Positions 1 through 64,000 of a stretch of 64,000 nt of DNA are shown piece after piece. The DNA is from Halanaeroarchaeum sp. HSR-CO (GTDB lineage: Archaea; Halobacteriota; Halobacteria; Halobacteriales; Halobacteriaceae), in assembly GCF_024972755.1 (NCBI RefSeq), contig NZ_CP087724.1, positions 248,001 to 312,000 on the forward strand, written 5' to 3'. The notes below the pieces were generated by a model. It made no database searches. It was given only the letters and a program-made list of their open reading frames with translations, and had not been told where the DNA came from. Made by a program: the position numbers and the translations under genes. Each line of letters starts with the position of its first letter. Position 1 is the stretch's first letter.

Positions 1-311
1 TTCACGGTCTCGGCTGGGGACTCGACGACGAGCTTGTGAGTGCCGTCAGGGAGGAACCGACACTTCTCGATTCGGTGGACAACAGCACCCTATCCCAGGC
101 ACTTCGAAACGGGAGAATCGTCGATAAACGCTGGCAGGCGAGACCGTTCGGCGTCGTCGACGAGGGGCAATATCAGAACACCACGATGGGAGCGTTCGAG
201 TTCGCCTGTTTGGTTCAGGCGACCCATCGCATGACGCGGTTCAACGAGGAATTCGGAGTGAAAAGTCAATCGACGGTCGCTGATTTCGGGGGTGTTCAGG
301 CCGATGACTGA
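1..311 (+). CDS. C-terminal part of an unknown gene of a mobile element
   Basis: The reading frame is open from the left window edge (first full codon at base 3) to the stop at 309-311, so the true start is probably outside the window; a GTG at 36 is only a possible start. About 103 residues are visible, acidic and soluble-looking, with no motif I recognise. It overlaps the next gene by 8 bases. With the three following genes it forms a tightly packed plus-strand operon that ends in a recombinase, so it is likely part of a plasmid or provirus module. Function unknown. Confidence 0.5.
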   Translation, partial: HGLGWGLDDELVSAVREEPTLLDSVDNSTLSQALRNGRIVDKRWQARPFGVVDEGQYQNTTMGAFEFACLVQATHRMTRFNEEFGVKSQSTVADFGGVQADD

Positions 312-756
312 GGTGGTTCTCGTGTCCTGCTCGAAGTCGAAGCGTGAGGGCGTCCACAGAGCGGCCGACCTCTACGGGCCGAGTGACATCTTCCAAAAAC
401 GGAGGACGTTCTCACGTCGGGAAGGCGATTACTGGGGCGTTCTTTCCGGGAAATACGGCTATCTCCGCCCCTGGGAAGCTGTCCCTGATTACGAGATGCA
501 CCGGAGCGAACGGTCTGACGTGTGGGCGGCTTTCGTCCTCCGAGATCTCCTCCCCGACCTGGATTACTGGGGCGCCGACAGGGTAACGATTCTCGCCGGA
601 AAGGCGTACGTCGACCCGCTTCTCGCGGAGTTGGAAGCGGAGGGTTACGACGTTCTGGATTACAACCGAGGTCTCCGACCCGGTGAGAGAAAAGCCGCGT
701 TGAAGGAAGCGAATCAGCCCGGAAAACAGGGCACTCTCACGGAGGTTGAGGCATGA
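304..756 (+). CDS. DUF6884-like protein (YaaA-type fold suspected)
   Basis: This is a 150-residue protein. The N-terminus reads TEVVLVSCSKSKREG, followed by RAADLYGPSDIFQKRR and a GKYGYLRPWE segment. The VxxSCSKxK opening and the 'L.GKYG.L.P' block are typical of the DUF6884 family, which is common in archaeal and phage genomes and is loosely grouped with YaaA-like proteins. ATG at 304 is chosen because the family starts just before this strand; a GTG at 292 is also in frame. Its stop overlaps the next start (ATGA). The biochemical role of the family is not established. Its place beside an integrase suggests mobile-element cargo or a DNA-metabolism helper. Confidence 0.6.
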   Translation: MTEVVLVSCSKSKREGVHRAADLYGPSDIFQKRRTFSRREGDYWGVLSGKYGYLRPWEAVPDYEMHRSERSDVWAAFVLRDLLPDLDYWGADRVTILAGKAYVDPLLAELEAEGYDVLDYNRGLRPGERKAALKEANQPGKQGTLTEVEA

Positions 757-986
757 CTAAAAACGAACAACTTGCCCGCGGAGTTGAACGCGACGACATC
801 CGATACTCTCGCGAGTGTCCCGAGTGCGAAGCGACGACCTTCCAGTTCGAGCGGTGTCACGAGTGCGGGGACATCCCCTGGAAGAACGAAAACACACCTT
901 CCGATTCTATATACGGAAACGGAAGTTCGGAGGCCAAAACCGACCGGAAGTATATAAACGGTGTCGGGGGTGAGGTGCCCAAATGA
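753..986 (+). CDS. small zinc-ribbon protein
   Basis: This 77-residue protein has two cysteine pairs, CPEC at about residues 22-25 and CHEC at about 35-38, which form a probable zinc ribbon. The tail is polar and probably disordered. Its start overlaps the previous stop and its stop overlaps the recombinase start (both ATGA), so the three genes are translationally coupled. A strong TATA element for the recombinase lies inside its 3' end. Short zinc-ribbon proteins beside integrases are common in haloviruses; a role as a recombination accessory or regulator is an inference. Confidence 0.6.
   Translation: MTKNEQLARGVERDDIRYSRECPECEATTFQFERCHECGDIPWKNENTPSDSIYGNGSSEAKTDRKYINGVGGEVPK
949..959 (+). 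promoter_or_regulatory. TATA element inside the zinc-ribbon gene
   Basis: The bases gtatataaacg form a near-ideal haloarchaeal TATA box. Its centre is about 28 bases before the ATG at 983, the spacing for a leaderless transcript of the recombinase gene. A second, weaker match (ctatatac) lies near 906-913. The recombinase can therefore probably be expressed alone as well as from the operon. Confidence 0.6.
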
Positions 987-1579
987 CGAATTCGGAAGTT
1001 GCGTGGCTCAAGCCTGACCAGGTCGAGGCGATGCGCGACGTCGCACACCAGGGACGAAATGGTCACCGCGACGAGGCGCTCGTCACTCTGCTCTACGACA
1101 CGGGCCTTCGTCGAGCCGAGGCCGCAGCCATCGACAGGGACATGCTCGACCTCGACGACGGGACCCTCTTCGTCCCGGGTCCGATCCAGAAGGACTACCC
1201 CAACGACAACTCACCACCGCCGGTGACGATGGAACTCGACCAGTCCGGCGATCTCCGGACGGTTCGCTCACTACGGGCGTTCATCTCGTCGAGAACCGAC
1301 ACCAGTATCGCGCTGTGGCCGGGGCGCTCGACTGACCGTCTATCGCCGAAGGCCATCAACAACGTGGTGAAGCGACTGGCAGAGCGGGCCGACGTTCGGC
1401 CGCACCTCCAGGTCGGCCAGGGCGAGCCCGACGACGTCTCGGCACACACGCTACGCCACTCGGTCGCCTACCGGATGCTCCGGATCGAGGGCAAGGACAT
1501 CTACGCCGTCAAGGGCCGGCTTCGACACGCTTCTCTCTCGACGACCGACCGGAAGTACGCTCATTTAGATACCGTCTGA
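983..1579 (+). CDS. short tyrosine recombinase (integrase, catalytic domain only)
   Basis: This 198-residue site-specific recombinase has the catalytic signature in order: arginine in DTGLRRAEAAAID (about residues 36-40), the HTLRH box (about residues 153-157), GRLRHASLSTT, and the nucleophile tyrosine in KYAHLDTV at the extreme C-terminus. The protein begins almost directly in the catalytic domain. It lacks the usual SAM-like N-terminal core-binding domain, so it is only about half to two thirds of XerC/D length. Compact integrases of this kind occur in pleolipoviruses such as SNJ2, where partner proteins from the same operon help; that parallel is an inference. It closes the operon that runs in from the left edge and ends facing the structural operon of the provirus. 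Confidence 0.8.
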   Translation: MTNSEVAWLKPDQVEAMRDVAHQGRNGHRDEALVTLLYDTGLRRAEAAAIDRDMLDLDDGTLFVPGPIQKDYPNDNSPPPVTMELDQSGDLRTVRSLRAFISSRTDTSIALWPGRSTDRLSPKAINNVVKRLAERADVRPHLQVGQGEPDDVSAHTLRHSVAYRMLRIEGKDIYAVKGRLRHASLSTTDRKYAHLDTV

Positions 1580-1847
1580 TCGAACTTCCGATTCCATTCT
1601 CGAATTCGCTTCAGACCGCCGTCTGAGCGATTTCGCTTTACCCATGTCCAATCGGTCGCACCGTCGCGCTCTCTCCACGCTCCGCTGGTGTCCCTCTACG
1701 AGAACGTCGGCAAATGAAAAGGCTACAACCGCAGACGTTCGCGAACCGGGCCGAGCAACTGAACGAGCCGGCGCTCTGAATAAGCCATGAAGACGACAAG
1801 CATCCACAACGGTACCTCGACCGTCTGTGAAAGGGCTTCAGCGGGCA
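1580..1847. other. intergenic region between two convergent mobile-element modules
   Basis: These 268 bases lie between the short recombinase and the last gene of the capsid operon. I see no convincing gene. One small hairpin, tcagac-cgcc-gtctga (1611-1626), sits 32 bases after the recombinase stop and could be a terminator structure. The region is a plausible place for an attachment site, but I found no long direct repeat shared with the sequence after the second integrase. Confidence 0.4.
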
Positions 1848-2105
1848 TCATTCGAACCGCCGAGGGTCCGGCGCTCCCTCCGCCTGCCGTATCGCCTTCC
1901 GGTTTGCTCGGGCGATGCGACGATTATCCTCCACGATCTCGATTACGCCGTCGCCGTCGATCTCGTCGGACCCCTTGAGCAATCGAAGGCTTTCGTTGGC
2001 GGCCTGCCGAGCGTCGTACACCCACTTACCGACCGTGACGAGGGTCCCCGCCGCTCCAGCGCCGAAGCCACCGAGCGCCGGGCCGAGGATGGCGAGCATG
2101 TCCAT
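1848..2105 (-). CDS. small viral protein with hydrophobic N-terminus
   Basis: This 85-residue protein is the last gene of the structural operon. Residues 1-30 are hydrophobic and glycine/alanine rich (LGPALGGFGAGAAGTLVTVG), like a membrane-inserting or fusion-type segment. The remainder is a charged helix with many Arg, Asp and Glu. Its ATG follows the previous stop (2107) directly. It is probably a virion membrane protein; no family recognised. Confidence 0.6.
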   Translation of the reverse strand: MDMLAILGPALGGFGAGAAGTLVTVGKWVYDARQAANESLRLLKGSDEIDGDGVIEIVEDNRRIARANRKAIRQAEGAPDPRRFE

Positions 2106-2106
2106 G

Positions 2107-2583
2107 TTACCCGGCCACCTCCGCACCGAGTGAAGCGTACGGTCGAAGGGCGATGAGCAGAATCAGCAGAAGGCCGACGTACACCCACCACGGCATTGAC
2201 CGAATATCGGGTACCGTTTCGTCGACGAACACCCGAATGGCCTCCGGGTCGGTCTGCTCGGCGACGTGGTCTGCATCGTCCTGGTAATCGCTGATGACGT
2301 CCTGGGTATCTTCGACGGCTTCCTCACTCGCTCCCCCACTCGTTTGCTCCTCACCCGGCTCCGCGATGAGTCCGCAGCCGGCGTACCCTCCACAACCGGT
2401 CTCCGGGTCGATTGCGGTCCCCCACCCATCAAACCACCCACTACCTTCGCTTTCCTCGGCGTCTTCGAGCGAACCACCGTAACCGTCAGACTCCTCGGCC
2501 AGATCGCTATCGTTGTCGGTATTCTCCTCGGGAAGGTTGCCGACCAGTCCCCCGTCCCAGTCGTCCGAGTAGGTCCCCGACAT
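2107..2583 (-). CDS. acidic viral protein with C-terminal membrane anchor
   Basis: This 158-residue protein begins with an Asp/Ser/Gly-rich region of about 55 residues. That region contains SDLAEESDGYGGSLEDAEES, almost the same as the unit repeated in the neighbouring gene, so the two genes share an exchanged or duplicated module. A short CGGYAGC segment follows, then a polar stretch and one transmembrane helix (about residues 130-148, WWVYVGLLLILLIALRPY). It is likely exposed on the virion, anchored in the internal membrane. Function unknown. Confidence 0.6.
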   Translation of the reverse strand: MSGTYSDDWDGGLVGNLPEENTDNDSDLAEESDGYGGSLEDAEESEGSGWFDGWGTAIDPETGCGGYAGCGLIAEPGEEQTSGGASEEAVEDTQDVISDYQDDADHVAEQTDPEAIRVFVDETVPDIRSMPWWVYVGLLLILLIALRPYASLGAEVAG

Positions 2584-2585
2584 GA

Positions 2586-3545
2586 TTAGAGGTATCCAGC
2601 GGTGTGCGCCCAGTAGACGGCTCCCAGGCCACCGACCGCCAGGGTTGCTTTGGTCGTATCTGCCATGCCCTCAATGTCCGGCTGGTCGCCTTGCTGGAGG
2701 GCTTCGTACAGCGCCGTCAGGTCCTCCTGTGTTACCTGCGCCTGTTCTTCGACCTGCTCGGCGGCGTTCTGAGCCGATTCCTGCGCGTTCTCTCCGAGTT
2801 GCGACGAGGCCATTTCCACCGCACCCTCGAAATTCCAGTCCCCATCATCCGATATGTCCGGGGAGATGACACCGTAATCCTCAGCCGGGTCGTCGCTCGC
2901 CCCGGGCACGCCGTGGCCGTCCTCGGTGGCGTCGTCGATCTCGTCGGCAGGGTCCGTGTCGTCGGTACTGTCATCGCTCCCGGTGTCGGTGAGTCCCCCG
3001 CCGTCGCTGGTGTCGTCCGTTTCCTCGGCGTCATCGAGGGAGCCACCGTAGCCGTCCGACTGCTCGGCCAGGTCGCTGTCGTTGGTGTCGTCCGTTTCCT
3101 CGGCGTCATCGAGGGAGCCACCGTAGCCGTCCGACTGCTCGGCCAGATCGCTGTCGTTGGTGTCGCTGTCGTCACTCCCGGAGTCCGTCAGACCCCAGTC
3201 CTCCGACGTGTACCCGGTATCCGAGTCCATCGACGTGTCCGAGTCGTCGGTATCGCCAGTGTCGTACTGGTCGGTGTCCTCCACATCCCCGACCAGACCG
3301 CCGTCGTAACTCGTCGAGTCGTCGCTGTCGTCGGAACTCGACGTGTCCGAGTCGTCGCTGTCGATCATCTCCCCGTCGTCACTCCAGGCGTAGTCATCGC
3401 CCGACGAGTCGGTTTCCCAGTCGTCGGTGCTGTCGTCGGTGCTGTCGTCGTCACTCCCGGAGTCCGTCAGGCCCCAGTCCTCCGACGAGTAGCCGGTATC
3501 GTAGTCGTAGCTGTACCCCGTTCCGCCGCTGTCCATGTATCCCAT
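2586..3545 (-). CDS. Asp/Ser-rich repeat protein with C-terminal helical domain (virion surface candidate)
   Basis: This 319-residue protein starts at MGYMDSGG; the ATG at 3545 overlaps the stop of the preceding gene (TAATG). The first 215 or so residues are an extreme Asp/Ser/Thr/Gly tract containing two copies of the module YSSEDWGLTDSGS/YTSEDWGLTDSGS and two exact copies of a 25-residue unit. The C-terminal 100 residues look normal: an amphipathic, glutamine-rich helix around residues 235-285 and a short hydrophobic end (LAVGGLGAVYWAHTAGYL). A long acidic, flexible arm with a membrane-proximal helix suggests a fibre, a tail-like adhesin or a linker. SH1 VP2 is likewise repeat-rich, but no homology can be claimed. 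Confidence 0.6.
   Translation of the reverse strand: MGYMDSGGTGYSYDYDTGYSSEDWGLTDSGSDDDSTDDSTDDWETDSSGDDYAWSDDGEMIDSDDSDTSSSDDSDDSTSYDGGLVGDVEDTDQYDTGDTDDSDTSMDSDTGYTSEDWGLTDSGSDDSDTNDSDLAEQSDGYGGSLDDAEETDDTNDSDLAEQSDGYGGSLDDAEETDDTSDGGGLTDTGSDDSTDDTDPADEIDDATEDGHGVPGASDDPAEDYGVISPDISDDGDWNFEGAVEMASSQLGENAQESAQNAAEQVEEQAQVTQEDLTALYEALQQGDQPDIEGMADTTKATLAVGGLGAVYWAHTAGYL
3009..3158 (-). repeat. 75-base direct repeat, two units, inside the Asp/Ser-rich gene
   Basis: Units at 3009-3083 and 3084-3158 are identical except for one base (ggtcgctg versus gatcgctg). The repeat preserves the frame and encodes 25 residues, including DLAEQSDGYGGSLDDAEETD. A third partial start (ggtgtcg) follows at 3159. 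Near-identity implies recent duplication or ongoing copy-number change. Confidence 0.85.
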
Positions 3546-3757
3546 TACTGTGTACCTCCTGCGATGAGCAGGGCCAGGGCGAGCAGGCCCACGGCCCCGA
3601 TTATCTGCCGATTCGTTCCCTCGGTGTCGTCGGTCGTCTCCTGTGCGGCCTCCAGGTCCGACTCGGTGACGATTTCCGCCACGTTCTCCCGACCGTAGGC
3701 ATCGCCACCCGTGACGAGTTCGCGGTGGTTCGCTTCGCTGATTGCCAGGCCGCTCAT
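3545..3757 (-). CDS. small viral protein with C-terminal membrane helix
   Basis: This 70-residue protein has a polar, acidic N-terminal region (residues 1-48) and a single hydrophobic segment, IIGAVGLLALALLIAGG, at the C-terminus. It lies between a two-helix membrane protein and the Asp/Ser-rich gene in the structural operon, and its stop overlaps the next ATG. It is probably a minor virion membrane protein; no family recognised. Confidence 0.6.
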   Translation of the reverse strand: MSGLAISEANHRELVTGGDAYGRENVAEIVTESDLEAAQETTDDTEGTNRQIIGAVGLLALALLIAGGTQ

Positions 3758-3763
3758 GGCGAT

Positions 3764-4012
3764 CTATCCACCCCCTCCCTGGTTGCTCCCGGCCAGTCCT
3801 CGATCTAGTTCGTAGACCAGCACCGGCAGGAACACCACGGCCAGGGTGAACACGACGAACTCTATCCAGAACTCTCCGAACTCGTTGGCGTAGATCGTTA
3901 GGCTCCGCTGGCCGGATAGGTACATCGTCCCGAACAGCGCCCACAGGACGATGAACCCCGAGATAACGACGACCATCACCGAAATGGAAAGAAGCCTGGC
4001 GTACCTCGTCAT
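3764..4012 (-). CDS. small viral protein with two membrane helices
   Basis: This 82-residue protein has hydrophobic helices at about residues 7-30 (LLSISVMVVVISGFIVLWALFG) and 47-66 (FWIEFVVFTLAVVFLPVLVY) and a Gly/Asn tail. Its start overlaps the preceding stop (ATGA). It is likely inserted in the internal viral membrane. No recognised family. Confidence 0.65.
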   Translation of the reverse strand: MTRYARLLSISVMVVVISGFIVLWALFGTMYLSGQRSLTIYANEFGEFWIEFVVFTLAVVFLPVLVYELDRGLAGSNQGGGG

Positions 4013-4608
4013 GGGAGTAATTTTATTTCGTAAATTGTTGCTTCCAACGTTGCTCCATTATCAAACGTGTCGTCAGATTCCAGCTCTGCTTCCAGAGAAA
4101 TATACCGTTCCGTGTCTGTGCTGGATATATCCGTTTCCTCAATCCGGCGATTCCATCCCCCCACCCCGGTTTTATTCAACCCACTAATACTTTCTCCGGT
4201 ACTATAAGGTGTGTATCCTAACGAGATGGCGCGGGTATCGTTAAGCGTTGCAGCGCTAGAAAATGAGGCTTTCCAGTCCACTTTTATTTGTGAATATTGG
4301 TCCAGATAATAAGTGTCAATAGTGAAAGCCCTCGCCCTCACATTTTGGTATTCCGCAACGGCATCCATTTCTACACTCACGGTAAACGAATCGGTGTTAA
4401 ATGTTACCGAACCAGTTCCATGACCATAATCGGAATAATTAGAAGTTTCAAAATTACCGTCGTCGTTGCTGTCCGTATAAATTACAGTCGGAGCGTCGGC
4501 ACCGCTTGTATATGTATTTAAGAAGTCGCTGGCGGGTACTGTTTCGCCGTCTACGACAAATGCGTCTGTTCCGGCCAGTTCGATCTCGTCGTTCCAGATT
4601 GTAACCAT
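4009..4608 (-). CDS. beta-rich candidate spike or receptor-binding protein, lower GC than its neighbours
   Basis: This 199-residue protein is rich in Thr, Ser, Tyr and Asp and has alternating strand-like segments; no membrane helix or cysteine is visible. Base composition is clearly more AT-rich than the genes on either side, with codons such as aat, att and tat that the neighbours avoid. That points to recent acquisition or fast exchange. It sits in the part of the operon downstream of the capsid genes, where SH1-like viruses place their vertex-spike genes (VP3/VP6), so a receptor-binding role is a reasonable inference. Sequence homology could not be judged. Confidence 0.55.
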   Translation of the reverse strand: MVTIWNDEIELAGTDAFVVDGETVPASDFLNTYTSGADAPTVIYTDSNDDGNFETSNYSDYGHGTGSVTFNTDSFTVSVEMDAVAEYQNVRARAFTIDTYYLDQYSQIKVDWKASFSSAATLNDTRAISLGYTPYSTGESISGLNKTGVGGWNRRIEETDISSTDTERYISLEAELESDDTFDNGATLEATIYEIKLLP

Positions 4609-4610
4609 GT

Positions 4611-4937
4611 TTATAGCACCTTTATCCCGTTGTCTGCACCGTTGACTTCCAGTTTCCCGGCCCCATCCACGTGAATCGCGTCGAGAATAACGTGGCCCTC
4701 TCCCTCGGGGACGATGTAGTCATCATCACCCACGTAGGTCTCGGGAGAGATTCGGAGGGTCGAATCCACCGGGCCATCAGCCCACACCAGGCTGCCGTTA
4801 TCCTGCACGATAAACTGGCCGTCCACGCCCCCGTCTCCCGGCGGTATGTCCTCCAGCGGCGTGTCCGCCGTCCGCATGTCCGGCTTGTGGTGTTCGTTAT
4901 CGTGTTCTCCGATACTCGAAGGCGGCCAACTGACCAC
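4611..4937 (-). CDS. small viral structural protein candidate
   Basis: This 108-residue protein has a His/Asp/Pro-rich N-terminal 40 residues followed by a beta-strand-rich part (GQFIVQDNGSLVWADG, then GHVILDAIHVDGAGKLEVNG), which resembles short phage fibre or base domains. No membrane segment. It lies 1-3 bases from both neighbours in the operon, between the candidate spike gene and two beta-rich genes, which fits a vertex or spike component. No family recognised. Confidence 0.5.
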   Translation of the reverse strand: MVSWPPSSIGEHDNEHHKPDMRTADTPLEDIPPGDGGVDGQFIVQDNGSLVWADGPVDSTLRISPETYVGDDDYIVPEGEGHVILDAIHVDGAGKLEVNGADNGIKVL

Positions 4938-5291
4938 TTAGACCACCTCCTTGACCTGGACCGAGACCGGCGTATCGTTCGTGGCCGTCACCCGGACGTA
5001 ATCAGCGGCGTAGCCGAGCGCCACGATCTCGGTCCCGGCAGACGTAAACTTGATTGGGGACTCGTCGGGCGTGTTGTCGGCTTCGCCCGGTCGATACCAG
5101 TTCTCCCCGTCCGGCGAGAGTTCAATATCTACGTCCACCGCTCCCTCGACCTTCAGAAAGACCGTGAACTTGGTTACGTCTCCCACCGGAACCTCTTTCC
5201 CGCCGCTCAGGTCCTCCGACGCCGATACGTCGGACTTGCTGGAGGCCCGAGAACTCAGTTCCTCGATGACGGTGCTGGTTTTCAGCGCCAT
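4938..5291 (-). CDS. small beta-rich viral structural protein
   Basis: This 117-residue protein has strand-like segments FTVFLKVEGAVDVDIELSPD, ENWYRPGEADN and TEIVALGYAADYVRVTATND. The pattern looks like a discoidin- or jelly-roll-like beta sandwich as found in virion proteins. No cysteines or membrane helices. Its start abuts the stop of the next upstream gene, consistent with coupled translation. Role inferred from position only. Confidence 0.5.
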   Translation of the reverse strand: MALKTSTVIEELSSRASSKSDVSASEDLSGGKEVPVGDVTKFTVFLKVEGAVDVDIELSPDGENWYRPGEADNTPDESPIKFTSAGTEIVALGYAADYVRVTATNDTPVSVQVKEVV

Positions 5292-5657
5292 CTATACGAC
5301 CTCCTCCGCCGTCTCGAAGCCGACCGGCTGAACGTGATACGTCCTCGACGCCGTGCCCAGGTTCCTGATGATGACCGTCAGCTTGCTGTCGAAGGTCTTC
5401 GGCGGGTCCCAGATCGCCACCTTGTCGTCGATATCGGTGGGCGGGATGGCTGCAGGGCCGAAGATGGTCGAGCCGTCCATCTTGACCTCGTAGGTCGTAT
5501 CTCCCTCTTTCGAGGCCGCCAGCATCGGCAGGTAGAACGTCGTACCCGACCGCTCCCGCTCCCAGGTCATCGTCGCCTTCTGATTGCCGTCGAGCGTAGC
5601 CGACTGCGGTTTCGTGACGCTCGTGGCGTCATCCGGGGGGAACCGTGAGGTAATCAC
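5292..5657 (-). CDS. small beta-rich viral structural protein
   Basis: This 121-residue protein starts at a GTG (5657) that overlaps the stop of the tiny upstream gene. Segments such as GTTFYLPMLAASKEGDTTYE, KVAIWDPPKTF and KLTVIIRNLGTASRTYHVQP suggest a beta sandwich. With the next gene it may form one spike or vertex unit. No recognised family. Confidence 0.5.
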   Translation of the reverse strand: MITSRFPPDDATSVTKPQSATLDGNQKATMTWERERSGTTFYLPMLAASKEGDTTYEVKMDGSTIFGPAAIPPTDIDDKVAIWDPPKTFDSKLTVIIRNLGTASRTYHVQPVGFETAEEVV

Positions 5658-5740
5658 TCGTCGCCACCCCCAGAAACGACCTGTTCGGCGCGTTTGCGCT
5701 CCCGTTCGTCCATCTCCTCGACCTCGGTGTTTGCCTTCAT
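5654..5740 (-). CDS. 28-residue charged microprotein
   Basis: A tiny gene reading MKANTEVEEMDERERKRAEQ and then a Gly/Asp end. Its ATG overlaps the stop of the gene before it (ATGA), and its stop overlaps the GTG start of the gene after it (GTGA). Both overlaps match the operon's style and fill what would otherwise be a gap. The peptide is one charged helix. Function unknown; it could also serve only to couple translation. Confidence 0.45.
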   Translation of the reverse strand: MKANTEVEEMDERERKRAEQVVSGGGDE

Positions 5741-5949
5741 TCGCTCACCTCCAGGTACAGCAGCACCAGCACCAGCAATACCTCAGCAGCCGTCAGCACC
5801 ACCAGTAGGTCGTCCCGTGTCCATCCCGACCCGTCGATGAAACTGTCGAGATGGGACTCGCCGTCACCGGACGAAAAAGAATCGACCTCGTTGGTGGTGC
5901 CGGTGGCCGTCAGACCATACCCCTGTTCCGGGGATTCGGCACCGATCAT
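5737..5949 (-). CDS. small viral protein with C-terminal membrane helix
   Basis: This 70-residue protein directly follows the large capsid protein gene. It has a polar Ser/Gly/Asp-rich first part and a hydrophobic helix at about residues 48-66 (LLVVLTAAEVLLVLVLLYLE). In SH1-like viruses minor membrane-associated proteins occupy this position. It is likely a membrane protein of the virion. Confidence 0.6.
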   Translation of the reverse strand: MIGAESPEQGYGLTATGTTNEVDSFSSGDGESHLDSFIDGSGWTRDDLLVVLTAAEVLLVLVLLYLEVSE

Positions 5950-5952
5950 GGG

Positions 5953-6672
5953 TTATCGAGTCGCCGCTTTCTGGGCGATGAACCGGCCAAGGCCGGGAAT
6001 CTCGTCCCTGGCCCGGTAAATGGGCAGGGAGATACGGGCGTTCGTCGGCGTGGCGTCTCCGCCCTCCTCAGACCACGAGATCGGATAGGGCGCGTCGATG
6101 CGCACTTCCAGGTCCCAGTCGGTCGGGACGACGCCCTGGAAAGGATGGTCGAAGTCGAATTCGAGGGGGTCCGCAAGCTGATCACGGAGGTTGCGAAGTC
6201 CCATGTCGTCCTCGTCGACGTCCTCCCAGGTGTTCGAGGGGGCCACCTTCCGGACCCGCATGGTGGCCTGGTCGGCGCTGAAGTACCAGACGTGAACCGC
6301 GTTGTCGGTCCCGGGGTCGGTCACGTCCACCGTATCCGCCGCGTAGTCCACAGCGTCCGGCTCGACGTACCCGGTTCCGGTGACATACACGAGCACGTCG
6401 TTGGCGATGGTGTCAGAATCGACCGCGTCGTAATTGAGGTTGAACGTCTCCGTATTGCCGCCCGTACCGTCCGAGGTGAACGACTCGTATGCCGGTAGAT
6501 CGACGTCGTAGGACACCTCACGGAGCGCTATCGGGCGCTCGGCCTTGAGCGAAGCGACGACCGAGTCCGTGCCGGTCTCGTTGGCCTGGAGGGCCATGGT
6601 CTTCCCGCTCAGCTTGTCCGGCGACCGCGGCACCGACGCGAGTGCCCGTTTCACCTGTTCGCTACCAGGCAT
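5953..6672 (-). CDS. major capsid protein, larger single beta-barrel type (VP4-like)
   Basis: This 239-residue protein has no membrane helix or cysteine. Strand-rich segments include IALREVSYDVDLPAYESF, NDVLVYVTGTGY and DWDLEVRIDAPYPISW, ending in RARDEIPGLGRFIAQKAA. In SH1-type viruses the capsid is built of two single beta-barrel proteins encoded side by side, VP7 (about 185 residues) and then VP4 (about 232 residues), just downstream of the packaging ATPase. Size, order and beta content match. A Shine-Dalgarno-like gggaggt stands before the ATG. The assignment rests on context and size, not on an alignment. Confidence 0.65.
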   Translation of the reverse strand: MPGSEQVKRALASVPRSPDKLSGKTMALQANETGTDSVVASLKAERPIALREVSYDVDLPAYESFTSDGTGGNTETFNLNYDAVDSDTIANDVLVYVTGTGYVEPDAVDYAADTVDVTDPGTDNAVHVWYFSADQATMRVRKVAPSNTWEDVDEDDMGLRNLRDQLADPLEFDFDHPFQGVVPTDWDLEVRIDAPYPISWSEEGGDATPTNARISLPIYRARDEIPGLGRFIAQKAATR

Positions 6673-6675
6673 CGA

Positions 6676-7179
6676 TCAGACCTCCCGGACGGCGTTGCGG
6701 TCGAAGTAGAGCTTCGAGTTCGACCAGTCGATCTGGACAGACGAGTTGATGGCGACCTGCAACTCGTCGATGTCTCGGACGTTGACCTGGGGGACCTCGC
6801 CCTTGCGGAGCGCCTGGTCGGTGTTCTTGAGGACGTGCTTGGTCTGGTCGAGATACTTGTCCTCGTCCATCTGCTCGTTGATCGAGAGCGAGCGGTATGG
6901 ACGAATGTGGTCCCAGATGAACGACACGACCTGCGGCTGATCGAGGCCGGGCGCGTCGTACCGGAGCGCGATCTCGGTGTCTTCGGGAAGGGGGTCGCCG
7001 TTCGAATCCTGAAGGTCGGCGAAGATCGGGATGCCCCGGTCGGAGCCGGCAGCGACCATGCCCCGGATGATGAGCGCCAGGCCCTCGTCGGGCGAGACGC
7101 CGAGAATGGGAGTCATCTGGCCCGTGACGTTGGTGCGCTCGTCGGCGTACTCGTGAGCGTTGGAAATTTGCTTCGTCAT
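6676..7179 (-). CDS. major capsid protein, smaller single beta-barrel type (VP7-like)
   Basis: This 167-residue protein is predicted soluble, with segments GLALIIRGMVAAGSDRGIPI, TEIALRYDAPG, QPQVVSFIWDHIRPY and VAINSSVQIDWSNSKLYFDR. It lies immediately upstream of the VP4-like gene and after a two-helix membrane protein, the order VP12-VP7-VP4 known from SH1. The ATG at 7179 is preceded by a strong ribosome-binding site, ggaggtga. It would form the capsid lattice together with the VP4-like protein around an internal membrane. Moderately sure. Confidence 0.62.
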   Translation of the reverse strand: MTKQISNAHEYADERTNVTGQMTPILGVSPDEGLALIIRGMVAAGSDRGIPIFADLQDSNGDPLPEDTEIALRYDAPGLDQPQVVSFIWDHIRPYRSLSINEQMDEDKYLDQTKHVLKNTDQALRKGEVPQVNVRDIDELQVAINSSVQIDWSNSKLYFDRNAVREV

Positions 7180-7181
7180 GT

Positions 7182-7472
7182 TCAGTCACCTCCGAAGTTC
7201 CGGACGGTGGATTTCACGCCGACCCGCTCGGCGAACTTGTCCGCGGTGTAGAGGCCACCGCCGATCTGGATCTCCCGGGTGTATGCCGGCGAGTAGCTGG
7301 CCCCGAGCATGACGAGGAGGCCATACACCTCGTCGGGGAGGTCGTAGGGCGAGTTCGGTTCGATCACGTTGCGAGCGACGGTCCCAGCCATGAAGGCCGC
7401 GAAGACCGCGAGAATCTGCATCCACTCCTCGGTGTCGAGGAGGGTCTCGAATTGGGGTTGTAGTTCTGGCAT
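7182..7472 (-). CDS. small virion membrane protein (VP12-like position)
   Basis: This 96-residue protein has two hydrophobic stretches, residues 18-37 (MQILAVFAAFMAGTVARNVI) and 50-61 (YGLLVMLGASYS), followed by a Gly-rich, polar C-terminus. It is the first gene after a promoter-bearing gap and precedes the two capsid genes. SH1 VP12, a small membrane protein, is encoded at the same place. Homology not tested. Confidence 0.55.
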   Translation of the reverse strand: MPELQPQFETLLDTEEWMQILAVFAAFMAGTVARNVIEPNSPYDLPDEVYGLLVMLGASYSPAYTREIQIGGGLYTADKFAERVGVKSTVRNFGGD

Positions 7473-7500
7473 GCTACAGCCAGACCCTTACAGACGGCCC

Positions 7501-7508
7501 GTAAAAGG
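7501..7508 (-). promoter_or_regulatory. TATA-like element for the capsid gene block
   Basis: On the minus strand the sequence cgccttttacgg places a ccttttac box about 32 bases before the ATG at 7472. This is the only sizeable gap (7473-7557) inside the structural operon, so it probably carries an internal promoter that gives high expression of the capsid genes. Confidence 0.45.
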
Positions 7509-7557
7509 CGAGCAACCGGGAGATTGCCCCGATTCGCGTCAGATTACGTAACCTTAC

Positions 7558-7692
7558 TCACCACCGTTCGAGCAGGCGGCCGATGACCTCCGGTTTCGAG
7601 GGTTCGTAGCCCTTTCGCTCGGTGAGTTCTTGCTGAATTTCTCGAAATCGATCGGCACGGTCGCCGGACAGGGTGATTCGTTCTCGGGTCAT
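7558..7692 (-). CDS. 44-residue ribbon-helix-helix-like protein
   Basis: The sequence opens MTRERITLSGDRADRFREIQ and ends in KPEVIGRLLERW: a short strand followed by two helices, the outline of a small ribbon-helix-helix DNA-binding protein. The ATG overlaps the stop of the ATPase gene by one base (TGATG); a longer upstream start would run through the ATPase gene and is unlikely. It could be a regulator of the capsid promoter that follows it, which is an inference from position. Confidence 0.5.
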   Translation of the reverse strand: MTRERITLSGDRADRFREIQQELTERKGYEPSKPEVIGRLLERW

Positions 7693-8465
7693 CAGAACGG
7701 CTGCCGCAGTTCGTGGTCTGAACCGCCGTAATGGGGGCTCTGCATGTCGATATTCGCCGAGTTCTTCCGGTGCATCGTTCCCGAGTCGTCGCTGTAAATC
7801 CATTCGGACATGACAACCTGGCCGGCTTCCTCCCGCTTTCGGAGGGGTACGGGACCGTCTTCGGGGTGATGCAGCGCTTCGGGAAGGTCGTAGATCGGCC
7901 CGTCGGCGAGCGGGTTGTGCACGGCCTCGTTGTACTCGGCACCGAGGCGGTTACGGTCGCTCTGGGACTTGAAGCCACCAAAGAGAGCGGCGTTCGTCTG
8001 CGAGATGACCGTGTTGTGCAACTCCTGGAGGCGCTGGGTGATCCAGATCGAGGAGACGCCGCCCCGACCGGTCGTCGCGAGCAGCTTGATGGCCTCCAGG
8101 AGTTTGCTTTGCTGGTCAGCGACCGAGTGCGCTTCGTCGACGACGACCAGGCCCTGACCGTCGAGCAGCCGCATCGACGCAGCAACTCGGGCGACGACTT
8201 GCCGCCAGGTGTCCTGGTCGACCGCTCGGGCGAGCACGACCGTCCGATTTCGCTGGAAGACCTGGGCCCAGGCCTGGGGCGATAGCGCCGCCTCACGGTC
8301 GCCCACGGCCACGTAGGAAGCCAGCCCGCTCTTGACCAACCCTTTGAACTCGTCCTTGTAATCCAGGATGGCGGTGTACTCGACGTCTTCGAGGTTGTTC
8401 TCGACGGTCGCCTGGCCGACGTACGATTTCCCCCAGCCCGATTGCGCGGCGATGAGCTGACGCAT
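7692..8465 (-). CDS. genome-packaging ATPase (FtsK/HerA, A32-like)
   Basis: This 257-residue P-loop ATPase has Walker A at residues 7-15 (AQSGWGKSY) and Walker B in GLVVVDEAHS (about residues 106-113). A glutamine sensor-like motif follows in SSIWITQRLQELHNT. The size and motif spacing fit the small packaging ATPases of PRD1/SH1-type internal-membrane viruses, which pump the genome into preformed capsids. The P-loop is slightly unusual (SGWGKS). It lies upstream of the capsid genes, as in related viruses, and is the strongest single piece of evidence for this virus class. Confidence 0.8.
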   Translation of the reverse strand: MRQLIAAQSGWGKSYVGQATVENNLEDVEYTAILDYKDEFKGLVKSGLASYVAVGDREAALSPQAWAQVFQRNRTVVLARAVDQDTWRQVVARVAASMRLLDGQGLVVVDEAHSVADQQSKLLEAIKLLATTGRGGVSSIWITQRLQELHNTVISQTNAALFGGFKSQSDRNRLGAEYNEAVHNPLADGPIYDLPEALHHPEDGPVPLRKREEAGQVVMSEWIYSDDSGTMHRKNSANIDMQSPHYGGSDHELRQPF

Positions 8466-8466
8466 G

Positions 8467-9036
8467 TTACTCCGCGAGTTCGTCGAGGGCGTCCTCGACG
8501 GCCTGGAAATTCGATTCGAATACCTGGCTAATGGCCGTCGCGCGGTCCCAGGCGATGACCTCCGCGACGAAGGTCCATAGGTCGACGTCGAACTGCTCTC
8601 TCACGTGGAAGTCGGCGATCTCGGCGTCGGTCATGCCCTCGACCTCCTCGGGGACGGATTCGCGGTACATCTCCGCCCAGGAACGGACCTGCTCGCCCCA
8701 CTCTTCGCCATCCATTCGAAGATACTCGACCAGGGGCTCAGACTCGTCGACGTGAGCCCCGACGACGACCTCCGCCCACCACTCAGCGAGTCGCATCTTC
8801 GTCGCCGCGTCGACGAACCCGAGAAGCATGTCCTGGCGGACTTCGACCGGCACCGGATCGAGGGCGACGTCCTGATCGTGAGCGTCGGCCACTCGGTTCA
8901 CCAGATCGACGAGGGCGGCCTCGTGCTCGGCGAGAATCCGGGTTGCAGCGACGGCCTGGGGCATCTCCGGCACGTTGACCTGCTGGGCCATCTGCATGAC
9001 TGCTTGCTCTTTCGCCGCGCTGAACGGATTACGCAT
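8467..9036 (-). CDS. viral helical protein upstream of the ATPase
   Basis: This 189-residue protein starts at MRNPFSAAKEQ, overlapping the previous stop by 8 bases; longer forms run through the neighbouring gene in another frame and are rejected. It is mostly acidic alpha helix, with no cysteine or membrane helix and several Trp (RLAEWWAEVV, EEWGEQVRSWAEMY). No family recognised. It may help packaging or scaffold assembly, since it is coupled to the ATPase gene one base away. Confidence 0.55.
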   Translation of the reverse strand: MRNPFSAAKEQAVMQMAQQVNVPEMPQAVAATRILAEHEAALVDLVNRVADAHDQDVALDPVPVEVRQDMLLGFVDAATKMRLAEWWAEVVVGAHVDESEPLVEYLRMDGEEWGEQVRSWAEMYRESVPEEVEGMTDAEIADFHVREQFDVDLWTFVAEVIAWDRATAISQVFESNFQAVEDALDELAE

Positions 9037-9544
9037 CGCCCTCACCTCCGGCGACGTCGTCGGCCACTCTCTCGAGGAAGTCGGTTTCGGTAACCAGGAC
9101 CGTGCCGGCGATGACGAGCGACCCAAAGAGGATCTGCTGTCCGGGATCCATCTCGCCCATGTCGCGCTCGGCGGCCCACTCGTCGACCGCCTCGTCGAGA
9201 CCCAGGTCGCGGGCCATCGCTTCGGGGTCGGTGCCCTCGATCTCCCCGCCCTGGTGCCGGACGACCGTCGACAGGGAGGTATCCAGGGTCCGGACGTACA
9301 TCTCGCCCCAACCGACGCCACCCGTCGGACTGGCGGGCTGTGCCGCCTCCTCGTCGTTCTGATTATCGCTCTCGTCGGTTTCTTCGTCCTGGTCGTCGGA
9401 GCCGGCCCCGGCGGCCGCCTCGATCTCGTCAGCGACCGTCGAGAGGTCGGCCATTTCGTCGCTCTCGATCTCCGGGACATCCTCGTCCTCGGTGTCGGGC
9501 TCGGGCTCCGGAGCGTCGACGTCCTCGGTCTCGGCGGCGCTCAT
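9029..9544 (-). CDS. acidic viral membrane-associated protein
   Basis: In this 171-residue protein, residues 1-70 are extremely acidic (Glu/Asp-rich, disordered). A folded-looking region then leads to one hydrophobic helix at about residues 140-155 (QQILFGSLVIAGTVLV) and a short acidic tail. It overlaps the genes on both sides by 4 and 8 bases. Probably a virion membrane protein. Confidence 0.55.
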   Translation of the reverse strand: MSAAETEDVDAPEPEPDTEDEDVPEIESDEMADLSTVADEIEAAAGAGSDDQDEETDESDNQNDEEAAQPASPTGGVGWGEMYVRTLDTSLSTVVRHQGGEIEGTDPEAMARDLGLDEAVDEWAAERDMGEMDPGQQILFGSLVIAGTVLVTETDFLERVADDVAGGEGDA

Positions 9545-10332
9545 GCACCCACCCCCTCGGCAGCAATGAGCCCGGCACCGCCGGTCGCGACGTCGCCAGC
9601 GTCCTGGCCGTCGTCGACGTCCTCACCGGTTACCGCTGGCGCTCCCTCGGATTCTTGAGATGTCTCGCCCTCGTCGTCTCCCATGTAGCGGTAGAGCAGG
9701 GCCAGGACCACCGCCAGACTGACCAGGAGGGCGATGGTCGTTTTATCGACCGATGGAACGAGCGCCCCGACCGCCCCTGAAAGGGGCCCTTGAGCGCCCT
9801 CGGAAGGGCCCTCGTCGTCGCCCTTCGGGTCGCTGCCGTCGCTGGCTTTGCCTCCCTCGTCGTCGCTCTCCTCGTCGGAGGGGGAACGACCGCCCTCACT
9901 ACCGCCCTCGTACTGCGCTCGTTGGCGCTCGATCTCGTCCTCGGTTGGCATGTCGTCCTCGTCGGGTGCGCTTTCAGGGCCCTCCTCGGGGCCCTCGGGG
10001 GCGGTCTCCGACTCGCTGCCGTCCCCGGCTTTGCCCCCTTCGTCGTCGGTCTGTTCGTCGGTCGATTCTGACGACCCATCGCTATCGCCCTCGGTAGCGG
10101 GGCTTTTTGCCGCTTCCGCCCCTCCCTCGGGGCCCTCGTCGGCGCTCTCCGGGTCGCTGCCGTCGCTGGCTTTGCCTCCCTCGGGCGGGTCTTCGGGTGC
10201 CTCTTCGTCGAGGCGGCCTCTGATAGCGGCCCAAGAGGGGTGGTCGTTGCTGGCGTTCACGTGCCCCTGGAGATTGCTCGCGGCTGGGAAGTTGCGACCG
10301 CACTCCGGACACTCGATGGCTGTATCACTCAT
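9541..10332 (-). CDS. zinc-finger, acidic-repeat, membrane-anchored viral protein
   Basis: This 263-residue protein has three parts. Residues 8-31 form a C2H2 zinc finger (CPEC, then LQGHVNASNDH). Residues 45-180 hold three loose acidic repeats, each around DDEGGKASDGSDP and EGPEEG. Near residues 195-215 there is one transmembrane helix (TIALLVSLAVVLALLYRYM), followed by an acidic and then Gly/Ala-rich end. Coupling a nucleic-acid-type finger to a membrane anchor through a long acidic arm is unusual. It might tether the genome to the internal viral membrane, which is inference only. Start and stop overlap the neighbours (ATGA). Confidence 0.6.
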   Translation of the reverse strand: MSDTAIECPECGRNFPAASNLQGHVNASNDHPSWAAIRGRLDEEAPEDPPEGGKASDGSDPESADEGPEGGAEAAKSPATEGDSDGSSESTDEQTDDEGGKAGDGSESETAPEGPEEGPESAPDEDDMPTEDEIERQRAQYEGGSEGGRSPSDEESDDEGGKASDGSDPKGDDEGPSEGAQGPLSGAVGALVPSVDKTTIALLVSLAVVLALLYRYMGDDEGETSQESEGAPAVTGEDVDDGQDAGDVATGGAGLIAAEGVGA

Positions 10333-10538
10333 TCGATAACTATGTAGTTCGGTTCGATGGAGAGCCGGCCGAGATAGGCCTCGGACAGCACCCGGATTAC
10401 TTCGCCGTCGGTCGGGTCGTCGCCCCAGAGTCGGACGTCGCCCTCGATGGCCTCGACGTCCTCGGCGATCTGCTCTTTCGCATCCTCGAAGGCCTCGGTC
10501 TGACGCCCATCTGAGAGGGAAATGTGCTTGCCGCTCAT
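10329..10538 (-). CDS. small acidic viral protein
   Basis: This 69-residue protein (MSGKHISLSDGRQTEAFEDA at the N-terminus) is predicted to form a helix followed by a short helix-strand C-terminal part ending in EPNYIVIE. ATGA overlaps join it to both neighbours. The C-terminal GEVIRVLSEAYLGRL could be a small DNA-binding helix pair, but this is weak. Function unknown. Confidence 0.55.
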   Translation of the reverse strand: MSGKHISLSDGRQTEAFEDAKEQIAEDVEAIEGDVRLWGDDPTDGEVIRVLSEAYLGRLSIEPNYIVIE

Positions 10539-11293
10539 GTGTTCAGGTCCGCTTTCGTGACTACCTCGCCCCCGAGTTCGTCGAATTCGAGGGGGTCCTG
10601 TCCGTACTGGTCGCGGATTTCGTTGATAGCGGCTGCCGCCTCCCGTGCCTGGGCGAGTCCGGCCTTGTACTTCGTCCACTGGCTGCTCAGGCCCTGGTAG
10701 ACCGGTCCCGGGAGGTCGCCCGTAGACGGGTCGCCCTCGGTGTCGTCGAGAATCTTGTTCACCTGGTCGTCGGAGAAGCCACACCGGTCGGTCAGGAACT
10801 CGCAGGCCTCCGGATCGCCGTGCATGCAGTGGCCCTCGGCGTGGTCGCACTGCTCTCCCTCGGCGTGTCGGGCGGCCTTTCCGGCCTTCTCGACCGCGCT
10901 CCGGTCGGCGTCGAGGCGTTTGTCGCCATCCGCCCGCTCGTAGACGTCGCGGTGTTCGTCGACGGTCAAGGTGGTGTTGTAGTAGTCCAGCCAGTTCGAG
11001 ACGCCCCGATCGAGGGCCAGGGCCTTCACGGCCCGGGCATGCGGGACCGTCGTCTCGGTGAAGTCGATATGGTCGCGCTCGGGTTCGGTGACCGTCACCT
11101 GGCCGCTGCCAGCGGCGTGCTCGCCGCGTTCGTCCTCGGCGGCGAGTTCGGCGGCCTCGACGACACTCTCGGGGGCGTCACTCCGGAATCGAACTGTTTT
11201 CAGTCGCTTGTCGTCGTCCGGACAGAGCGCGTCGGGATACTGAAGGCGAATGAGGTCAGCCCCGCTCTTGGTGGGGAACTCGACCGTGCTCAT
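10535..11293 (-). CDS. conserved-looking viral protein with Cys/His cluster
   Basis: This 252-residue protein starts at MSTVEFPTKS; the ATG at 11293 overlaps the stop of the small upstream gene. A Cys/His-rich core at about residues 148-170 (CDHAEGHCMHGDPEACEFL, then DRCGF) probably binds zinc. The rest is acidic helix. I do not recognise the family. Its place early in the structural operon, before the zinc-finger membrane protein, suggests a virion or assembly role. Confidence 0.55.
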   Translation of the reverse strand: MSTVEFPTKSGADLIRLQYPDALCPDDDKRLKTVRFRSDAPESVVEAAELAAEDERGEHAAGSGQVTVTEPERDHIDFTETTVPHARAVKALALDRGVSNWLDYYNTTLTVDEHRDVYERADGDKRLDADRSAVEKAGKAARHAEGEQCDHAEGHCMHGDPEACEFLTDRCGFSDDQVNKILDDTEGDPSTGDLPGPVYQGLSSQWTKYKAGLAQAREAAAAINEIRDQYGQDPLEFDELGGEVVTKADLNT

Positions 11294-11424
11294 TGATCGG
11301 CCTCCTGTTTGACGCAGCACCACGGGAGCCATTCCCCATCACCAACATGCACCAACTGGCTAACATCTTCATGAATCGCACAATACACCCGCAGATATTC
11401 ACTCTCGCATCCCGTCGAAATCAT
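11290..11424 (-). CDS. 44-residue cysteine-containing small protein
   Basis: A small gene beginning MISTGCESEYLRVYCAIHED and ending near WLPWCCVKQEADQ. Start and stop both overlap the neighbouring genes in the ATGA manner, which supports it as real. Four cysteines and two histidines could bind a metal. No recognised family. Confidence 0.5.
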   Translation of the reverse strand: MISTGCESEYLRVYCAIHEDVSQLVHVGDGEWLPWCCVKQEADQ

Positions 11425-11795
11425 CGGTCACCGATCTCCGCGGCGAACTGGTCGAGTCGGTCGTTCCGGCCCTCACGGTCGGGGACCTCCTCCTCCCCAA
11501 TCCGTTCGGGTATCCACTCCGGTAACATGCCTTTGGGAATCTCCCATCCGACTGTCCCGTTTGGAAGCTCAACGATGAGCGTCTGAGACTCGTCGTCCGA
11601 TTCGGAATTATCATACACCCCTACATGGTGGTGGCCGTAGAATCCGCCGACCAGGGCAGCGAACGCGACGGCGAGCCGGTTGCGGTCCTGGTAGGCCCTC
11701 GCCCACTCGTTGGTCATGCCCGCCGTGGACGCGATCTCTTCGACGGCGCCGCGAGCAGCGCCCTCGGCGATGGCCTCCAGGGGGCTACGGCCCAT
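11421..11795 (-). CDS. viral protein of unknown function
   Basis: This 124-residue protein starts at MGRSPLEAIAEG; an in-frame ATG at 11825 would add ten residues. The N-terminal half carries an alanine-rich helix (AVAFAALVGGFYGHHHVGVY, which may touch the membrane). The C-terminal half has strand-like TLIVELPNGTVGWEIPK and a charged tail. No motif recognised. It overlaps the preceding two-helix membrane protein gene by 11 bases. Confidence 0.5.
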   Translation of the reverse strand: MGRSPLEAIAEGAARGAVEEIASTAGMTNEWARAYQDRNRLAVAFAALVGGFYGHHHVGVYDNSESDDESQTLIVELPNGTVGWEIPKGMLPEWIPERIGEEEVPDREGRNDRLDQFAAEIGDR

Positions 11796-11997
11796 GATCC
11801 AGCCTCCAGTCGTGGGTGGCTGCAAAGAGAACGGTGCCCGCAGACAACCCTGTGCCGATGATGCCTGCTATAGCCCACACCCACAGTGGGGCGGAGGTCA
11901 GTAGCTCCCAACCTACAGCCGCCATTAACCCGGTCCCCAACACGGCCACGATACCGTTCAGAACCAGCAAGAACTCCTCTGTAACCTCTTGATTCAC
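11785..11997 (-). CDS. small membrane protein with two helices
   Basis: This 70-residue protein begins at a GTG (11997), which overlaps the stop of the tiny upstream gene (GTGA). Hydrophobic helices lie at about residues 8-27 (FLLVLNGIVAVLGTGLMAAV) and 35-58 (PLWVWAIAGIIGTGLSAGTVLFAA). The two-helix hairpin form resembles a holin or a small virion membrane protein. A holin-like role would be a guess. Confidence 0.5.
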   Translation of the reverse strand: MNQEVTEEFLLVLNGIVAVLGTGLMAAVGWELLTSAPLWVWAIAGIIGTGLSAGTVLFAATHDWRLDHGP

Positions 11998-12110
11998 GGT
12001 CCAATCCCCGCGTTCACCATGTGGATTTCCTTCGCGATCTGGTGGTAGTGACCCTGGCAGCCCGGCACGGGACAAGGGACCGGGCGGTCACTCGTCGCGG
12101 TCGCCATCAT
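11994..12110 (-). CDS. 38-residue zinc-finger-like microprotein
   Basis: A tiny gene whose centre reads CPVPGCQGHYHQIAKEIH, a compact C-x4-C plus histidine arrangement compatible with one bound zinc. ATGA overlap upstream and GTGA overlap downstream support it. Its function is unknown; similar microproteins recur elsewhere in this provirus. Confidence 0.5.
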   Translation of the reverse strand: MMATATSDRPVPCPVPGCQGHYHQIAKEIHMVNAGIGP

Positions 12111-12250
12111 CGCCTCCCAAGGGCGGCACGCAACTCTTCAGCGACGGTCCCGATGGGGGAGGGAACGCTGGCGGTACCGCCGCAGTCGAAACACTTCCCG
12201 GTGGTCGCGCCGAGAGGCTTGCAGCAGGACGAACACTTCTCCCGGGTCAT
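12107..12250 (-). CDS. 47-residue zinc-ribbon microprotein
   Basis: The sequence MTREKCSSCCKPLGATTGKC followed by FDCGG gives a C-x2-C ... C-x2-C zinc ribbon, ending in a short helix (GTVAEELRAALGRR). The ATG overlaps the previous stop and the stop overlaps the next start. It could be a regulator or assembly factor; no family recognised. Confidence 0.55.
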   Translation of the reverse strand: MTREKCSSCCKPLGATTGKCFDCGGTASVPSPIGTVAEELRAALGRR

Positions 12251-12447
12251 TCGTCCTCTTCCACTCCTTCGACCTCGCCCCGGTGCTGCTCGACGGAGAA
12301 CATAGCAGACTCCGACGTGCGTTTGGCTGCGGCCGCCTCCCGTCTTGCGGATGCGGACTCCCGGTAAGCGAGATATGCGAACCCGGCGGCCATCCACAGC
12401 CCGGCCAGAATCGCCTCCTCACGGGTGATCCGTAGCAGGGTCGTCAT
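12247..12447 (-). CDS. first gene of the structural operon, small membrane protein
   Basis: This 66-residue protein has an N-terminal hydrophobic helix (about residues 11-28, EAILAGLWMAAGFAYLAYRE) and a charged, Ala/Glu-rich helical tail. It is the 5'-most gene of the roughly 10.6 kb minus-strand operon; the region upstream holds a dyad that may regulate the whole block. Confidence 0.55.
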   Translation of the reverse strand: MTTLLRITREEAILAGLWMAAGFAYLAYRESASARREAAAAKRTSESAMFSVEQHRGEVEGVEEDE

Positions 12448-12501
12448 CCCTACTCACCACCCTCGAATCTCGATTTTCTGGGTCGATGCTCGGTCAAAAT
12501 G

Positions 12502-12520
12502 GTATGCCTGGATGGCATAC
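12502..12520. promoter_or_regulatory. inverted repeat, likely operator of the structural operon
   Basis: The perfect dyad gtatgcc-tggat-ggcatac (7-5-7) lies 55 bases upstream of the first structural gene and about 115 bases before the rightward gene at 12637. A protein bound here could control both divergent transcription units. A half-site ggcata recurs at 14703-14708 beside the repressor genes. Confidence 0.5.
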
Positions 12521-12601
12521 TCCTCACATCACCGATAGAATACCGTAACCCCTCTCCGCACCGATAAGAATACAGGGGAGTCTACTACCGAGATAGCCAC
12601 A

Positions 12602-12611
12602 TACTTTACTA
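12602..12611 (+). promoter_or_regulatory. TATA element for the small gene at 12637
   Basis: The bases tactttacta are centred about 30 bases before the ATG at 12637, as expected for a leaderless haloarchaeal transcript on the plus strand. Confidence 0.45.
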
Positions 12612-12636
12612 GGAAGGCCGCTAACACCGAATTGTG

Positions 12637-12849
12637 ATGAGTGCGACGAGTCAGACGGAGATGATTGCGCAGGCCATCGAGGACGACGATCTTGTGCCGC
12701 TCGGGGAGAAGAAAGCGCAGGAGTCGGAGGGTGCGATCTACGTCCCGTATCCTCAGCCCCACGCCCGAAACCAGGGGCTCCGCCAGTCGAGTACGGTCAA
12801 AACCTACCTCCACAGTCCGACCGGGGCACTTGTCGTGATACCAAAGTGA
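12637..12849 (+). CDS. small halovirus-type protein of unknown function
   Basis: This 70-residue protein opens MSATSQTEMIAQAIEDDDLV; GTG at 12634 is an alternative start. It has a charged helix, then a Pro/Tyr-rich part (IYVPYPQPHARNQGL) and a strand-like end (TYLHSPTGALVVIPK). GC content is that of the provirus backbone, unlike the next three genes. It is divergent from the structural operon and may be an early gene. No family recognised. Confidence 0.5.
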   Translation: MSATSQTEMIAQAIEDDDLVPLGEKKAQESEGAIYVPYPQPHARNQGLRQSSTVKTYLHSPTGALVVIPK

Positions 12850-12881
12850 GTGACCGGGCTAACATGAGCCACCGACAACAG

Positions 12882-12889
12882 CTATAAAG
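12882..12889 (+). promoter_or_regulatory. TATA element of the AT-rich cassette
   Basis: The bases ctataaag lie 42 bases before the ATG at 12928, which would give a leader of roughly 15 bases containing tgaggaga, a possible ribosome-binding site. It is the only clear promoter for the three-gene cassette. Confidence 0.5.
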
Positions 12890-12927
12890 TTGAGGAGATA
12901 GAACCCACAATCACTGAATTAACTCGT

Positions 12928-13266
12928 ATGGCATTGGCATCTGCGGAAAAAACGATTGAATTGGACGAAGACGTAGACATTTCACGTCTTGCAGATACGA
13001 TAACCAGAATCCTCCATGAGTCTGAAGACATTTTAGAAGTGGAAAAAACTGAACGACCAGGGGAAATCTATATCGACGCCAATACCAAATCGACACTTTT
13101 GACTTGGGGACAAGAAATCAACATAAAAATTACACCGGCGAGAATAGTTATCAGAAGCGAATCGCCCAATCAGTGGATTGATTGGGGTCAGTCGGAAAAA
13201 ACAGCCGATAATATATATTCATATATCGAAAATTTGAGCTCCAATGATCGCACCCAAATAGCCTAA
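12928..13266 (+). CDS. AT-rich cassette gene 1, small soluble protein
   Basis: This 112-residue protein is acidic, without cysteines or membrane helices. A helix at residues 17-35 (DISRLADTITRILHESEDI) precedes strands EIYIDANTKSTLLTW, EINIKITPARIVIRSES and WIDWGQSEKTADNIYSYIE, a helix-plus-beta-sheet domain. Codon use (ata, aaa, att, tat) differs sharply from the backbone, so the gene was acquired from a low-GC source. It is followed 14 bases later by a zinc-ribbon/glycine-zipper protein and then a membrane protein in the same style. Not recognised. As provirus cargo it may act in host protection or superinfection exclusion, which is inference. Confidence 0.6.
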   Translation: MALASAEKTIELDEDVDISRLADTITRILHESEDILEVEKTERPGEIYIDANTKSTLLTWGQEINIKITPARIVIRSESPNQWIDWGQSEKTADNIYSYIENLSSNDRTQIA

Positions 13267-13280
13267 TTTATTCATAAAAT

Positions 13281-13604
13281 ATGAGAGTCTTTGTCGAATG
13301 CCCACAATGCCAGACAAAAATATATCTAGAAGATGTATACGAATCCCCGGACAAATACCCCGAAGATTTTGAATTAGAGTGTGAAAATGGCCATATTAAT
13401 ACATTCGGTAGACCCGATTTAATCGCTGAAACTGGTGTAAATTCTTCGTTGGCTGGCGCCGTCTTAGGAGGGGCTGCTGGAGCACTCGGGGGACCCTTGG
13501 GTGTCGCGCTTGGCGCTGGATTAGGCAGCATATTAGGCCAAAACCAGGATCAGGAAGATGGAGAAAAGGTGAGAAACTTCAACGAAAAGTACCCAGATTG
13601 GTGA
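13281..13604 (+). CDS. AT-rich cassette gene 2, zinc ribbon plus glycine zipper
   Basis: This 107-residue protein starts MRVFVECPQCQTKIYLEDVY. Cysteines in CPQC (residues 7-10) and in LECENGH (around residues 35-39) form a zinc ribbon. Residues 55-85 are a glycine-zipper segment (GAVLGGAAGALGGPLGVALG) of the kind found in membrane-inserting, often pore-forming or oligomerising peptides, followed by a charged tail. Zinc ribbon and glycine zipper together suggest a protein that assembles at the membrane on a signal. AT-rich like its neighbours. No named family. Confidence 0.6.
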   Translation: MRVFVECPQCQTKIYLEDVYESPDKYPEDFELECENGHINTFGRPDLIAETGVNSSLAGAVLGGAAGALGGPLGVALGAGLGSILGQNQDQEDGEKVRNFNEKYPDW

Positions 13605-13610
13605 AATATT

Positions 13611-14090
13611 ATGGATGGAACCACTCACCCGAACAATGAACCAGTATTATATATTTTTGTTAGCTTTATCATAATATTCGGTCTAGTTTTTCTTTCAAGC
13701 ATCACGGATTTAAGGGGTATGATTATAGAACAAATTTATCACATCTATATTTTAATTGTAGCTCTCATTATTGCGGTCTACCTCGTTGCTGTGGTCGATC
13801 TCGTCTCTGGAACCCCAATGTCTCATGCTGAACCCGATAGTCCGCTTGGAATTCTTTTTAGCAGAGGATTAGGCCCATTGGGTGATTTAGTAGGTGAATT
13901 ATTACAAGTACTCTTAGTAATTTCAGCAAGTAGAACCCTTACAGCGGGGATTATTCTAAATCAATGGAATCTTAACCTCCAAAAAGGAGATTATATATTA
14001 ATGGTGCTTGTCGCATTGGGACTTTTCGTTATTGGAGGCTTGCCAGTCTTTCATAGAGTCCAACAAATGCGCCATACTTGGCATAGTTAA
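13611..14090 (+). CDS. AT-rich cassette gene 3, multi-spanning membrane protein
   Basis: This 159-residue protein has hydrophobic helices near residues 12-31, 42-64, 95-115 and 124-145, with short polar loops. It begins 6 bases after the previous stop. The topology is like a four-helix effector or channel, but no motif identifies it. Base composition matches the other two genes of the cassette. It may act with the glycine-zipper protein at the membrane. Confidence 0.55.
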   Translation: MDGTTHPNNEPVLYIFVSFIIIFGLVFLSSITDLRGMIIEQIYHIYILIVALIIAVYLVAVVDLVSGTPMSHAEPDSPLGILFSRGLGPLGDLVGELLQVLLVISASRTLTAGIILNQWNLNLQKGDYILMVLVALGLFVIGGLPVFHRVQQMRHTWHS

Positions 14091-14095
14091 CAGAG

Positions 14096-14389
14096 TTAGC
14101 CAAGTACTGACCGCCGAGGAGCCTGATTGTCGGCATCGAGGTCACCGTCGAGATACAACTGGCCCCAGGTCGTGATCTCGTACATGTCGCCGTGGATCGG
14201 GGCGATGAAATCCACGTCGGCGAGCGCCCGACACCGCTCCCCGATTCTCGCCTTAGAGGCTTCGAGGTCGTGAAAAGCTGGCTCTTTGGCCATGATATGT
14301 GGCGTCGACCACCCTTCTTCTGAGAGATGTTCGAGGATACGCTCGTCAAGCTGCTGCATCCAGGTACCCGCACTCCGATACCCTCCCAT
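14096..14389 (-). CDS. phiH1-repressor-like winged-helix protein
   Basis: This protein of up to 97 residues may start at the inner MQQLDERILEHL (14359). The pattern of DERILEHLSEEGWSTP, then a recognition region with IGERCRALADVDFIAPIH and the wing MYEITTWGQLYLDGDLD, is that of the phiH1-repressor-like family, used by haloviruses and haloarchaea to control lysogeny. It follows its paralogue at a distance of 2 bases, so the two are made together. Probably binds operators in 12.5 kb and/or 14.7 kb. Confidence 0.7.
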   Translation of the reverse strand: MGGYRSAGTWMQQLDERILEHLSEEGWSTPHIMAKEPAFHDLEASKARIGERCRALADVDFIAPIHGDMYEITTWGQLYLDGDLDADNQAPRRSVLG

Positions 14390-14391
14390 GG

Positions 14392-14658
14392 TCAGGCCTG
14401 GACGCCGTTTTTACTCTCAGTGAGGTCCTCAAGTTCTCCTGCATCGACCTCTCCGTCAAGATACTTCTCTCCTTCTTCGGTGATCGAGTAAACACCGTTC
14501 GCGAAGGCGTCGAGCAGCCCGTATTTCGACAGCCGTTGGCAGCGACGACCGACATGGGCCCTCGACACACGAACGTGGTCAAAATCGGCTAATTCACCCA
14601 CTGACAGCGGTCCCTCGTTCCGTAGAGTTTCGAGAATTCGATCATCCCAAATCGTCAT
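14392..14658 (-). CDS. phiH1-repressor-like winged-helix protein (paralogue)
   Basis: This protein is 88 residues from MTIWDDRILETL; a GTG at 14694 and an ATG at 14679 lie upstream in frame. The helix-turn-helix region (LSVGELADFDHVRVSRAHVGRRC) and the wing (GVYSITEEGEKYLDGEVD) place it in the same family as the next gene. A tandem pair of such repressors could form a two-state control of the provirus. The first gene lies next to a 194-base control region with a perfect palindrome. Confidence 0.7.
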   Translation of the reverse strand: MTIWDDRILETLRNEGPLSVGELADFDHVRVSRAHVGRRCQRLSKYGLLDAFANGVYSITEEGEKYLDGEVDAGELEDLTESKNGVQA

Positions 14659-14694
14659 CCACGATGCGCTTCTACGCATACTGGGAGAATACAC

Positions 14695-14888
14695 CTTATC
14701 GGGGCATATGGCTCATTGATATTGTAAATCGGCCCCTACCGGGCAGAAAGCATTAATGCGTACATTTATGTTCACCCCGTGTAAATCCGTAATTGCGAAG
14801 CACCCACTCGGTACGTAGAAGACTCTTGTTGGCTGTAGGCGACGGGCGGTGCAGACACACCGCCCGATAAGGTGCTCGCAGAGTTGGC
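14695..14888. promoter_or_regulatory. control region between repressors and the zinc-finger gene train
   Basis: These 194 bases separate leftward repressor genes from the rightward early-type operon. A perfect 10-base palindrome, gcattaatgc, sits at 14750-14759. A minus-strand TATA-like tttacaat (14721-14728) fits a start at the GTG of 14694. A plus-strand catttatg lies near 14763-14770. The arrangement resembles a lysogeny switch. Which site binds what is unknown. Confidence 0.45.
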
Positions 14889-15077
14889 ATGAGCGAGCTA
14901 ATCGCCACGGGGAATCAACCCCGCACGACCGACCACGTACCGAACCCAGAACACTCTTTCGCCGGCGACTGCGCCGTCTGCGGTCAGTCCGCCGACGGAC
15001 TCGATGCCCGCGACGGCCGCCCGAAGTGCGAGAGACACGCGAAGCCCGCCATCGTGACGGGGGACACAGGGCCATGA
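14889..15077 (+). CDS. zinc-finger microprotein, first of the gene train
   Basis: This 62-residue protein has a CAVCG pair at residues 28-31 and a CERH pair at residues 47-50, a likely C2CH zinc site. The N-terminus is polar. It begins a chain of eight coupled genes that ends with the integrase; its stop overlaps the next ATG. Function unknown. Confidence 0.55.
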   Translation: MSELIATGNQPRTTDHVPNPEHSFAGDCAVCGQSADGLDARDGRPKCERHAKPAIVTGDTGP

Positions 15078-15166
15078 AGTCCACTGCCAAGCGGACTACC
15101 CGGCCAACTGGGCGGCCCGCGACACAACCACGACCAACGACCGCGAACGGAGGCGGGCAACAATGA
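15074..15166 (+). CDS. 30-residue basic microprotein
   Basis: MKSTAKRTTRPTGRPATQPR followed by a Thr/Gly/Gln end: strongly basic and disordered. It is supported only by the ATGA overlaps on both sides. It could bind nucleic acid or simply couple translation. Confidence 0.35.
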   Translation: MKSTAKRTTRPTGRPATQPRPTTANGGGQQ

Positions 15167-15303
15167 CCCGCGGCACCCCCTGGGGCCACGAGAAGCCCGA
15201 GCGCCGATCACGCCGCGCCCAATCGCACTACTGCCGCGAGGTCGGGAGCACGGTGTACGTCTCGAAGTTGGCGTGCCCGTACTGCCGGGGGAACGACCGA
15301 TGA
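15163..15303 (+). CDS. 46-residue zinc-ribbon-like microprotein
   Basis: The protein is basic, with HYCREVGSTVYVSKLACPYC in its C-terminal half. The CPYC pair plus the preceding His/Cys could bind zinc. ATGA overlaps tie it to both neighbours. No family recognised. Confidence 0.45.
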   Translation: MTRGTPWGHEKPERRSRRAQSHYCREVGSTVYVSKLACPYCRGNDR

Positions 15304-15395
15304 GCGCCTTCGATCACTTCGACACCGCGGAGTGGTGTTCCGACTGCCAGCGCTACCGCCTCAACTGCGTTCACATGGGGGGTGGCGACAGATGA
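15300..15395 (+). CDS. 31-residue zinc-finger-like microprotein
   Basis: The short sequence MSAFDHFDTAEWCSDCQRYR continues to LNCVHMGGGDR. CSDC and CVH could form one metal site. Start and stop overlap neighbouring genes (ATGA). Confidence 0.45.
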   Translation: MSAFDHFDTAEWCSDCQRYRLNCVHMGGGDR

Positions 15396-15580
15396 GCCGA
15401 CCAGGGAACGCCCTCGGTCTGCTCCACGGCTTGCACGCCGACGGGTGCGACGGCAAGGAGTATTCGACCGCCCGTCCGGTCGTCGTCCCTAACCCTCAGA
15501 CCGAACAGGGCGCCGAGGTCGAGGTCGTCATCATGGCGTGGTGCGGCGACTGCGGCGCCGCCGAGTGGGAGGTCGTCTGA
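15392..15580 (+). CDS. 62-residue microprotein with CxxC motif
   Basis: MSRPGNALGLLHGLHADGCD at the N-terminus; the C-terminus carries EVEVVIMAWCGDCGAAEWEV with a CGDC pair, like half a zinc ribbon or a redox pair. The first ATG that overlaps the previous stop is used. Function unknown. Confidence 0.5.
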   Translation: MSRPGNALGLLHGLHADGCDGKEYSTARPVVVPNPQTEQGAEVEVVIMAWCGDCGAAEWEVV

Positions 15581-15582
15581 CG

Positions 15583-15681
15583 ATGTGCGACCACTACGTC
15601 GTCGACGCCGACGAGCGGGGCCGCCGCGTCTGCCAGATGTGCGGGACTGTCATCGTATCGAAGGTCGGTTACGATGTCTGA
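15583..15681 (+). CDS. 32-residue zinc-ribbon microprotein
   Basis: MCDHYVVDADERGRRVCQMC followed by GTVIVSK gives Cys-x-His and CQMC, a minimal ribbon similar to ends of larger zinc ribbons. It starts 2 bases after the previous stop and overlaps the next gene by 8 bases. Confidence 0.5.
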   Translation: MCDHYVVDADERGRRVCQMCGTVIVSKVGYDV

Positions 15682-15910
15682 CGCCGCCTACCAGTACGAG
15701 GTTAAACTCTCCCGAGGGAATGGCAAGGACGATCGCGACGAGCAGAAGGTCAAGGTCTCCGCGGAGACAATTGAGGGCCTTCGGGAGAAAGTCGAGAACG
15801 CCCGAGACGAACTCGAAGCCTGGGCCGCGGACTACCGCGAGATCCAGCCGACCGAGAACCGCCACCGGATCACCGAGGACCAGTCCGAACTCGGGGAGGC
15901 CAAGCCGTGA
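15674..15910 (+). CDS. small charged protein upstream of integrase
   Basis: This 78-residue protein has a strand-like start (YQYEVKLSRGNG) and a long charged helix (ETIEGLREKVENARDELEAW). Its stop overlaps the GTG start of the integrase, so it may be an excisionase-like or accessory partner; no homology seen. Confidence 0.5.
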   Translation: MSDAAYQYEVKLSRGNGKDDRDEQKVKVSAETIEGLREKVENARDELEAWAADYREIQPTENRHRITEDQSELGEAKP

Positions 15911-16968
15911 GCCGACGCCGCAGAGAGGATCCGACCGATCTTTCACCAGCCAAGGCGGTCGAGCGTTACTTGAGACGGCGAGCACCGGATGCGACCGAAC
16001 AGAGCATTTACGGATGGGAGTACCGGCTCAAACTCTTCGTCGAGTGGTGTCAGTCGGTCGGTATCGAGACTGTCGGCGAGCTGGAGCCCTACGACCTCGA
16101 CGAGTACTACGAACTGCGGAGCGCAGAGGTCGCCCCGGCCACGCTGGAGGGCGAAATGTGGACGCTCAAGATGTACGTCGAGTTCCTCGACGACCTCGGT
16201 GCCGTCGAGGACGACCTCGCAGACGCGGTTCGAATTCCCGATCTCGACCCATCGGATCGATCGAGCGATACGAAACTCGGGACCGATCAAGCGATGGCGC
16301 TGCTTCGGCACTATCGCAACTCGGACGCCTACGGCACCCGCCGGCATGCGATTCTCGAACTCGCGTGGTTTACAGGCGCTCGACAGGGTGGGCTCCGCGC
16401 CCTCGATATCCGCGACGTCCACTTCGATGATGAGCCATATGTCTGGTTCTACCACCGGCCAGACACCGGTAGCCCGCTGAAAAACAAACTCTCGGGCGAG
16501 CGACCCGTCGGAATCAACGAAGAGACCGCGGCCGTACTGGAGAGATACATCGACAGGTATCGCTACGATGTCCATGACGACCACGGTAGGCAACCACTCT
16601 TTGCGAGCGCTCAGGGCCGTCCCACGCCCAACACGTTCCGAATCTGGACGTATATGGCGACGTTGCCCTGTCAATACGGGCCCTGCCCACACGGAAAAGA
16701 CCGACAGGCCTGTCAGTGGACGGAATACGCCCATGCAAGCAAATGCCCGTCGTCCCGGAGTCCACACCAGATACGGACGGGTGCTATCACCTGGCTTCTC
16801 AATCGAGGGTGGAATCCCGAGGACGTGGCCGAGCGGGTAAATGCATCCGTCAAAACGATCGAATCGCACTACGACAAGGCCGACCTGGACGAGCGTCGCC
16901 GCCGGCAACAGGACCGAATGGAGACGCGTCGCGATCTCGTCGAATCACTTAAGGTGACACAATCATGA
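15907..16968 (+). CDS. tyrosine recombinase (provirus integrase)
   Basis: This 353-residue integrase starts at GTG 15907. Residues 10-110 are the N-terminal core-binding domain. The catalytic domain follows, with arginine in FTGARQGGLRALD (about residue 160), the HQIR box (about residues 287-290) and the nucleophile tyrosine in ESHYDKAD (about residue 326). Between them is a cysteine cluster (CQYGPCPHGKDRQACQ, then CPSSRSPH) typical of haloarchaeal integrases and probably zinc-binding. It integrates and excises the element. The second His/Trp of the usual signature is not obvious (RVNASVKTIE), as in many haloarchaeal relatives. The gene ends next to the hairpin-rich region, where the attachment site would be expected. 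Confidence 0.85.
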   Translation: MSRRRREDPTDLSPAKAVERYLRRRAPDATEQSIYGWEYRLKLFVEWCQSVGIETVGELEPYDLDEYYELRSAEVAPATLEGEMWTLKMYVEFLDDLGAVEDDLADAVRIPDLDPSDRSSDTKLGTDQAMALLRHYRNSDAYGTRRHAILELAWFTGARQGGLRALDIRDVHFDDEPYVWFYHRPDTGSPLKNKLSGERPVGINEETAAVLERYIDRYRYDVHDDHGRQPLFASAQGRPTPNTFRIWTYMATLPCQYGPCPHGKDRQACQWTEYAHASKCPSSRSPHQIRTGAITWLLNRGWNPEDVAERVNASVKTIESHYDKADLDERRRRQQDRMETRRDLVESLKVTQS

Positions 16969-17024
16969 TGGGAACAACCCCTACTGAGAAGTACAGAAAA
17001 CCGGATAAACCAGCATCGCGCCGG

Positions 17025-17340
17025 CCCATGTTCATCCTCCGCCGCGACGACGAGCAACGCGAGTCGTCCGACGATGTGAACATGGGTCTCGGAAGACGAA
17101 GTCTTCCGGTGGCCCATTCATCCCCCACCTTTTACTGCGCTCGGTCGCGGAGCAACCTCGCTTGCAAAAGCTGTCGCGCAGGAGCAACGCTCCTGCTGGA
17201 TGTCGTCAGAAGCCTCGCTTCTGACTGCAAGCCAGACCGCAGAGCGGTCTGGCACTGCCATGAAGCTCTGCTTCGTGAACAGACCAAAAGCCGCCGTCAC
17301 CCCCTTCGGGGGTTCCTCGGCCCGAGCGCTACGCGCTCGG
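17025..17340. repeat. array of perfect short hairpins in noncoding DNA
   Basis: Within about 315 bases there are eight structures. The first is a nested stem at 17025-17086 (cccatgttca pairing with tgaacatggg, enclosing gacgac/gtcgtc). Seven perfect hairpins with 3-base loops follow: 17091-17107, 17178-17196, 17205-17225, 17231-17253, 17262-17274, 17299-17313 and 17322-17340. Stem sequences all differ; only the form is shared. Five of the six later centres are 25-28 bases apart. No convincing gene covers the 539 bases between integrase and siderophore gene. It could be a structured RNA, the end of a single-strand transposing element, or the provirus attachment region. Confidence 0.75.
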
Positions 17341-17507
17341 CGAGCGTGCTCGGCGGGTGACCGTAACCGTGTTCTCGCGAGCGAACCGAACGAGAGCCAG
17401 CGAGACGAGCGGCGCTCCGGCCTGTAGCGCCGCGAGACGTCCGATAGTGGGGACTGGCCTGCGAAGTTACACACTGGAACCGGGCTGGATCGAAACGGCG
17501 ACGGCAC

Positions 17508-19556
17508 TCACCGCTCGGCAAGTGGATTCGCGACCCGACTCGTGACGTACTCGTGGCGCTTCCCTTGCAGACGCATGGCCGTCAGCGCTTTGTGCACGGA
17601 CTCCTCGGCGAACAGCGCGGCCTCGTCGCGGTCGACCCGTGCCGTCGGGACCCCTGCAGTCCGCAGGGCGGCGAAGGTCCGCTCGGTGCGCTCGCGCACG
17701 ATCTCCCAGAGCGTGGCCTCCTCGACGTCCGTCTCGTGGGCCAGCGTGGCGATCACTTCGGCGAGGTGGTTCTGGTAGAGTGCATAGTACAGCTTCCGGT
17801 GGAGGTCGGCCTCGTCGTCGGCGTCGACGTCCGAGTCCGGGTAGGGGTCGATCCCCAGCCCGTGGTCGGCCAGACGGTCGGCGTGGACGCGAATCCCGCC
17901 GAAGTCCCTGACGAGCGTCGCGATCGGTCGACCCTCGTCTACGACGATCAGGCTGTTCTGGAGGTGGCTCTCCAGGGCGATCCCGTACCGGGTGAGCAAC
18001 TCGAGCTGGTCCGGGATAACCACGTCGGCGTACGCCGTGAGGAAGGCCCGCGCTGCGTCGGCCCGGCTGGTCGTCTCCGTCGCCCGTGCCAGGCGGTCGA
18101 CGAGCGAGACGACCAGGGGCCGGTCGGTTCCGGGGACAGTCGCGGGCAGGCTGGCGGCCACGATCGGGGTGGTGCCCGTCGTCACGAGGGGGTGGCTCTC
18201 TGGACTCTCGCGCAGGAGTCCGGCGAGGTGACGGGCGTCGTCGTAATCGGGTCCCTCACGGTGGGGGCCGCCCGGGGCGAAGTAGCCCGTCGCAGCGGGC
18301 TCGTCGAGCAGTCCCAGCCGCTCGAATGACGCCCGGTCGACGACCGCCCGCAGGAGGTCGGTGATCTGTGGCCCGTTGGTCACGGCGTTCGGTGAGAGGG
18401 TGCGGACCACGTTGGTCGTCTGGACGTCGATGGCGAGTTTGACGTGGGGCGGCGTGCCGGTCTGGTCGTCGGCCTCGAAGGGGACGACGGTACGGAGGTT
18501 GAGCTGTGGGGTGGCCGGTCGGCTGTACTCCGGGAGTACCACCACCCGGCCGTCTCGCCGCTGGTCTGCGTACCGCTCTTGGACGGTGTGATAGTACTGC
18601 CAGGGGTGGACCGGCACGACTGCGTAGTCGGCAGCCGATCCGGGGACGGCGGCTGCGAGCGCGTCGCGGAGCCCGTCGAACGTCTCGAAGAGTCGCTCGG
18701 TGAAGCGCCTGGCGCCGGTGGCTCGGGTCTCTCGGGCGACGTCACGGCGAATCCCCACGAAACGGACGTCTATCTGGCCCGTGAACTCGGCGGCGTAGGC
18801 CAGCCCGTCGGCGGCGCTCATGCCGTGACGGATCTTCGCGCTCGGGTGGAAGGGGTGGCCGTCGGTGACGATCCGCTCGAAGGCGGCCGATCTGCTGGCC
18901 GCGTGGATACCGTCTGCGATCGCCGCGGCGCCAGCGCCCGGTTCGGTGGCGGTGACGGTCCGCCCCTGCACGGTCGCGGCCAGGTGAGCGAGCGCCAGGT
19001 TGGCAACGCTCTCCGCGACCTCCGCTCGCATCGTCGCCACCTGCTCGTCATCGATGAAGGCACCCTCGCGCTCCAGGAGGTCGATCACCGCCGCTGGCCG
19101 ATCGACGGTGGGCGGGTCGTGGCCGTCGCCGGGTGTCCAGTGGCGGATAGGGCCGGCGAACCGATATCGATCGAAGCCGTGGACGGCCGCCACTGGCGCC
19201 ACGAGGACGCCGTCACTCGCCGGGAAGGGAACGAGCACCACCTCCTCGCTGGGCTCGAGCGCTCTTACCACCGTCGCGAGGACCTCGACGTCTGCCGGTG
19301 CAACCCGATCGGGGATCGTCGGTGCCGAGGGACTCGTGCGCACGGGAGTTTCGAGTCCCGCCGGTGCGCCGCGCACCACCCCGCGGACAAGCCGTTCGAC
19401 GATGTCGGTTCGTGCCGCGTCGAGGGCGCCGAAGAACCGTGCGTCCGCCGGCCCCGGCAGGTCGTTCGCGTTCGCGTAGTGAACCGCCAGGGGGAGCGCC
19501 TCCCACTCGACCGCCGTGGTGGGTGACGACGGGCCCCCGTTCTCGTGTGCCGTCAT
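17508..19556 (-). CDS. NIS siderophore synthetase (IucA/IucC family)
   Basis: This 682-residue protein joins a carboxylate (citrate-type) to an amine or hydroxylamine with ATP in hydroxamate/carboxylate siderophore assembly. Family marks are the GHPFHPSAKIRHG motif near residue 245, and ESHLQNSLIVV and VRDFGGIRV in the C-terminal half. The start MTAHENGG is used; longer frames upstream lack family sequence. A TATA-like gttatc lies about 35 bases upstream on the minus strand. It stands alone here: no partner synthetase, hydroxylase or exporter lies within the window, so it may act with genes elsewhere. The end of the gene faces the provirus hairpin array. Confidence 0.85.
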   Translation of the reverse strand: MTAHENGGPSSPTTAVEWEALPLAVHYANANDLPGPADARFFGALDAARTDIVERLVRGVVRGAPAGLETPVRTSPSAPTIPDRVAPADVEVLATVVRALEPSEEVVLVPFPASDGVLVAPVAAVHGFDRYRFAGPIRHWTPGDGHDPPTVDRPAAVIDLLEREGAFIDDEQVATMRAEVAESVANLALAHLAATVQGRTVTATEPGAGAAAIADGIHAASRSAAFERIVTDGHPFHPSAKIRHGMSAADGLAYAAEFTGQIDVRFVGIRRDVARETRATGARRFTERLFETFDGLRDALAAAVPGSAADYAVVPVHPWQYYHTVQERYADQRRDGRVVVLPEYSRPATPQLNLRTVVPFEADDQTGTPPHVKLAIDVQTTNVVRTLSPNAVTNGPQITDLLRAVVDRASFERLGLLDEPAATGYFAPGGPHREGPDYDDARHLAGLLRESPESHPLVTTGTTPIVAASLPATVPGTDRPLVVSLVDRLARATETTSRADAARAFLTAYADVVIPDQLELLTRYGIALESHLQNSLIVVDEGRPIATLVRDFGGIRVHADRLADHGLGIDPYPDSDVDADDEADLHRKLYYALYQNHLAEVIATLAHETDVEEATLWEIVRERTERTFAALRTAGVPTARVDRDEAALFAEESVHKALTAMRLQGKRHEYVTSRVANPLAER

Positions 19557-19831
19557 ATCCGCGTTCGTGCGCACCTCGCGGCTTGATGGCGATAACTCTA
19601 CCCTTTGCCGCCGGAGTCCGCCATCGCTGGGCACCTGCACTCCGGTCTGTTCACCGCCCGGTCTCGCCACTCGACAGTTCTCGGCGAGGCGCCGTCCGCG
19701 GCGGTCAAGAAATCCGTACAGATGGCCCGCCACGCGTGGGTACACAACCCGGGCGTCGCCGCGAGCCCCACACTCCTGGCGAGCGTGCATAACACGCCCG
19801 ATTGACCCCGCTCGCGGCCACCGAGGCGATT

Positions 19832-19918
19832 TCACCAGCCCAGCAACTGTCGCATGATGGCCGCTATCGCGACGAGTACGACGGCGCCGAGGCCCATCAG
19901 CAGGAATATCTCTTCCAC
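19832..19918 (-). CDS. 28-residue membrane microprotein
   Basis: From a GTG at 19918 the sequence opens MEEIFLLMGLGAVVLVAIAA and ends in a short polar tail with a tryptophan, a single hydrophobic helix. A strong TATA element on the minus strand lies 22-31 bases before the start, the exact spacing of a leaderless gene, and no other gene uses that promoter. Function unknown; such helices often modulate larger membrane proteins. Confidence 0.5.
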   Translation of the reverse strand: MEEIFLLMGLGAVVLVAIAAIMRQLLGW

Positions 19919-19939
19919 ACGCGTCGTTGGCCCGCTGGA

Positions 19940-19949
19940 TACTATAAAT
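19940..19949 (-). promoter_or_regulatory. TATA element of the membrane microprotein
   Basis: On the minus strand the bases read atttatagta, a near-consensus haloarchaeal TATA box centred about 26 bases before the GTG at 19918. Confidence 0.55.
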
Positions 19950-20152
19950 TCGTCGTACGACCGAACTCACCGTCCCGATTCCCGGACGTGGGTGTTCCCA
20001 TCGCCGTCAGCTCGCCGTTCGGACGATATTAATTAGGAACGGTTTTGTATTATCGAGCCAATACTCTGCCGGTATATGCGCCGGTCAGATGACACCCGTG
20101 CCGGCCACCAATCGGGACGAGTTCGCGCCGGTAGCCCGGGAGGGACCAACCG

Positions 20153-21163
20153 ATGATTGGTGGCGTACTGAAATCGGTCAAGGACAATCTCCTCTACGTC
20201 GTCCTGGGGTCGCTTCTCGCCGGGCTGGTCGTCGGCCAGTTCGTCGGCGAGGGCACCCGGGACCTGTTGCGGATGGCGGTCGTCCCGGCGTTGTTCGTGA
20301 TGATCTATCCGATGATGATCAACCTCGACATGCGCGAGATTCTTCGCGTCCGCCAACATTACCGGGCTATCCTCCTGAGCCTCGTCGTCAATTTCGCCAT
20401 CGTTCCGGCAATCGCCGTCGGGCTGGTGAGCGTGTTCTTCTCCGGCAATCCGTCCTCCGCCATCGGCCTCTATCTGATCGCGCTGATTCCCACGTCCGGC
20501 ATGACCGCCGCCTGGACCGGGCTCGCTGGCGGCGACCTCGAAAACGCCCTCGTCGCCATCGCCGTGAACCTGCTCGCAGCGGTGTTCGTCTTGCCGCTGT
20601 ACCTCTCCGTCCTCGTCGGGGGATCGATACAGTTCGATCCGACGGAACTCTACCGACAACTGGGAATCGTCGTCGTGGTGCCGATGATCGCCGGCACCCT
20701 CACGCGACGGTGGCTCATCGGTCGGTACGACACGACCGGATTCAAGCGCTTGAAACCGACGTTCGGTGGCGTCAGCTCCATCGGCGTGATGCTGATCGTG
20801 TTCATCGCGATGGCGATGCGGTCACGGAGCATTCTCGCTGCGCCGATCGATTCGGCCTTGACCGTGGTGCCGCTCGTGTTGTTCTACGTGCTGGTGGTCG
20901 GCGCCGGCGTGATCATCGGGCGGACCTTCCTGCGAACCGAACAGTCGGTCGCGCTCGTGTACGCAACGAGTATGCGCAACCTCTCGGTCGCCCTCGCCAT
21001 CGCCGCCGCCCCTGGGTTCCCGCCGACCGAGGCCGTGTTGCCGATCGCACTCGCGTATCTCTTGCAGGCGCCACTCGGCGCCATCTATATGCACTACCGC
21101 CGCGACATCGTCGAGGAGAATCTGAGCGTCACCGAGTTCGTTCGCTCCGTCCGGCCGACCTGA
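20153..21163 (+). CDS. ACR3/bile-acid-sodium symporter family transporter
   Basis: This 336-residue protein has about ten membrane helices. The segment IALIPTSGMTAAWTGLAGGDLENALVAIAVN is characteristic of the ACR3 (arsenite efflux) branch of the BASS superfamily, where helices 4 and 9 are broken and form the substrate site; the later SMRNLSVALAIA matches the second broken helix. The ACR3 hallmark cysteine in helix 4 is not obvious (positions occupied by Ser/Gly/Met), so the substrate may differ from arsenite. No ArsR or ArsC lies next to it. A TATA-like ggtatatgc occurs about 80 bases upstream. Confidence 0.75.
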   Translation: MIGGVLKSVKDNLLYVVLGSLLAGLVVGQFVGEGTRDLLRMAVVPALFVMIYPMMINLDMREILRVRQHYRAILLSLVVNFAIVPAIAVGLVSVFFSGNPSSAIGLYLIALIPTSGMTAAWTGLAGGDLENALVAIAVNLLAAVFVLPLYLSVLVGGSIQFDPTELYRQLGIVVVVPMIAGTLTRRWLIGRYDTTGFKRLKPTFGGVSSIGVMLIVFIAMAMRSRSILAAPIDSALTVVPLVLFYVLVVGAGVIIGRTFLRTEQSVALVYATSMRNLSVALAIAAAPGFPPTEAVLPIALAYLLQAPLGAIYMHYRRDIVEENLSVTEFVRSVRPT

Positions 21164-21253
21164 AAGGGGGGCTGTATCGGCAGCCACTCCCGTCCTGTCG
21201 GTTCGCTCTCCGCGACTGACACACAGAATCACCGGTGATAATCGCTCCAGTGG

Positions 21254-21261
21254 ATTTATAT
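21254..21261 (+). promoter_or_regulatory. TATA element of the histidine kinase gene
   Basis: The bases atttatat are centred about 29 bases before the ATG at 21287, consistent with a leaderless transcript. Confidence 0.55.
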
Positions 21262-21286
21262 CCCCAATCTGTGCGTTTCCTGTTAT

Positions 21287-22360
21287 ATGGTCTCGAAGGG
21301 GGATCTGGGCATCAGCTATCTCATCGCCGTCGGGGTCGTGCTGTTTGCGACCCTCAGCACCGGCGTGACGGTCCCCCGCTTCGTGAGCGACATCGCCGTG
21401 GCCCACCAGTCCCTCGTTCCCGCGGTCTCCGGGTTCACCATCGCCGTCGTGTTCACGACGACCGGCCTCTGGTTGCGGCAGAGCGACCTCGAGGACGAGA
21501 TGGGCTGGCGCGTGGCCTCCTGGGCCGCCATCGGCCTGGGCGTTCCCACCGTCGTCCTGTTCGTCCTGTACTTCTGGGACCCCTCGGCACTCCGCGGGCT
21601 CGACTGGCGGAGTCTCGCCACGATGAACATCGCCTTCGGTGGAATCATCGGCATCCTCTCGGGAGCGCTCGTCGGTCTGCGGACCGAATACGCCCGCAAG
21701 CAGACGCTCTACCAGCGCAACACCGTCTTCCTCCGACTGTTCCGCCACGATATCCGCAATAGTGTCAACCTCATCCAGGGGCACGTCGACCTCCTCACCA
21801 GCGATCACGACCTCCCGCGGGCCTCCGTCGGCGTGATCGACGAGCAGCTGGACCACATCCTCAGACTGGGCACCGCCGCGCATCGACTCGACGAACTCGA
21901 TGCGACCGAAGAGACGCGTCCCATCGACCTCTCGTCGCTGGTCGAGGATCGTCTCGCGGTGGTTCGTCGCGATCATCCCGACGTCGTCTTCGAGACGGAC
22001 CTCGATTCGGAGACGTACGTCCCTGGAAACGACCTGCTCGAGACCGCCGTGGACAACCTACTCACGAACCCCGCGGTCCACCACGACGGGTCGGTGGAGG
22101 TCCGGGTGCGAGTGGACCGCTCGGCCGAGGGGCCGAGGGACGTCGAACTCTGCGTTCGTGACGACGGTCCGGGGTTTCCGGAGGACGAGATCGCCGTCCA
22201 CGACCGAGCGACCGAGACGCAACTGCAACACAGCGACGGGGTGGGGCTCTGGCTCACGCGGTGGATCGTCGAATCGTTCGACGGAACGCTATCCATCGGC
22301 AACCACGAGGATGGCGGGGCGACGGTGCGGGTCCGACTCCCGTCCGCGTCGCCCGATTGA
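21287..22360 (+). CDS. membrane-bound sensor histidine kinase
   Basis: This 357-residue protein has an N-terminal sensor of four membrane helices (residues 8-28, 45-62, 75-97, 110-130). The dimerisation/phosphoacceptor region has its histidine in FRHDIRNSVN (His154). An HATPase domain follows with N box DNLLTNP, G1 box DDGPGFP and G2 box SDGVGLWL. It would autophosphorylate and pass phosphate to a response regulator that is not in this window (orphan kinase). The N box reads NLLTNPAVHH in place of NLLxNAxxH, a common haloarchaeal variant. Signal unknown; the membrane-embedded sensor suggests a membrane or energy-state input. Confidence 0.85.
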   Translation: MVSKGDLGISYLIAVGVVLFATLSTGVTVPRFVSDIAVAHQSLVPAVSGFTIAVVFTTTGLWLRQSDLEDEMGWRVASWAAIGLGVPTVVLFVLYFWDPSALRGLDWRSLATMNIAFGGIIGILSGALVGLRTEYARKQTLYQRNTVFLRLFRHDIRNSVNLIQGHVDLLTSDHDLPRASVGVIDEQLDHILRLGTAAHRLDELDATEETRPIDLSSLVEDRLAVVRRDHPDVVFETDLDSETYVPGNDLLETAVDNLLTNPAVHHDGSVEVRVRVDRSAEGPRDVELCVRDDGPGFPEDEIAVHDRATETQLQHSDGVGLWLTRWIVESFDGTLSIGNHEDGGATVRVRLPSASPD

Positions 22361-22394
22361 ACAGTGATGAGAACTGTGCCTGGTGGCACGTCGC

Positions 22395-23282
22395 TTACTC
22401 GCCCGTCTCGATGGGAGCGCCGATGAGGTTCCCCCACTCGGTCCACGAGCCGTCGTAGTTGCGGACGTCCTCGAAGCCGAGGAGTTCCGAGAGCACGAAC
22501 CACTCGATGGCGGCTCGCTCACCCACCCGGCAGTAGGTGATCGTCGATTCGCCGCCGGTCACGCCAGCCTCGGCGTAGCGGGCTCGAAGCTCGTCTTCGC
22601 CCTTGAAGGTGCCATCGTCGTTCAGGACCGTCGCGACGGGGACATTGGTGGCACCGGGGATGTGGCCACCACGCTGTGCGGTCTCGTCGAGGGCTTCGGG
22701 GGCGATGAGTTCTCCAGAGAACTCCTCCGGTGAGCGGACGTCGACCATCGGGAGGCCGTTCTCGATGGCGTGTTCGATGTCGTCGCGATAGGCCCGGATG
22801 TGTTCGAAGGGGCCGCGTGGCGTGTACTCACGCGCGGTGAACCCGGGGGCGTCGGTCGTGAGCGGGTAGTCGTTTTCCACCCAGTACTCCTTGCCGCCGT
22901 CGAGGACCCGTGCGTCCTCGTGGCCGTAGTACGTAAACTCCCAATACGCGAAGAGGGCGAACCAGTTCGCGATCCAGCCGTCGCCGTAGAAGACGACCGT
23001 CGAGTCCTCGGTGATGCCAGCACCACCGACGAGGTCGGCAAAGGCCTCCTTCGAGAGGATATCGCGCTCGGTCGCTTCCGAGAGGTCCTCGTCCCACTGG
23101 AAGCCGATGGCGCCCGGGATGTGGCCGTCGTCGTACCGGGACGGGAAATCCGAGTCCGGGGATTCGGGGCTGTTCACCTCGACGAGCCGATAGGCCGGGT
23201 CGTCGTCCTGGAACGCGTCGAGAGTGTTCGATACCCACTCCGCGGTCACCAGTGGAGCTGCCGGTTCGGATGCCTGGGTCAT
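22395..23282 (-). CDS. thiosulfate/3-mercaptopyruvate sulfurtransferase (rhodanese, two domains)
   Basis: This 295-residue protein has two rhodanese domains, an N-terminal inactive one (residues 10-150) and a C-terminal one (155-290). The active-site loop CRVGERA follows TITY near residue 250; the cysteine takes up the sulfane sulfur. The CRxGER loop is the form seen in archaeal and actinobacterial thiosulfate sulfurtransferases. Possible roles are cyanide detoxification and sulfur supply for Fe-S clusters, thio-tRNA and Moco, the last relevant to the molybdoenzymes nearby. A perfect inverted repeat lies between its TATA element and start codon, so it is probably repressible. Confidence 0.85.
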   Translation of the reverse strand: MTQASEPAAPLVTAEWVSNTLDAFQDDDPAYRLVEVNSPESPDSDFPSRYDDGHIPGAIGFQWDEDLSEATERDILSKEAFADLVGGAGITEDSTVVFYGDGWIANWFALFAYWEFTYYGHEDARVLDGGKEYWVENDYPLTTDAPGFTAREYTPRGPFEHIRAYRDDIEHAIENGLPMVDVRSPEEFSGELIAPEALDETAQRGGHIPGATNVPVATVLNDDGTFKGEDELRARYAEAGVTGGESTITYCRVGERAAIEWFVLSELLGFEDVRNYDGSWTEWGNLIGAPIETGE

Positions 23283-23290
23283 GGCGATTA

Positions 23291-23304
23291 TATTGTTGAC
23301 AATA
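23291..23304. promoter_or_regulatory. operator-like inverted repeat before the rhodanese gene
   Basis: The sequence tattgt-tg-acaata is a perfect 6-2-6 dyad. It begins 9 bases before the ATG at 23282 and lies just downstream of the TATA element, so a protein bound here would cover the transcription start. A typical site for an ArsR- or TrmB-type repressor; the regulator is not identified. Confidence 0.55.
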
Positions 23305-23308
23305 CTTC

Positions 23309-23317
23309 ATTTTATCA
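23309..23317 (-). promoter_or_regulatory. TATA element of the rhodanese gene
   Basis: On the minus strand ataaaatga lies about 30 bases before the start codon at 23282. Confidence 0.45.
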
Positions 23318-23445
23318 CATCCCTTCACGGCGATTCAGGCCGGTATCGTGTACGGCGGAGACCGTTCGTTCGGCGGATTCGTTTGGTCGGGGATGGGGTG
23401 GGTGAGGACGTGGCCTCGGTCCGGTCACGACCCTGGCGTCGCGGT

Positions 23446-24747
23446 TCACTCCGTCACAGTTCGGAGCCGCTCCACGAGATACGTCGCCGCCTCGGGCGCG
23501 ACCCGTGCGTACATCGTAGCGTAGCGCAGCGACGCTTCGGCGTCCTCGGCGTCGAAGTAGCGCTCGTCGAGGGATCGCCTCGCATCATCGTAGCCCCCCA
23601 TGCCCGCCCGGGCGATGGCGACACTCAGGTGGGGGTAGTCCGCCTCCTCGAGGGCCGCGATGGCGGACCGGGCATCGGCGGCGCTGGACCGGATCGATGA
23701 CGCGGTCACGTCCTCGTTGACGTCGTCGTCCTCGATGGCACGGTAGACGCTTCGATAGACGGCCATCGCGGCCAGGTCCCGTCCGGCTTCCAGGAGGGCA
23801 CTGGCGAACGCTCCGTCGCCACGTCGACGATACTCTCCGATGGCCCCCTCGCCGGATTGCACACGTCGACTCGCGTCACGGAAGAGCCGAGCGGCGACGC
23901 GGCCGACGTCGCGGTCGAAGACCGTCTCGGCCTCGTATTCCTGATAGCCGTCCAGCGTCTGGCGTGTGGTGTCGGTCGCGATCGACAGTACCCGCGTCCC
24001 CTCGATGAGCGTCGACCACTGCGATTCCGTCGTGTCCCGCCGGTCCAGGTACTGCTGGTGGATGGCACGTGCGTCGGCGAGACTCGACTCCGCGTCCTCG
24101 GTCTCCTCGACCGCCCGCCCGGCCTGTTCGACGGCGTCGATCGGCGACTCGGGGTAGGGACGCTCTGGACGGGCCTGACGGCGGACGTCCTCGAGGAGGT
24201 TCTCGAGGGTAGCGTAGACGAGGACGGCCTCGACTGGGTCGCTCGCCCGGTACTCGAGGTCGGCGGTGAACGCGCCGAGGTCCTCCCTGACGGCCGTGCG
24301 GCGTTCGCTGACCGCTTCGCCGTCGTCGTTGCCGGTGGCCGCGCGATAGCTTCCGAGCAGGTTCGCCGCATTCCCCCGGGTGTGTCGCCAGTCCCGGAGG
24401 ACGTCGATTTCGAACGTCGCGTCACTGCCCGATTCGAGGCGTTGCTGGACGCGGTCCTGGTCTCTGTCGATTTCGCGGGCGACGACCCCGTTCGGAATCG
24501 AGGGATCGGCGGGCACCGATTCGACGAGCTCCCGGGCCCGTCTCCGGTGGGGGTCGACGAGTGAGGCGGGAATGGTGATCGGTAGTGGTGCGGCGGTCGT
24601 CGGGAGGGGAGGGAGTCCGTCCTGGAATTCGCTCGAATCGATCGAGGGGGTGTCCTCGCCGCGAGGCCCATCGAGTGCCCCGCACCCGGCGAGTCCGGTC
24701 ACGGCGACAGCACCGGCGCCGGCCAGAAAGCTGCGGCGCGTGGTCAT
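23446..24747 (-). CDS. Tat lipoprotein of unknown function
   Basis: This 433-residue protein has a twin-arginine signal with lipobox, TRRSFLAGAGAVAVTGLAGC, so it is exported folded and lipid-anchored at Cys22. The mature part is helical and rich in Arg and Ala, with repeated patterns of about 35-40 residues that look like helical hairpins. No enzyme motif. Its ATG overlaps the stop of the smaller lipoprotein gene upstream (ATGA), so the two work together or are at least co-expressed. Confidence 0.65.
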   Translation of the reverse strand: MTTRRSFLAGAGAVAVTGLAGCGALDGPRGEDTPSIDSSEFQDGLPPLPTTAAPLPITIPASLVDPHRRRARELVESVPADPSIPNGVVAREIDRDQDRVQQRLESGSDATFEIDVLRDWRHTRGNAANLLGSYRAATGNDDGEAVSERRTAVREDLGAFTADLEYRASDPVEAVLVYATLENLLEDVRRQARPERPYPESPIDAVEQAGRAVEETEDAESSLADARAIHQQYLDRRDTTESQWSTLIEGTRVLSIATDTTRQTLDGYQEYEAETVFDRDVGRVAARLFRDASRRVQSGEGAIGEYRRRGDGAFASALLEAGRDLAAMAVYRSVYRAIEDDDVNEDVTASSIRSSAADARSAIAALEEADYPHLSVAIARAGMGGYDDARRSLDERYFDAEDAEASLRYATMYARVAPEAATYLVERLRTVTE

Positions 24748-25367
24748 TCGGCTCCCCCCTCGACCGTCACCGTCGCGTCGAAGGCCGGCGGTCGCTCCGG
24801 CCGGTTACAGTGACTGCCCATCCCGGTCCCGAAACCGCTCGACCCCTCACCCGTGATGGGCAACCGGATGGCGAACCCGACCATCTGGCGCGACTCCGCC
24901 GAACAGGCGACGTCGGCCGGCCTGGTGGACCGGCAGAAATCAACCTGCGGGTTCCCGTCGGGGTCGACGGCCACTTGCTGTAGGTGGATCTCGCGACATT
25001 CGCCGACCGGGGTCGCATAGAGGAACACGGACTCGGTCTCGAAGTCCGTCTCCGCCGTGAACGTCCGGAGCCGTTCGCCAGCGTCCGTGGCGGCGAACTC
25101 CCACTGCTCGACCTCCTCGGCCGTCACGAGGTAGTCGCCGCCACCCCGTGGTTCGGGTCGCTCGTCCCGTGTCGTCGTCCGGTCCCTTCGGACGAACAGC
25201 GGCGTGGCGGTCGGTTCCCGGACGTGGACGAACTCGTGGGCTATCGGATCTTCGCGGGGGGCGGGCGCACGTCGCGTTTCTGACGTCTCGGAACCGGTAC
25301 AGCCTGCCAGCATCGCGAGCCCCGTCGTGGCGGCGGCGAGGGCCTCGCGGCGGGTGATGGAGGGCAT
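24744..25367 (-). CDS. small Tat lipoprotein
   Basis: This 207-residue protein has an N-terminal ITRREALAAATTGLAMLAGC twin-arginine lipoprotein signal. The mature part is beta-rich and has paired cysteines (CREIHLQQV, FCRSTRPADVACS) that may form disulfides on the cell surface. A minus-strand TATA-like ttatta lies about 27 bases before the ATG. First gene of a two-gene operon with the larger lipoprotein. Function unknown. Confidence 0.65.
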   Translation of the reverse strand: MPSITRREALAAATTGLAMLAGCTGSETSETRRAPAPREDPIAHEFVHVREPTATPLFVRRDRTTTRDERPEPRGGGDYLVTAEEVEQWEFAATDAGERLRTFTAETDFETESVFLYATPVGECREIHLQQVAVDPDGNPQVDFCRSTRPADVACSAESRQMVGFAIRLPITGEGSSGFGTGMGSHCNRPERPPAFDATVTVEGGAE

Positions 25368-25468
25368 CGATAGCCAGTTCGTGGGGACGTAATAACATAG
25401 TTTTGCTACTTTCGAGGGGAGGGGGTGGGGGTCAGACGATTTATCAGTTCCCGACGATATGATTCGCT

Positions 25469-26563
25469 ATGGAACGGGGGTGGTGGTTGCTCGTCGCCGT
25501 GGCGCTGGTCGCCCTGCTGGTTCTCTCGGGTGGGATCCCCGGCGACCAGTCGGGAGCCGGTCGAGGGGAAGTCGAGGTGAGTGGCCTGTACAACGTCTCG
25601 AATGGAACACAGCTCTGGCCGTACACCAGCACCGCCCACGACGTCGAGACGCGCACGCTCCCGATCAACGTCTACGTGAACAAGAGCCCGGCAGCGACGC
25701 GCGATATCCTCGTGGGCGACGCCCAGCACTGGGACGAGGTCGGCGCCGAACGGGCCGATGCTGGCGAATCGTACTCGATCGCTCGATGGGGGGCTGCCTC
25801 GGGCGCGGACCGGTATGCGGCGGTCTACGCCGACGGAAGTGGCTCCGTCTGGCTGGGCGAGGAGTTCCAGCTCGAGGACGGTCGCTACCTCGGGACCCGC
25901 GAACACGTCCGAATCTACGGTCGGTTCGACGGCTCGTGGTCGGCGATTCAGGCCCACGGCGAGTACTGGGACTGGTTCCGACTCCGACACACCGTCGTGG
26001 ACCTCGATCGGGCCAGGAACGGGGTGGTCCGGGATCTCAGCACTGGCGACGACGTGACCGTGATCGAACGCGACAGCCCGCCGGAGCGTGTCGTGCTCGT
26101 CGGGGCCGCCCTTGCCGTGGTGGCCGGTTGGAGACGCGTCTCTCGCAACCATCTGGCGGCGTTCGGGCCTGGTGCGGTCTACCTCGGCGTCAGATCGACG
26201 GGGATCGCCCTCGAGGGCCTGCTGGCCATCGCGCCGCCCAAGGCCATCGTGGGGATCCTCTATCCGTTCTTCCTGGTGGGGGTGCCGACCGTCGCCTACT
26301 ACTGGACTCGACGGGTCGAGACCGACATATCGCCCGTCACCGCGGCCGTTCTGCCGTCGCTCGGCTTCGCTCTCGCACTGGTCATCGACGGAATGGCGAT
26401 GGGGATCTACGACCCCTCGCTGCAGCTCGTCGCGGTTCGGATGGCGGCCGCCACCGCCCTCGGTCTCATCGCCGCCGCGGGGACGACCGACGGACCCACT
26501 GTTGGGCCGGGGGCGACCCTGTGGTTCGTCGCCATCGCCCTCCCCCTCGTCGGGCTGGTGTGA
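25469..26563 (+). CDS. membrane protein with exported N-terminal domain
   Basis: In this 364-residue protein, residues 4-24 are a signal or anchor helix. Residues 30-190 form an extracytoplasmic beta-rich domain (VNVYVNKSPAATRDIL, YGRFDGSWSAIQAHGEYWDWFRL). Six or so hydrophobic helices (about residues 205-360) complete the protein. A plus-strand TATA (atttatca, 25439-25446) gives a leaderless start. It lies divergent from the lipoprotein pair and upstream of a solute-binding protein. No known family. Confidence 0.65.
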   Translation: MERGWWLLVAVALVALLVLSGGIPGDQSGAGRGEVEVSGLYNVSNGTQLWPYTSTAHDVETRTLPINVYVNKSPAATRDILVGDAQHWDEVGAERADAGESYSIARWGAASGADRYAAVYADGSGSVWLGEEFQLEDGRYLGTREHVRIYGRFDGSWSAIQAHGEYWDWFRLRHTVVDLDRARNGVVRDLSTGDDVTVIERDSPPERVVLVGAALAVVAGWRRVSRNHLAAFGPGAVYLGVRSTGIALEGLLAIAPPKAIVGILYPFFLVGVPTVAYYWTRRVETDISPVTAAVLPSLGFALALVIDGMAMGIYDPSLQLVAVRMAAATALGLIAAAGTTDGPTVGPGATLWFVAIALPLVGLV

Positions 26564-26599
26564 TGGGCTTATCACTCAGGACTTCATACTTTCGTTATC

Positions 26600-28333
26600 A
26601 TGAGACACGGTGGCCGTGTCGGTCGGCGCGCGTTCGTCGGCGGGGTGGCCACGGCCCTGGCCGGGTGTATCGGGGCGGGCGGAACGGACGACGACCCGAC
26701 CACCGGGCAGCCACCGGAATCGGGCCCCGATCCGGTGTCTCTCACCATCAAGACGACCCCCTCCGACGACGACCCGTACGCGATGCGCATCGCCCGAACG
26801 CTCTCCGAGAACCTGAACGCCGTCGGCGTCAGGACCGATATCGTCCCGATGGCCATCAAGGAGTTGCTCGAGTCGGTCCTCGTCGACCAGGCGTTCGATC
26901 TCTACGTCGCTCGTCATCCGGGCGGCCAGGACCCGGATTACCTCCGTTCACTGCTACACGCCGACAACGGCGACGAGGCCGGCTGGCGAAATCCCTTCGG
27001 CTATGTCGATTCCTCGGTGACCGACCTGCTCGAACGACAGCGGCTCCAACGCGGCGACGAGCGAACGGCGACGGTGCACGACCTTCTCACCACCGTCAGG
27101 GACCACGTCCCGATGATGGTCCTCGCTCATCCGGACAGTGTCCACGCGATCCGCAACGACCGGATCGTGGAGTGGCCGAGCCGCGGCCTGCAGACCGCCG
27201 ATGACCTGCTGGAACTCCGTCCTGCAGCGGAGGCCGACGTCGAGACGGTCCGCATCGCGATCATCGACGATCGCCCGACTCGGAATCAGAACCCCCTCGC
27301 GTTCTCCTTCAGAGACCGGGGCCTGATCACGGAGCTCCTCTACGAACCACTGGTCCGCGAGCGGTCGTCGGGGGTAGAACTCCGACTGGCCAGCGGGTTC
27401 GGGTGGACCGAGACCGAGGTCGGCGACCGCCTGTCCATCACGCTGGAGGATGCCGTCTGGCACGACGGGACACCGGTGACCGCCGCCGACGTCGCGTTCA
27501 CCTATCGGTTCGTCGCGGACACCGCCATGGGGTCGATGGAGGACCCGGTTCCAGCCCCGATGTTCCGGGGGCGGTCGGAACTCGTCGATACTGTCAGTGC
27601 ACTCGACGACCGCACGGTCTCGATCGACTTCGATGCTTCTCGGGAGGTCGCCTTCCGCGCTCTCACACTACCGATCCTCCCGAAACACGTGTGGGAGCCG
27701 AAAGCGAACCCGGCAGCGGTCGCGGGGATACAGGTTTTCGGAGCCTCGACCGAAGCACTCCGTTGGGCTAATCCGAACCCCGTCGGGAGCGGTCCGTTTG
27801 CCTTCGAAGCCGCCGAAAACGAACAACGGTTGGAACTGACCCGGTTCGACGATCACTTCACCGAAGGCCCGGCGTTCGAGGGGCTGACGTTTCGCGTCGC
27901 GCCGTCCGACGCGGCCGCCATCGAACTCGTGCTCGCCGACGAGGTGGACGCGACCGGCCCCATCGACGCGTCGCTCGTCTCGAACATCGCCCGCTCGGGC
28001 GAGGCGACGATGATCGCCGGCCCAGCCAGGTCGTTTTATCACGTGGGTTTCAACGTCCGAGAACCCCCACTCGACGCCCCCCGATTCCGGCGGGGTGTGG
28101 GGACTCTCCTCGACCGACGCGACGTCGTCAGCCGCATCTTCGACGGGTTCGCCTCGCCAGCCATCGTCCCCGTCGACGGCCAGTGGAAACCAGATGGTGT
28201 CGAAGACGAGGCGGCTAGCCCGACCGAAACCTTCCCGGGACAACCAGGGGAGCTCGACCGCGAAGCGGCGGTGGCTGCATTTCGGGACGCCGGGTATCGG
28301 GTCCACGACGGAGCGATGATCGCGGACGGATGA
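26600..28333 (+). CDS. lipoprotein solute-binding protein with rearranged SBP_bac_5 domains
   Basis: This 577-residue protein has a Tat-type lipobox ending LAGC (Cys22). Residues 45-215 (ARTLSENLNAVGVRTDIVPM, then DPDYLRSLLHADNG and GWRNPFGYVDSSV) resemble the C-terminal half of a peptide-type (family 5) binding protein. Residues 225-560 resemble the N-terminal two thirds of another (LITELLYEPLV, then VWHDGTPVTAADVAFTYRF and NPVGSGPFAF). The gene thus encodes a C-half followed by an N-half, as in circular permutation or a partial tandem duplication. No ABC permease or ATPase is next to it. Leaderless, TATA gcttatca at 26567-26574. It may be a sensor or scavenger rather than a transporter part. 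Confidence 0.7.
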   Translation: MRHGGRVGRRAFVGGVATALAGCIGAGGTDDDPTTGQPPESGPDPVSLTIKTTPSDDDPYAMRIARTLSENLNAVGVRTDIVPMAIKELLESVLVDQAFDLYVARHPGGQDPDYLRSLLHADNGDEAGWRNPFGYVDSSVTDLLERQRLQRGDERTATVHDLLTTVRDHVPMMVLAHPDSVHAIRNDRIVEWPSRGLQTADDLLELRPAAEADVETVRIAIIDDRPTRNQNPLAFSFRDRGLITELLYEPLVRERSSGVELRLASGFGWTETEVGDRLSITLEDAVWHDGTPVTAADVAFTYRFVADTAMGSMEDPVPAPMFRGRSELVDTVSALDDRTVSIDFDASREVAFRALTLPILPKHVWEPKANPAAVAGIQVFGASTEALRWANPNPVGSGPFAFEAAENEQRLELTRFDDHFTEGPAFEGLTFRVAPSDAAAIELVLADEVDATGPIDASLVSNIARSGEATMIAGPARSFYHVGFNVREPPLDAPRFRRGVGTLLDRRDVVSRIFDGFASPAIVPVDGQWKPDGVEDEAASPTETFPGQPGELDREAAVAAFRDAGYRVHDGAMIADG

Positions 28334-29121
28334 TTCTATTTCGGGTCATCGCCAGCATGGTGCTCGTCGTTGGCGGGATGCTGGCGGTCACCGCGTACGC
28401 CGCCGTCGGTCGCGATCGCATCCGGTCGGGGATCGGTCAGTGGCGAACGCAGGTCCGCGAGACCTGGCGGTACGTCGCCGTCCTGGCCGTCGTTCTGGGG
28501 GTGAACAAGTTCGCACGCGTGTACGGCCCCCGCATCTCGTGGCTGCTGGACTGGAATCTCACCCCGTACATCTACCGTCTGGAGGGGGAGTTCGTGGTCT
28601 GGGTACAATCGTTCGCTTCGCCCTCGCTGACGGCCGCCCTCGGGTTCGTCTATCTCTACGGCTACGCGTACTTGCTCATATTTCCGCTACTCGGGTACTT
28701 CCTCCTCAACGACTCGCGGGCGTTCAAGCAGACGGTCGTGGCCTATACGCTCAACTACGCCGTCGGCGTCGTCATATACACGCTGTTCGTCTCCTTCGGC
28801 CCGCGCAACGTCGATCTCGTCACCGGACTCCTGTTCACCGAGTATCCGGAGGCGATGTTGGTCACCTGGCAGGTCAACTCCTACACGAACGTCTTCCCGT
28901 CCCTTCACACCTCCCTTGCGACCACCGTGGCGCTGCTCGCCTGGATCACCCGCGACCGACTTCCACGGTGGCCCCCCATCGCTATCCCGCTCGCGGTCGG
29001 CGTCGTCGTCTCGACCATGTACCTCGGAATCCACTGGGCGACCGACGTGATCGCGGGTATTGCCCTCGCAGCGTTCAGTGTCGTCGCGGCCGGGGCCGTC
29101 GTCCGCCGCGTCGAAGGCTGA
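28330..29121 (+). CDS. PAP2-superfamily membrane phosphatase
   Basis: This 263-residue protein has six membrane helices. The PAP2 core is visible as SLHTSLATTVAL (the His of motif 2, near residue 196) and HWATDVIAGIAL (motif 3, near residue 238). The class is like inositolphosphotransferase/IPC-synthase-type phosphatases, which act on lipid phosphates at the outer membrane face. The first lysine-arginine motif is weak. Its ATG overlaps the stop of the solute-binding protein, so the two are coupled. Possible role in lipid or polyprenyl phosphate turnover. Confidence 0.7.
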   Translation: MILFRVIASMVLVVGGMLAVTAYAAVGRDRIRSGIGQWRTQVRETWRYVAVLAVVLGVNKFARVYGPRISWLLDWNLTPYIYRLEGEFVVWVQSFASPSLTAALGFVYLYGYAYLLIFPLLGYFLLNDSRAFKQTVVAYTLNYAVGVVIYTLFVSFGPRNVDLVTGLLFTEYPEAMLVTWQVNSYTNVFPSLHTSLATTVALLAWITRDRLPRWPPIAIPLAVGVVVSTMYLGIHWATDVIAGIALAAFSVVAAGAVVRRVEG

Positions 29122-29196
29122 TCGGGCGGTGACGACCTACCGGTAGCACGTACCATAACGATTATATCAACGTCCGGGTGTACTCCCGTCTGTTCC

Positions 29197-29337
29197 ATGG
29201 GCGAGGACGGCATCCGCGAACGGTTACGACGAAAACTCGATTCGACGGAGAACGACGATCTACGGTATCACCTGCGGTCGGCACTCCAGCACCTCGATAT
29301 CGACCGTCAGTCTTCCAACGAGGACCGTCGCCGATAG
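29197..29337 (+). CDS. 46-residue charged microprotein
   Basis: MGEDGIRERLRRKLDSTEND at the start, then LRYHLRSALQHLDID and a polar end: two short charged helices. A TATA-like attatatc (29160-29167) stands about 33 bases before the ATG. Haloarchaea encode many such small proteins, some of them regulators. Not recognised. Confidence 0.5.
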   Translation: MGEDGIRERLRRKLDSTENDDLRYHLRSALQHLDIDRQSSNEDRRR

Positions 29338-29484
29338 CCGGCAGCGGGCGTCTCGTCGGTCCGGGCGATATGCTCCAGACACTGACGGTCGTCTGGCCGC
29401 TCGATCCACCGTCGTCTCTCCGATGGACCCAGCCGGCTGGTCTCGAGACGAACCGTTTTCCCACACCGTGACAGAACCTTCTGT

Positions 29485-29928
29485 ATGGAAACCATCGAAT
29501 ACGAGCCGATCGGCTACGTCGAGTCACCGTTCGACGCTCCCGAGGACGTTCCCCGTCCGACCGACGATCCGGTCGAGGCCAGCGGCACCGTCGTCCTCGA
29601 CGATCGGTTCGAACCGGGTCTCTACCGCCTCGAAGAGTTCTCACACGTGATGGTGATCGCCCACCTCCACGAGTCGTCGACGACCCGACTTCGGGTCCGA
29701 CCGGGCGGCGCGACCGGCGAGGTCGGCATCTTCGCGACGTCTGGCCCGGCTCGGCCCAATCCGATCGGCGTGTCCGTCCTCTCTCTGGACGGCGTCACCG
29801 GGCTGCGGCTGGCGGTCTCGGAACTCGACCTCGTGGATGGGACCCCGGTCCTCGACGTCAAACCGTACGCACCCAAAGACGACCACCTGTCCGGTCTGCG
29901 CCGTGGGTGGATGGCCGGCCCAACGTAA
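29485..29928 (+). CDS. TrmO-family tRNA methyltransferase
   Basis: This 147-residue protein is of the TsaA/TrmO family, which uses S-adenosylmethionine to N6-methylate the t6A base at position 37 of some tRNAs. Family marks are IEYEPIGYVESPFDAPEDVP at the start, the central EEFSHVMVIAHLHES, the RPNPIGVSVL block near residue 90 and VLDVKPYAPKDD near residue 127. The length matches the compact archaeal members. A stand-alone gene between a microprotein and convergent katG. Confidence 0.85.
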   Translation: METIEYEPIGYVESPFDAPEDVPRPTDDPVEASGTVVLDDRFEPGLYRLEEFSHVMVIAHLHESSTTRLRVRPGGATGEVGIFATSGPARPNPIGVSVLSLDGVTGLRLAVSELDLVDGTPVLDVKPYAPKDDHLSGLRRGWMAGPT

Positions 29929-29977
29929 GGCGAGAAAACGAAACTGATCGCCGCCTCGGTACTGCCTGGCCCGCCGA

Positions 29978-32181
<2,204 letters not shown>

Positions 32182-32545
32182 TGTATCACGCTTCGATGCT
32201 GCGGTGGGGCGGTGCATAAAGATGGCGATGCATTTCCGTATTCGAGTAAAATCATTCACCAAAACAAATAATTTATTGCGTTTCCCGCACTGGATATTCG
32301 GCTTTTCCGTGAATCCTGCCGGTAGTTCCGTCGACACTGACAGTTTGGCTGTGGGACAGTTCCGGCTGCGGACGCGAGACGAATGGGCGACCCGTGGACC
32401 GGCGGTGACCAGTGTCGCGTGGTGACCGCACGGGCGCCACCGGCCTCGGTAATTCTCACCGGATGGCAAACGACTCAAGACTCATCACCACGGCCCGCGT
32501 AGGTCGAGACGAACCCCATCCCTGTATCGTAGTGGATGGGACTCC

Positions 32546-33181
32546 ATGACGACTTCACCACCATCGGCCGAACCGACGAACGCCCGGGACCTTCAGCTGT
32601 GGGTCGAGCTACGGGTCGTGGCACCAGCCGATACCACCTGTCCGCTGATCGCCCTCGAGGACCAGGTCGAGACGGCGGAGCGGGACCACTTTGGCGGTGT
32701 CTGTACCATGGACATCGACGTCCGAGAGAAAGCGCAGTCGCCGAGCGGCAAGCGCCGATTGACACATACCATGGACGAGAGCTGTCTGTGTCGGCTGTTC
32801 CTCCAGCACGGGTGTTCGCCGCGGATCGTCTCGAGTCGGGGTCCCGAGGGGGTCGTGTCGACGACGCTCCCGGACCGGGAGACGCTTCGGGACCTGGTCG
32901 CCGACATCAGGTCGGTGGGCGGGTCTGCGACGGTGCAGAAACTTACCAGTCTCTCGACGGAAACCGATGCTGACACCATCCGCACGTTCGAACTCGACGT
33001 ACTGACCGAACGGGAACGCGCCGTGATGGAGACCGCGGTCGCCCGGGGATACTACGATACGCCCCGTCGTGTCCACCTCGGCGAACTCGCGGCGGAGTTC
33101 GACGTGACGAAACAGACCCTGTCTACCTGTCTCAACTCGGCGGAGGCGAAGATGGCGAAGTCCCTCATCGGTTCTCCCTGA
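32546..33181 (+). CDS. DmsR-like transcription regulator of operon 1 (bacterio-opsin-activator HTH family)
   Basis: In this 211-residue protein, residues 18-100 hold a cysteine-containing sensor region (ESCLCRLFLQHGCSPRI, plus VCTMDID), which may bind Fe-S or sense redox. Residues 150-205 are the HTH_10 domain (LTERERAVMETAVARGYYDTPRR, then LGELAAEFDVTKQTLSTCL). The same architecture precedes haloarchaeal dmsEABCD genes and activates them without oxygen when DMSO or TMAO is present. A paralogue precedes the second operon. No strong TATA was seen for this gene. Confidence 0.75.
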   Translation: MTTSPPSAEPTNARDLQLWVELRVVAPADTTCPLIALEDQVETAERDHFGGVCTMDIDVREKAQSPSGKRRLTHTMDESCLCRLFLQHGCSPRIVSSRGPEGVVSTTLPDRETLRDLVADIRSVGGSATVQKLTSLSTETDADTIRTFELDVLTERERAVMETAVARGYYDTPRRVHLGELAAEFDVTKQTLSTCLNSAEAKMAKSLIGSP

Positions 33182-33237
33182 TCCGTTTCACTTCTCTGGT
33201 GAGCTGTACCGGTCTTCTGCCGGCAGATTATCCGACC

Positions 33238-33248
33238 CATTATAAAGG
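33238..33248 (+). promoter_or_regulatory. TATA element of dms-type operon 1
   Basis: The bases ccattataaag lie about 67 bases before the ATG at 33310, giving a leader of about 40 bases. Just after it is ctga-tta-tcag (33253-33263), a small dyad that could bind a regulator near the transcription start. Confidence 0.5.
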
Positions 33249-33309
33249 AACTGATTATCAGCCGGGTCGGGGTTCCGCGCGCCCGCCGTACCCATTACTT
33301 GTGAGTGCT

Positions 33310-33570
33310 ATGACCAATCAACACCGGCCGGTCGACGGACCGCCAGACGCCGACCAGCAATACGAGTTGAACCGGACGGACGCTACCGCTATCCTCGCCG
33401 ATAGCGACCACGATACGGATCTCGGCCTTCGGTTGGCCCGGGACGCGATCCGGGTCGCGAACGGCGACCTCGACGAGGCCACGTTCCACGACCGCCACCA
33501 CGAGGCGGTTCTCGCGGAGTTCGGCGTCGACGACCGACCGGTACCGATGGAGGGCCCCACCGATGAGTGA
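33310..33570 (+). CDS. small acidic protein of dms-type operon 1
   Basis: This 86-residue protein has a C-terminal half LGLRLARDAIRVANGDLDEATFHDRHHEAV that is closely similar to two small genes in operon 2. This block is familiar from haloarchaeal molybdoenzyme operons, where it is often named '4Fe-4S ferredoxin N-terminal domain', although no cysteine is present. Function unknown; it may help assembly of the catalytic subunit. Overlaps the next gene by 8 bases. Confidence 0.65.
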   Translation: MTNQHRPVDGPPDADQQYELNRTDATAILADSDHDTDLGLRLARDAIRVANGDLDEATFHDRHHEAVLAEFGVDDRPVPMEGPTDE

Positions 33571-36031
33571 GGGTGAGGGCGTCTCCCGCCGCTCGGTGTT
33601 GCTCGGCGCCGGTGCGGCCGCGGGCGCACTCGGCGTCGGTGGTGGGGGTCGGCAGTGGTTGCTCGACGGTCTCGACGAGCCACACGCCGTCGAGCAGTTC
33701 CTCGACCGGAACGCGGTACTCCACGGCTATTGCGAGCCCAACTGCCGGGGGAAGTGTGCACTGGACGTCCACGTCCGGAACGGCCAGATCCGGAAGGTCG
33801 AACCGAAGATCCAGGGCAACGAGGCGTACAAGCGGGCGTGCACGCTCGGGCAGTCACACGCCCAGCGCGTCTACAACCCCACTCGGGTCAAGTACCCGAT
33901 GAAGCGCACCGACTGGTCGCCCGGCAACCCGAATCCGACCGGCCGGGGGCCGGACGCCACGTTCGAGCGGATCAGCTGGGACGAGGCGCTGGATTACGTC
34001 GGTGACGAGATGCTCCGCGTCCGCGAGGAGTACGGGCCCGAGAGCGTCTACTTCGAGCTCGGCTCCGGCGGCGGCGGCATCAACGGGACGATCTACTCCC
34101 GACTGTCCGGCCTCTTCGGCGGGACGATGAAAGCCTGGTCGATCGACATCAACGTGGGGCTGGGCTTCCGGCGGATCACCGGGGCCGGCTACTTCAACAC
34201 CCCGACGAACCAGGCGACCGACATCGAGAACGCGAACACCATCGTCATCTGGGGTGGCAACATCTTCGAGAGCCGCTTCCAGATGGACGCCTCGAAGATC
34301 CTCGACGCCAAGGAGAACGGCGCGAAGATCGTCGTGGTCGACCCGGTCTACAACACGACGACCGCGAAGGCCGACATGTGGCTGCCGATCAAGCCGGGGA
34401 AGGACGGCCACCTCGCCATGGCGATGATCCAGGTCGCCTTCGAAGAGGACCTCCTCGACGAGACGTTCCTCCGGGAGCGGACCCTGGGTCCCGCGCTCGT
34501 CCGCGAAGACGGGTCGCTGCTCAAGACCGCCGACGTCTTCGACGACGGCGACGAGGAGACGCCGGTCGCCCTCGACGAGGTGACGGGCGAACCCGTCGCG
34601 CTCGAACCCGAGACCTTCGGCGAGTACGCCCTCTTCGGCGAGTTCGAGGTAGCTGGCGAGACGGTGACGACCGGCCTCACGAAGGTCCGCGAGGCCGCGG
34701 CACCGTACGCACCCGAGGAGATCGAGGAACTGATCGGCGTCGACGCGGCGAACGTCAGGCAGACCGTCCGCTGGCTGGGAACGCGCGGCCCCGGCGGGAT
34801 TCTGACCGGACTCGGCGTCGACCGCTACGTCTACGGCCACATCTTCGGGCAGGCCTACGCCATCCTGCTCGCGCTTCTGGGACAGTACGGAATGAGCGGC
34901 TGTGTGACCGGCGGCATCACGCAGGGCAACGGCTACAACAGCGATTACGGCGTCCCCGAGGGGGCCCCCGGGTCCAGATCCCTCCAGCAGAAGGGGATCC
35001 TGGCGGCCCTCGAAGGCGACGACGAACAGCCGATCAAGGCGATGTACGCGATGTCCTCGAACTTCATCGCCAACCAGATGCCCGACCGGAAACGGTGGCT
35101 CGCCGCCCTCGAGAACGTCGACATGGTCGCCGTCGCCGACTTCCAGCACACGCCGAACGTCCAGCGGGCGGACATCATCCTGCCGGCCTCGCACTGGATG
35201 GAACGCGAGGACATCACCGGTACATGGACGAACCCGCACGCGCGATACCGGGCGGCGGCCCACGAACCGCTGTGGGAGGCGAAAAGCGACCACTGGATGC
35301 TCGTTCGCCTGGCCGAGCGCCTCGGCTACGGCGAGTACTTCGAGCGGGACCGCGAGACGACCCTCCGGCAGATCCTCGCGGCGGAAGATCGGTTCACCCT
35401 CGACGACCTCCGCGAGCAGGGGAGCATCTACATCGACACTCCCGAGGTGATCTGGCAGGGCGAGTTCGCCACGCCGAGTGGCCGCCTCGAGATCTACGAC
35501 GAGGACGCACCCTCCGAGGGCGACGTCTCCCTCGAGGTACCGGTCCCGCTGGAGAGCCGGACGGCCGACGACTGGGAGACCGCCGACGAGTATCCGCTGA
35601 CCTTCCTGCAGAAGCACAGCCGGTGGCGGATCCACTCGCAGTTCGGTCGGATGCCGTCGCTCCGACAGATCGAGACCGAACCCGTCGTGGACATCCACCC
35701 GTCCGACGCCGCCGACCGGGGCATCGAGAACGGTGAGTACGTCCGCGTCCACAACCAGCGCGGCGAGGTCTTCGTGAAGGCCCGCCTCAACGAGGGGTAC
35801 CGACCCGGCATGGTGAACATCAATCAGGGCTGGTGGGAAGACGACTTCGTCGGGGGCCACCACAACGACCTGACCCACACCGACGTGAGCGACGCCATCG
35901 AGAACTTCGCGTTCTACGACGTCCGCGTCGACGTGGAACCGGCACCCGACGACCTGGATACGAGCCAGTACACCGACCCCGACCGCGACCCCTGGCTCGC
36001 GGCCTCCGGCAACGGCGGTGGTGACCAATGA
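33563..36031 (+). CDS. dmsA: DMSO-reductase-family catalytic subunit 1 (DmsA-like)
   Basis: This 822-residue molybdopterin-guanine-dinucleotide oxidoreductase starts with a twin-arginine signal (SRRSVLLGAGAAAGALGVG), so it acts outside the membrane. The FS0 cluster ligands are Cys57, Cys61, Cys65 and Cys93 (C-x3-C-x3-C-x27-C, as in E. coli DmsA), followed by RVYNPTRVKYPMKR and FERISWDEAL. The C-terminal Moco domain begins near QKHSRWRIHSQF. The Mo-ligand region reads AWSIDINVGLGF; a conserved Asp lies where DmsA has Ser, so the substrate may not be DMSO. With the B and C subunits it would reduce DMSO, TMAO or a related acceptor. Confidence 0.85.
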   Translation: MSEGEGVSRRSVLLGAGAAAGALGVGGGGRQWLLDGLDEPHAVEQFLDRNAVLHGYCEPNCRGKCALDVHVRNGQIRKVEPKIQGNEAYKRACTLGQSHAQRVYNPTRVKYPMKRTDWSPGNPNPTGRGPDATFERISWDEALDYVGDEMLRVREEYGPESVYFELGSGGGGINGTIYSRLSGLFGGTMKAWSIDINVGLGFRRITGAGYFNTPTNQATDIENANTIVIWGGNIFESRFQMDASKILDAKENGAKIVVVDPVYNTTTAKADMWLPIKPGKDGHLAMAMIQVAFEEDLLDETFLRERTLGPALVREDGSLLKTADVFDDGDEETPVALDEVTGEPVALEPETFGEYALFGEFEVAGETVTTGLTKVREAAAPYAPEEIEELIGVDAANVRQTVRWLGTRGPGGILTGLGVDRYVYGHIFGQAYAILLALLGQYGMSGCVTGGITQGNGYNSDYGVPEGAPGSRSLQQKGILAALEGDDEQPIKAMYAMSSNFIANQMPDRKRWLAALENVDMVAVADFQHTPNVQRADIILPASHWMEREDITGTWTNPHARYRAAAHEPLWEAKSDHWMLVRLAERLGYGEYFERDRETTLRQILAAEDRFTLDDLREQGSIYIDTPEVIWQGEFATPSGRLEIYDEDAPSEGDVSLEVPVPLESRTADDWETADEYPLTFLQKHSRWRIHSQFGRMPSLRQIETEPVVDIHPSDAADRGIENGEYVRVHNQRGEVFVKARLNEGYRPGMVNINQGWWEDDFVGGHHNDLTHTDVSDAIENFAFYDVRVDVEPAPDDLDTSQYTDPDRDPWLAASGNGGGDQ

Positions 36032-36756
36032 CCAGTTACGGAATGGTAATCGACCAAGAGCGGTGTATCGGCTGTCACGCCTGTTCGACGGCCTGCATAG
36101 AGGAGAACAACCTCGGGTTCGGGCACATCTGGAACCGGGTGCTCACGGAAGGTGGTGAGGACATCGAGACGCCGGCGGGACAGTACCCCCTCGACGGGAG
36201 CGACGGGACCGGGAGTATGTCCATGGAGTTCCAGCCGACCGCGTGCCAGCACTGCCAGAACGCCCCCTGTGTGAAGGTCTGCCCGGTCAACGCGACCTAC
36301 ACCCGCGAGGACGGCATCGTCGAAATCGACTACGACAAGTGCATGGGCTGCCGGTACTGCATGGCCGCGTGTCCGTACAACGCACGCGTGTTCAACTACG
36401 ATGCCCCCGAGAACCTCACCGAAGATGGATTCGGGAACGTTCCCGAACGACCGCAGGGCGTCGTGGAGAAGTGTACGTTCTGTACCCACCGCGTCGAGCA
36501 GGGCATCGATCCCGCCTGCGTCGACGCCTGTCCCGCCGACGCGCGGATCTTCGGCGACCTCGACGATCCCGACAGCACGGTCTCCAGGTACGTTCGGAAG
36601 TACGAGACCGAGGTATTGCTCGAGGACCTCGAGACCTACCCGAACACGTACTACGTCCGCGGCCAGATGACGCCCGGCCGTAACCGGATCGGCAAGGAAC
36701 TGGAGGGGACTGCCCGCAAACTCATGGCCACGCCCGATGGGGGTGACGGCAAATGA
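36028..36756 (+). CDS. dmsB: four-cluster iron-sulfur subunit 1 (DmsB-like)
   Basis: This 242-residue protein carries electrons from the membrane anchor to the catalytic subunit. It has four [4Fe-4S] motifs: CIGCHACSTAC (residues 12-22), CQHCQNAPCVKVC, CMGCRYCMAAC and CTFCTHRV with DPACVDAC. No signal peptide; it would be exported together with the Tat-carrying subunit. ATGA overlaps join it to dmsA and to the anchor gene. Confidence 0.9.
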   Translation: MTSYGMVIDQERCIGCHACSTACIEENNLGFGHIWNRVLTEGGEDIETPAGQYPLDGSDGTGSMSMEFQPTACQHCQNAPCVKVCPVNATYTREDGIVEIDYDKCMGCRYCMAACPYNARVFNYDAPENLTEDGFGNVPERPQGVVEKCTFCTHRVEQGIDPACVDACPADARIFGDLDDPDSTVSRYVRKYETEVLLEDLETYPNTYYVRGQMTPGRNRIGKELEGTARKLMATPDGGDGK

Positions 36757-38099
36757 GCGGCGCAGTCGTCGAACCCGAGGGATTCGGAACGCGAGGAAAG
36801 GCCCTCGTCGGTGTCCTGGTCCTCCTCATCGGCGTCGGATTCGCCGCCTGGCTCTACCAGCTACGCGAAGGACTGGTCGTCACGGGGATGGACAACGTCT
36901 TCTCGTGGGCGCTGTACATCATGCTGTTCGTGTTCTTCGTCGGCCTCTCGGCCGGCGGGCTCATCATCTCCAGCGTCCCGAAGTTCTTCCACTCCGATCG
37001 CTACGACTCGATCGCGGCGCTGGGCGTCCTGGTCAGTTTCGCCTGCATCGTCGTCGCGGGACTGCTGATCGTTCCCGACATCGGTCGACCCGTCCGCATG
37101 TACCAGTTCCTCACCACGCCGGACTTCCGCTCCCCGATGGTCTGGGACTTCGCGGTCGTCGTCGTGTACGGGCTGTTCACGCTGGGGTACCTCTGGCTGT
37201 TAACTCGCCGGAACCTCGCGGCCCGCGGGTCGCCGCTGGCCCTCGGTGTGGCGGACACCGAGAGCGGCCGCGCCCGGGACAAGAAGCTAGCCTTCTGGGC
37301 TGCCGCCGTCGCCATCCCGCTGGCGGTCGCGCTCCACTCGGTCACCGGGTGGATCTTCGCGCTGCAGATCGGACGCGGCGACTGGTTCAGTCCGCTGGTG
37401 GCGCCAATGTTCATCATGAAGGCGCTGGTCTCCGGGCTCGCGCTCGTGATCGTCACGGCCGTCCTGGCCGACCGGTACACGCGATTCGAACTGTCCCGGG
37501 ACCTCGTCCCCGAACTCGGGAAGATCCTCGGGGTCTTCGTCGCGGTGCACATCGTCTACCTGCTGGCCGCCGAACGGCTCCCCCACGCCTGGGCCGCGAA
37601 CTTCGACTTCTGGTCGATCACGTCCGCGTTCCTGATCGGGGACACGCCGTACTTCTGGCTGTGGACGATCGTCGGCGGGGCGATTCCGATCGCCCTCCTC
37701 GTCTTCCCGTCGTTGCGACGGCAGGTCTGGGCGGTCGTCACTGCGAGCGTCTTCGCCATCGTGGGAATCCTCTTCGAGGGCGTGAACCTCGTGTTCGTCG
37801 GCTACGACGAGGTGCCCATCGCCGATGCCCCCGGCGTCACGACCGGTCGGGAGTACACCGGCTTCGGTGCCGACATCTGGGCGACCTCGGGGACGTACAC
37901 CCCGACCGTCGTCGAACTCGCGATCTCTGTGGGGATCATCGCCGTCGGGGCGTTGATCGTCACGCTGGGGATCCGGTACCTGCCGGTGTTCCCCCGGGTC
38001 GAACGCGAGACGGTCGAACGGCAATCGCCGGCCACCGACGCGGCGGTCACCGATGGCGGTGCCGTCGCCGACGCGGAATCCGGAGACGAGGGCCGATGA
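36753..38099 (+). CDS. NrfD-type membrane anchor subunit 1
   Basis: This 448-residue quinol-oxidising membrane subunit of the NrfD/PsrC family has about ten hydrophobic helices (first at residues 18-38). It takes electrons from menaquinol and passes them to the iron-sulfur subunit. Typical DmsC is shorter (about 290 residues) and only distantly related, so this complex is more like PsrABC/NrfD organisation. The last 50 residues are acidic and disordered. The ATG overlaps the dmsB stop. Confidence 0.8.
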   Translation: MSGAVVEPEGFGTRGKALVGVLVLLIGVGFAAWLYQLREGLVVTGMDNVFSWALYIMLFVFFVGLSAGGLIISSVPKFFHSDRYDSIAALGVLVSFACIVVAGLLIVPDIGRPVRMYQFLTTPDFRSPMVWDFAVVVVYGLFTLGYLWLLTRRNLAARGSPLALGVADTESGRARDKKLAFWAAAVAIPLAVALHSVTGWIFALQIGRGDWFSPLVAPMFIMKALVSGLALVIVTAVLADRYTRFELSRDLVPELGKILGVFVAVHIVYLLAAERLPHAWAANFDFWSITSAFLIGDTPYFWLWTIVGGAIPIALLVFPSLRRQVWAVVTASVFAIVGILFEGVNLVFVGYDEVPIADAPGVTTGREYTGFGADIWATSGTYTPTVVELAISVGIIAVGALIVTLGIRYLPVFPRVERETVERQSPATDAAVTDGGAVADAESGDEGR

Positions 38100-38641
38100 G
38101 CGACACCGCGATGGCGAGTGTCGCAGACCGGGACCTCGCCGCGGGGTACGACGTGTTGGCACGTTGCTGGCGCGAACCCGATGTGGCACTCGTCCAGGCC
38201 ATCGAGGATGGATCGCTCGAAGACGTCGTCCCCGGCGTCGAGGCCGTCTCTCTCGAAGCGCTTCGAGCCGAACACACCCGGTTGTTCGTCGGTCCCGGCG
38301 CGCTCCCGTGTCCGCCGTACGAGAGCGTGTATCGGGACGAGGATGGACAGGTGCTCGGGCCGTCGACGGCGGCCGTCGTCGCCTGGTACCGGACCATCGG
38401 TGTCGGCCTGGACCCAGAGGTCAGCGACCTCCCGGACCACATCGCTGTGGAACTGGAGTTCATGGGTCACCTCCAGCGACGGGGCGATATCGCGGCGCTG
38501 GACCGCTTCGTGGCGGAGCATCCGCGGCGATGGTTCCCGGCGTTCCTCGACGGCGTCGAGACCGCCACTCGGGTGCCCTTTTACCGGGCGCTCGCGGCGG
38601 CGACCCGGGACCTCCTCGACGGCGTCGACGAAATGGCCTGA
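38096..38641 (+). CDS. TorD/DmsD-family chaperone 1
   Basis: This 181-residue all-helical cytosolic chaperone binds the Tat signal and apo-enzyme of the catalytic subunit until the cofactor is inserted. Family marks are EHTRLFVGPGALPCPPYESVY (residues 60-82) and the helix DLPDHIAVELEFMGHLQ near residue 115. Start ATG at 38096 overlaps the anchor stop (ATGA); a much longer frame through the anchor gene is not real. Confidence 0.85.
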   Translation: MSDTAMASVADRDLAAGYDVLARCWREPDVALVQAIEDGSLEDVVPGVEAVSLEALRAEHTRLFVGPGALPCPPYESVYRDEDGQVLGPSTAAVVAWYRTIGVGLDPEVSDLPDHIAVELEFMGHLQRRGDIAALDRFVAEHPRRWFPAFLDGVETATRVPFYRALAAATRDLLDGVDEMA

Positions 38642-38646
38642 CGACG

Positions 38647-39033
38647 ATGGTGTCGCGTTACGAGTACGACCTCGAATACGACGTCCCGGGCGGGAAGCGC
38701 GAGGCGTACGAGACCTGGCTGGCGGATGCTACCGTCACCTGGGGCATGGACGAGCGCGTCACCGCGTTCTTCCATCAGGTAAACGACACTGGCCTGGACC
38801 CAGGTGAACGGTTCGTCTTCGAGTTCGACAGCCTCCGGGACTGGGCGGCGTTCGTCGAGGGGGCTGGCCATCGGAAGAACGTCGACCGCCTCCGCGGACT
38901 GGTGACGGATCTGCGGGCGACGCTCTGGAATCCCAAACGGGTCGGTACCGAGGTGGGAGCGGTGCGCGACGCCAGACCCGTCGCCGACCGGTGGGGTCCC
39001 CACCGCTATCGTCGCCAGCCGAACCGGTCCTGA
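38647..39033 (+). CDS. conserved small gene at the end of dms-type operon 1
   Basis: This 128-residue protein opens MVSRYEYDLEYDVPGGKREA with YETWLADATVTWGMDERV next. It is a beta-alpha-beta pattern like the dimeric alpha-beta barrel fold, followed by a basic tail. A clear paralogue ends operon 2 (shared EYDLEY/EYELEY, VTWGMD/VSWGMD and a KNV/ENV block). Conservation of place in both operons argues for a role in the enzyme's maturation or in sensing its substrate. No named family. Confidence 0.65.
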   Translation: MVSRYEYDLEYDVPGGKREAYETWLADATVTWGMDERVTAFFHQVNDTGLDPGERFVFEFDSLRDWAAFVEGAGHRKNVDRLRGLVTDLRATLWNPKRVGTEVGAVRDARPVADRWGPHRYRRQPNRS

Positions 39034-39048
39034 CGGGGACCGCTCCAG

Positions 39049-39073
39049 GTCGGTTTTCGTTTCGGGGTTTTCA
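39049..39073 (+). terminator. T-rich terminator after dms-type operon 1
   Basis: Three runs of T (ggttttcg, gtttcg, ggttttca) within 25 bases, starting 16 bases after the last stop, fit archaeal intrinsic termination on T tracts. Confidence 0.35.
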
Positions 39074-39204
39074 CTGGCGAAGTCGGTGTCGCGTTCGATG
39101 GGTGGGCAGGTGACCATTCCGACGAACGGGGGTCTTCGTGCTCTCCAGTCGTGGGGTATTTCATAATCGTGGGAATCGGGCCAGCGCTCTTATATCCCCG
39201 TTCA

Positions 39205-39231
39205 CCTTGATTTACCAAGGCGTATATAAGC
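39205..39231 (+). promoter_or_regulatory. promoter and operator of the second dms-type regulator
   Basis: The TATA box gtatataa (39222-39229) is about 32 bases before the ATG at 39258. Directly upstream, over the BRE position, is the dyad ccttg-atttac-caagg (39205-39220). A regulator bound there would contact TFB/TBP, the place for an activator or competing repressor. A further TATA-like ttatatcc lies at 39190-39197. Confidence 0.55.
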
Positions 39232-39257
39232 ACTGTCGCCATTCCCGCGACACTCCC

Positions 39258-39905
39258 ATGACTGACCTCGACGACGACGTCCACGCGACGAACGATATGG
39301 GGATAGAGGCCGCCGATACCCGGGAGCACCGCCGCCTCTACGTCGAGATCGAGGTGTCGATGGACGAGGACTGTCCCGTGTACGGGCTTTCCGACTCCGT
39401 CGCCGAGACCCGCGTGTTCCTGGGGCCCGATGGGCGGTGTCAGTGTGATATCCTCCACGAGGATGGAGCCGACTGTGCCCCGCTTCACGTGAGCCGACCG
39501 ATCGAGAATTCCTGTGCGTGTTCGATATTTGCCGCTCACGGCTGCGTTCCGACGATCGATTCGACGACCGACGACCGCTCGAAGATATCCACCTACCTGC
39601 CGGACCGTTCGGTACTCAGCGATCTGATCGCGGAACTTCGGGCCCATTCACGAAACGCGAGCCTCCTTCGCATCGTGGACTGTGACCGGGACGACAACGG
39701 ACAGGGGATCACCTTCGACCTCACCGATCTGACCACGACCCAGCGGGACACCCTGGAGTTGGCGGTCACCGAGGGGTATTACGACGAGCCGAAGGGCATC
39801 TCGCTGGAGGAACTCGCCGACGAACTCAACATCTCGAAATCGGGTGTCTCGCGCCGACTCTCGAGCATCGAGGCCACTATTTTGACGACCATCATCTCGG
39901 ACTAG
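39258..39905 (+). CDS. DmsR-like transcription regulator of operon 2 (bacterio-opsin-activator HTH family)
   Basis: This 215-residue paralogue of the regulator at 32546 carries more cysteines in its sensor part: DEDCPVYG, RCQCDILH, ADCAPLH and SCACSIFAAHGC. A redox- or metal-sensing cluster is therefore likely. The HTH_10 domain is at residues 160-210 (LTTTQRDTLELAVTEGYYDEP, then LEELADELNISKSGVSRRL). It probably activates operon 2 under anoxia, and perhaps itself through the adjacent dyad. The shorter start MTDLDDD is chosen because of the TATA spacing. Confidence 0.75.
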   Translation: MTDLDDDVHATNDMGIEAADTREHRRLYVEIEVSMDEDCPVYGLSDSVAETRVFLGPDGRCQCDILHEDGADCAPLHVSRPIENSCACSIFAAHGCVPTIDSTTDDRSKISTYLPDRSVLSDLIAELRAHSRNASLLRIVDCDRDDNGQGITFDLTDLTTTQRDTLELAVTEGYYDEPKGISLEELADELNISKSGVSRRLSSIEATILTTIISD

Positions 39906-39992
39906 CGGCAGTCGTCGACGGTGGGGGTCCGCCGCCCACGAAACGCACGTGTGGGTCTGTAGCGCACGCTCACCCCTCGGAGAATAGCCACC

Positions 39993-40003
39993 CCCATATA
40001 ATC
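39993..40003 (+). promoter_or_regulatory. TATA element of dms-type operon 2
   Basis: The bases ccatataatct are about 70 bases before the GTG at 40067, the same leader length as in operon 1. Confidence 0.45.
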
Positions 40004-40027
40004 TAGCAATTATTGAGCCCAAGGGAG

Positions 40028-40043
40028 TTGGACGCCAGTCCAA
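40028..40043. promoter_or_regulatory. inverted repeat in the leader of operon 2
   Basis: Perfect dyad ttggac-gcca-gtccaa, 25-35 bases after the TATA element and 24 bases before the GTG start. It can act as a DNA operator at the transcription start or as an RNA hairpin in the leader. Confidence 0.5.
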
Positions 40044-40066
40044 TACCATCAACTGGGTCATGAACC

Positions 40067-40330
40067 GTGTCCGATCCACCAAATCTCGACGACGAACCGC
40101 TGTTGCCGGAAGCGACGGATTGGGAGGATCGCATCACTGCGATTCTGGACGGAGAGGACTCGAACGAGGAGGCCGTGGCGCTGGGTCGGGAGATGGCTCG
40201 CGACGCCCTCCGCGTGTCGAAGGGCGAACTCAGCGATGAGGAGTTCAATGCGATGTACGAGGAGAAAGTCCAGCGGGTCTTCGGAACCGAACCTGCCGAT
40301 TTCAATTCGGACGCTGCGGACGAGGAGTAA
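40067..40330 (+). CDS. small acidic protein A of dms-type operon 2
   Basis: This 87-residue protein has a GTG start (reading SDPPNLDDEPLLPEATDWED after the initiator). The C-terminal block ALGREMARDALRVSKGELSD is the same cysteine-free domain as in the operon 1 small gene. A second copy follows 27 bases later, so operon 2 has two. Function unknown. Confidence 0.65.
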   Translation: MSDPPNLDDEPLLPEATDWEDRITAILDGEDSNEEAVALGREMARDALRVSKGELSDEEFNAMYEEKVQRVFGTEPADFNSDAADEE

Positions 40331-40357
40331 CGATTCTACTGAACGATCAATTCACCT

Positions 40358-40609
40358 ATGACACCACCAACTGAACCATCGGATGACGGATCCGACGACG
40401 GACGATACGATTTGAACAGCGAGGAAGCAAAGCGCATTCTGGAGGGCAGCGAGTACGACGCCGATCTCGGCTTCGAGATGGCTCGTGATGCCGTCCAGGT
40501 TGCGAACGGCGACCTCGACGAGGAGACCTTCCAGGAGCGATACCACGACGCCGTCGTCGCCGAATTCGGCGTCGACGATCGACCGACGAACCAGGGTGAG
40601 AACGCATGA
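40358..40609 (+). CDS. small acidic protein B of dms-type operon 2
   Basis: This 83-residue protein reads MTPPTEPSDDGSDDGRYDLN and then LGFEMARDAVQVANGDLDEE, with GVDDRPT near the end. It is closer to the operon 1 protein (shared VANGDLDE, VAEFGVDDRP) than to its neighbour, so the tandem pair did not arise by a recent local duplication. Its stop overlaps the start of the catalytic subunit gene. Confidence 0.65.
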   Translation: MTPPTEPSDDGSDDGRYDLNSEEAKRILEGSEYDADLGFEMARDAVQVANGDLDEETFQERYHDAVVAEFGVDDRPTNQGENA

Positions 40610-43089
40610 GTCAAGACGTCTCCGACGACGGCGTCACGCGACGGTCGGTCCTCCGATCGACCGGAGCGGCCGCGGCCGCGTTCGGGATCGGTGGCGGGAG
40701 TGGCCTGGCGGCCCTGAGCGACACCTCCGAGGCGCGGAGCGCGATCGGGGAGAGTTTCGTCGGCGAGAACAAGACCGTCGACACGGTCTGTTCGCCGAAC
40801 TGCCGTGGCAAGTGTCCCCTGAAGGTTCACGTCCGGGACGGCACGATCCGGAAGATAGAACCACAGATTCCCGACGACCCGCAGTACAAGCGGGCCTGCG
40901 TGCTCGGCCTCTCGCACACCCAGCGCGCCTACGATCCGACTCGTCTGAAGTTCCCGATGAAGCGGGCGGACTGGTCGCCGGACGAACCGAACCCGCAGGG
41001 GCGCGGGCCCGACGCCGAGTTCGAGCGTATCGAGTGGGACGAGGCACTCGATCTCATGGCCGAGAAGATGGAGTCCGTCCAGTCGGAGTACGGGAAGGAA
41101 AGTCTCCTCTTCCACGAGGGCTCGGGTAACTACGGACAGGGCGGGAAAGCGTTCAACCGCCTGGCCTCCTATCTGGGCGCCTCCAAGTCAGCGTGGGGGA
41201 TCGACGCCAACGTCGGTCGCGGCTTCAACCGCGTCACCGGCCACGGCTTTTTCCTCCCGCCGACCAACGAGTCCGAGGACTGGGAGAACGCGAACACGAT
41301 CATCGTCTGGGGTTCGGACATCCTCTCCAGTCAGTTCCAGATGGACGCCTCGAAGGTGCTCGACGCCGTCGAGAATGGGGCGAAACTCGTCGTCGTCGAC
41401 CCGGTCTACACGACGACGGCGGCGAAGGCCGACCTCTGGTTGCCGGTCAAGCCCGGCAAGGACGTCTATCTCATCCTCGCGATGATGAACAACGTCTTCG
41501 AGGAGGAGAACTACGACGCCGAGTTCCTCCAGGAGCGAACGACTGCGCCTGCGCTGATCCGCGAGGACACGGGTGAGGCGCTTCGTGCGGCCGACGTCTT
41601 CGAAGACGGTGCGGAGGATCAGGTCGTCGCGATCGACGAGGAGACCGGCGAGCCGGTCGCCCTCGAACCCGAGACGCCCGGCTCGTATGCACTCTTCGGC
41701 GAGCACACGGTCGCCGGCATCGAGTGCGAGACCGCACTGTCGAAACTTCGCGATCACGCCGCCGACTACCCGGCCGAGGAGATGGCCGAGAAGACCGGCG
41801 TCGAGGCCAAGAACATCCGCCAGGCAGCGGAGTGGCTCGCCACGCGTGGCGCCGGCGGTATCGCGCCGAGTTACGCCATCGGTCGGTACACCCACGGCCA
41901 CATCTTCGGTCAGGCCTACGCTATCATGCTGGCGATGACCGGCGATTACGGCAAGCACGGGAACATTCACGCCCACCACGCGGCCGGCACGACGCTGGCC
42001 GCCGGCGACTTCGCTGCACCGGCGGATTCGGATCCGGGCCCCTCGATCTTCTTCCCCGACTACCCGGACGCGATGCTCAACGACGACCCGTACCCCATCA
42101 AAGCCGTCTACTCGATCGAGTCCAACATGATGGGGAACCAGTTCCCCGACAGACAGCTCTACAGGGAGGCAATCCGCAGCCTGGAGATGTACGTCGTCGC
42201 GGACATGCACTACACCGATACGGTCCAGCACGCCGACATCGTGTTGCCGGTACCCCACTGGTTCGAGCAGGAGGACATCTCCTCGGGCTGGGGTTCGGTT
42301 CCGTTCTTGAGCTACAGGCACAAGGTCCAGGAACCCCTCTGGGAGTCCAAGAACGACTACTTCGCCATCCGCGAGCTCGCCCAGCGGCTCGGGTACGGAG
42401 ACCGCTTCCCGGACAGTAAGCGGGCCCTCCTCCAGGAGCTGGCGAGCCGTGACGACGATATCGACTTCGAGACGATCTTCGAGCAGGGTACCCAGCGCAA
42501 GGAGAGCGTGGACGTCGTCAAGTACAAAGGCGAGTTCCCCACGGAGACCGGCCGTATCGAGGTCTACGACGACGACGCCCCGAGCGAGAAGGGCACGTCC
42601 TTCGAGGTCCCCCGGCCGCTCGAGGACCGGACGGCCGAGGACCACGAGAAGGCCGACGAGTACCCCCTGATGTTCATGCAGAAACACAGCCGCTTCCGGA
42701 TCCACTCCCAGTACGAGATGGTGCGGTGGGTCCGGGAGATCAACCCCGAACCGCAGCTGGACATCCACCCGGAGGACGGGGCGGAGTACGGCATCGAGGA
42801 CGGCGAGTACGTCCGCGTCTACAACGACCGCGGCGAGATGGTCGTCAAGGCGAAGTACAACGAGGCCATGCAGCCTGGACTGGTCAACACCGACCAGGGC
42901 TGGTGGGACCGCGACTTCGTCAAAGGCCACCTCAACGACCTCTGTCACAATGAGGTCAGCGAGGTCGGGAAGACGATGTCCTTCTACGACGTGCGGGTCG
43001 CGGTCGAACCGGCACCCGACGACATCGACACGAGCATGTACACGGATGCGGACGAGAGCGTTCCGGAGATGGGTGGTGAGATCCAATGA
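40606..43089 (+). CDS. dmsA: DMSO-reductase-family catalytic subunit 2 (DmsA-like)
   Basis: This 827-residue protein is a paralogue of the subunit at 33563. Twin-arginine signal TRRSVLRSTGAAAAAFGIGG; FS0 ligands C-x3-C-x3-C-x27-C (CSPNCRGKC, then RAC); FERIEWDEALDLMAEK; Mo-ligand region AWGIDANVGRGF, again with Asp in place of the DmsA Ser. The C-terminal cofactor domain has QKHSRFRIHSQY. The two subunits are similar along their length but differ in the substrate-entry segments (residues 455-480), so they may use different acceptors. Confidence 0.85.
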   Translation: MSQDVSDDGVTRRSVLRSTGAAAAAFGIGGGSGLAALSDTSEARSAIGESFVGENKTVDTVCSPNCRGKCPLKVHVRDGTIRKIEPQIPDDPQYKRACVLGLSHTQRAYDPTRLKFPMKRADWSPDEPNPQGRGPDAEFERIEWDEALDLMAEKMESVQSEYGKESLLFHEGSGNYGQGGKAFNRLASYLGASKSAWGIDANVGRGFNRVTGHGFFLPPTNESEDWENANTIIVWGSDILSSQFQMDASKVLDAVENGAKLVVVDPVYTTTAAKADLWLPVKPGKDVYLILAMMNNVFEEENYDAEFLQERTTAPALIREDTGEALRAADVFEDGAEDQVVAIDEETGEPVALEPETPGSYALFGEHTVAGIECETALSKLRDHAADYPAEEMAEKTGVEAKNIRQAAEWLATRGAGGIAPSYAIGRYTHGHIFGQAYAIMLAMTGDYGKHGNIHAHHAAGTTLAAGDFAAPADSDPGPSIFFPDYPDAMLNDDPYPIKAVYSIESNMMGNQFPDRQLYREAIRSLEMYVVADMHYTDTVQHADIVLPVPHWFEQEDISSGWGSVPFLSYRHKVQEPLWESKNDYFAIRELAQRLGYGDRFPDSKRALLQELASRDDDIDFETIFEQGTQRKESVDVVKYKGEFPTETGRIEVYDDDAPSEKGTSFEVPRPLEDRTAEDHEKADEYPLMFMQKHSRFRIHSQYEMVRWVREINPEPQLDIHPEDGAEYGIEDGEYVRVYNDRGEMVVKAKYNEAMQPGLVNTDQGWWDRDFVKGHLNDLCHNEVSEVGKTMSFYDVRVAVEPAPDDIDTSMYTDADESVPEMGGEIQ

Positions 43090-43844
43090 CGAGATACGGA
43101 CTGGTGATCGACCAGGAACGGTGTATCGGCTGTCACGCCTGTGCGGTCAGTTGCAAGCAGGAGAACAACGTCCCCCACGGACAGTTCTGGAACCGGATTC
43201 TGACCGAAGGCGGCGAGAAGATGGACGAGCCGGCGGGGACCTATCCGGAGCATGGCCAGGACGGGACGATGGACATGGCCTACCAGCCGACGGCGTGTCA
43301 GCACTGTGACAACGCCCCGTGTGTGAAGGTCTGTCCGGTCAACGCCACCTACACCCGCGAGGACGGCATCGTCGAGATCGACTACGACAAGTGTATCGGC
43401 TGTCGGTACTGCATGGCGGCGTGTCCGTACAACGCACGCGTGTTCAACTGGGACGAGCCCGAGCACCTGCCCGAGGCGGGTACCGGCGACGTCGCGGAGC
43501 GACCGAAGGGCGTCGTCGAGAAGTGTACGTTCTGCTCGCACCGCGTCGAAGAGGGACTGGACCCGGCGTGCGTGGCGAACTGCGTGGCCGACGCCAGGAT
43601 ATTCGGCGACCTCGACGACCCGAACAGTACGGTCTCGAAGTACATCCGGAAGTACGAGACCCATCGCCTGCTGGAAGACCGGGAGACGGACCCGAAGACC
43701 TACTACATCCGTGGGGAGATGAGCCCGGGGCGACCGCAGACCTCGCCCAAGATGGAGTCGGAGCTGACGGCCGAAGAGCGCGAGGACGCCGGCCTGTCGC
43801 CGTCGCCCCACGTGCCGGAGACGGCAGCGGAGGGTGGTGACTGA
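43086..43844 (+). CDS. dmsB: four-cluster iron-sulfur subunit 2 (DmsB-like)
   Basis: This 252-residue protein has the same four cluster motifs as its paralogue (CIGCHACAVSC, CQHCDNAPCVKVC, CIGCRYCMAAC, CTFCSHRV with DPACVANC). The C-terminal 30 residues are an acidic extension. Overlaps the catalytic gene (ATGA) and its stop overlaps the anchor start by one base. Confidence 0.9.
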   Translation: MTRYGLVIDQERCIGCHACAVSCKQENNVPHGQFWNRILTEGGEKMDEPAGTYPEHGQDGTMDMAYQPTACQHCDNAPCVKVCPVNATYTREDGIVEIDYDKCIGCRYCMAACPYNARVFNWDEPEHLPEAGTGDVAERPKGVVEKCTFCSHRVEEGLDPACVANCVADARIFGDLDDPNSTVSKYIRKYETHRLLEDRETDPKTYYIRGEMSPGRPQTSPKMESELTAEEREDAGLSPSPHVPETAAEGGD

Positions 43845-45130
43845 TGGCGGCCGAACGAGACGGTGGCGTGGTCGCCATCGAGCGGTTCGGCCCGATGGGG
43901 AAGGCCTGGCTGGGGCTGCTGGGTCTGCTGATCCTGGGCGGCCTGTTCGCCTGGTATCAGCAGTTACAGCTGGGTCTGGCGGCCACGGGCATGCGCAACG
44001 TGTTCTCGTGGGGGCTGTACATCATGCTGTTCGTGCTGTTCGTCGGCCTCTCGGCCGGCGGTTTGATCATCTCGAGTGCGCCGAAGTTCTTCCACTCCGA
44101 CGAGTACGAGAGTCTGGCGCGCTTTGGCGTGCTGTTGAGCCTGGCGGCGATCGTCGTCGCGGGCCTGCTCATCCTCCCGGACATCGGTCGTCCGGGCCGG
44201 ATCTACCAGTTCATCACCTCGCCGGATCTGCGGTCGCCGATGGTGTGGGACTTCGCCATCGTCGTGCTCTACGGGCTGTTCAACGTCTGGTACCTGTGGC
44301 TGCTCACCCGTCGTGATCTCGCAGCGCGCGGGTCGGCGCTGGCGCTTGGCACCGACGACACGGCCGCGGGACGCGACCGCGACCGCCGTCTGGCGTTCTG
44401 GAGTGCGGCCATCGCGCTCCCGCTGGCGGTCATGCTCCACTCGGTGACCGGCTGGATCTTCGCGACCCAGGTCGGTCGTGGCGACTGGTTCAGCCCGCTC
44501 GTCGCGCCGACGTTCATCGCGAAGGCGCTGGTCTCCGGGCTCGGACTGCTGTTGGTGGCGGCGATTCTCGCCGACCGACTGACAAACTTCGAGTTCGAGG
44601 CGGAGCTACGCACCCGCCTGGGGAAGTTCCTCGGCGTCTTCCTCGCGGTCCACGTCGTCTACCTCGTTGCCGCCGAACGCCTCCCACACGCGTGGGCGGC
44701 GAACTTCGAGTTCTGGGCCATCACGAGCGGCTTCCTCGTCGGCGAAACCTCGTACTTCTGGCTCTGGACCGTCGTCGGTGGGGCCATCCCGATCGCCCTG
44801 CTCGCCATCCCGACAGTGCGCGAGACGGCCTGGGCCGTCTTCACCGCGGGGGCGCTCGCGGTCTTCGGCGTGGTCTTCGAGGGCGTTCGGCTCATCTTCG
44901 TCGGCTACGAGAGCGTGAACATCGACCTGGCACCGGGCGTCTCCGTCGGCGAATACGGCGGCCTCGGATCGACCATCTGGGCACAGACCGGCGTCTATAC
45001 GCCGACGCTCATCGAGGTCGCCATCTCCCTGGGCATCATCGCTATCGGCGCGTTGATCCTGACGGTGGGGCTGCGGTTCGTTCCGATCCAGGCCGAGGCA
45101 CCCGCCGTGACGGACGGGGGCCGTGAGTGA
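43844..45130 (+). CDS. NrfD-type membrane anchor subunit 2
   Basis: This 428-residue protein has about ten membrane helices. It shares long stretches with the operon 1 anchor, for example SWGLYIMLFVLFVGLSAGGL and HSVTGWIFATQVGRGDWFSP. Menaquinol oxidation by the NrfD/PsrC mechanism is expected. It lacks the longest acidic tail of its paralogue. Stop overlaps the chaperone start (TGATG). Confidence 0.8.
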   Translation: MAAERDGGVVAIERFGPMGKAWLGLLGLLILGGLFAWYQQLQLGLAATGMRNVFSWGLYIMLFVLFVGLSAGGLIISSAPKFFHSDEYESLARFGVLLSLAAIVVAGLLILPDIGRPGRIYQFITSPDLRSPMVWDFAIVVLYGLFNVWYLWLLTRRDLAARGSALALGTDDTAAGRDRDRRLAFWSAAIALPLAVMLHSVTGWIFATQVGRGDWFSPLVAPTFIAKALVSGLGLLLVAAILADRLTNFEFEAELRTRLGKFLGVFLAVHVVYLVAAERLPHAWAANFEFWAITSGFLVGETSYFWLWTVVGGAIPIALLAIPTVRETAWAVFTAGALAVFGVVFEGVRLIFVGYESVNIDLAPGVSVGEYGGLGSTIWAQTGVYTPTLIEVAISLGIIAIGALILTVGLRFVPIQAEAPAVTDGGRE

Positions 45131-45678
45131 TGTCGGCGGAGAGCGCGGACGGCGACCGGCCCTCGCCCCGGGTCGACGAGCGATGGGGCGTGGTTGCGTC
45201 CTGTTGGCGTCGGCCGGACGAGCAGTTACGGGCTGCCCTGGAGTCGGGGCTGTTCGAGGCGTCGCTGTCCGAGCGGCCACCGCTGAAACGGTTACGCGTC
45301 GAGCATATGCGACTCTTCGACGGTCCGGGTGAGCACCCATGTCCGCCGTACGAGAGCGTCTATCGCGACGCCGAACCGGACGAGGAGCTCGGTCCGGTCA
45401 TGGGCCCCTCGACGGAGGCGGTAACGCGGTGGTACGCGGAGTACGGGCTGTCGGCGGAGTCCTGGAGCGACCTCCCCGATCACGTCGCTGCGGAACTGGA
45501 GTTCGCCGGGTGGCTGTCGGCCCACGGCGAGACCCAGGCCATGGAACGGTTCCTGGACGAACATCCCCGCGAGTGGATGCCGGCGTTCCTGGACGGCGTG
45601 GAATCGGCCACGACAGAACCGTTCTACGCGGTACTGGCGGACGCGACGCGCGAACTGATCGGCGAGGAGGAGCCGTAA
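45130..45678 (+). CDS. TorD/DmsD-family chaperone 2
   Basis: This 182-residue protein opens MSAESADGDRPSPRVDERWG. Family segment EHMRLFDGPGEHPCPPYESVY and helix DLPDHVAAELEFAGWL. It pairs with the second catalytic subunit. GTG at 45127 is an alternative start. Confidence 0.85.
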   Translation: MSAESADGDRPSPRVDERWGVVASCWRRPDEQLRAALESGLFEASLSERPPLKRLRVEHMRLFDGPGEHPCPPYESVYRDAEPDEELGPVMGPSTEAVTRWYAEYGLSAESWSDLPDHVAAELEFAGWLSAHGETQAMERFLDEHPREWMPAFLDGVESATTEPFYAVLADATRELIGEEEP

Positions 45679-46034
45679 TGGACTCGGCCGCGTGCTACGA
45701 ATACGAACTGGAGTACGCGGTGCCGGGTACCTCGCGGTCGGCCTACGAAGATTGGTTGACGCGCGCGACGGTGAGTTGGGGAATGGACGCGCGGGTTCGG
45801 AGTCTGAGCCACCAGGAGACGGACACGAGGTTTACGCCCTACGAACGCCTGGTGTTCGAATTCGAGAGCGTGCATGAGTGGGCGGGCTTCGTCGAAAGCC
45901 AGACGCACACGGAGAACGTCTCCGAGTTGCGCGAGCTGGCGACCGAGATACGGACGCGGTTGTGGCGGCCGAGACGGGCGGGGCGGCTGACACGGTCGAC
46001 GGCCGCGGTGACAGCCGCCGCCGAGGATCGGTAA
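45678..46034 (+). CDS. conserved small gene at the end of dms-type operon 2
   Basis: This 118-residue paralogue of the gene at 38647 reads CYEYELEYAVPGTSRSAYED, then VSWGMDARVRSLSHQETDT, with a basic tail. The ATG overlaps the chaperone stop (TAATG). Likely the same unknown role in both operons. Confidence 0.65.
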   Translation: MDSAACYEYELEYAVPGTSRSAYEDWLTRATVSWGMDARVRSLSHQETDTRFTPYERLVFEFESVHEWAGFVESQTHTENVSELRELATEIRTRLWRPRRAGRLTRSTAAVTAAAEDR

Positions 46035-46128
46035 CCCGTCGGGCAGCGCCCCCTCGGCCCCGTTTCGTCGACGTCTCCGGGAGACGTCCGACGAGGGTTT
46101 AACCGCCTGGCATCGTAACGTTCGAGTG

Positions 46129-47244
46129 ATGACGGCCACGTCGCCGGAGGACCACCCGTCACCCGATTCGTTCTCCTCGGTGTTCCACGTCTACGAGATC
46201 CGCCAGAACGGCGACCAACTCGTGTACTTCGGGGAGCCGCTGGCGAATCGCCAGACCATCATGAAGACCGTCTGGCCTCGGTTCCACGAGGCAGGGTACG
46301 AGGTACAACTCACGCGACAGACTGGCGAGTTCGTCCTCGTGGCAGAGCCCCGCTCGATCGGCGAGGACTCCATCCCCTGGACCAACGTGGCACTGGCCGT
46401 CGCGACCATCCTCTCCACGCTCTTCGTGGGGGCCCAGTGGTACTACGTCCAGGACCCCCTCTCGCCCGCTATCGTCTCTGCCATCCCGTTCTCGCTGGCG
46501 GTGATGGGCGTCCTCGGCACCCACGAACTCGGCCACTACGTGATGAGCCGGTACCACGACGTCGACGCCACGCTCCCCTACTTCATCCCGTTCCCGACCA
46601 TCGTGGGGACGATGGGGGCGGTCATCAGGATGCGGGGACAGATACCGGACCGAAAGGCGCTCTTCGACATCGGGGTTGCTGGCCCACTCGCCGGACTGGT
46701 CGCGACCGTGGTCGTGTCTGCCATCGGCTTACTCCTGCCACCAGTCACCGTTCCCGAGTGGGTGTTCGCCGCCGAATCGGCCGTCGAGATCGAGTTCGGC
46801 TACCCGCCGTTGCTCCACGCCATCGCCTGGGTCCTCGACGCGCCGCTCACCTACGACGACCCGACGACGGTCATCAATCCCGTGGTCATCGGCGGCTGGG
46901 TCGGGATGTTCGTCACGTTCCTCAATCTGATCCCGGTGGGGCAACTGGACGGCGGCCACATCCTCCGCGCCATCGTCGGCCCAGCACAGGAACGCATCGT
47001 CCCCTTCGTGCCGACCGCCCTGTTCGGCCTGGCGGCCTATCTCTACCTGTTCACAGAGACGACGCAGGTGGTCGGGATCTGGGTCCTCTGGGGGATCATG
47101 GCGACGCTGGCAGCCGCGTTCGGCTCTGCACAGCCGATCGATGACTCGCCATTGGACCGCCGGCGAATCGCTATCGGTATCGCCACGTTCGTCCTGGGAG
47201 CGCTCTGTTTCACACCGGTCCCGATACAGATCGTTGGCGCCTGA
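46129..47244 (+). CDS. site-2-protease-family intramembrane metalloprotease
   Basis: This 371-residue M50-type protease has the zinc motif HELGH (in LGTHELGHYVMSRYHDVDAT, near residue 130) and a second metal-binding helix with NLIPVGQLDGGHIL (near residue 268). Six or more membrane helices, with an N-terminal cytosolic domain of about 85 residues. It cuts membrane-anchored regulators inside the bilayer. The ATG at 46129 is used: a TATA element (ggtttaacc, 46096-46104) is about 29 bases before it. Confidence 0.85.
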   Translation: MTATSPEDHPSPDSFSSVFHVYEIRQNGDQLVYFGEPLANRQTIMKTVWPRFHEAGYEVQLTRQTGEFVLVAEPRSIGEDSIPWTNVALAVATILSTLFVGAQWYYVQDPLSPAIVSAIPFSLAVMGVLGTHELGHYVMSRYHDVDATLPYFIPFPTIVGTMGAVIRMRGQIPDRKALFDIGVAGPLAGLVATVVVSAIGLLLPPVTVPEWVFAAESAVEIEFGYPPLLHAIAWVLDAPLTYDDPTTVINPVVIGGWVGMFVTFLNLIPVGQLDGGHILRAIVGPAQERIVPFVPTALFGLAAYLYLFTETTQVVGIWVLWGIMATLAAAFGSAQPIDDSPLDRRRIAIGIATFVLGALCFTPVPIQIVGA

Positions 47245-47272
47245 GCGGTCGACCCCACTGCCTGCTCTCCCG

Positions 47273-48154
47273 TCAGGCCCGGCCGTGGGTCCATCCCTCG
47301 TCGGCCAGCGGCTCGCCGTCCAGCAGGATACCGTCTTCCGGGTCGGTGACCTGGCCTACGACAGTCAGATCCACGTCGAGGGAGTCCCGAACCGACTCGA
47401 CGGCCCGCTCGGGCATCGTGGCGACGAGTTCGAAATCCTCCCCGTACGTCATCGCCTCGTGGAGCACGTCGGTGCCATCGCCCATCGCTTCGAGGGCGCC
47501 GTCCACGGGCACCCGATCCCCTTCGATGGCGAATCCGACGTCACTCGCCTCGGCGAGCTGGTACAGCGACCGGGCGAGACCGTCGCTCGAGTCCATCATC
47601 GACGTGACCGTCGCAGCGAGGGTCAGGCCGGCGTCTACACGCGGCAGGAACCGGAAGTGCTCGTTCGCTCGCTGGGTGTCCCCCGCTTCGAAGAACCGCA
47701 CGGCCGCTGCAGACCGACCGAGGGTGCCCGTGACGCAGACGACCTCGCCGGGGGACGCGGTACTCCGCAACACCGGGTCGTGCGTGGTTCCGATGGCCGT
47801 CGTGGCGACGGTGACCTCCTGGTGACCATCGAGGTCGCCGCCGACGTACTCGGCACCGACCGACTGCGAGACGTCCAGTGCTCCGGTGACGAACCCCTCG
47901 AGGGGGTCCGCCTCGAAGGTGGGACTTCCGTAGACGGCGACGGTTCCCGTCGCCCTCGCCCCCATCGCCGCCACGTCCGAGAGCGAGGCGCCGACGGACC
48001 GCCAGCCCATCGTGTACGGCGTCGTTCCCGCCGGGAAGTCGGTCTCCTCGTGGAGCATGTCGATAGTCAGCACGGTGTCGCCCACCACGGCCGCGTCGTC
48101 GCCTGCGGCATCGACGAGGCTGCCGACGAGGTCCAGGGCCGCCCGTTCGTCCAT
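47273..48154 (-). CDS. thiL: thiamine-monophosphate kinase
   Basis: This 293-residue enzyme phosphorylates thiamine monophosphate to the active diphosphate with ATP. Family marks: GDDAAVVGDTVLTIDMLHEETDF (residues 18-40), GWRSVGASLSDVAAMGA, GGDLDGHQEVTVATTAIG and SMMDSSDGLARSL. The N-terminus is shorter than in bacteria, as usual for haloarchaea. Convergent with the site-2 protease gene. Confidence 0.9.
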   Translation of the reverse strand: MDERAALDLVGSLVDAAGDDAAVVGDTVLTIDMLHEETDFPAGTTPYTMGWRSVGASLSDVAAMGARATGTVAVYGSPTFEADPLEGFVTGALDVSQSVGAEYVGGDLDGHQEVTVATTAIGTTHDPVLRSTASPGEVVCVTGTLGRSAAAVRFFEAGDTQRANEHFRFLPRVDAGLTLAATVTSMMDSSDGLARSLYQLAEASDVGFAIEGDRVPVDGALEAMGDGTDVLHEAMTYGEDFELVATMPERAVESVRDSLDVDLTVVGQVTDPEDGILLDGEPLADEGWTHGRA

Positions 48155-48311
48155 ATTTCACCCTCTCCGCCCGCCGGCAAAAGGATACGGTTCCGCTCGG
48201 TCGGTCGGCCTGGGTGTCGAGTCCGCCCAGGTCGACCGCTGGATATCCGCCCGCAGGCCCGCACGGGTCCCTAACGATGACTTTAAACAGCGCCGACGAG
48301 AATCCGCGAGC

Positions 48312-48767
48312 ATGGTAACCCTCTATGACGCCCCCGCGGACGAGCTCATCGACGCGCTCGCCGCGACCCTCGCCGAACGGCTCGAGGAGCCCGAGTGGGC
48401 CTCCTTCACGAAGACCGGTACCGACCGCGAGCTCCCGCCAGAGCAGGAAGACTTCTGGTTCCGACGAGCGGCAAGTATCCTCCGGAAGGTCGCCATGGAC
48501 GGCCCCGTCGGCGTGGAGGCCCTCTCGACCGCGTACGGCAACACCAAACGCGGGAGCAACCGGTACTCGGTCGCCCCCGCGCACAAGACCGACGCCTCGA
48601 AGAAGGTCATTCGGACCATCCTCCAGCAACTCGAGGACGAGGACCTGGTGTCCCAGGAGGGCAGTGCCGGCCGGATCGCCACGCCCGCGGGCCGGAGCCT
48701 GCTCGACGAGACCGCCGGCGAGGTCATCGAGGAGCTCGACAACCCCGAACTCGAGCGCTACGTCTAG
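48312..48767 (+). CDS. rps19e: ribosomal protein S19e
   Basis: This 151-residue small-subunit ribosomal protein of the archaeal/eukaryotic type is needed for 30S maturation. Recognised by YDAPADELIDALAATLAE, the EDFWFRRAASILRKV block, GNTKRGSNRYSVAP and VIRTILQQLEDEDLV. A TATA element (ctttaaac, 48280-48287) lies about 28 bases before the ATG, so the transcript is leaderless. Confidence 0.93.
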   Translation: MVTLYDAPADELIDALAATLAERLEEPEWASFTKTGTDRELPPEQEDFWFRRAASILRKVAMDGPVGVEALSTAYGNTKRGSNRYSVAPAHKTDASKKVIRTILQQLEDEDLVSQEGSAGRIATPAGRSLLDETAGEVIEELDNPELERYV

Positions 48768-48965
48768 AGCTTTCGTCTTCTTCGACCGCCGGTCGTTTCG
48801 ACAGCCAGCCCAGCAGTTGGTCCACACCTTCATATACCGAGACCGGCCCAGCGGTGGCTGTGACGTAGGTGTCGACCCGGAGCGCACGAGGCGGTTGCGT
48901 GGTCACCCGCTCCGGGAGACGACTCTCGACCGCCTGTTAGCCCACGCTCGGGTTCCACAGCCCAC

Positions 48966-49961
48966 TCACGCCAGCGGCGTCCGTTCGACGACCTGCTCGT
49001 CGTAGGTCGGATACCGCTCGACGATCTCGCCCGACGCGACGTCCCCTTCCTCGATCATCTCCTCGAGCAACCACCACGCGACCTCCACGTGGCCGTCGAC
49101 TGGCTCGTAGTATTCCTCGGGGACGCCGAGTTCCGCCAGTCGGTCCTGGCGTTCGTCGGTGACGCCGTAGACGAGGGTGCCGTCGTCGGTCACCTCGTCG
49201 AAGGCCCGCTGTTCGGTCTCGGCCATGCGTTTGAGACGGTTGCGGTGCTGTGCGGCGTCCTTGAAGACGCTCGTACAGAAGTAGACCTTCGGATGCTGGC
49301 CCATCTCCTCTAAGATCTCGGCCTTCGAGCCGTCGACGGCACTCATATGGCCCTCCTGGAGTTCGTAGCCCTCGGCCTGCATCCGCCGGTAGTTGCCGTG
49401 GCTCATCTCGAACTCGTTGACGTTGACGAACTCGGCGGCCCCCTCTTCGACGAATTCGACGAATTCGGGTTCCGCCTCGATGCCGGGAATCTCGAAGGCG
49501 GGATCGAGCCCCTCCTCGCGGGCCACGTAGAGGATGTCCTCCCACTCGGTACCGTGGAGGTCGCCCCACAGTTCGAGCGGCGGGTGAAAGCGGATCTCGT
49601 CCAGGCCCGCTTCGGCGAGCGCACGCATGTTCTCGCGACCGCCCGTGATACCGGTGTAGAGGTGGACGTGATAGTCCTCGCCGAACTCCGCTTTGAGCAG
49701 GGAGATGTAGTGGGTCGTCCGGTCCATGACCTCCTGTGGTTCGCCACCCGTGATGGAGGCGCCCAGGGCGTCCATCTTTCGGGCCTCCTCGAGGACGTCC
49801 TCGTCCGACTCGACCGGCCGTTCGTTCGCGTAGACGTGTTCGACGTTCTTGCGGTTCTCTCCCAGGGGGCAGTAAAAGCAATCGCGCTCGTCGCAGTAGC
49901 CGTAGACGAACAGCACCATCTTGCCGCCCAGCGCACACTGTTCGCACCCCTTGGAGATCAT
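48966..49961 (-). CDS. radical SAM protein
   Basis: This 331-residue protein starts at MISKGCEQC; any extension upstream runs into repeat DNA. The cluster motif reads CDERDCFYC, C-x4-C-x2-C (Cys23, Cys28, Cys31), one residue longer than the usual C-x3-C-x2-C, followed by PLGENRK. Two more cysteines (CEQC, residues 6-9) precede it. GASITGGEPQ near residue 80 is the SAM-contacting GGE motif. The enzyme would cleave S-adenosylmethionine to a radical; the substrate is not known. Convergent with rps19e. Confidence 0.8.
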   Translation of the reverse strand: MISKGCEQCALGGKMVLFVYGYCDERDCFYCPLGENRKNVEHVYANERPVESDEDVLEEARKMDALGASITGGEPQEVMDRTTHYISLLKAEFGEDYHVHLYTGITGGRENMRALAEAGLDEIRFHPPLELWGDLHGTEWEDILYVAREEGLDPAFEIPGIEAEPEFVEFVEEGAAEFVNVNEFEMSHGNYRRMQAEGYELQEGHMSAVDGSKAEILEEMGQHPKVYFCTSVFKDAAQHRNRLKRMAETEQRAFDEVTDDGTLVYGVTDERQDRLAELGVPEEYYEPVDGHVEVAWWLLEEMIEEGDVASGEIVERYPTYDEQVVERTPLA

Positions 49962-50464
49962 CTGGGAGCGTGTAGCCGGCCGGGAGGCAAAAGGTGTGCG
50001 GCTTGTGCCGTCCTCGCCGGGAGTCCCGCGAGCGAGTGCTAACGAGCGAGGGGGACTACGGCGAGGGAAGGAGTCGAACGAAGTGAGACGAGTGGACTCG
50101 CCGGGAGTGCGAGGGGCCGACCGAAGGGAGGCTCCTCGGAATTGTGAGCGGGGAGGAACGAACCGCGAACTGCGAGCCGCGAGGCCCGAGCCCAGCGAGG
50201 GCCTCGGAATTGCGAGCGGCGAAGCCGCGAGCCGCGCGGCCGATCGAAGGGAGGCCTCGGAAGTGTGAGCGGCGAAGCCGCGAGCCGCGCGGCCGATCGA
50301 AGGGAGGCCTCGGAAGTGTGAGCGGCGAAGCCGCGAGCCGCGACCGATGGGAGCCCCCTCGAACATGCGGGCGGGGAGTGTAGCGAAGCCGCGAGCCCGA
50401 GACCCACTGCAGGCACGGCCCATCGCCCGAACACATTTAGCGGTCACCGCACAACTCCGAGTCG
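49962..50464. other. long noncoding stretch with degenerate repeats
   Basis: About 500 bases between the radical SAM gene and the DUF373 gene carry low-complexity sequence made of gcgag/ccgcg/gaagg words. Open frames here exist on several strands only because of this composition. The central part holds a clear tandem repeat (separate entry). A TATA-like catttagc (50435-50442) about 27 bases before 50465 probably serves the DUF373 gene. Confidence 0.6.
50131..50360. repeat. 53-base tandem repeat
   Basis: Units begin with gcctcgg at 50201, 50254 and 50307, exactly 53 bases apart. The first two units differ only at aattgc versus aagtgt near the start; the third matches for about 36 bases and then decays. 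A more diverged 70-base version precedes them from 50131. Each unit contains the hairpin gcggc-gaa-gccgc. No spacers, so it is not a CRISPR array. Confidence 0.85.
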
Positions 50465-51538
50465 ATGCTGTTGGTCCTCTGTGTGGACTTAGACGACGAC
50501 CTCGGTCGCAAGACCGGCGTCCCGACGCCAGTCATCGGGCGGAACGAGGTCGAACACGCCGCGGTCTCGCTCGCCGAGGCCGACCCCGAGGACAGCGACG
50601 TGAACGTCCTCTTCGAGGGCGTCCGACTGCACGACACGCTCGGCGGCGAGGAGCGGGTCGAGGTGGCAGCGGTCACCGGCACCGACCGGGGGGACGTCGC
50701 AGCCAACCGGAAGGTCGGTCGGGAGGTCGACGAGGTGCTGGCGACCATCCAGTCGACCGACCAGGTGCGCATCGTGGTCGTCACCGACGGCGCACAGGAC
50801 GAGAGCGTCGTTCCGGTCATCCGATCGCGAGCACCCATCGACTCGGTCCGTCGAGTGGTCGTCAGGCAGGCCCAGGACCTCGAGTCGATGTACTACACCC
50901 TCAAGCAGGTGATGAACGATCCGGAGACGCGGGGGACGATCCTGGTGCCGCTTGGCGTCCTCCTCCTCATCTATCCGCTGGCGGTGCTCGCCGAATTCCT
51001 GGGTCTCCCGGGTGCCGTCCTCGGCATCTCGTCCGCGATGGTGGGGCTGTACGCGCTCTTCCGTGGACTCGGCCTCGAAGACAGCGTGGACGACTTCGTC
51101 TCGCGCGTCCGTGACAGTCTCTACACCGGCCGGGTCACGCTCATCACCTACGTCGTGGCGGCGGCGTTGCTCGTCGTCGGCGGCGTGGAGGGGCTCGCTC
51201 ACCTCCAGGCGCTACAGGCGAGCGGGGAACCGGGCGCCGGCCAGGTGGTCTCGGCACTCTTCTACGGCTCCGTGCGCTGGTTCGCCGCGGCAGCGCTCAC
51301 CACGAGTCTCGGACAGATCACCGACGAGTACCTCTCGGGGCGGTTCCGCTGGCGATACCTCAACGCCCCGTTCTACGTCGCGGCCATCGCCGCGGTGTTG
51401 CACACCGTCTCGGCGTTCTTCCTCGGGTACGTCACGCTCGCCGAACTGGCGGCGGTCCTCACGGTGGGGACGCTAGTGAGCGTGTTGAGCACATTGGCGT
51501 TCGCCGTGGTGGAATCCCGACGGGCCGAAGCGGCCTGA
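50465..51538 (+). CDS. DUF373 family membrane protein
   Basis: This 357-residue protein is conserved in archaea. Residues 1-140 form a soluble alpha/beta domain starting LLVLCVDLDDDLGRKTGVPT (typical DUF373 opening) with VVTDGAQDE near residue 105. Six to seven membrane helices follow from about residue 160. Function not established; it is often found beside lipid or isoprenoid genes, and here it is convergent with a polyprenyl synthase with no gap between the stops. Confidence 0.8.
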   Translation: MLLVLCVDLDDDLGRKTGVPTPVIGRNEVEHAAVSLAEADPEDSDVNVLFEGVRLHDTLGGEERVEVAAVTGTDRGDVAANRKVGREVDEVLATIQSTDQVRIVVVTDGAQDESVVPVIRSRAPIDSVRRVVVRQAQDLESMYYTLKQVMNDPETRGTILVPLGVLLLIYPLAVLAEFLGLPGAVLGISSAMVGLYALFRGLGLEDSVDDFVSRVRDSLYTGRVTLITYVVAAALLVVGGVEGLAHLQALQASGEPGAGQVVSALFYGSVRWFAAAALTTSLGQITDEYLSGRFRWRYLNAPFYVAAIAAVLHTVSAFFLGYVTLAELAAVLTVGTLVSVLSTLAFAVVESRRAEAA

Positions 51539-52432
51539 TCAGCTATCGCGTTCGGCGACGAAGACGGCGAGGTCTTCGAGGTAGGCCTGTGCCTGTCCGT
51601 CGGCCGGATCGATGCTGTCGAGGGCGGCGAGTGCCTGTCGTGACTCCTCGCGAGCCTGTTCTGTCAGCGTCTCGGGCGACTGTCCGGTGACCCTGACGAT
51701 TGAGGGTCGTTCCATCTGGTCGTCGTGGCCGACGGGCTTGCCGAGCGATTCGGCGTCGCTCGTCGTGTCGAGGACGTCGTCTCTGATCTGGAAGGCGATA
51801 CCGACCCGTTCGGCGTACTCGCCGAAGGCATCGATGGTGGGGCCGTTCGCGTCGGCGGCGATGGCGCCGAGTTCGGCGGCGGCCCTGAACAGGGCACCCG
51901 TCTTTCTGCGCGCCAGCTCCATGTACTCCCCTTCGGTCGTCGGCTGGTCGACCAGTTCGGTCGCCTCGCCCTCGCCGAGTTCGACCAGGGCCTTCGAGAC
52001 CGATTCGAGCGCACGTGGATCGGCGGAGAACAGGTGAAAGGCCTCGCCGAGCAGCCCATCGCTGGCCACGATGGCGGGGCCGTGGCCGTACTGGGACCAC
52101 GCGCTCTTCGTCCCGCGTCGGAGTGTCGATCGGTCGATGATATCGTCCACGACGAGCGACGCGTTGTGGACGAGCTCGATACCGACTGCAAAGTCAAGCG
52201 CCAGGTCGCCATCTGGACCGACCTGCAGGGGGTTCTCGGGACCCGCATCCGTGGCCCAGACGTCACCGCCGGCGGCCTCGCAGGAGAGAATCGTCAACGT
52301 CGGGCGGACGCGCTTGCCGCCGGCGAGGACGACGTGCTCGAGCTCCTCCCGGAGTCGTGGCGGGTCCACCGCCGCCACCACATCCCGGAGACGCCCTTCG
52401 ACAGCGTCGCGACGAGCCTCCACGTACTCCAT
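51539..52432 (-). CDS. polyprenyl diphosphate synthase (geranylgeranyl or longer)
   Basis: This 297-residue trans-prenyltransferase condenses isopentenyl diphosphate with allylic diphosphates to make C20 or longer chains for archaeal lipids or quinones. First Asp-rich motif in VVDDIIDRSTLRRG (residues 90-105), second in IRDDVLDTTSDAESLGKP. Alanine and serine at the fifth and fourth positions before the first motif leave room for a C20 or longer product. Minus-strand TATA-like ttatgtat about 30 bases before the ATG. Confidence 0.88.
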   Translation of the reverse strand: MEYVEARRDAVEGRLRDVVAAVDPPRLREELEHVVLAGGKRVRPTLTILSCEAAGGDVWATDAGPENPLQVGPDGDLALDFAVGIELVHNASLVVDDIIDRSTLRRGTKSAWSQYGHGPAIVASDGLLGEAFHLFSADPRALESVSKALVELGEGEATELVDQPTTEGEYMELARRKTGALFRAAAELGAIAADANGPTIDAFGEYAERVGIAFQIRDDVLDTTSDAESLGKPVGHDDQMERPSIVRVTGQSPETLTEQAREESRQALAALDSIDPADGQAQAYLEDLAVFVAERDS

Positions 52433-52510
52433 CGTAGACCGGTAGGTGACTGCCGCGGAAATACATAACGAAGCCGTGCGCCCGTGCGAACGCTGACTGC
52501 GTCCAGGCGG

Positions 52511-53461
52511 TCAGTTCAGCTCGTCGATGAGTTCGGGGACGACGTCGAAGAGGTCGCCGACGATACCGTAATCGGCGATGTCGAAGATTGGCGCGTTGGG
52601 GTCCTTGTTGACCGCGATGATCGTTTCTGCGCCTTTCATGCCGGCGACGTGCTGGACGGCACCGGAGATGCCGATGGCGAGGTAGACCGTGGGCGTGACG
52701 GTCTTGCCGGACTGACCGACCTGGCGGTTCTTGGGCAGCCAGCCGTTGTCGACGATGGGGCGCGAGGAGGAGATGGTCGCGCCCGTAACCTCCGCGAGGT
52801 CCTCGATGAGCGAGAGGTTCTCTTCTTCCTCGATGCCGCGGCCGACGGAGACCAGGAAGTCCGCCTCGGAGATGTCGACGTCGCCGGCACCGACTTCCTC
52901 GTAGCCGGTGACAGTGGAGCCGAGGTCGCCGATGTCGAGGTCGTGGGCGGTGATTTCGGGTTCGGCCACCGCCTCGGCGGGCGGGAACTCGCCGCCGCGG
53001 ACGGTCACGACGAAGGGCCCCTCGGCCACCTCGATGACGGTCTCGACCTTGGAGCCGTACATCTCGCGGTTGACGACGAGTCCTTCACCGTCGACGTCGA
53101 CGGCGACGGCGTCGGTCACGAGCGGGCGGCCGAGGCGGCCGGCGAGCGCCGGGGCGTAGTCGAGGCCGTTGACGCTGTTCGGTGTGATGACGAACTCGGG
53201 GTCGAGGTCGCCCGCCAGCGCCACGAGGGCTGCCACGTAGCGGTCGTGGTTGAACTCCTCGCCATCCGCGACGGTGTGGATGGCGTCGACGCCCTCGCGG
53301 GAGAGGTCCTCGGCGTACTCCTCGACGTCACCGCTGATGACGGCGACGTGGAGGTCACCCTCGGCGGCGTCGGCGAGGCGTCGCCCGGCCGTGAGGAGTT
53401 CGTAGCTGACCTCGCGCAGTTCGCCCCGGCGGTGTTCGGCGACGACGAGTACGTCGCTCAT
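52511..53461 (-). CDS. etfA: electron transfer flavoprotein alpha subunit
   Basis: This 316-residue protein binds FAD in its C-terminal domain ([20 protein letters not shown], then [20 protein letters not shown]) and pairs with EtfB to carry electrons from acyl-CoA and other dehydrogenases to the respiratory chain. Start overlaps the etfB stop by 4 bases (ATGA). Confidence 0.92.
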
Positions 53462-54255
53462 TCGCCGAGCACCCCCACGTCCGCGAGGACGTCAGCAAGT
53501 TGGCCAGCCTGGTCGCCGGCGTCACCTTCGAGGAATTCGGCTTCGCCCTCCGCTTCGGGTTCGAACATCTCGGCGACCTGGAGGACGGAGTCGGCGTCCG
53601 ACTCCTCGAGGCCCAGATCGGCGAGGGTCTTCGGGGCGATCTCCTTGGACTGGGCCTGGCGAATCCCACGCAGACTGGCGTAGCGGGGCTCGTTGATACC
53701 CGTCTGGATGGTGAATACGGCCGGAACGTCGACGTCGGTGAGTTCCTCGAGCCCGCCCTCGAGTTCGCGGCGGACGTGGGCGACGCCCTCGTCGAGGTCG
53801 AGATCGAGGTTGTTGACGACGGCGGCCCACTCGTAGTCGATGCGTTCGGCGAGGGCGACGCCGGTCGCGCCGAAGCTATCGTCGTTGGCCTGGACGCCCG
53901 TCAGGACGATGTCCGGTTGTTCTTCCTCGACGATTGCGGCGAAGATATCGGCCTTTGTCTCGACGTCGAGGAGGTCCTGGGCCTCGAGTGCGTCGTCCCA
54001 GACGCGGACGGCGCGGTCGGCACCCTTCGCGAGGGCCATGCGGATCGTTTCTTCTGCGCGCTCGGGGCCGATGGTCGCGGCGACGACCTCGTCGGCGAGC
54101 CCCTCCTCGACGAGTTGGACGCCCTCTTCGACGGCGTAGTCGTCCCACTCGTTGAGGTCGTACTCGAGGTAGGTCTCCTCGATTTCGTTGTCGGCGATCT
54201 GGAAGTCGTCGGCGACTTCGGCGATCTCTTTGACGGTGACGAGGATCTTCATCAT
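53458..54255 (-). CDS. etfB: electron transfer flavoprotein beta subunit
   Basis: This 265-residue protein reads ILVTVKEIAEVADDFQIAD at the start, with IVLTGVQANDDSFGATGVAL in the middle, the family signature region. Two ATG codons in a row (54255, 54252). Minus-strand TATA-like gtttacg near 54281-54287 fits a leaderless start. First gene of the etfBA operon. Confidence 0.92.
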   Translation of the reverse strand: MMKILVTVKEIAEVADDFQIADNEIEETYLEYDLNEWDDYAVEEGVQLVEEGLADEVVAATIGPERAEETIRMALAKGADRAVRVWDDALEAQDLLDVETKADIFAAIVEEEQPDIVLTGVQANDDSFGATGVALAERIDYEWAAVVNNLDLDLDEGVAHVRRELEGGLEELTDVDVPAVFTIQTGINEPRYASLRGIRQAQSKEIAPKTLADLGLEESDADSVLQVAEMFEPEAEGEAEFLEGDAGDQAGQLADVLADVGVLGE

Positions 54256-54357
54256 CGATTGGGTTGTGACGGCAGGACGTAAACGTTTGTGAAACCGCCC
54301 ACCGCGTGCTGGGGGTTGTCGGTACCGAGAGCGAGCGTTCGACCAGGCGACACTGCC

Positions 54358-55431
54358 TCAGATGTCTTCGTCGGGCAGGGAGATGAGGTTCTCCCGACCG
54401 AGTCGAAGTTTCTCGACGCGGCCTTCCTCGGCCATCGATGACAGTAACTGGGAGACCTTCGCGTTCGACCACCGGGTCTCCTCGACGATGCGTGCCTGTT
54501 TCATCCGGCCGCCGTGCTTCTCGAGCAATCGTTCGACCCGCTCCTCGTCGCTGAGAAGTTCCAGGTCCGCCGCTTCGTCGCCTTCGTCGGTTGTCGGTGG
54601 TGTCCCTACCGGTGTTTTTTCAGGTCCTGTTTCCTGTCCCGTTCCGGCAGCCGGTCCGGGTTCCGTCGGGGCGTCGTCGGTTTCGGCCGAAGAGCCATCA
54701 CCCGCGACGGTCTGCACCCAGCCCCGTCGCCAGCCCAGGAGGACGAGACCCCCGACGACCACGCCGGCGATCAGTGCCATCGAGGCGGCGACCGGGAGCG
54801 AGACCGGCAGGGGGCCGGGCGGTATCGGTTCGAACGTCACGACTGGTTGGCCCGGTCCGAACGCCTGGGGGCCGTCCCACTGGAGTGTTCCGTTCGTGAT
54901 TGCCTGGAGCGGTTCGACCGTGTGGACCTTGTACCCCGCTGGCGGTTCGATGCTGAGGGTCTGGTTGGGACCCAGGTCGCCGAACCAGCCGCCTGCGAAG
55001 GCCGCTCCCACCTGCACCTCGTCCTCGCCGATTTCGGCGAAGTTGGTCCAGGTGAACGAGAGGGTGAGATGACCGACTGGCGTGCCGTTTACGGTCCCGA
55101 CGTTGGTGGTACGGTCGATACGGGTGATCGTCATCGACTGTCCCGTCCGCTCGGAGACGCGGGCGGCGGCTTCGCGGAAGGGGTCCACCGAGAGGGTGTC
55201 GTCGGCCGTTCCCGATTCGAACTCGGCCCGGAGCGTCTCGAACGCGCGCTCGTCGGTCTCGTTCTCGAGGGGGATCCTGACCGTGACGTCCCAGCGTGCA
55301 TCACCGTCTTCCTGGACCGTGATGTGGAACTGGGTATCGGGGGCGGGGGGCGGGGACTGGGCCTGAGCGGTCCCGGCCATCGGGGACACGAGAACGCTCA
55401 GGACCACCAGGAGGAGGGCTACCCGGCGCAT
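54358..55431 (-). CDS. membrane-anchored protein with cytosolic winged-helix domain
   Basis: In this 357-residue protein a signal peptide (residues 1-24) leads to an extracytoplasmic beta domain (30-205). One membrane helix follows (about 212-235), then a Pro/Thr-rich linker and a C-terminal winged helix (ERVERLLEKHGGRMKQARIV, then NAKVSQLLSSMAEEGRVEKL). The layout is that of haloarchaeal one-component sensors whose DNA-binding part sits under the membrane. Targets unknown; divergent from the next gene. Confidence 0.75.
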   Translation of the reverse strand: MRRVALLLVVLSVLVSPMAGTAQAQSPPPAPDTQFHITVQEDGDARWDVTVRIPLENETDERAFETLRAEFESGTADDTLSVDPFREAAARVSERTGQSMTITRIDRTTNVGTVNGTPVGHLTLSFTWTNFAEIGEDEVQVGAAFAGGWFGDLGPNQTLSIEPPAGYKVHTVEPLQAITNGTLQWDGPQAFGPGQPVVTFEPIPPGPLPVSLPVAASMALIAGVVVGGLVLLGWRRGWVQTVAGDGSSAETDDAPTEPGPAAGTGQETGPEKTPVGTPPTTDEGDEAADLELLSDEERVERLLEKHGGRMKQARIVEETRWSNAKVSQLLSSMAEEGRVEKLRLGRENLISLPDEDI

Positions 55432-55549
55432 TTGTAGGTGGTCACCGCCGCTGGGTGAAAGTAGTTTCTATTGTAACGGTTCTCCCATCTCCACGAGGGG
55501 ATACCGGGCCTCCGCATTCCTTTTATCAATCGCCGCGAAAGAGACTCGC

Positions 55550-56770
55550 ATGAACAGAGCGGTCCCCGCCCTCCTGGCCGCCCTTGTTGTACTGGCGAGT
55601 GCCGGCGCCGTGGTCGGCGTCTCCCCGCCCGGGACGTCTGACCAGCGTGCGGCCGGTACCGTCGACGGCATCTCGGCGAACACGACTGACGTGCTGGTCC
55701 TCGAGTCGATCGACACCGCGGCGTTCGACCGCGCGGATCTCGTCGTCACCCGGGCGGTCGACGCCCAGTCGAGTGGGCTCGTCGAGTCGTTCGAACAGCA
55801 ACGCGTGACCGAGGCCGTGACACGGGCGGCATCGGACGAGGAAGCGCGCGCGGCCATCCGGAACGCGACAGACGAGGTCGACCGTCGCACACGGGCCCTC
55901 GTGGCGGACGAACGGACCGCGCGAGACGCGTTCATGGCGGGCGAGATGAGCGCAGAGTCGTATCTCGTGACGCTGGGCCGGATTCACGCTCGTGCGTCGT
56001 CGCTCGAGGCGACCGTCCAGACGATCGAGGACCTCGATCAACTGTCGGTCGGCGACGAACGTCGCGCCCAGATCCGAGCCGAACTATCGACACTGCAAGG
56101 ACCGGTACGGGCCGAACTCGCGGCGGCGATCCAGGGCGATGGGCCGTCGAAACGGACCTTCGTGGGGGTCTCCGCCAACGGCGTGACGCTCGCGACCCTC
56201 GCCGGGAACGAGTACGTGCGCGAGACGGTCCGGACCGACAACCGTGACGACGACATCGGCCGGCTGACCTTCGACGAGGCGGAAGGGCGCTTCGCCGAAC
56301 TGTACCCGTGGGCCTCGGAGAACAAACAGCGGATCAGCATGGGGGCGCTCGGGTCGGATGTCTACGTCGTCGAGTACACCCACGACCACGGGACGATCCA
56401 CTCCTCGCTGGACGCCTCGACCGGTGAGACATTCAGGGAAGAACAGACGAAGAATCTCGCCGACACCCAGGCTGCGGACTCGCAGTGGATCGAGACCGGG
56501 GACCTCGTCGTCGGGGTCTCGGACACGTATCCGGGCGGTCCAGTCCGCGTGAACGTGACGAACGCGACCGGCGCACCCGTCGCCGCGGACGTCTCTGTCA
56601 ACGGGACCGCGGTTGGCGAGAGTTCCGATCGGGACAGCATCGTCTGGGCGCTCAGTCCCGCCACGGAGTACACCGTCACGGTGACGACCGAGGACGAAAG
56701 CGTCGAGGTGCTGGTCGATCCCGCCAGTAACGACCTGGAACCCGTCGACGGGACGCTCACCCAGCGTTAA
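55550..56770 (+). CDS. exported protein of unknown function
   Basis: This 406-residue protein has a signal peptide (AVPALLAALVVLASAGAVVG). A helical domain spans residues 60-185 and a mixed domain follows with DEAEGRFAELYPWASENKQR. The C-terminus holds an Ig-like beta domain, about residues 320-400 (GPVRVNVTNATGAPVAADVS). A surface or cell-wall role is likely. It is followed 27 bases later by a pilin-like gene. Confidence 0.65.
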   Translation: MNRAVPALLAALVVLASAGAVVGVSPPGTSDQRAAGTVDGISANTTDVLVLESIDTAAFDRADLVVTRAVDAQSSGLVESFEQQRVTEAVTRAASDEEARAAIRNATDEVDRRTRALVADERTARDAFMAGEMSAESYLVTLGRIHARASSLEATVQTIEDLDQLSVGDERRAQIRAELSTLQGPVRAELAAAIQGDGPSKRTFVGVSANGVTLATLAGNEYVRETVRTDNRDDDIGRLTFDEAEGRFAELYPWASENKQRISMGALGSDVYVVEYTHDHGTIHSSLDASTGETFREEQTKNLADTQAADSQWIETGDLVVGVSDTYPGGPVRVNVTNATGAPVAADVSVNGTAVGESSDRDSIVWALSPATEYTVTVTTEDESVEVLVDPASNDLEPVDGTLTQR

Positions 56771-56797
56771 AATACCGAGACCGGACAACCCGTCGCC

Positions 56798-57307
56798 ATG
56801 ACCGCATCACCGGCCACCGACCGCGGCGTCTCACCGGCCATCGGCACGATCACGCTCGTTCTCCTGACGATACTGCTCGCGGCCGTTGGGACGTCGGTCG
56901 TGGGTTCGACACCGTTGGACACGGCCTCGCCGCCGCAGTCCGTCGCGATATCGGCGACGGCCGACGACACCGGTAGGATAACCGTCTCTCATCGGGGCGG
57001 GCCGCCGATAGACGTCGAATCGACGACGCTTCACGTCTCGGTCGACGGCCGACCGCTGGCGACACAGCCCCCGGTCCCCTTCTTCTCGACGAGCGGCTTC
57101 GAGCCAGGGCCGACCGGTGCGTTCAATTCGGCGAGCGATCCGCGGTTGCGGGTCGGCGACACGGCGAGTTTCACGGTCGCCGGAACGAACGCGCCCGCGG
57201 TAACGGTGGGGTCCACGGTAGAAGTGCAGGTGCTCCGGGACGACCGGGTCCTGGCGAGCGCGGAGACCTCAGTCGACCGGCGACCGGGCGACGGTGACGA
57301 GGGCTAG
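56798..57307 (+). CDS. archaeal type IV pilin-like protein
   Basis: This 169-residue protein has an N-terminus RGVSPAIGTITLVLLTILLA, the archaeal class III prepilin signal: a short basic leader, then a hydrophobic helix processed by PibD at the residues before the helix. The rest is a small beta domain. Its 3' end overlaps the convergent methyltransferase gene by 39 bases. Confidence 0.75.
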   Translation: MTASPATDRGVSPAIGTITLVLLTILLAAVGTSVVGSTPLDTASPPQSVAISATADDTGRITVSHRGGPPIDVESTTLHVSVDGRPLATQPPVPFFSTSGFEPGPTGAFNSASDPRLRVGDTASFTVAGTNAPAVTVGSTVEVQVLRDDRVLASAETSVDRRPGDGDEG

Positions 57308-57889
57308 GTCCCCGAAGTGCGCGGGCCCCATCGCCCGGTGGCGGATGTCCTCGAGGCCCGCCTGCTCGAACATCCGCTGGGCCTCTTCCTCGTCGTAGAA
57401 GAGCATGATCGCGTCCATGAACTGCTGGATGACGGGCCAGGGCGGGTAGTTCGGCCCGACGACGAGGATCTGCCCACCTGGCTCGACGACCCGGCGGAAC
57501 TCCTGGAGGGCCCGAACCGGGTTCGGCCAGTATTCGATCGATCCCGAGGACCAGAGCACGTCGAAGGAGTCGTCCGCGAACGGTAGGCGCTCGGCGTCGC
57601 CGCGGGTGAACCTGACCGAGTCCCCGTCGAATTTGGCGCGGGCCTTCTCGAGCTGGTGGATGCTCTGGTCGAGTCCCGTGACCTGGTCTGCGTACTCCAG
57701 CAGTCCCGCGGTCCCGAAGCCGGTGCCACAGCCCACGTCGAGGACGCGGTCGTCGTGGTCGATGTCGAGCATATCGAGCGCCCGCGAGCGCATCTCCTCG
57801 TTCCAGATGTAGGGGTTGACCCGGTCGTATACCTTCGAGAGGTACTTGTAGAACCGGCGTGCCCGGGCCTTGTCTTCGAGGATGCCCAT
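57269..57889 (-). CDS. class I SAM-dependent methyltransferase (MPBQ/MenG-like)
   Basis: This 206-residue protein begins MGILEDKARARRFYKYLSKV. SAM-binding motif VLDVGCGTGFGTAGLL (residues 48-63), then DVLWSSGSIEYWPNP and GGQILVVGPNYPPWP. The N-terminal KYLSKVYDRVNPYIW resembles methyltransferases of quinone side chains (MPBQ/MSBQ and demethylmenaquinone type), so menaquinone modification is possible. Substrate unproven. Confidence 0.75.
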   Translation of the reverse strand: MGILEDKARARRFYKYLSKVYDRVNPYIWNEEMRSRALDMLDIDHDDRVLDVGCGTGFGTAGLLEYADQVTGLDQSIHQLEKARAKFDGDSVRFTRGDAERLPFADDSFDVLWSSGSIEYWPNPVRALQEFRRVVEPGGQILVVGPNYPPWPVIQQFMDAIMLFYDEEEAQRMFEQAGLEDIRHRAMGPAHFGDLALVTVARSPVD

Positions 57890-57950
57890 TGTAGAAACGG
57901 TGGGAGAACGGCCACATAGGGGTTGCGTTCCGCCGTGGGGTTTCGCAACT

Positions 57951-57961
57951 CCCATATACGC
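57951..57961 (+). promoter_or_regulatory. TATA element of the ATP synthase operon
   Basis: The bases cccatatacgc lie about 37 bases before the atpH ATG at 57992, giving a short leader of around ten bases. Confidence 0.5.
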
Positions 57962-57991
57962 CGTCCTGCAAGGTGCGACCGGGAAACGCGT

Positions 57992-58324
57992 ATGCCGAGT
58001 GCAGAGGTTCTACAAGCAATACGGGATGCGGAATCCGAGGCCGACGAGATGGTGGCCGAGGCGGAGAGCGCCCGCGACGAGCGCATCGCCGAGGCCCGAG
58101 AGCGGGCCGACGACATCATCGAAGCGGCCCGGGAGGACGCCGAAGCATTGAAAGAAGAGCGCCTGGAGTCCGCGCTCGAAGATATCGAGGCTGAGCGAGA
58201 ACGGATCCTCGAGGCCGGCAACGAGGAGCGGGAAGCCATCGTCGAGGACGCAGCGGAGCGCATCGACGACGCGGTCGCGTTCGCGCTCAGCCAGTTCGAG
58301 GAGGCGGTGCATGCTCAGACCTGA
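57992..58324 (+). CDS. atpH: A-type ATP synthase subunit H
   Basis: This 110-residue protein is almost entirely a charged coiled coil (EADEMVAEAESARDERIAEA onwards). It is one of the two proteins of the peripheral stalk of the archaeal rotary ATPase, pairing with subunit E. First gene of the operon; the next start lies inside its last codons. Confidence 0.88.
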   Translation: MPSAEVLQAIRDAESEADEMVAEAESARDERIAEARERADDIIEAAREDAEALKEERLESALEDIEAERERILEAGNEEREAIVEDAAERIDDAVAFALSQFEEAVHAQT

Positions 58325-60467
58325 GCAAATGAGCAAGGTCTCGATGGCGGGGTCCCGCACCGTGATACGGGACGTCATCGAAGCGATCCACGAACTCCGG
58401 CTGGTCCACTTCTCGGACTACGACGGCACGATCGAGGGATTCGACACCGGGACGCCGCTGTCCGGTGCCGAAGACGCGGCCGACCGACTGGTTACGGTCC
58501 GTTCGCTGAAAAATACCCTCGGGGTCACCGAGGAGGACGCGGGCCCGACACGAATCGTCACGGCGGCGGACATCGACGAGGAACTGCCAACGGTCCGCGA
58601 AGCGGTGAACGAATTCGACGACCGCCGGGCGGAGATCCGTGACGAACTCCGCTCGGTCGAGGACGCCATCGAGACGGCGGAACCCTTCGTCCACCTGGGT
58701 CTCGACCTGGAGTTGCTCGGCGGCTACGAGACGCTGGAGGTCGCGGTCGGCGAGGGTGACGCCGAGGAACTCTCGGCCGCTCTCGCCGATCACGACGACT
58801 GCGATGCCTACGGCCTGGAATCGTCGAACGGCATCGTCGCCGCGTTCGTGTACCCGGCGTCGGGGGCATCGGGCGTCCTGGACGACGCCATCGTCGGCGT
58901 CGAGTTCGAACGACTGGAGGTCCCGGACGCCACCGGCGATCCGGCGTCGTACGTATCGGAACTCGAACACCGCCGGGAACAGCTCGAATCCCGGCTCGAC
59001 CGCGTGGAGAACGAACTCGACGAACTCCGCCTGGAGTACGCCGGATTTCTGCTCGCGGCGGAGGAGAAACTGAGCATCGAGGTCCAGCAGACGGAGATTC
59101 CACTCCAGTTCGCGACCACGGACCACGCCTTCGTCGCGGAGGGGTGGATTCCGACCGACCGATACGAAGAACTCGAATCGGCGGTCGAGGCGGCCGCCGA
59201 CGAGAAGATCGAACTGGAAGAACTCGAGGTCGCCGAGTACCGCGAGTACGACAACGGCCACCACGCTCCTGCCGAGGAGACGGAGGCGGCCGCGGACGGT
59301 GGCGTGGTGTTCGAGGCGGACGACGAACCGCCGGTCATCCAGGACAACCCGGGTCTGGCCAAACCCTTCGAGGTCATCGTCGAGGCGATCAACCGCCCAC
59401 GATACTCCGAGTACGATCCCACCCTGCTCGTCCTGTTCACGTTCCCCCTGTTCTTCGGGTTCATGATCGGGGACATCGGGTACGGACTCATCTACGTGAC
59501 ACTCGGGTACGCCATCGCCTCACGCACCGACAGCGAAGCGGTGCGGAGCCTCGGCGGCGTCGCCATCTGGTCCGGCGTTTTCACCGTCCTGTTCGGCGTC
59601 CTCTACGGCGAGTTCTTCGGCTTGCACTTCGTCGCCGACGTGCTCTGGGGCGGCAGCGCACCGATGCACAAGGGCTTCCAGCCCCACTACATCGCCTACG
59701 CTCGCGCCTGGCTCCTGCTCACGCTGGCCGCCGGGCTGGCCCACGTCACCGGCGGGTACGTCCTGTCCTTCCTGAAGGACATGAAACACGGCCTGACGGA
59801 TGCCGTCTACGAGTCCGGCTCGTGGGCGCTGTTGATGCTCGGCGTGTGGGCCTGGATCTTCAGCCGCCACGGCATGGCGGGCAAGCCGGCGTTCATCTAC
59901 GAGGTCTTCAACCAGCCGACGGCCGAGATTCCGGCCGAGAACGTCGCCTACGCGCTCGGATTCGCGGGGCTGCCCGAGAGCGTCGGCGTCCTGGGACTGG
60001 CGGTCGCGGCCATCGGCCTCGGCCTCCTGTTGCTCGGTGAGGGCATCGTCGGCGCCCTCGAGAGCCTGAACGTACTCGTCAACATCCTATCGTACACGCG
60101 TATCGCGGCCGTACTGCTGGCGAAGGCGGGAATGGCGCTCGTCGTCAACCTGCTCTTCTTCGGCGCATACACACACGATGGGGAGTTCCACTTCCTCATC
60201 AACGAGACCCCCCACCACGCCATCGCCGAATTCGGCGAAGCGGCGATCATGTTTCCCGGACTCATCCACATGGGTGCCATCGGCATCCTGGGCGGCGTCG
60301 TCGTCCTGGTCGTCGGGCACATCATCGTGCTCGGCCTGGGCATCACGAGCGCCGGTTTACAGGCTGTACGCCTGGAATACGTGGAGTTCTTTGGGAAGTT
60401 TTATGATGGCGGTGGGGCGAAATACCACCCGTTCGGACACCAGCGAAACTACACGACAGAGGACTGA
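58311..60467 (+). CDS. atpI: A-type ATP synthase subunit I
   Basis: This 718-residue protein is the membrane stator next to the proton-carrying rotor. N-terminal cytosolic part (about 370 residues, coiled coil plus alpha/beta), then seven to eight membrane helices from residue 378 (LLVLFTFPLFFGFMIGDIGY). ATG at 58311 is used (MLRPEQMSKVSMAGS, the usual haloarchaeal start); 58329 is an inner ATG. The conserved arginine of the proton path is expected in the helix with LNVLVNILSYTRIAAVLLAK. Confidence 0.93.
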   Translation: MLRPEQMSKVSMAGSRTVIRDVIEAIHELRLVHFSDYDGTIEGFDTGTPLSGAEDAADRLVTVRSLKNTLGVTEEDAGPTRIVTAADIDEELPTVREAVNEFDDRRAEIRDELRSVEDAIETAEPFVHLGLDLELLGGYETLEVAVGEGDAEELSAALADHDDCDAYGLESSNGIVAAFVYPASGASGVLDDAIVGVEFERLEVPDATGDPASYVSELEHRREQLESRLDRVENELDELRLEYAGFLLAAEEKLSIEVQQTEIPLQFATTDHAFVAEGWIPTDRYEELESAVEAAADEKIELEELEVAEYREYDNGHHAPAEETEAAADGGVVFEADDEPPVIQDNPGLAKPFEVIVEAINRPRYSEYDPTLLVLFTFPLFFGFMIGDIGYGLIYVTLGYAIASRTDSEAVRSLGGVAIWSGVFTVLFGVLYGEFFGLHFVADVLWGGSAPMHKGFQPHYIAYARAWLLLTLAAGLAHVTGGYVLSFLKDMKHGLTDAVYESGSWALLMLGVWAWIFSRHGMAGKPAFIYEVFNQPTAEIPAENVAYALGFAGLPESVGVLGLAVAAIGLGLLLLGEGIVGALESLNVLVNILSYTRIAAVLLAKAGMALVVNLLFFGAYTHDGEFHFLINETPHHAIAEFGEAAIMFPGLIHMGAIGILGGVVVLVVGHIIVLGLGITSAGLQAVRLEYVEFFGKFYDGGGAKYHPFGHQRNYTTED

Positions 60468-60473
60468 TAACGC

Positions 60474-60722
60474 ATGATTGGTACACTCACGAACCTCGGA
60501 TTGATCGCACAGGCAGAAGCAGCAGCCATCCCCCCGTCGGCCGCCGCCGCACTCGCGGTCGGCCTCGCCGCCCTCGGTGCCGGTATCGCGGAGAGCAGCA
60601 TCGGCGCGGCCTCGATGGGGGCCATCGCGGAGGACGAGTCCCTCTTCGGGACCGGGCTGATCTTCACGGTTCTGCCGGAAACGCTCGTCATTCTCGCGCT
60701 GGTGACCATCTTCCTGGTCTGA
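60474..60722 (+). CDS. atpK: A-type ATP synthase subunit K (proteolipid ring)
   Basis: This 82-residue protein has two membrane helices in a hairpin. The second helix holds the carboxylate that binds the coupling ion, Glu in FTVLPETLVILALV. Forms the rotor ring. One hairpin per protein, as in bacterial subunit c. Confidence 0.93.
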   Translation: MIGTLTNLGLIAQAEAAAIPPSAAAALAVGLAALGAGIAESSIGAASMGAIAEDESLFGTGLIFTVLPETLVILALVTIFLV

Positions 60723-60740
60723 TACCCTCTTTCTATCACA

Positions 60741-61325
60741 ATGAGTCTGGATACGGTAGTTGAGGACATTCGAGAGGAAGCCCGTGCACGCGTCGAGGAG
60801 ATAGAAGCGGACGCCGAGGAGCGCGCCGAGGCCATCGTCGCCGACGCCGAGGCGGAGGCCGCGGAGATCCGCGAAGCGGCAGAACGCGAGGTCGAACGGG
60901 AGATCGAGCGCAAGCGCGACCAGCGTATCGCGAGCGCGAACCTCGAGGCCAAACAGGAACGGCTCGAGGCCCGCCGCGAGGTGCTCTCGTCGGTCCGCGA
61001 GGAACTCGAAAATCGCATCGAGACGCTCCCTGACGAGGACCGCGAACAACTCGTCCGCGTCCTGCTCGACGCCGCCGACGAAGAGTTCGACGAGGACGCG
61101 ACGCTCGAGGTGTACACGCGAGCGGCAGACACCGACCTGCTCGAGACCGTCCTCGAGGACTACGATCGCTTCGAACTCGCCGGCGATATCGACTGCCTCG
61201 GCGGCGTCGTGGTCGAGAGCGATCAGTCGCGTGTGCGCGTGAACAACACCTTCGATTCGCTGCTAGAGGACGTCTGGGAGGACAACCTCAAGGCGGTCAG
61301 CGCACGAATCTTCGAGGAAAAATGA
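60741..61325 (+). CDS. atpE: A-type ATP synthase subunit E
   Basis: This 194-residue protein has an N-terminal half that is a long charged helix (VVEDIREEARARVEEIEADA onwards) forming the peripheral stalk with subunit H, and a C-terminal half that is a small globular domain binding the catalytic head (DIDCLGGVVVESDQSRVRVN). Overlaps atpC (ATGA). Confidence 0.92.
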   Translation: MSLDTVVEDIREEARARVEEIEADAEERAEAIVADAEAEAAEIREAAEREVEREIERKRDQRIASANLEAKQERLEARREVLSSVREELENRIETLPDEDREQLVRVLLDAADEEFDEDATLEVYTRAADTDLLETVLEDYDRFELAGDIDCLGGVVVESDQSRVRVNNTFDSLLEDVWEDNLKAVSARIFEEK

Positions 61326-62371
61326 GGGCTATCGGCACGGCCAACTACGCGTACGTGGTCGCGAGGGTGCGACACCGCCGGTCGGCGCTCTTCGGCGAGG
61401 AGGAGTACCGCAAACTCCTCCGGATGGGGCCCGGCGGCATCGCCCGATTCATGGAGGACACCGAGTACGGCGCGGAGATCACCGACCTCGGTGCTCGCTA
61501 CGACGGCGTCGACCTCATCGAGTACGCCCTCAACGCGAACATCGCGAAGCACTTCGACGACCTGCTCCGGTGGTCGAACGGTCGGCTGTACGACCTCGTC
61601 GCCAGGTACCTCCGCAAGTTCGACGCCTGGAACGCGAAGACCGTGCTCCGTGGTATCTACAGTGAGGCCACCGAGGAGGAGATCAGGGCCGACCTCATCG
61701 ACGCCGGTGAGTTCGACGAAACGTTTCTCGACTCCCTCGTCGCCGCCGACTCCATCGAGGCGGTCACCGACCTCCTCGCGGACACCACCATTGGGCACGG
61801 TATCGAGGACGCGTACGCCGAGTACGAGGAGACCGAACTGCTCGTCCCACTCGAGAACGCCATCGACCGGGCGTACTACGAACGACTGGCCGGCGAGACG
61901 CTGCACGGGGGCCGCGCGATAGAGCTCTACGAACAGTTCCTCGAGGCGGAGATCGACTTCCGCAACATGCGCAACGCCTTGCGCATCGAGCGCTCCGGCG
62001 CGGACATCGATCCGGCGGAGTACTTCATCGAGGGCGGATCGCTCTTCGATGCCGGGGAGATCCGGTCGCTCGCCGGAAATCGGGACGAACTGCTCGCCCG
62101 GATCCGTGAGAGCCGGTACGGTGAGGACCTCTCCGAGGCCATCGACGACCTCGAGTCCGCCGAGAGCCTGATCGACTTCGAACACGCACTCGACGGGGCC
62201 ATCGTGTCCTATGCGGACTACCTCTCTCACGTCTATCCCCTCTCGGTGTGTCCGGTCCTCGCGTACGTGGTAGCGAAGGAGCGCGAGGTGAACAACATCC
62301 GCGCCATCGCCCGCGGTCTCGAGGCCGGTCTCGAGCGAGAACAGATCGAAGCGGAGCTGGTCACCCTATGA
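61322..62371 (+). CDS. atpC: A-type ATP synthase subunit C
   Basis: This 349-residue protein is an all-helical funnel linking the central stalk to the membrane rotor (V-type d homologue). Recognisable [20 protein letters not shown] start and [20 protein letters not shown] near the C-terminus, the conserved end block. ATGA overlaps with atpE and atpF. Confidence 0.92.
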
Positions 62372-62706
62372 GTCAGGAGATAGCGGTTATCGGAAGTCCC
62401 GAGTTCACGACCGGGTTCCGGCTCGCCGGCGTCCGTCGCTTCGAGAACGTCGCAGTAGCGGACAAAGACGAGGACCTCGACGCCGCCGTCGAACGCGTCC
62501 TCGCGGACGAGGGGATCGGGATCGTCGTCATGCACGACGACGACCTCGAGTACCTCTCCCGAGACACGAGGAACGCGGTCGACACCAGCGTCGAACCCGT
62601 CTTCGTCACGCTCGGCAGCGGCGCGGCCGGCGGCAGCGGACTCCGCGAACAGATCAAACGTGCCATCGGTATCGACCTGATGGCGGAGGAAGGAGACAGC
62701 GAATGA
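62368..62706 (+). CDS. atpF: A-type ATP synthase subunit F
   Basis: This 112-residue protein reads [20 protein letters not shown], the typical start of the small central-stalk subunit F, which touches subunit D and can regulate ATP hydrolysis. Ends with an acidic tail. Start and stop overlap the neighbouring genes. Confidence 0.92.
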
Positions 62707-64000
62707 GTCAGACACAACGAGCAACACGCGGACGGATCGAAAGCGTGAGCGGTCCCGTCGTGACCGCCACGGACCTCGACGCCCAGATGAACGACGTCGT
62801 GTACGTCGGTGACGAAGGGCTGATGGGCGAGGTCATCGAAATCGAAGGGGACATCACCACCATCCAGGTGTACGAGGAGACCTCCGGGGTCCGACCGGGC
62901 GAACCAGTCGAAAACACCGGCGAACCGCTGACGGTCGACCTCGGTCCGGGCATCCTGGACTCCATCTACGACGGCGTCCAGCGCCCACTGGAGGTCCTCG
63001 AAGAGCAGATGGGCGCGTTCATCGACCGTGGGGTCGACGCCCCCGGTATCGACATGGACGCGACCTGGGAGTTCGAACCGTCCGTCGAGGCGGGCGACGA
63101 GGTCGCCCCTGGCGACGTCGTCGGGACCGTCCAGGAGACGGTGAGCATCGAACACCGGGTCATGGTGCCCCCGGACTACGAGGGCGGCGAAGTCACCGCC
63201 GTCGAGTCGGGGACCCACGGCGTCACCGACCCCATCGTCGAACTCGACTCCGGCGAGACGGTCACCATGCACCAGGAGTGGCCGGTCCGCCAGGCACGAC
63301 CGGCCGCGGACAAGCGCACTCCCCGCGAACCCCTCGTGACGGGCCAGCGCGTCCAGGACGGGCTGTTCCCCATCGCGAAGGGCGGGACGGCGGCCATCCC
63401 GGGCCCCTTCGGCTCCGGGAAGACCGTCACCCAGCAGCAACTCGCGAAGTGGTCCGACGCGGACATCGTCGTCTACATCGGCTGTGGCGAGCGGGGAAAC
63501 GAGATGACGGAGGTCATCGAGGACTTCCCCGAACTCGAGGACCCGAAGACGGGCCATCCGCTCATGTCCCGGACGTCGCTCATCGCGAACACGTCCAACA
63601 TGCCGGTCGCGGCCCGCGAATCCTCCATCTACACGGGGATCACGCTCGCTGAGTACTACCGCGACATGGGCTACAACGTGGCGCTGATGGCCGACTCCAC
63701 CTCGCGGTGGGCCGAGGCCATGCGCGAGATCTCCTCGCGGCTCGAGGAGATGCCGGGCGAAGAGGGCTATCCGGCCTACCTCTCCGCGCGACTCTCGGAG
63801 TTCTACGAGCGTGCCGGCCTGTTCGAGAACCTGAACGGGTCCGAGGGGTCGGTCTCCGTCGTCGGCGCGGTCTCGCCGCCCGGCGGTGACTTCTCCGAAC
63901 CGGTCACGCAGAATACGTTGCGTATCGTGAAGACGTTCTGGGCGCTGGACGCGGACCTCGCCGAACGGCGACACTTCCCGGCCATCAACTGGAACGAGTC
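62703..64000 (+). CDS. atpA: A-type ATP synthase catalytic subunit A (partial, runs off the edge)
   Basis: The first 432 residues of about 586 are visible. Catalytic subunit with Walker [14 protein letters not shown] (near residue 235), catalytic glutamate in GCGERGNEM and the non-homologous insertion between residues 115 and 190 typical of V/A-type A subunits. No intein is visible in the part present. ATGA overlap with atpF. The rest, with atpB and atpD, would follow to the right. Confidence 0.95.

Follow-up and report, generated by a model that had tools for sequence, protein, structure and literature searches.

In the window (the whole 64 kb stretch of DNA analysed), a tyrosine integrase gene, a short copy of a tRNA 3′ end, an array of hairpins with three-base loops and a siderophore synthetase gene lie one after another, as listed below.

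15907–16968, + strand: tyrosine integrase (Pfam PF00589 Phage_integrase, E 2.5e-10)
17016–17028, + strand: attachment core TCGCGCCGGCCCA, the 3′ end of tRNA-Pro(CGG) (longest exact match between tRNA-Pro and region 15500–17500)
17025–17086, + strand: long imperfect hairpin CCCATGTTCATC...GATGTGAACATGGG, from a DNA fold, directly 3′ of the tRNA 3′-end copy
17090–17108, + strand: triloop hairpin CGGAAGAC-GAA-GTCTTCCG, perfect 8-bp stem
17124–17172, + strand: frame helix P1, CCACC-TTTT-...-GCAAAA-GCTG (lower-stem covariation, 60/64, and run lengths in relatives)
17178–17196, + strand: inserted triloop hairpin GCAGGAGC-AAC-GCTCCTGC, perfect 8-bp stem
17205–17225, + strand: inserted triloop hairpin GTCAGAAGC-CTC-GCTTCTGAC, perfect 9-bp stem
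17231–17253, + strand: inserted triloop hairpin GCCAGACCGC-AGA-GCGGTCTGGC, perfect 10-bp stem
17259–17277, + strand: inserted triloop hairpin CATGAAGC-TCT-GCTTCGTG, 5 perfect bp, or 8 with one T.G
17286–17321, + strand: frame A-run 2 and P2 hairpin, AAAAGCCGCCGTC-ACCCCC-TTC-GGGGGT-TCCTCGGC (covariance model R1, 81.8 bits)
17299–17313: TTC triloop stem, 6 bp, perfect
17322–17340, + strand: P3 hairpin CCGAGCGC-TAC-GCGCTCGG, perfect 8-bp stem
17508–19970, − strand: IucA/IucC-FhuF siderophore synthetase (PF04183, E 2.7e-56; PF06276)

The hairpin array and its tRNA neighbourhood

Seven triloop stems lie within 17090–17340, with the loops GAA, AAC, CTC, AGA, TCT, TTC and TAC, as the preliminary description had reported for the DNA near the integrase. 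Five of them are perfect over 8–10 bp, while the remaining two comprise 6 bp (TTC) and 5 perfect bp (TCT; 8 bp if imperfect). The stem centres are spaced 88, 28, 27, 26, 38 and 25 bases apart, so that the regular spacing of 25–28 bases first given for five stems is roughly right: it applies to four stems in a row and to the last pair, and the gaps of 88 and 38 fall outside it. The T-run of P1 (17130–17133) forms the gene-proximal edge and its first A-run occupies 17166–17169. The second A-run covaries with the T-run, and the − strand of 17286–17321 reads a hairpin and then a T-run.

Triloop stems of at least 8 bp number eight in the whole 64 kb window, with five of them in this 0.25 kb. In the loop-length control, no stem of at least 6 bp with an even loop length was detected in the array region, and loop lengths of 5 and 7 merely re-read the same stems. 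The single-strand DNA fold of 17025–17340 reached −88.3 kcal/mol, against −56.4 ± 4.2 for dinucleotide shuffles (z −7.5), and none of the 100 shuffles folded as low. A chance origin of the array was rejected on this fold energy and on the whole-window triloop control. A diverged coding sequence in relatives, the finding that would have spoken against the preliminary description, was not seen: the relatives are non-coding and keep the stems as pairs, for which reason the coding reading of the overlapping ORF (16965–17360) was rejected. In the relatives, moreover, unrelated DNA precedes the array, which also counts against that reading. No Rfam covariance model matched at E ≤ 1 in 16500–18000, and the search for close phage or plasmid relatives returned none, or short pieces only.

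The integrase is the last gene of an integrated element and is not part of the hairpin element. The 13-bp attachment core forms the right boundary of the integrated element, and an intact tRNA-Pro(CGG), called by ARAGORN at G000:C1:245021–245094, 2.9 kb left of the window, forms its left boundary. The array starts ~120 bp past the integrase stop (16968); the attachment core lies between the two, which leaves the array outside the integrated element. Since the longest match between tRNA-Pro and the region falls at 17016–17028, an insertion of ~20 kb would have moved the array off its tRNA. As judged from the sequence, the array thus belongs natively to the DNA downstream of tRNA-Pro(CGG) and was displaced when a ~20 kb element integrated in the tRNA 3′ end; the insertion of this mobile element between the tRNA gene and the array is the sole reason why the array adjoins the integrase. 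The tRNA-Pro(CGG) is upstream of the array in genome G009 too, with ~136 bp between them, and G003 and G012 carry a shorter version of the element directly after tRNA-Pro(CGG). On the other side, the convergent siderophore synthetase gene ends 168 bp from the hairpin element.

The integrated element comprises positions 1–17028 of the window and G000:C1:245021–248000. It encodes mostly unknown small proteins, including DUF7389 and winged-helix-like proteins, with the tyrosine integrase at the right end. Hairpins placed like the one at 17025–17086, as well as tRNA-end duplications, were seen in other tRNA-downstream regions. At several tRNA genes the tRNA 3′ end (~11–24 nt) is repeated once or twice downstream, with a short block, composed of one arm of an inverted repeat and a triloop hairpin, separating each repeat (L058:11950–12310 on the − strand, which is C1:2246950–2247310 of the same genome; L027; L021:3256–3480; L022:1648–1900), as if small cassettes had been inserted in tandem at the 3′ end of the tRNA.

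A modular repeat family at gene and tRNA ends

On the evidence of its relatives, the array belongs, as an expanded copy, to a modular haloarchaeal family of intergenic, non-coding repeats. The nearest full-length relatives of 17110–17356 were found in two genomes from a different genus within the family (G009, 91% over 246 bp; G003, 84% over 219 bp), and matches to parts of the array occur in 46 of 59 haloarchaeal genomes. A covariance model (R1) built from the 3′ core of the element gave up to 22 matches per genome in Halobacteriaceae, with fewer and scattered matches in other haloarchaeal families. Matches were obtained in 17 genomes of a 197-genome phylum sample, all from the same order, and none outside the haloarchaea in that sample. 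Because RNAalifold recovered only the CCCCC/GGGGG stem from the core, R1 is mostly sequence-based and undercounts copies with other hairpins in the second slot. Such hairpins, other than CCCCC-NNN-GGGGG, were also found in slot 2 of L217–L264, and the real copy numbers are therefore higher. No earlier description of the family was found in open-access papers or Rfam.

A total of 87 distinct copies were read for frame, position and hairpins. The 5′ part of the frame contains a 3-base code, a T-run of 4 or 5, GC, a hairpin slot, GC and an A-run. After this first A-run, the 3′ part contains the complementary 3-base code, a second A-run, GCC..TC, a second hairpin slot (often ACCCCC-NNN-GGGGGT), TC.TCGGCC and a third hairpin. 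The parts of the frame covary as paired arms, and strongly so: the codes of the lower P1 stem pair in 60 of the 64 parsable copies, against a mean of 16 and a maximum of 28 in 2000 shuffles, and the T-run and the two A-runs share one length in 51 of 62 copies (4/4/4 in 27, 5/5/5 in 24). The second A-run, which lies outside helix P1, also changes length with the T-run and the first A-run (4/4/4 or 5/5/5), and this coupling points either to another pairing or to a copying history that the runs share.

The copies were assigned to position classes using gene calls from a simple codon-usage script. The element starts at most 10 nt from a codirectional stop codon in 43 of the 87 copies, 17 copies follow a tRNA gene (11 of them within 40 nt), and in both classes the T-run faces the gene. 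In eight copies the T-run lies 38–50 bp upstream of a divergent start codon, while 19 copies fall into none of these three classes, some owing to an uncalled gene. The divergent-start copies (L020, L028, L029, L072, L089, L121, L140 and L143) have the T-run directly outside the likely promoter, and they are placed as if respecting both ends of transcription units.

These positions bear on the suggested connection with the integrase, which did not hold, as copies follow stop codons and tRNA genes genome-wide without integrases; the idea of a hairpin-marked DNA end is left unsupported by the same placement. That the array is a set of recombination sites of the neighbouring integrase (attP arms, or folded sites like integron attC) is hardly conceivable. 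It resembles integron attC and tyrosine-recombinase att arms in being made of structure-defined DNA hairpins near a tyrosine recombinase, and the physical neighbourhood (integrase stop 16968, array from 17090) is all that speaks for such a role; unlike those sites, however, it shows no gene cassettes and no integrase dependence, and the core at 17016–17028 leaves it outside the integrated element. Furthermore, it follows tRNA-Pro in G009 and G003, and copies, by the dozen behind ordinary genes, stand behind housekeeping genes and tRNAs. The integrase link was consequently rejected, on the position of the attachment core and on the copies without an integrase.

Exchange of hairpins and the chemistry of their loops

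Comparison of orthologous gene ends indicates that the hairpins in the slots are exchanged between species with their shape kept, structure outranking sequence. When one gene end is compared across species, the frame is constant and the hairpins are wholly different yet perfectly paired, for example at thermosome-, TBP- and 2-oxoacid:ferredoxin-oxidoreductase-type genes (names from reading sequences), which agrees with the earlier claim that form is conserved over sequence. A comparison of strains for hairpins that appear or vanish had been proposed as a check, and both kinds of change were seen at orthologous gene ends; one such end carries one, three or at least five hairpins (L079, L109, L122). 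Between the array in the window and the G009 copy, the loops changed at 10 of 18 sites and the stems at 1 of 98 (p 5e-9). A second copy in the genome of the window, behind tRNA-Pro(GGG), has three pairs changed on both sides, while the stems of the G003 copy have decayed, with 10 of 49 pairs no longer Watson–Crick. The decayed array of G003 (L023:3231–8499) lies in an island downstream of tRNA-Val, between genes for a 944-aa PHP/AAA ATPase-like protein and a type I restriction-modification HsdM-like protein (gene names from reading sequences).

At one orthologous end (gene B) the element was present in 11 genomes and absent from 8, including two congeners of carriers (G020, G014), although most congeners have it, and the element is not essential at gene ends whose orthologues in congeners are without it. 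Such presence and absence within a genus would be expected of a selfish mobile palindrome, a small non-autonomous DNA of REP-, MITE- or double-hairpin-like kind with no host job, which survives beside stop codons and tRNAs as insertions elsewhere are removed. The occurrence of the same four-hairpin block behind tRNA-Pro(CGG), tRNA-Pro(GGG) and tRNA-Val and in a defence island also fits this reading, which we nevertheless consider unlikely. It is opposed by the exactness with which copies begin no more than 10 nt from the stop codon, their T-run towards the gene, and by a frame conserved across families. No clear terminal inverted repeat or target duplication of the kind that marks MITEs was seen, though the element ends vary: empty sites are present, and no shared terminal repeat could be fixed. 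In addition, no Y1 (TnpA-REP/RAYT) transposase (PF01797) was found in the element-rich genomes G006, G013, G019, G022, G024, G030, G041 and G054, which carry 11–22 model matches each, and an HUH/RAYT transposase was rejected as the mover because it is absent from several element-rich genomes.

Stable loops of DNA mini-hairpins follow the GNA rule. When distinct stems of 7 bp or more were counted, the copies had 114 triloops and 7 tetraloops; the closing pair was C–G in 112 of the 114 triloops, and 75 loops were GNA or its complement TNC. With each stem counted once and P2 left out, C–G closing was retained in 56 of 58 and GNA/TNC in 60% (chance 12.5%). In three element-bearing genomes, GNA/TNC loops accounted for 40 of 71 intergenic triloops vs 24 of 177 coding ones (p 3e-11), and in the coding DNA of element-bearing genomes loop lengths are even, GNA/TNC is at chance and there is no triloop excess. 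Two haloarchaea without model matches had 2 of 11 GNA/TNC loops in intergenic DNA, whereas G029, also without a match at the cut-off used, still had 8 of 14. Both GNA and TNC loops are present on both strands, and the sense-strand counts of G.T vs A.C mismatches were 5 vs 8 and 3 vs 3 (13 and 6 informative mismatches, and hence of little power). C–G-closed GNA loops of the GCGAAGC type are extraordinarily stable DNA mini-hairpins (PMC10527192), and the C–G-closed GNA/TNC triloops of the family are the signature of such hairpins, with no RNA strand bias. Whereas d(GCGAAGC)-type hairpins with C-GNA-G loops are known in vitro, loops with the same closing pair and of the same class are here enriched in genomes. 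Because of these triloops and because G.T shows no excess over A.C, a DNA-level rather than an RNA-level structure is favoured.

An RNA-level element in the 3′-UTR, which would protect mRNA or tRNA precursors or bring about termination in the manner of REP or intrinsic terminators, seems decidedly unlikely. The sense-strand orientation after genes and tRNAs and the compensatory changes in the stems would suit it, as would the report from Haloferax of a hairpin at which 59% of transcripts ended (PMC7237163). On the sense strand, however, the T-run precedes the hairpins, so that most of the structure lies beyond the likely stop site, and the prevalence of triloops over tetraloops, the lack of a G.U excess, the GNA and TNC loops on both strands and the lack of an Rfam family all disagree with it. 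The structured RNA among the first suggestions for this array is accordingly not favoured.

Repeated small inverted duplications, another of those suggestions, may be one way in which new hairpins arise. In a further reading, the hairpins would be a functionless mutational by-product of fold-back (snap-back) synthesis or template switching at fragile gene ends, and quasi-palindrome correction would keep the stems perfect. Such a process would account for perfect stems whose sequence is arbitrary and whose loops are minimal, and for a hairpin number that varies at one orthologous end; C–G-closed GNA/TNC loops would be good self-priming seeds, and Pol theta is known to synthesise stem-loops starting from two terminal base pairs (PMC11292364). 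This account is very improbable, as it leaves the conserved frame, the pairing of the lower-stem codes and the start just after stop codons unexplained, and no triloop excess occurs in the coding DNA of the same genomes, though selection could remove triloops there.

A possible two-way transcription boundary

The element may act, at the ends of transcription units, as a transcription boundary that works in both directions and contains DNA hairpins, a proposal in which our belief and our doubt are about evenly balanced. Its gene-proximal T-run would end the transcript of the gene, and the A-runs, being T-runs on the other strand, would allow RNA polymerase to be stopped from both sides. In a Haloferax volcanii reporter, 95% of transcripts are terminated by T5C (PMC7237163), and T-runs of only 4 are probably weaker. 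The hairpins would act as DNA, in the form of mini-hairpins extruded in single-stranded or supercoiled DNA, which could pause the polymerase or absorb supercoils and torsion. Fold-back copying might renew the stems, or copies might recombine with one another, and any stem would do because only the form matters. The fuller proposal, with doubt outweighing belief, is tentative: a DNA element defined by its form, with a covarying frame at transcription-unit ends and interchangeable C–G triloop hairpins renewed as whole units, which would provide two-way boundaries at the DNA level.

Archaeal U-tract terminators such as T5C of Haloferax likewise place a T-run a few nt after a stop codon or tRNA end, as was found in the copies within 10 nt of a stop codon (43/87) and within 40 nt of a tRNA (11). 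Unlike in those terminators, the T-run of the element makes up one arm of a helix that covaries, a hairpin array comes after it, and T-runs occur on both strands. A bacterial intrinsic terminator differs as well, since the T-run of the element precedes the hairpins on the gene strand and the order of hairpin and then T-run is found only on the opposite strand.

The nearest kind of known element is REP/BIME. These (GTAG and CGTC families) are many-copy, short intergenic palindromes at the 3′ ends of transcription units, often clustered and with 2–3 base loops in many families, for which roles in termination, mRNA stability and supercoiling have been suggested (PMC3733652). The haloarchaeal element shares with them the many intergenic copies near gene 3′ ends, yet it consists of a conserved frame with exchangeable hairpins of unrelated sequence. 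Not only this swapping of whole hairpins within a frame but also the missing tags and transposase set it apart: no GTAG or CGTC end tag and no constant tetranucleotide tag was found on the hairpins of the 87 copies, the CGTC inside slot 2 being internal and varying with the slot.

The double-hairpin and palindromic selfish repeats of mitochondria (fungi, Volvox, cryptophytes), as far as the titles and abstracts of papers on them go, are also intergenic and apparently movable and keep their form while their stems vary, but they belong to a different replicon. These elements are not known to have a stop-codon or tRNA-end frame.

At this locus, a confusing feature beside an integrase is explained as a displaced tRNA flank, and between the once-adjacent tRNA-Pro and the convergent siderophore gene a two-way boundary would be useful. 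If the proposal is true, the family would be an archaeal counterpart of REP/BIME that obeys a different rule, under which any folding stem serves and the loops are set by DNA mini-hairpin chemistry. It also suggests that, at the gene ends of living genomes, what is selected or generated is DNA able to form hairpins and not RNA.
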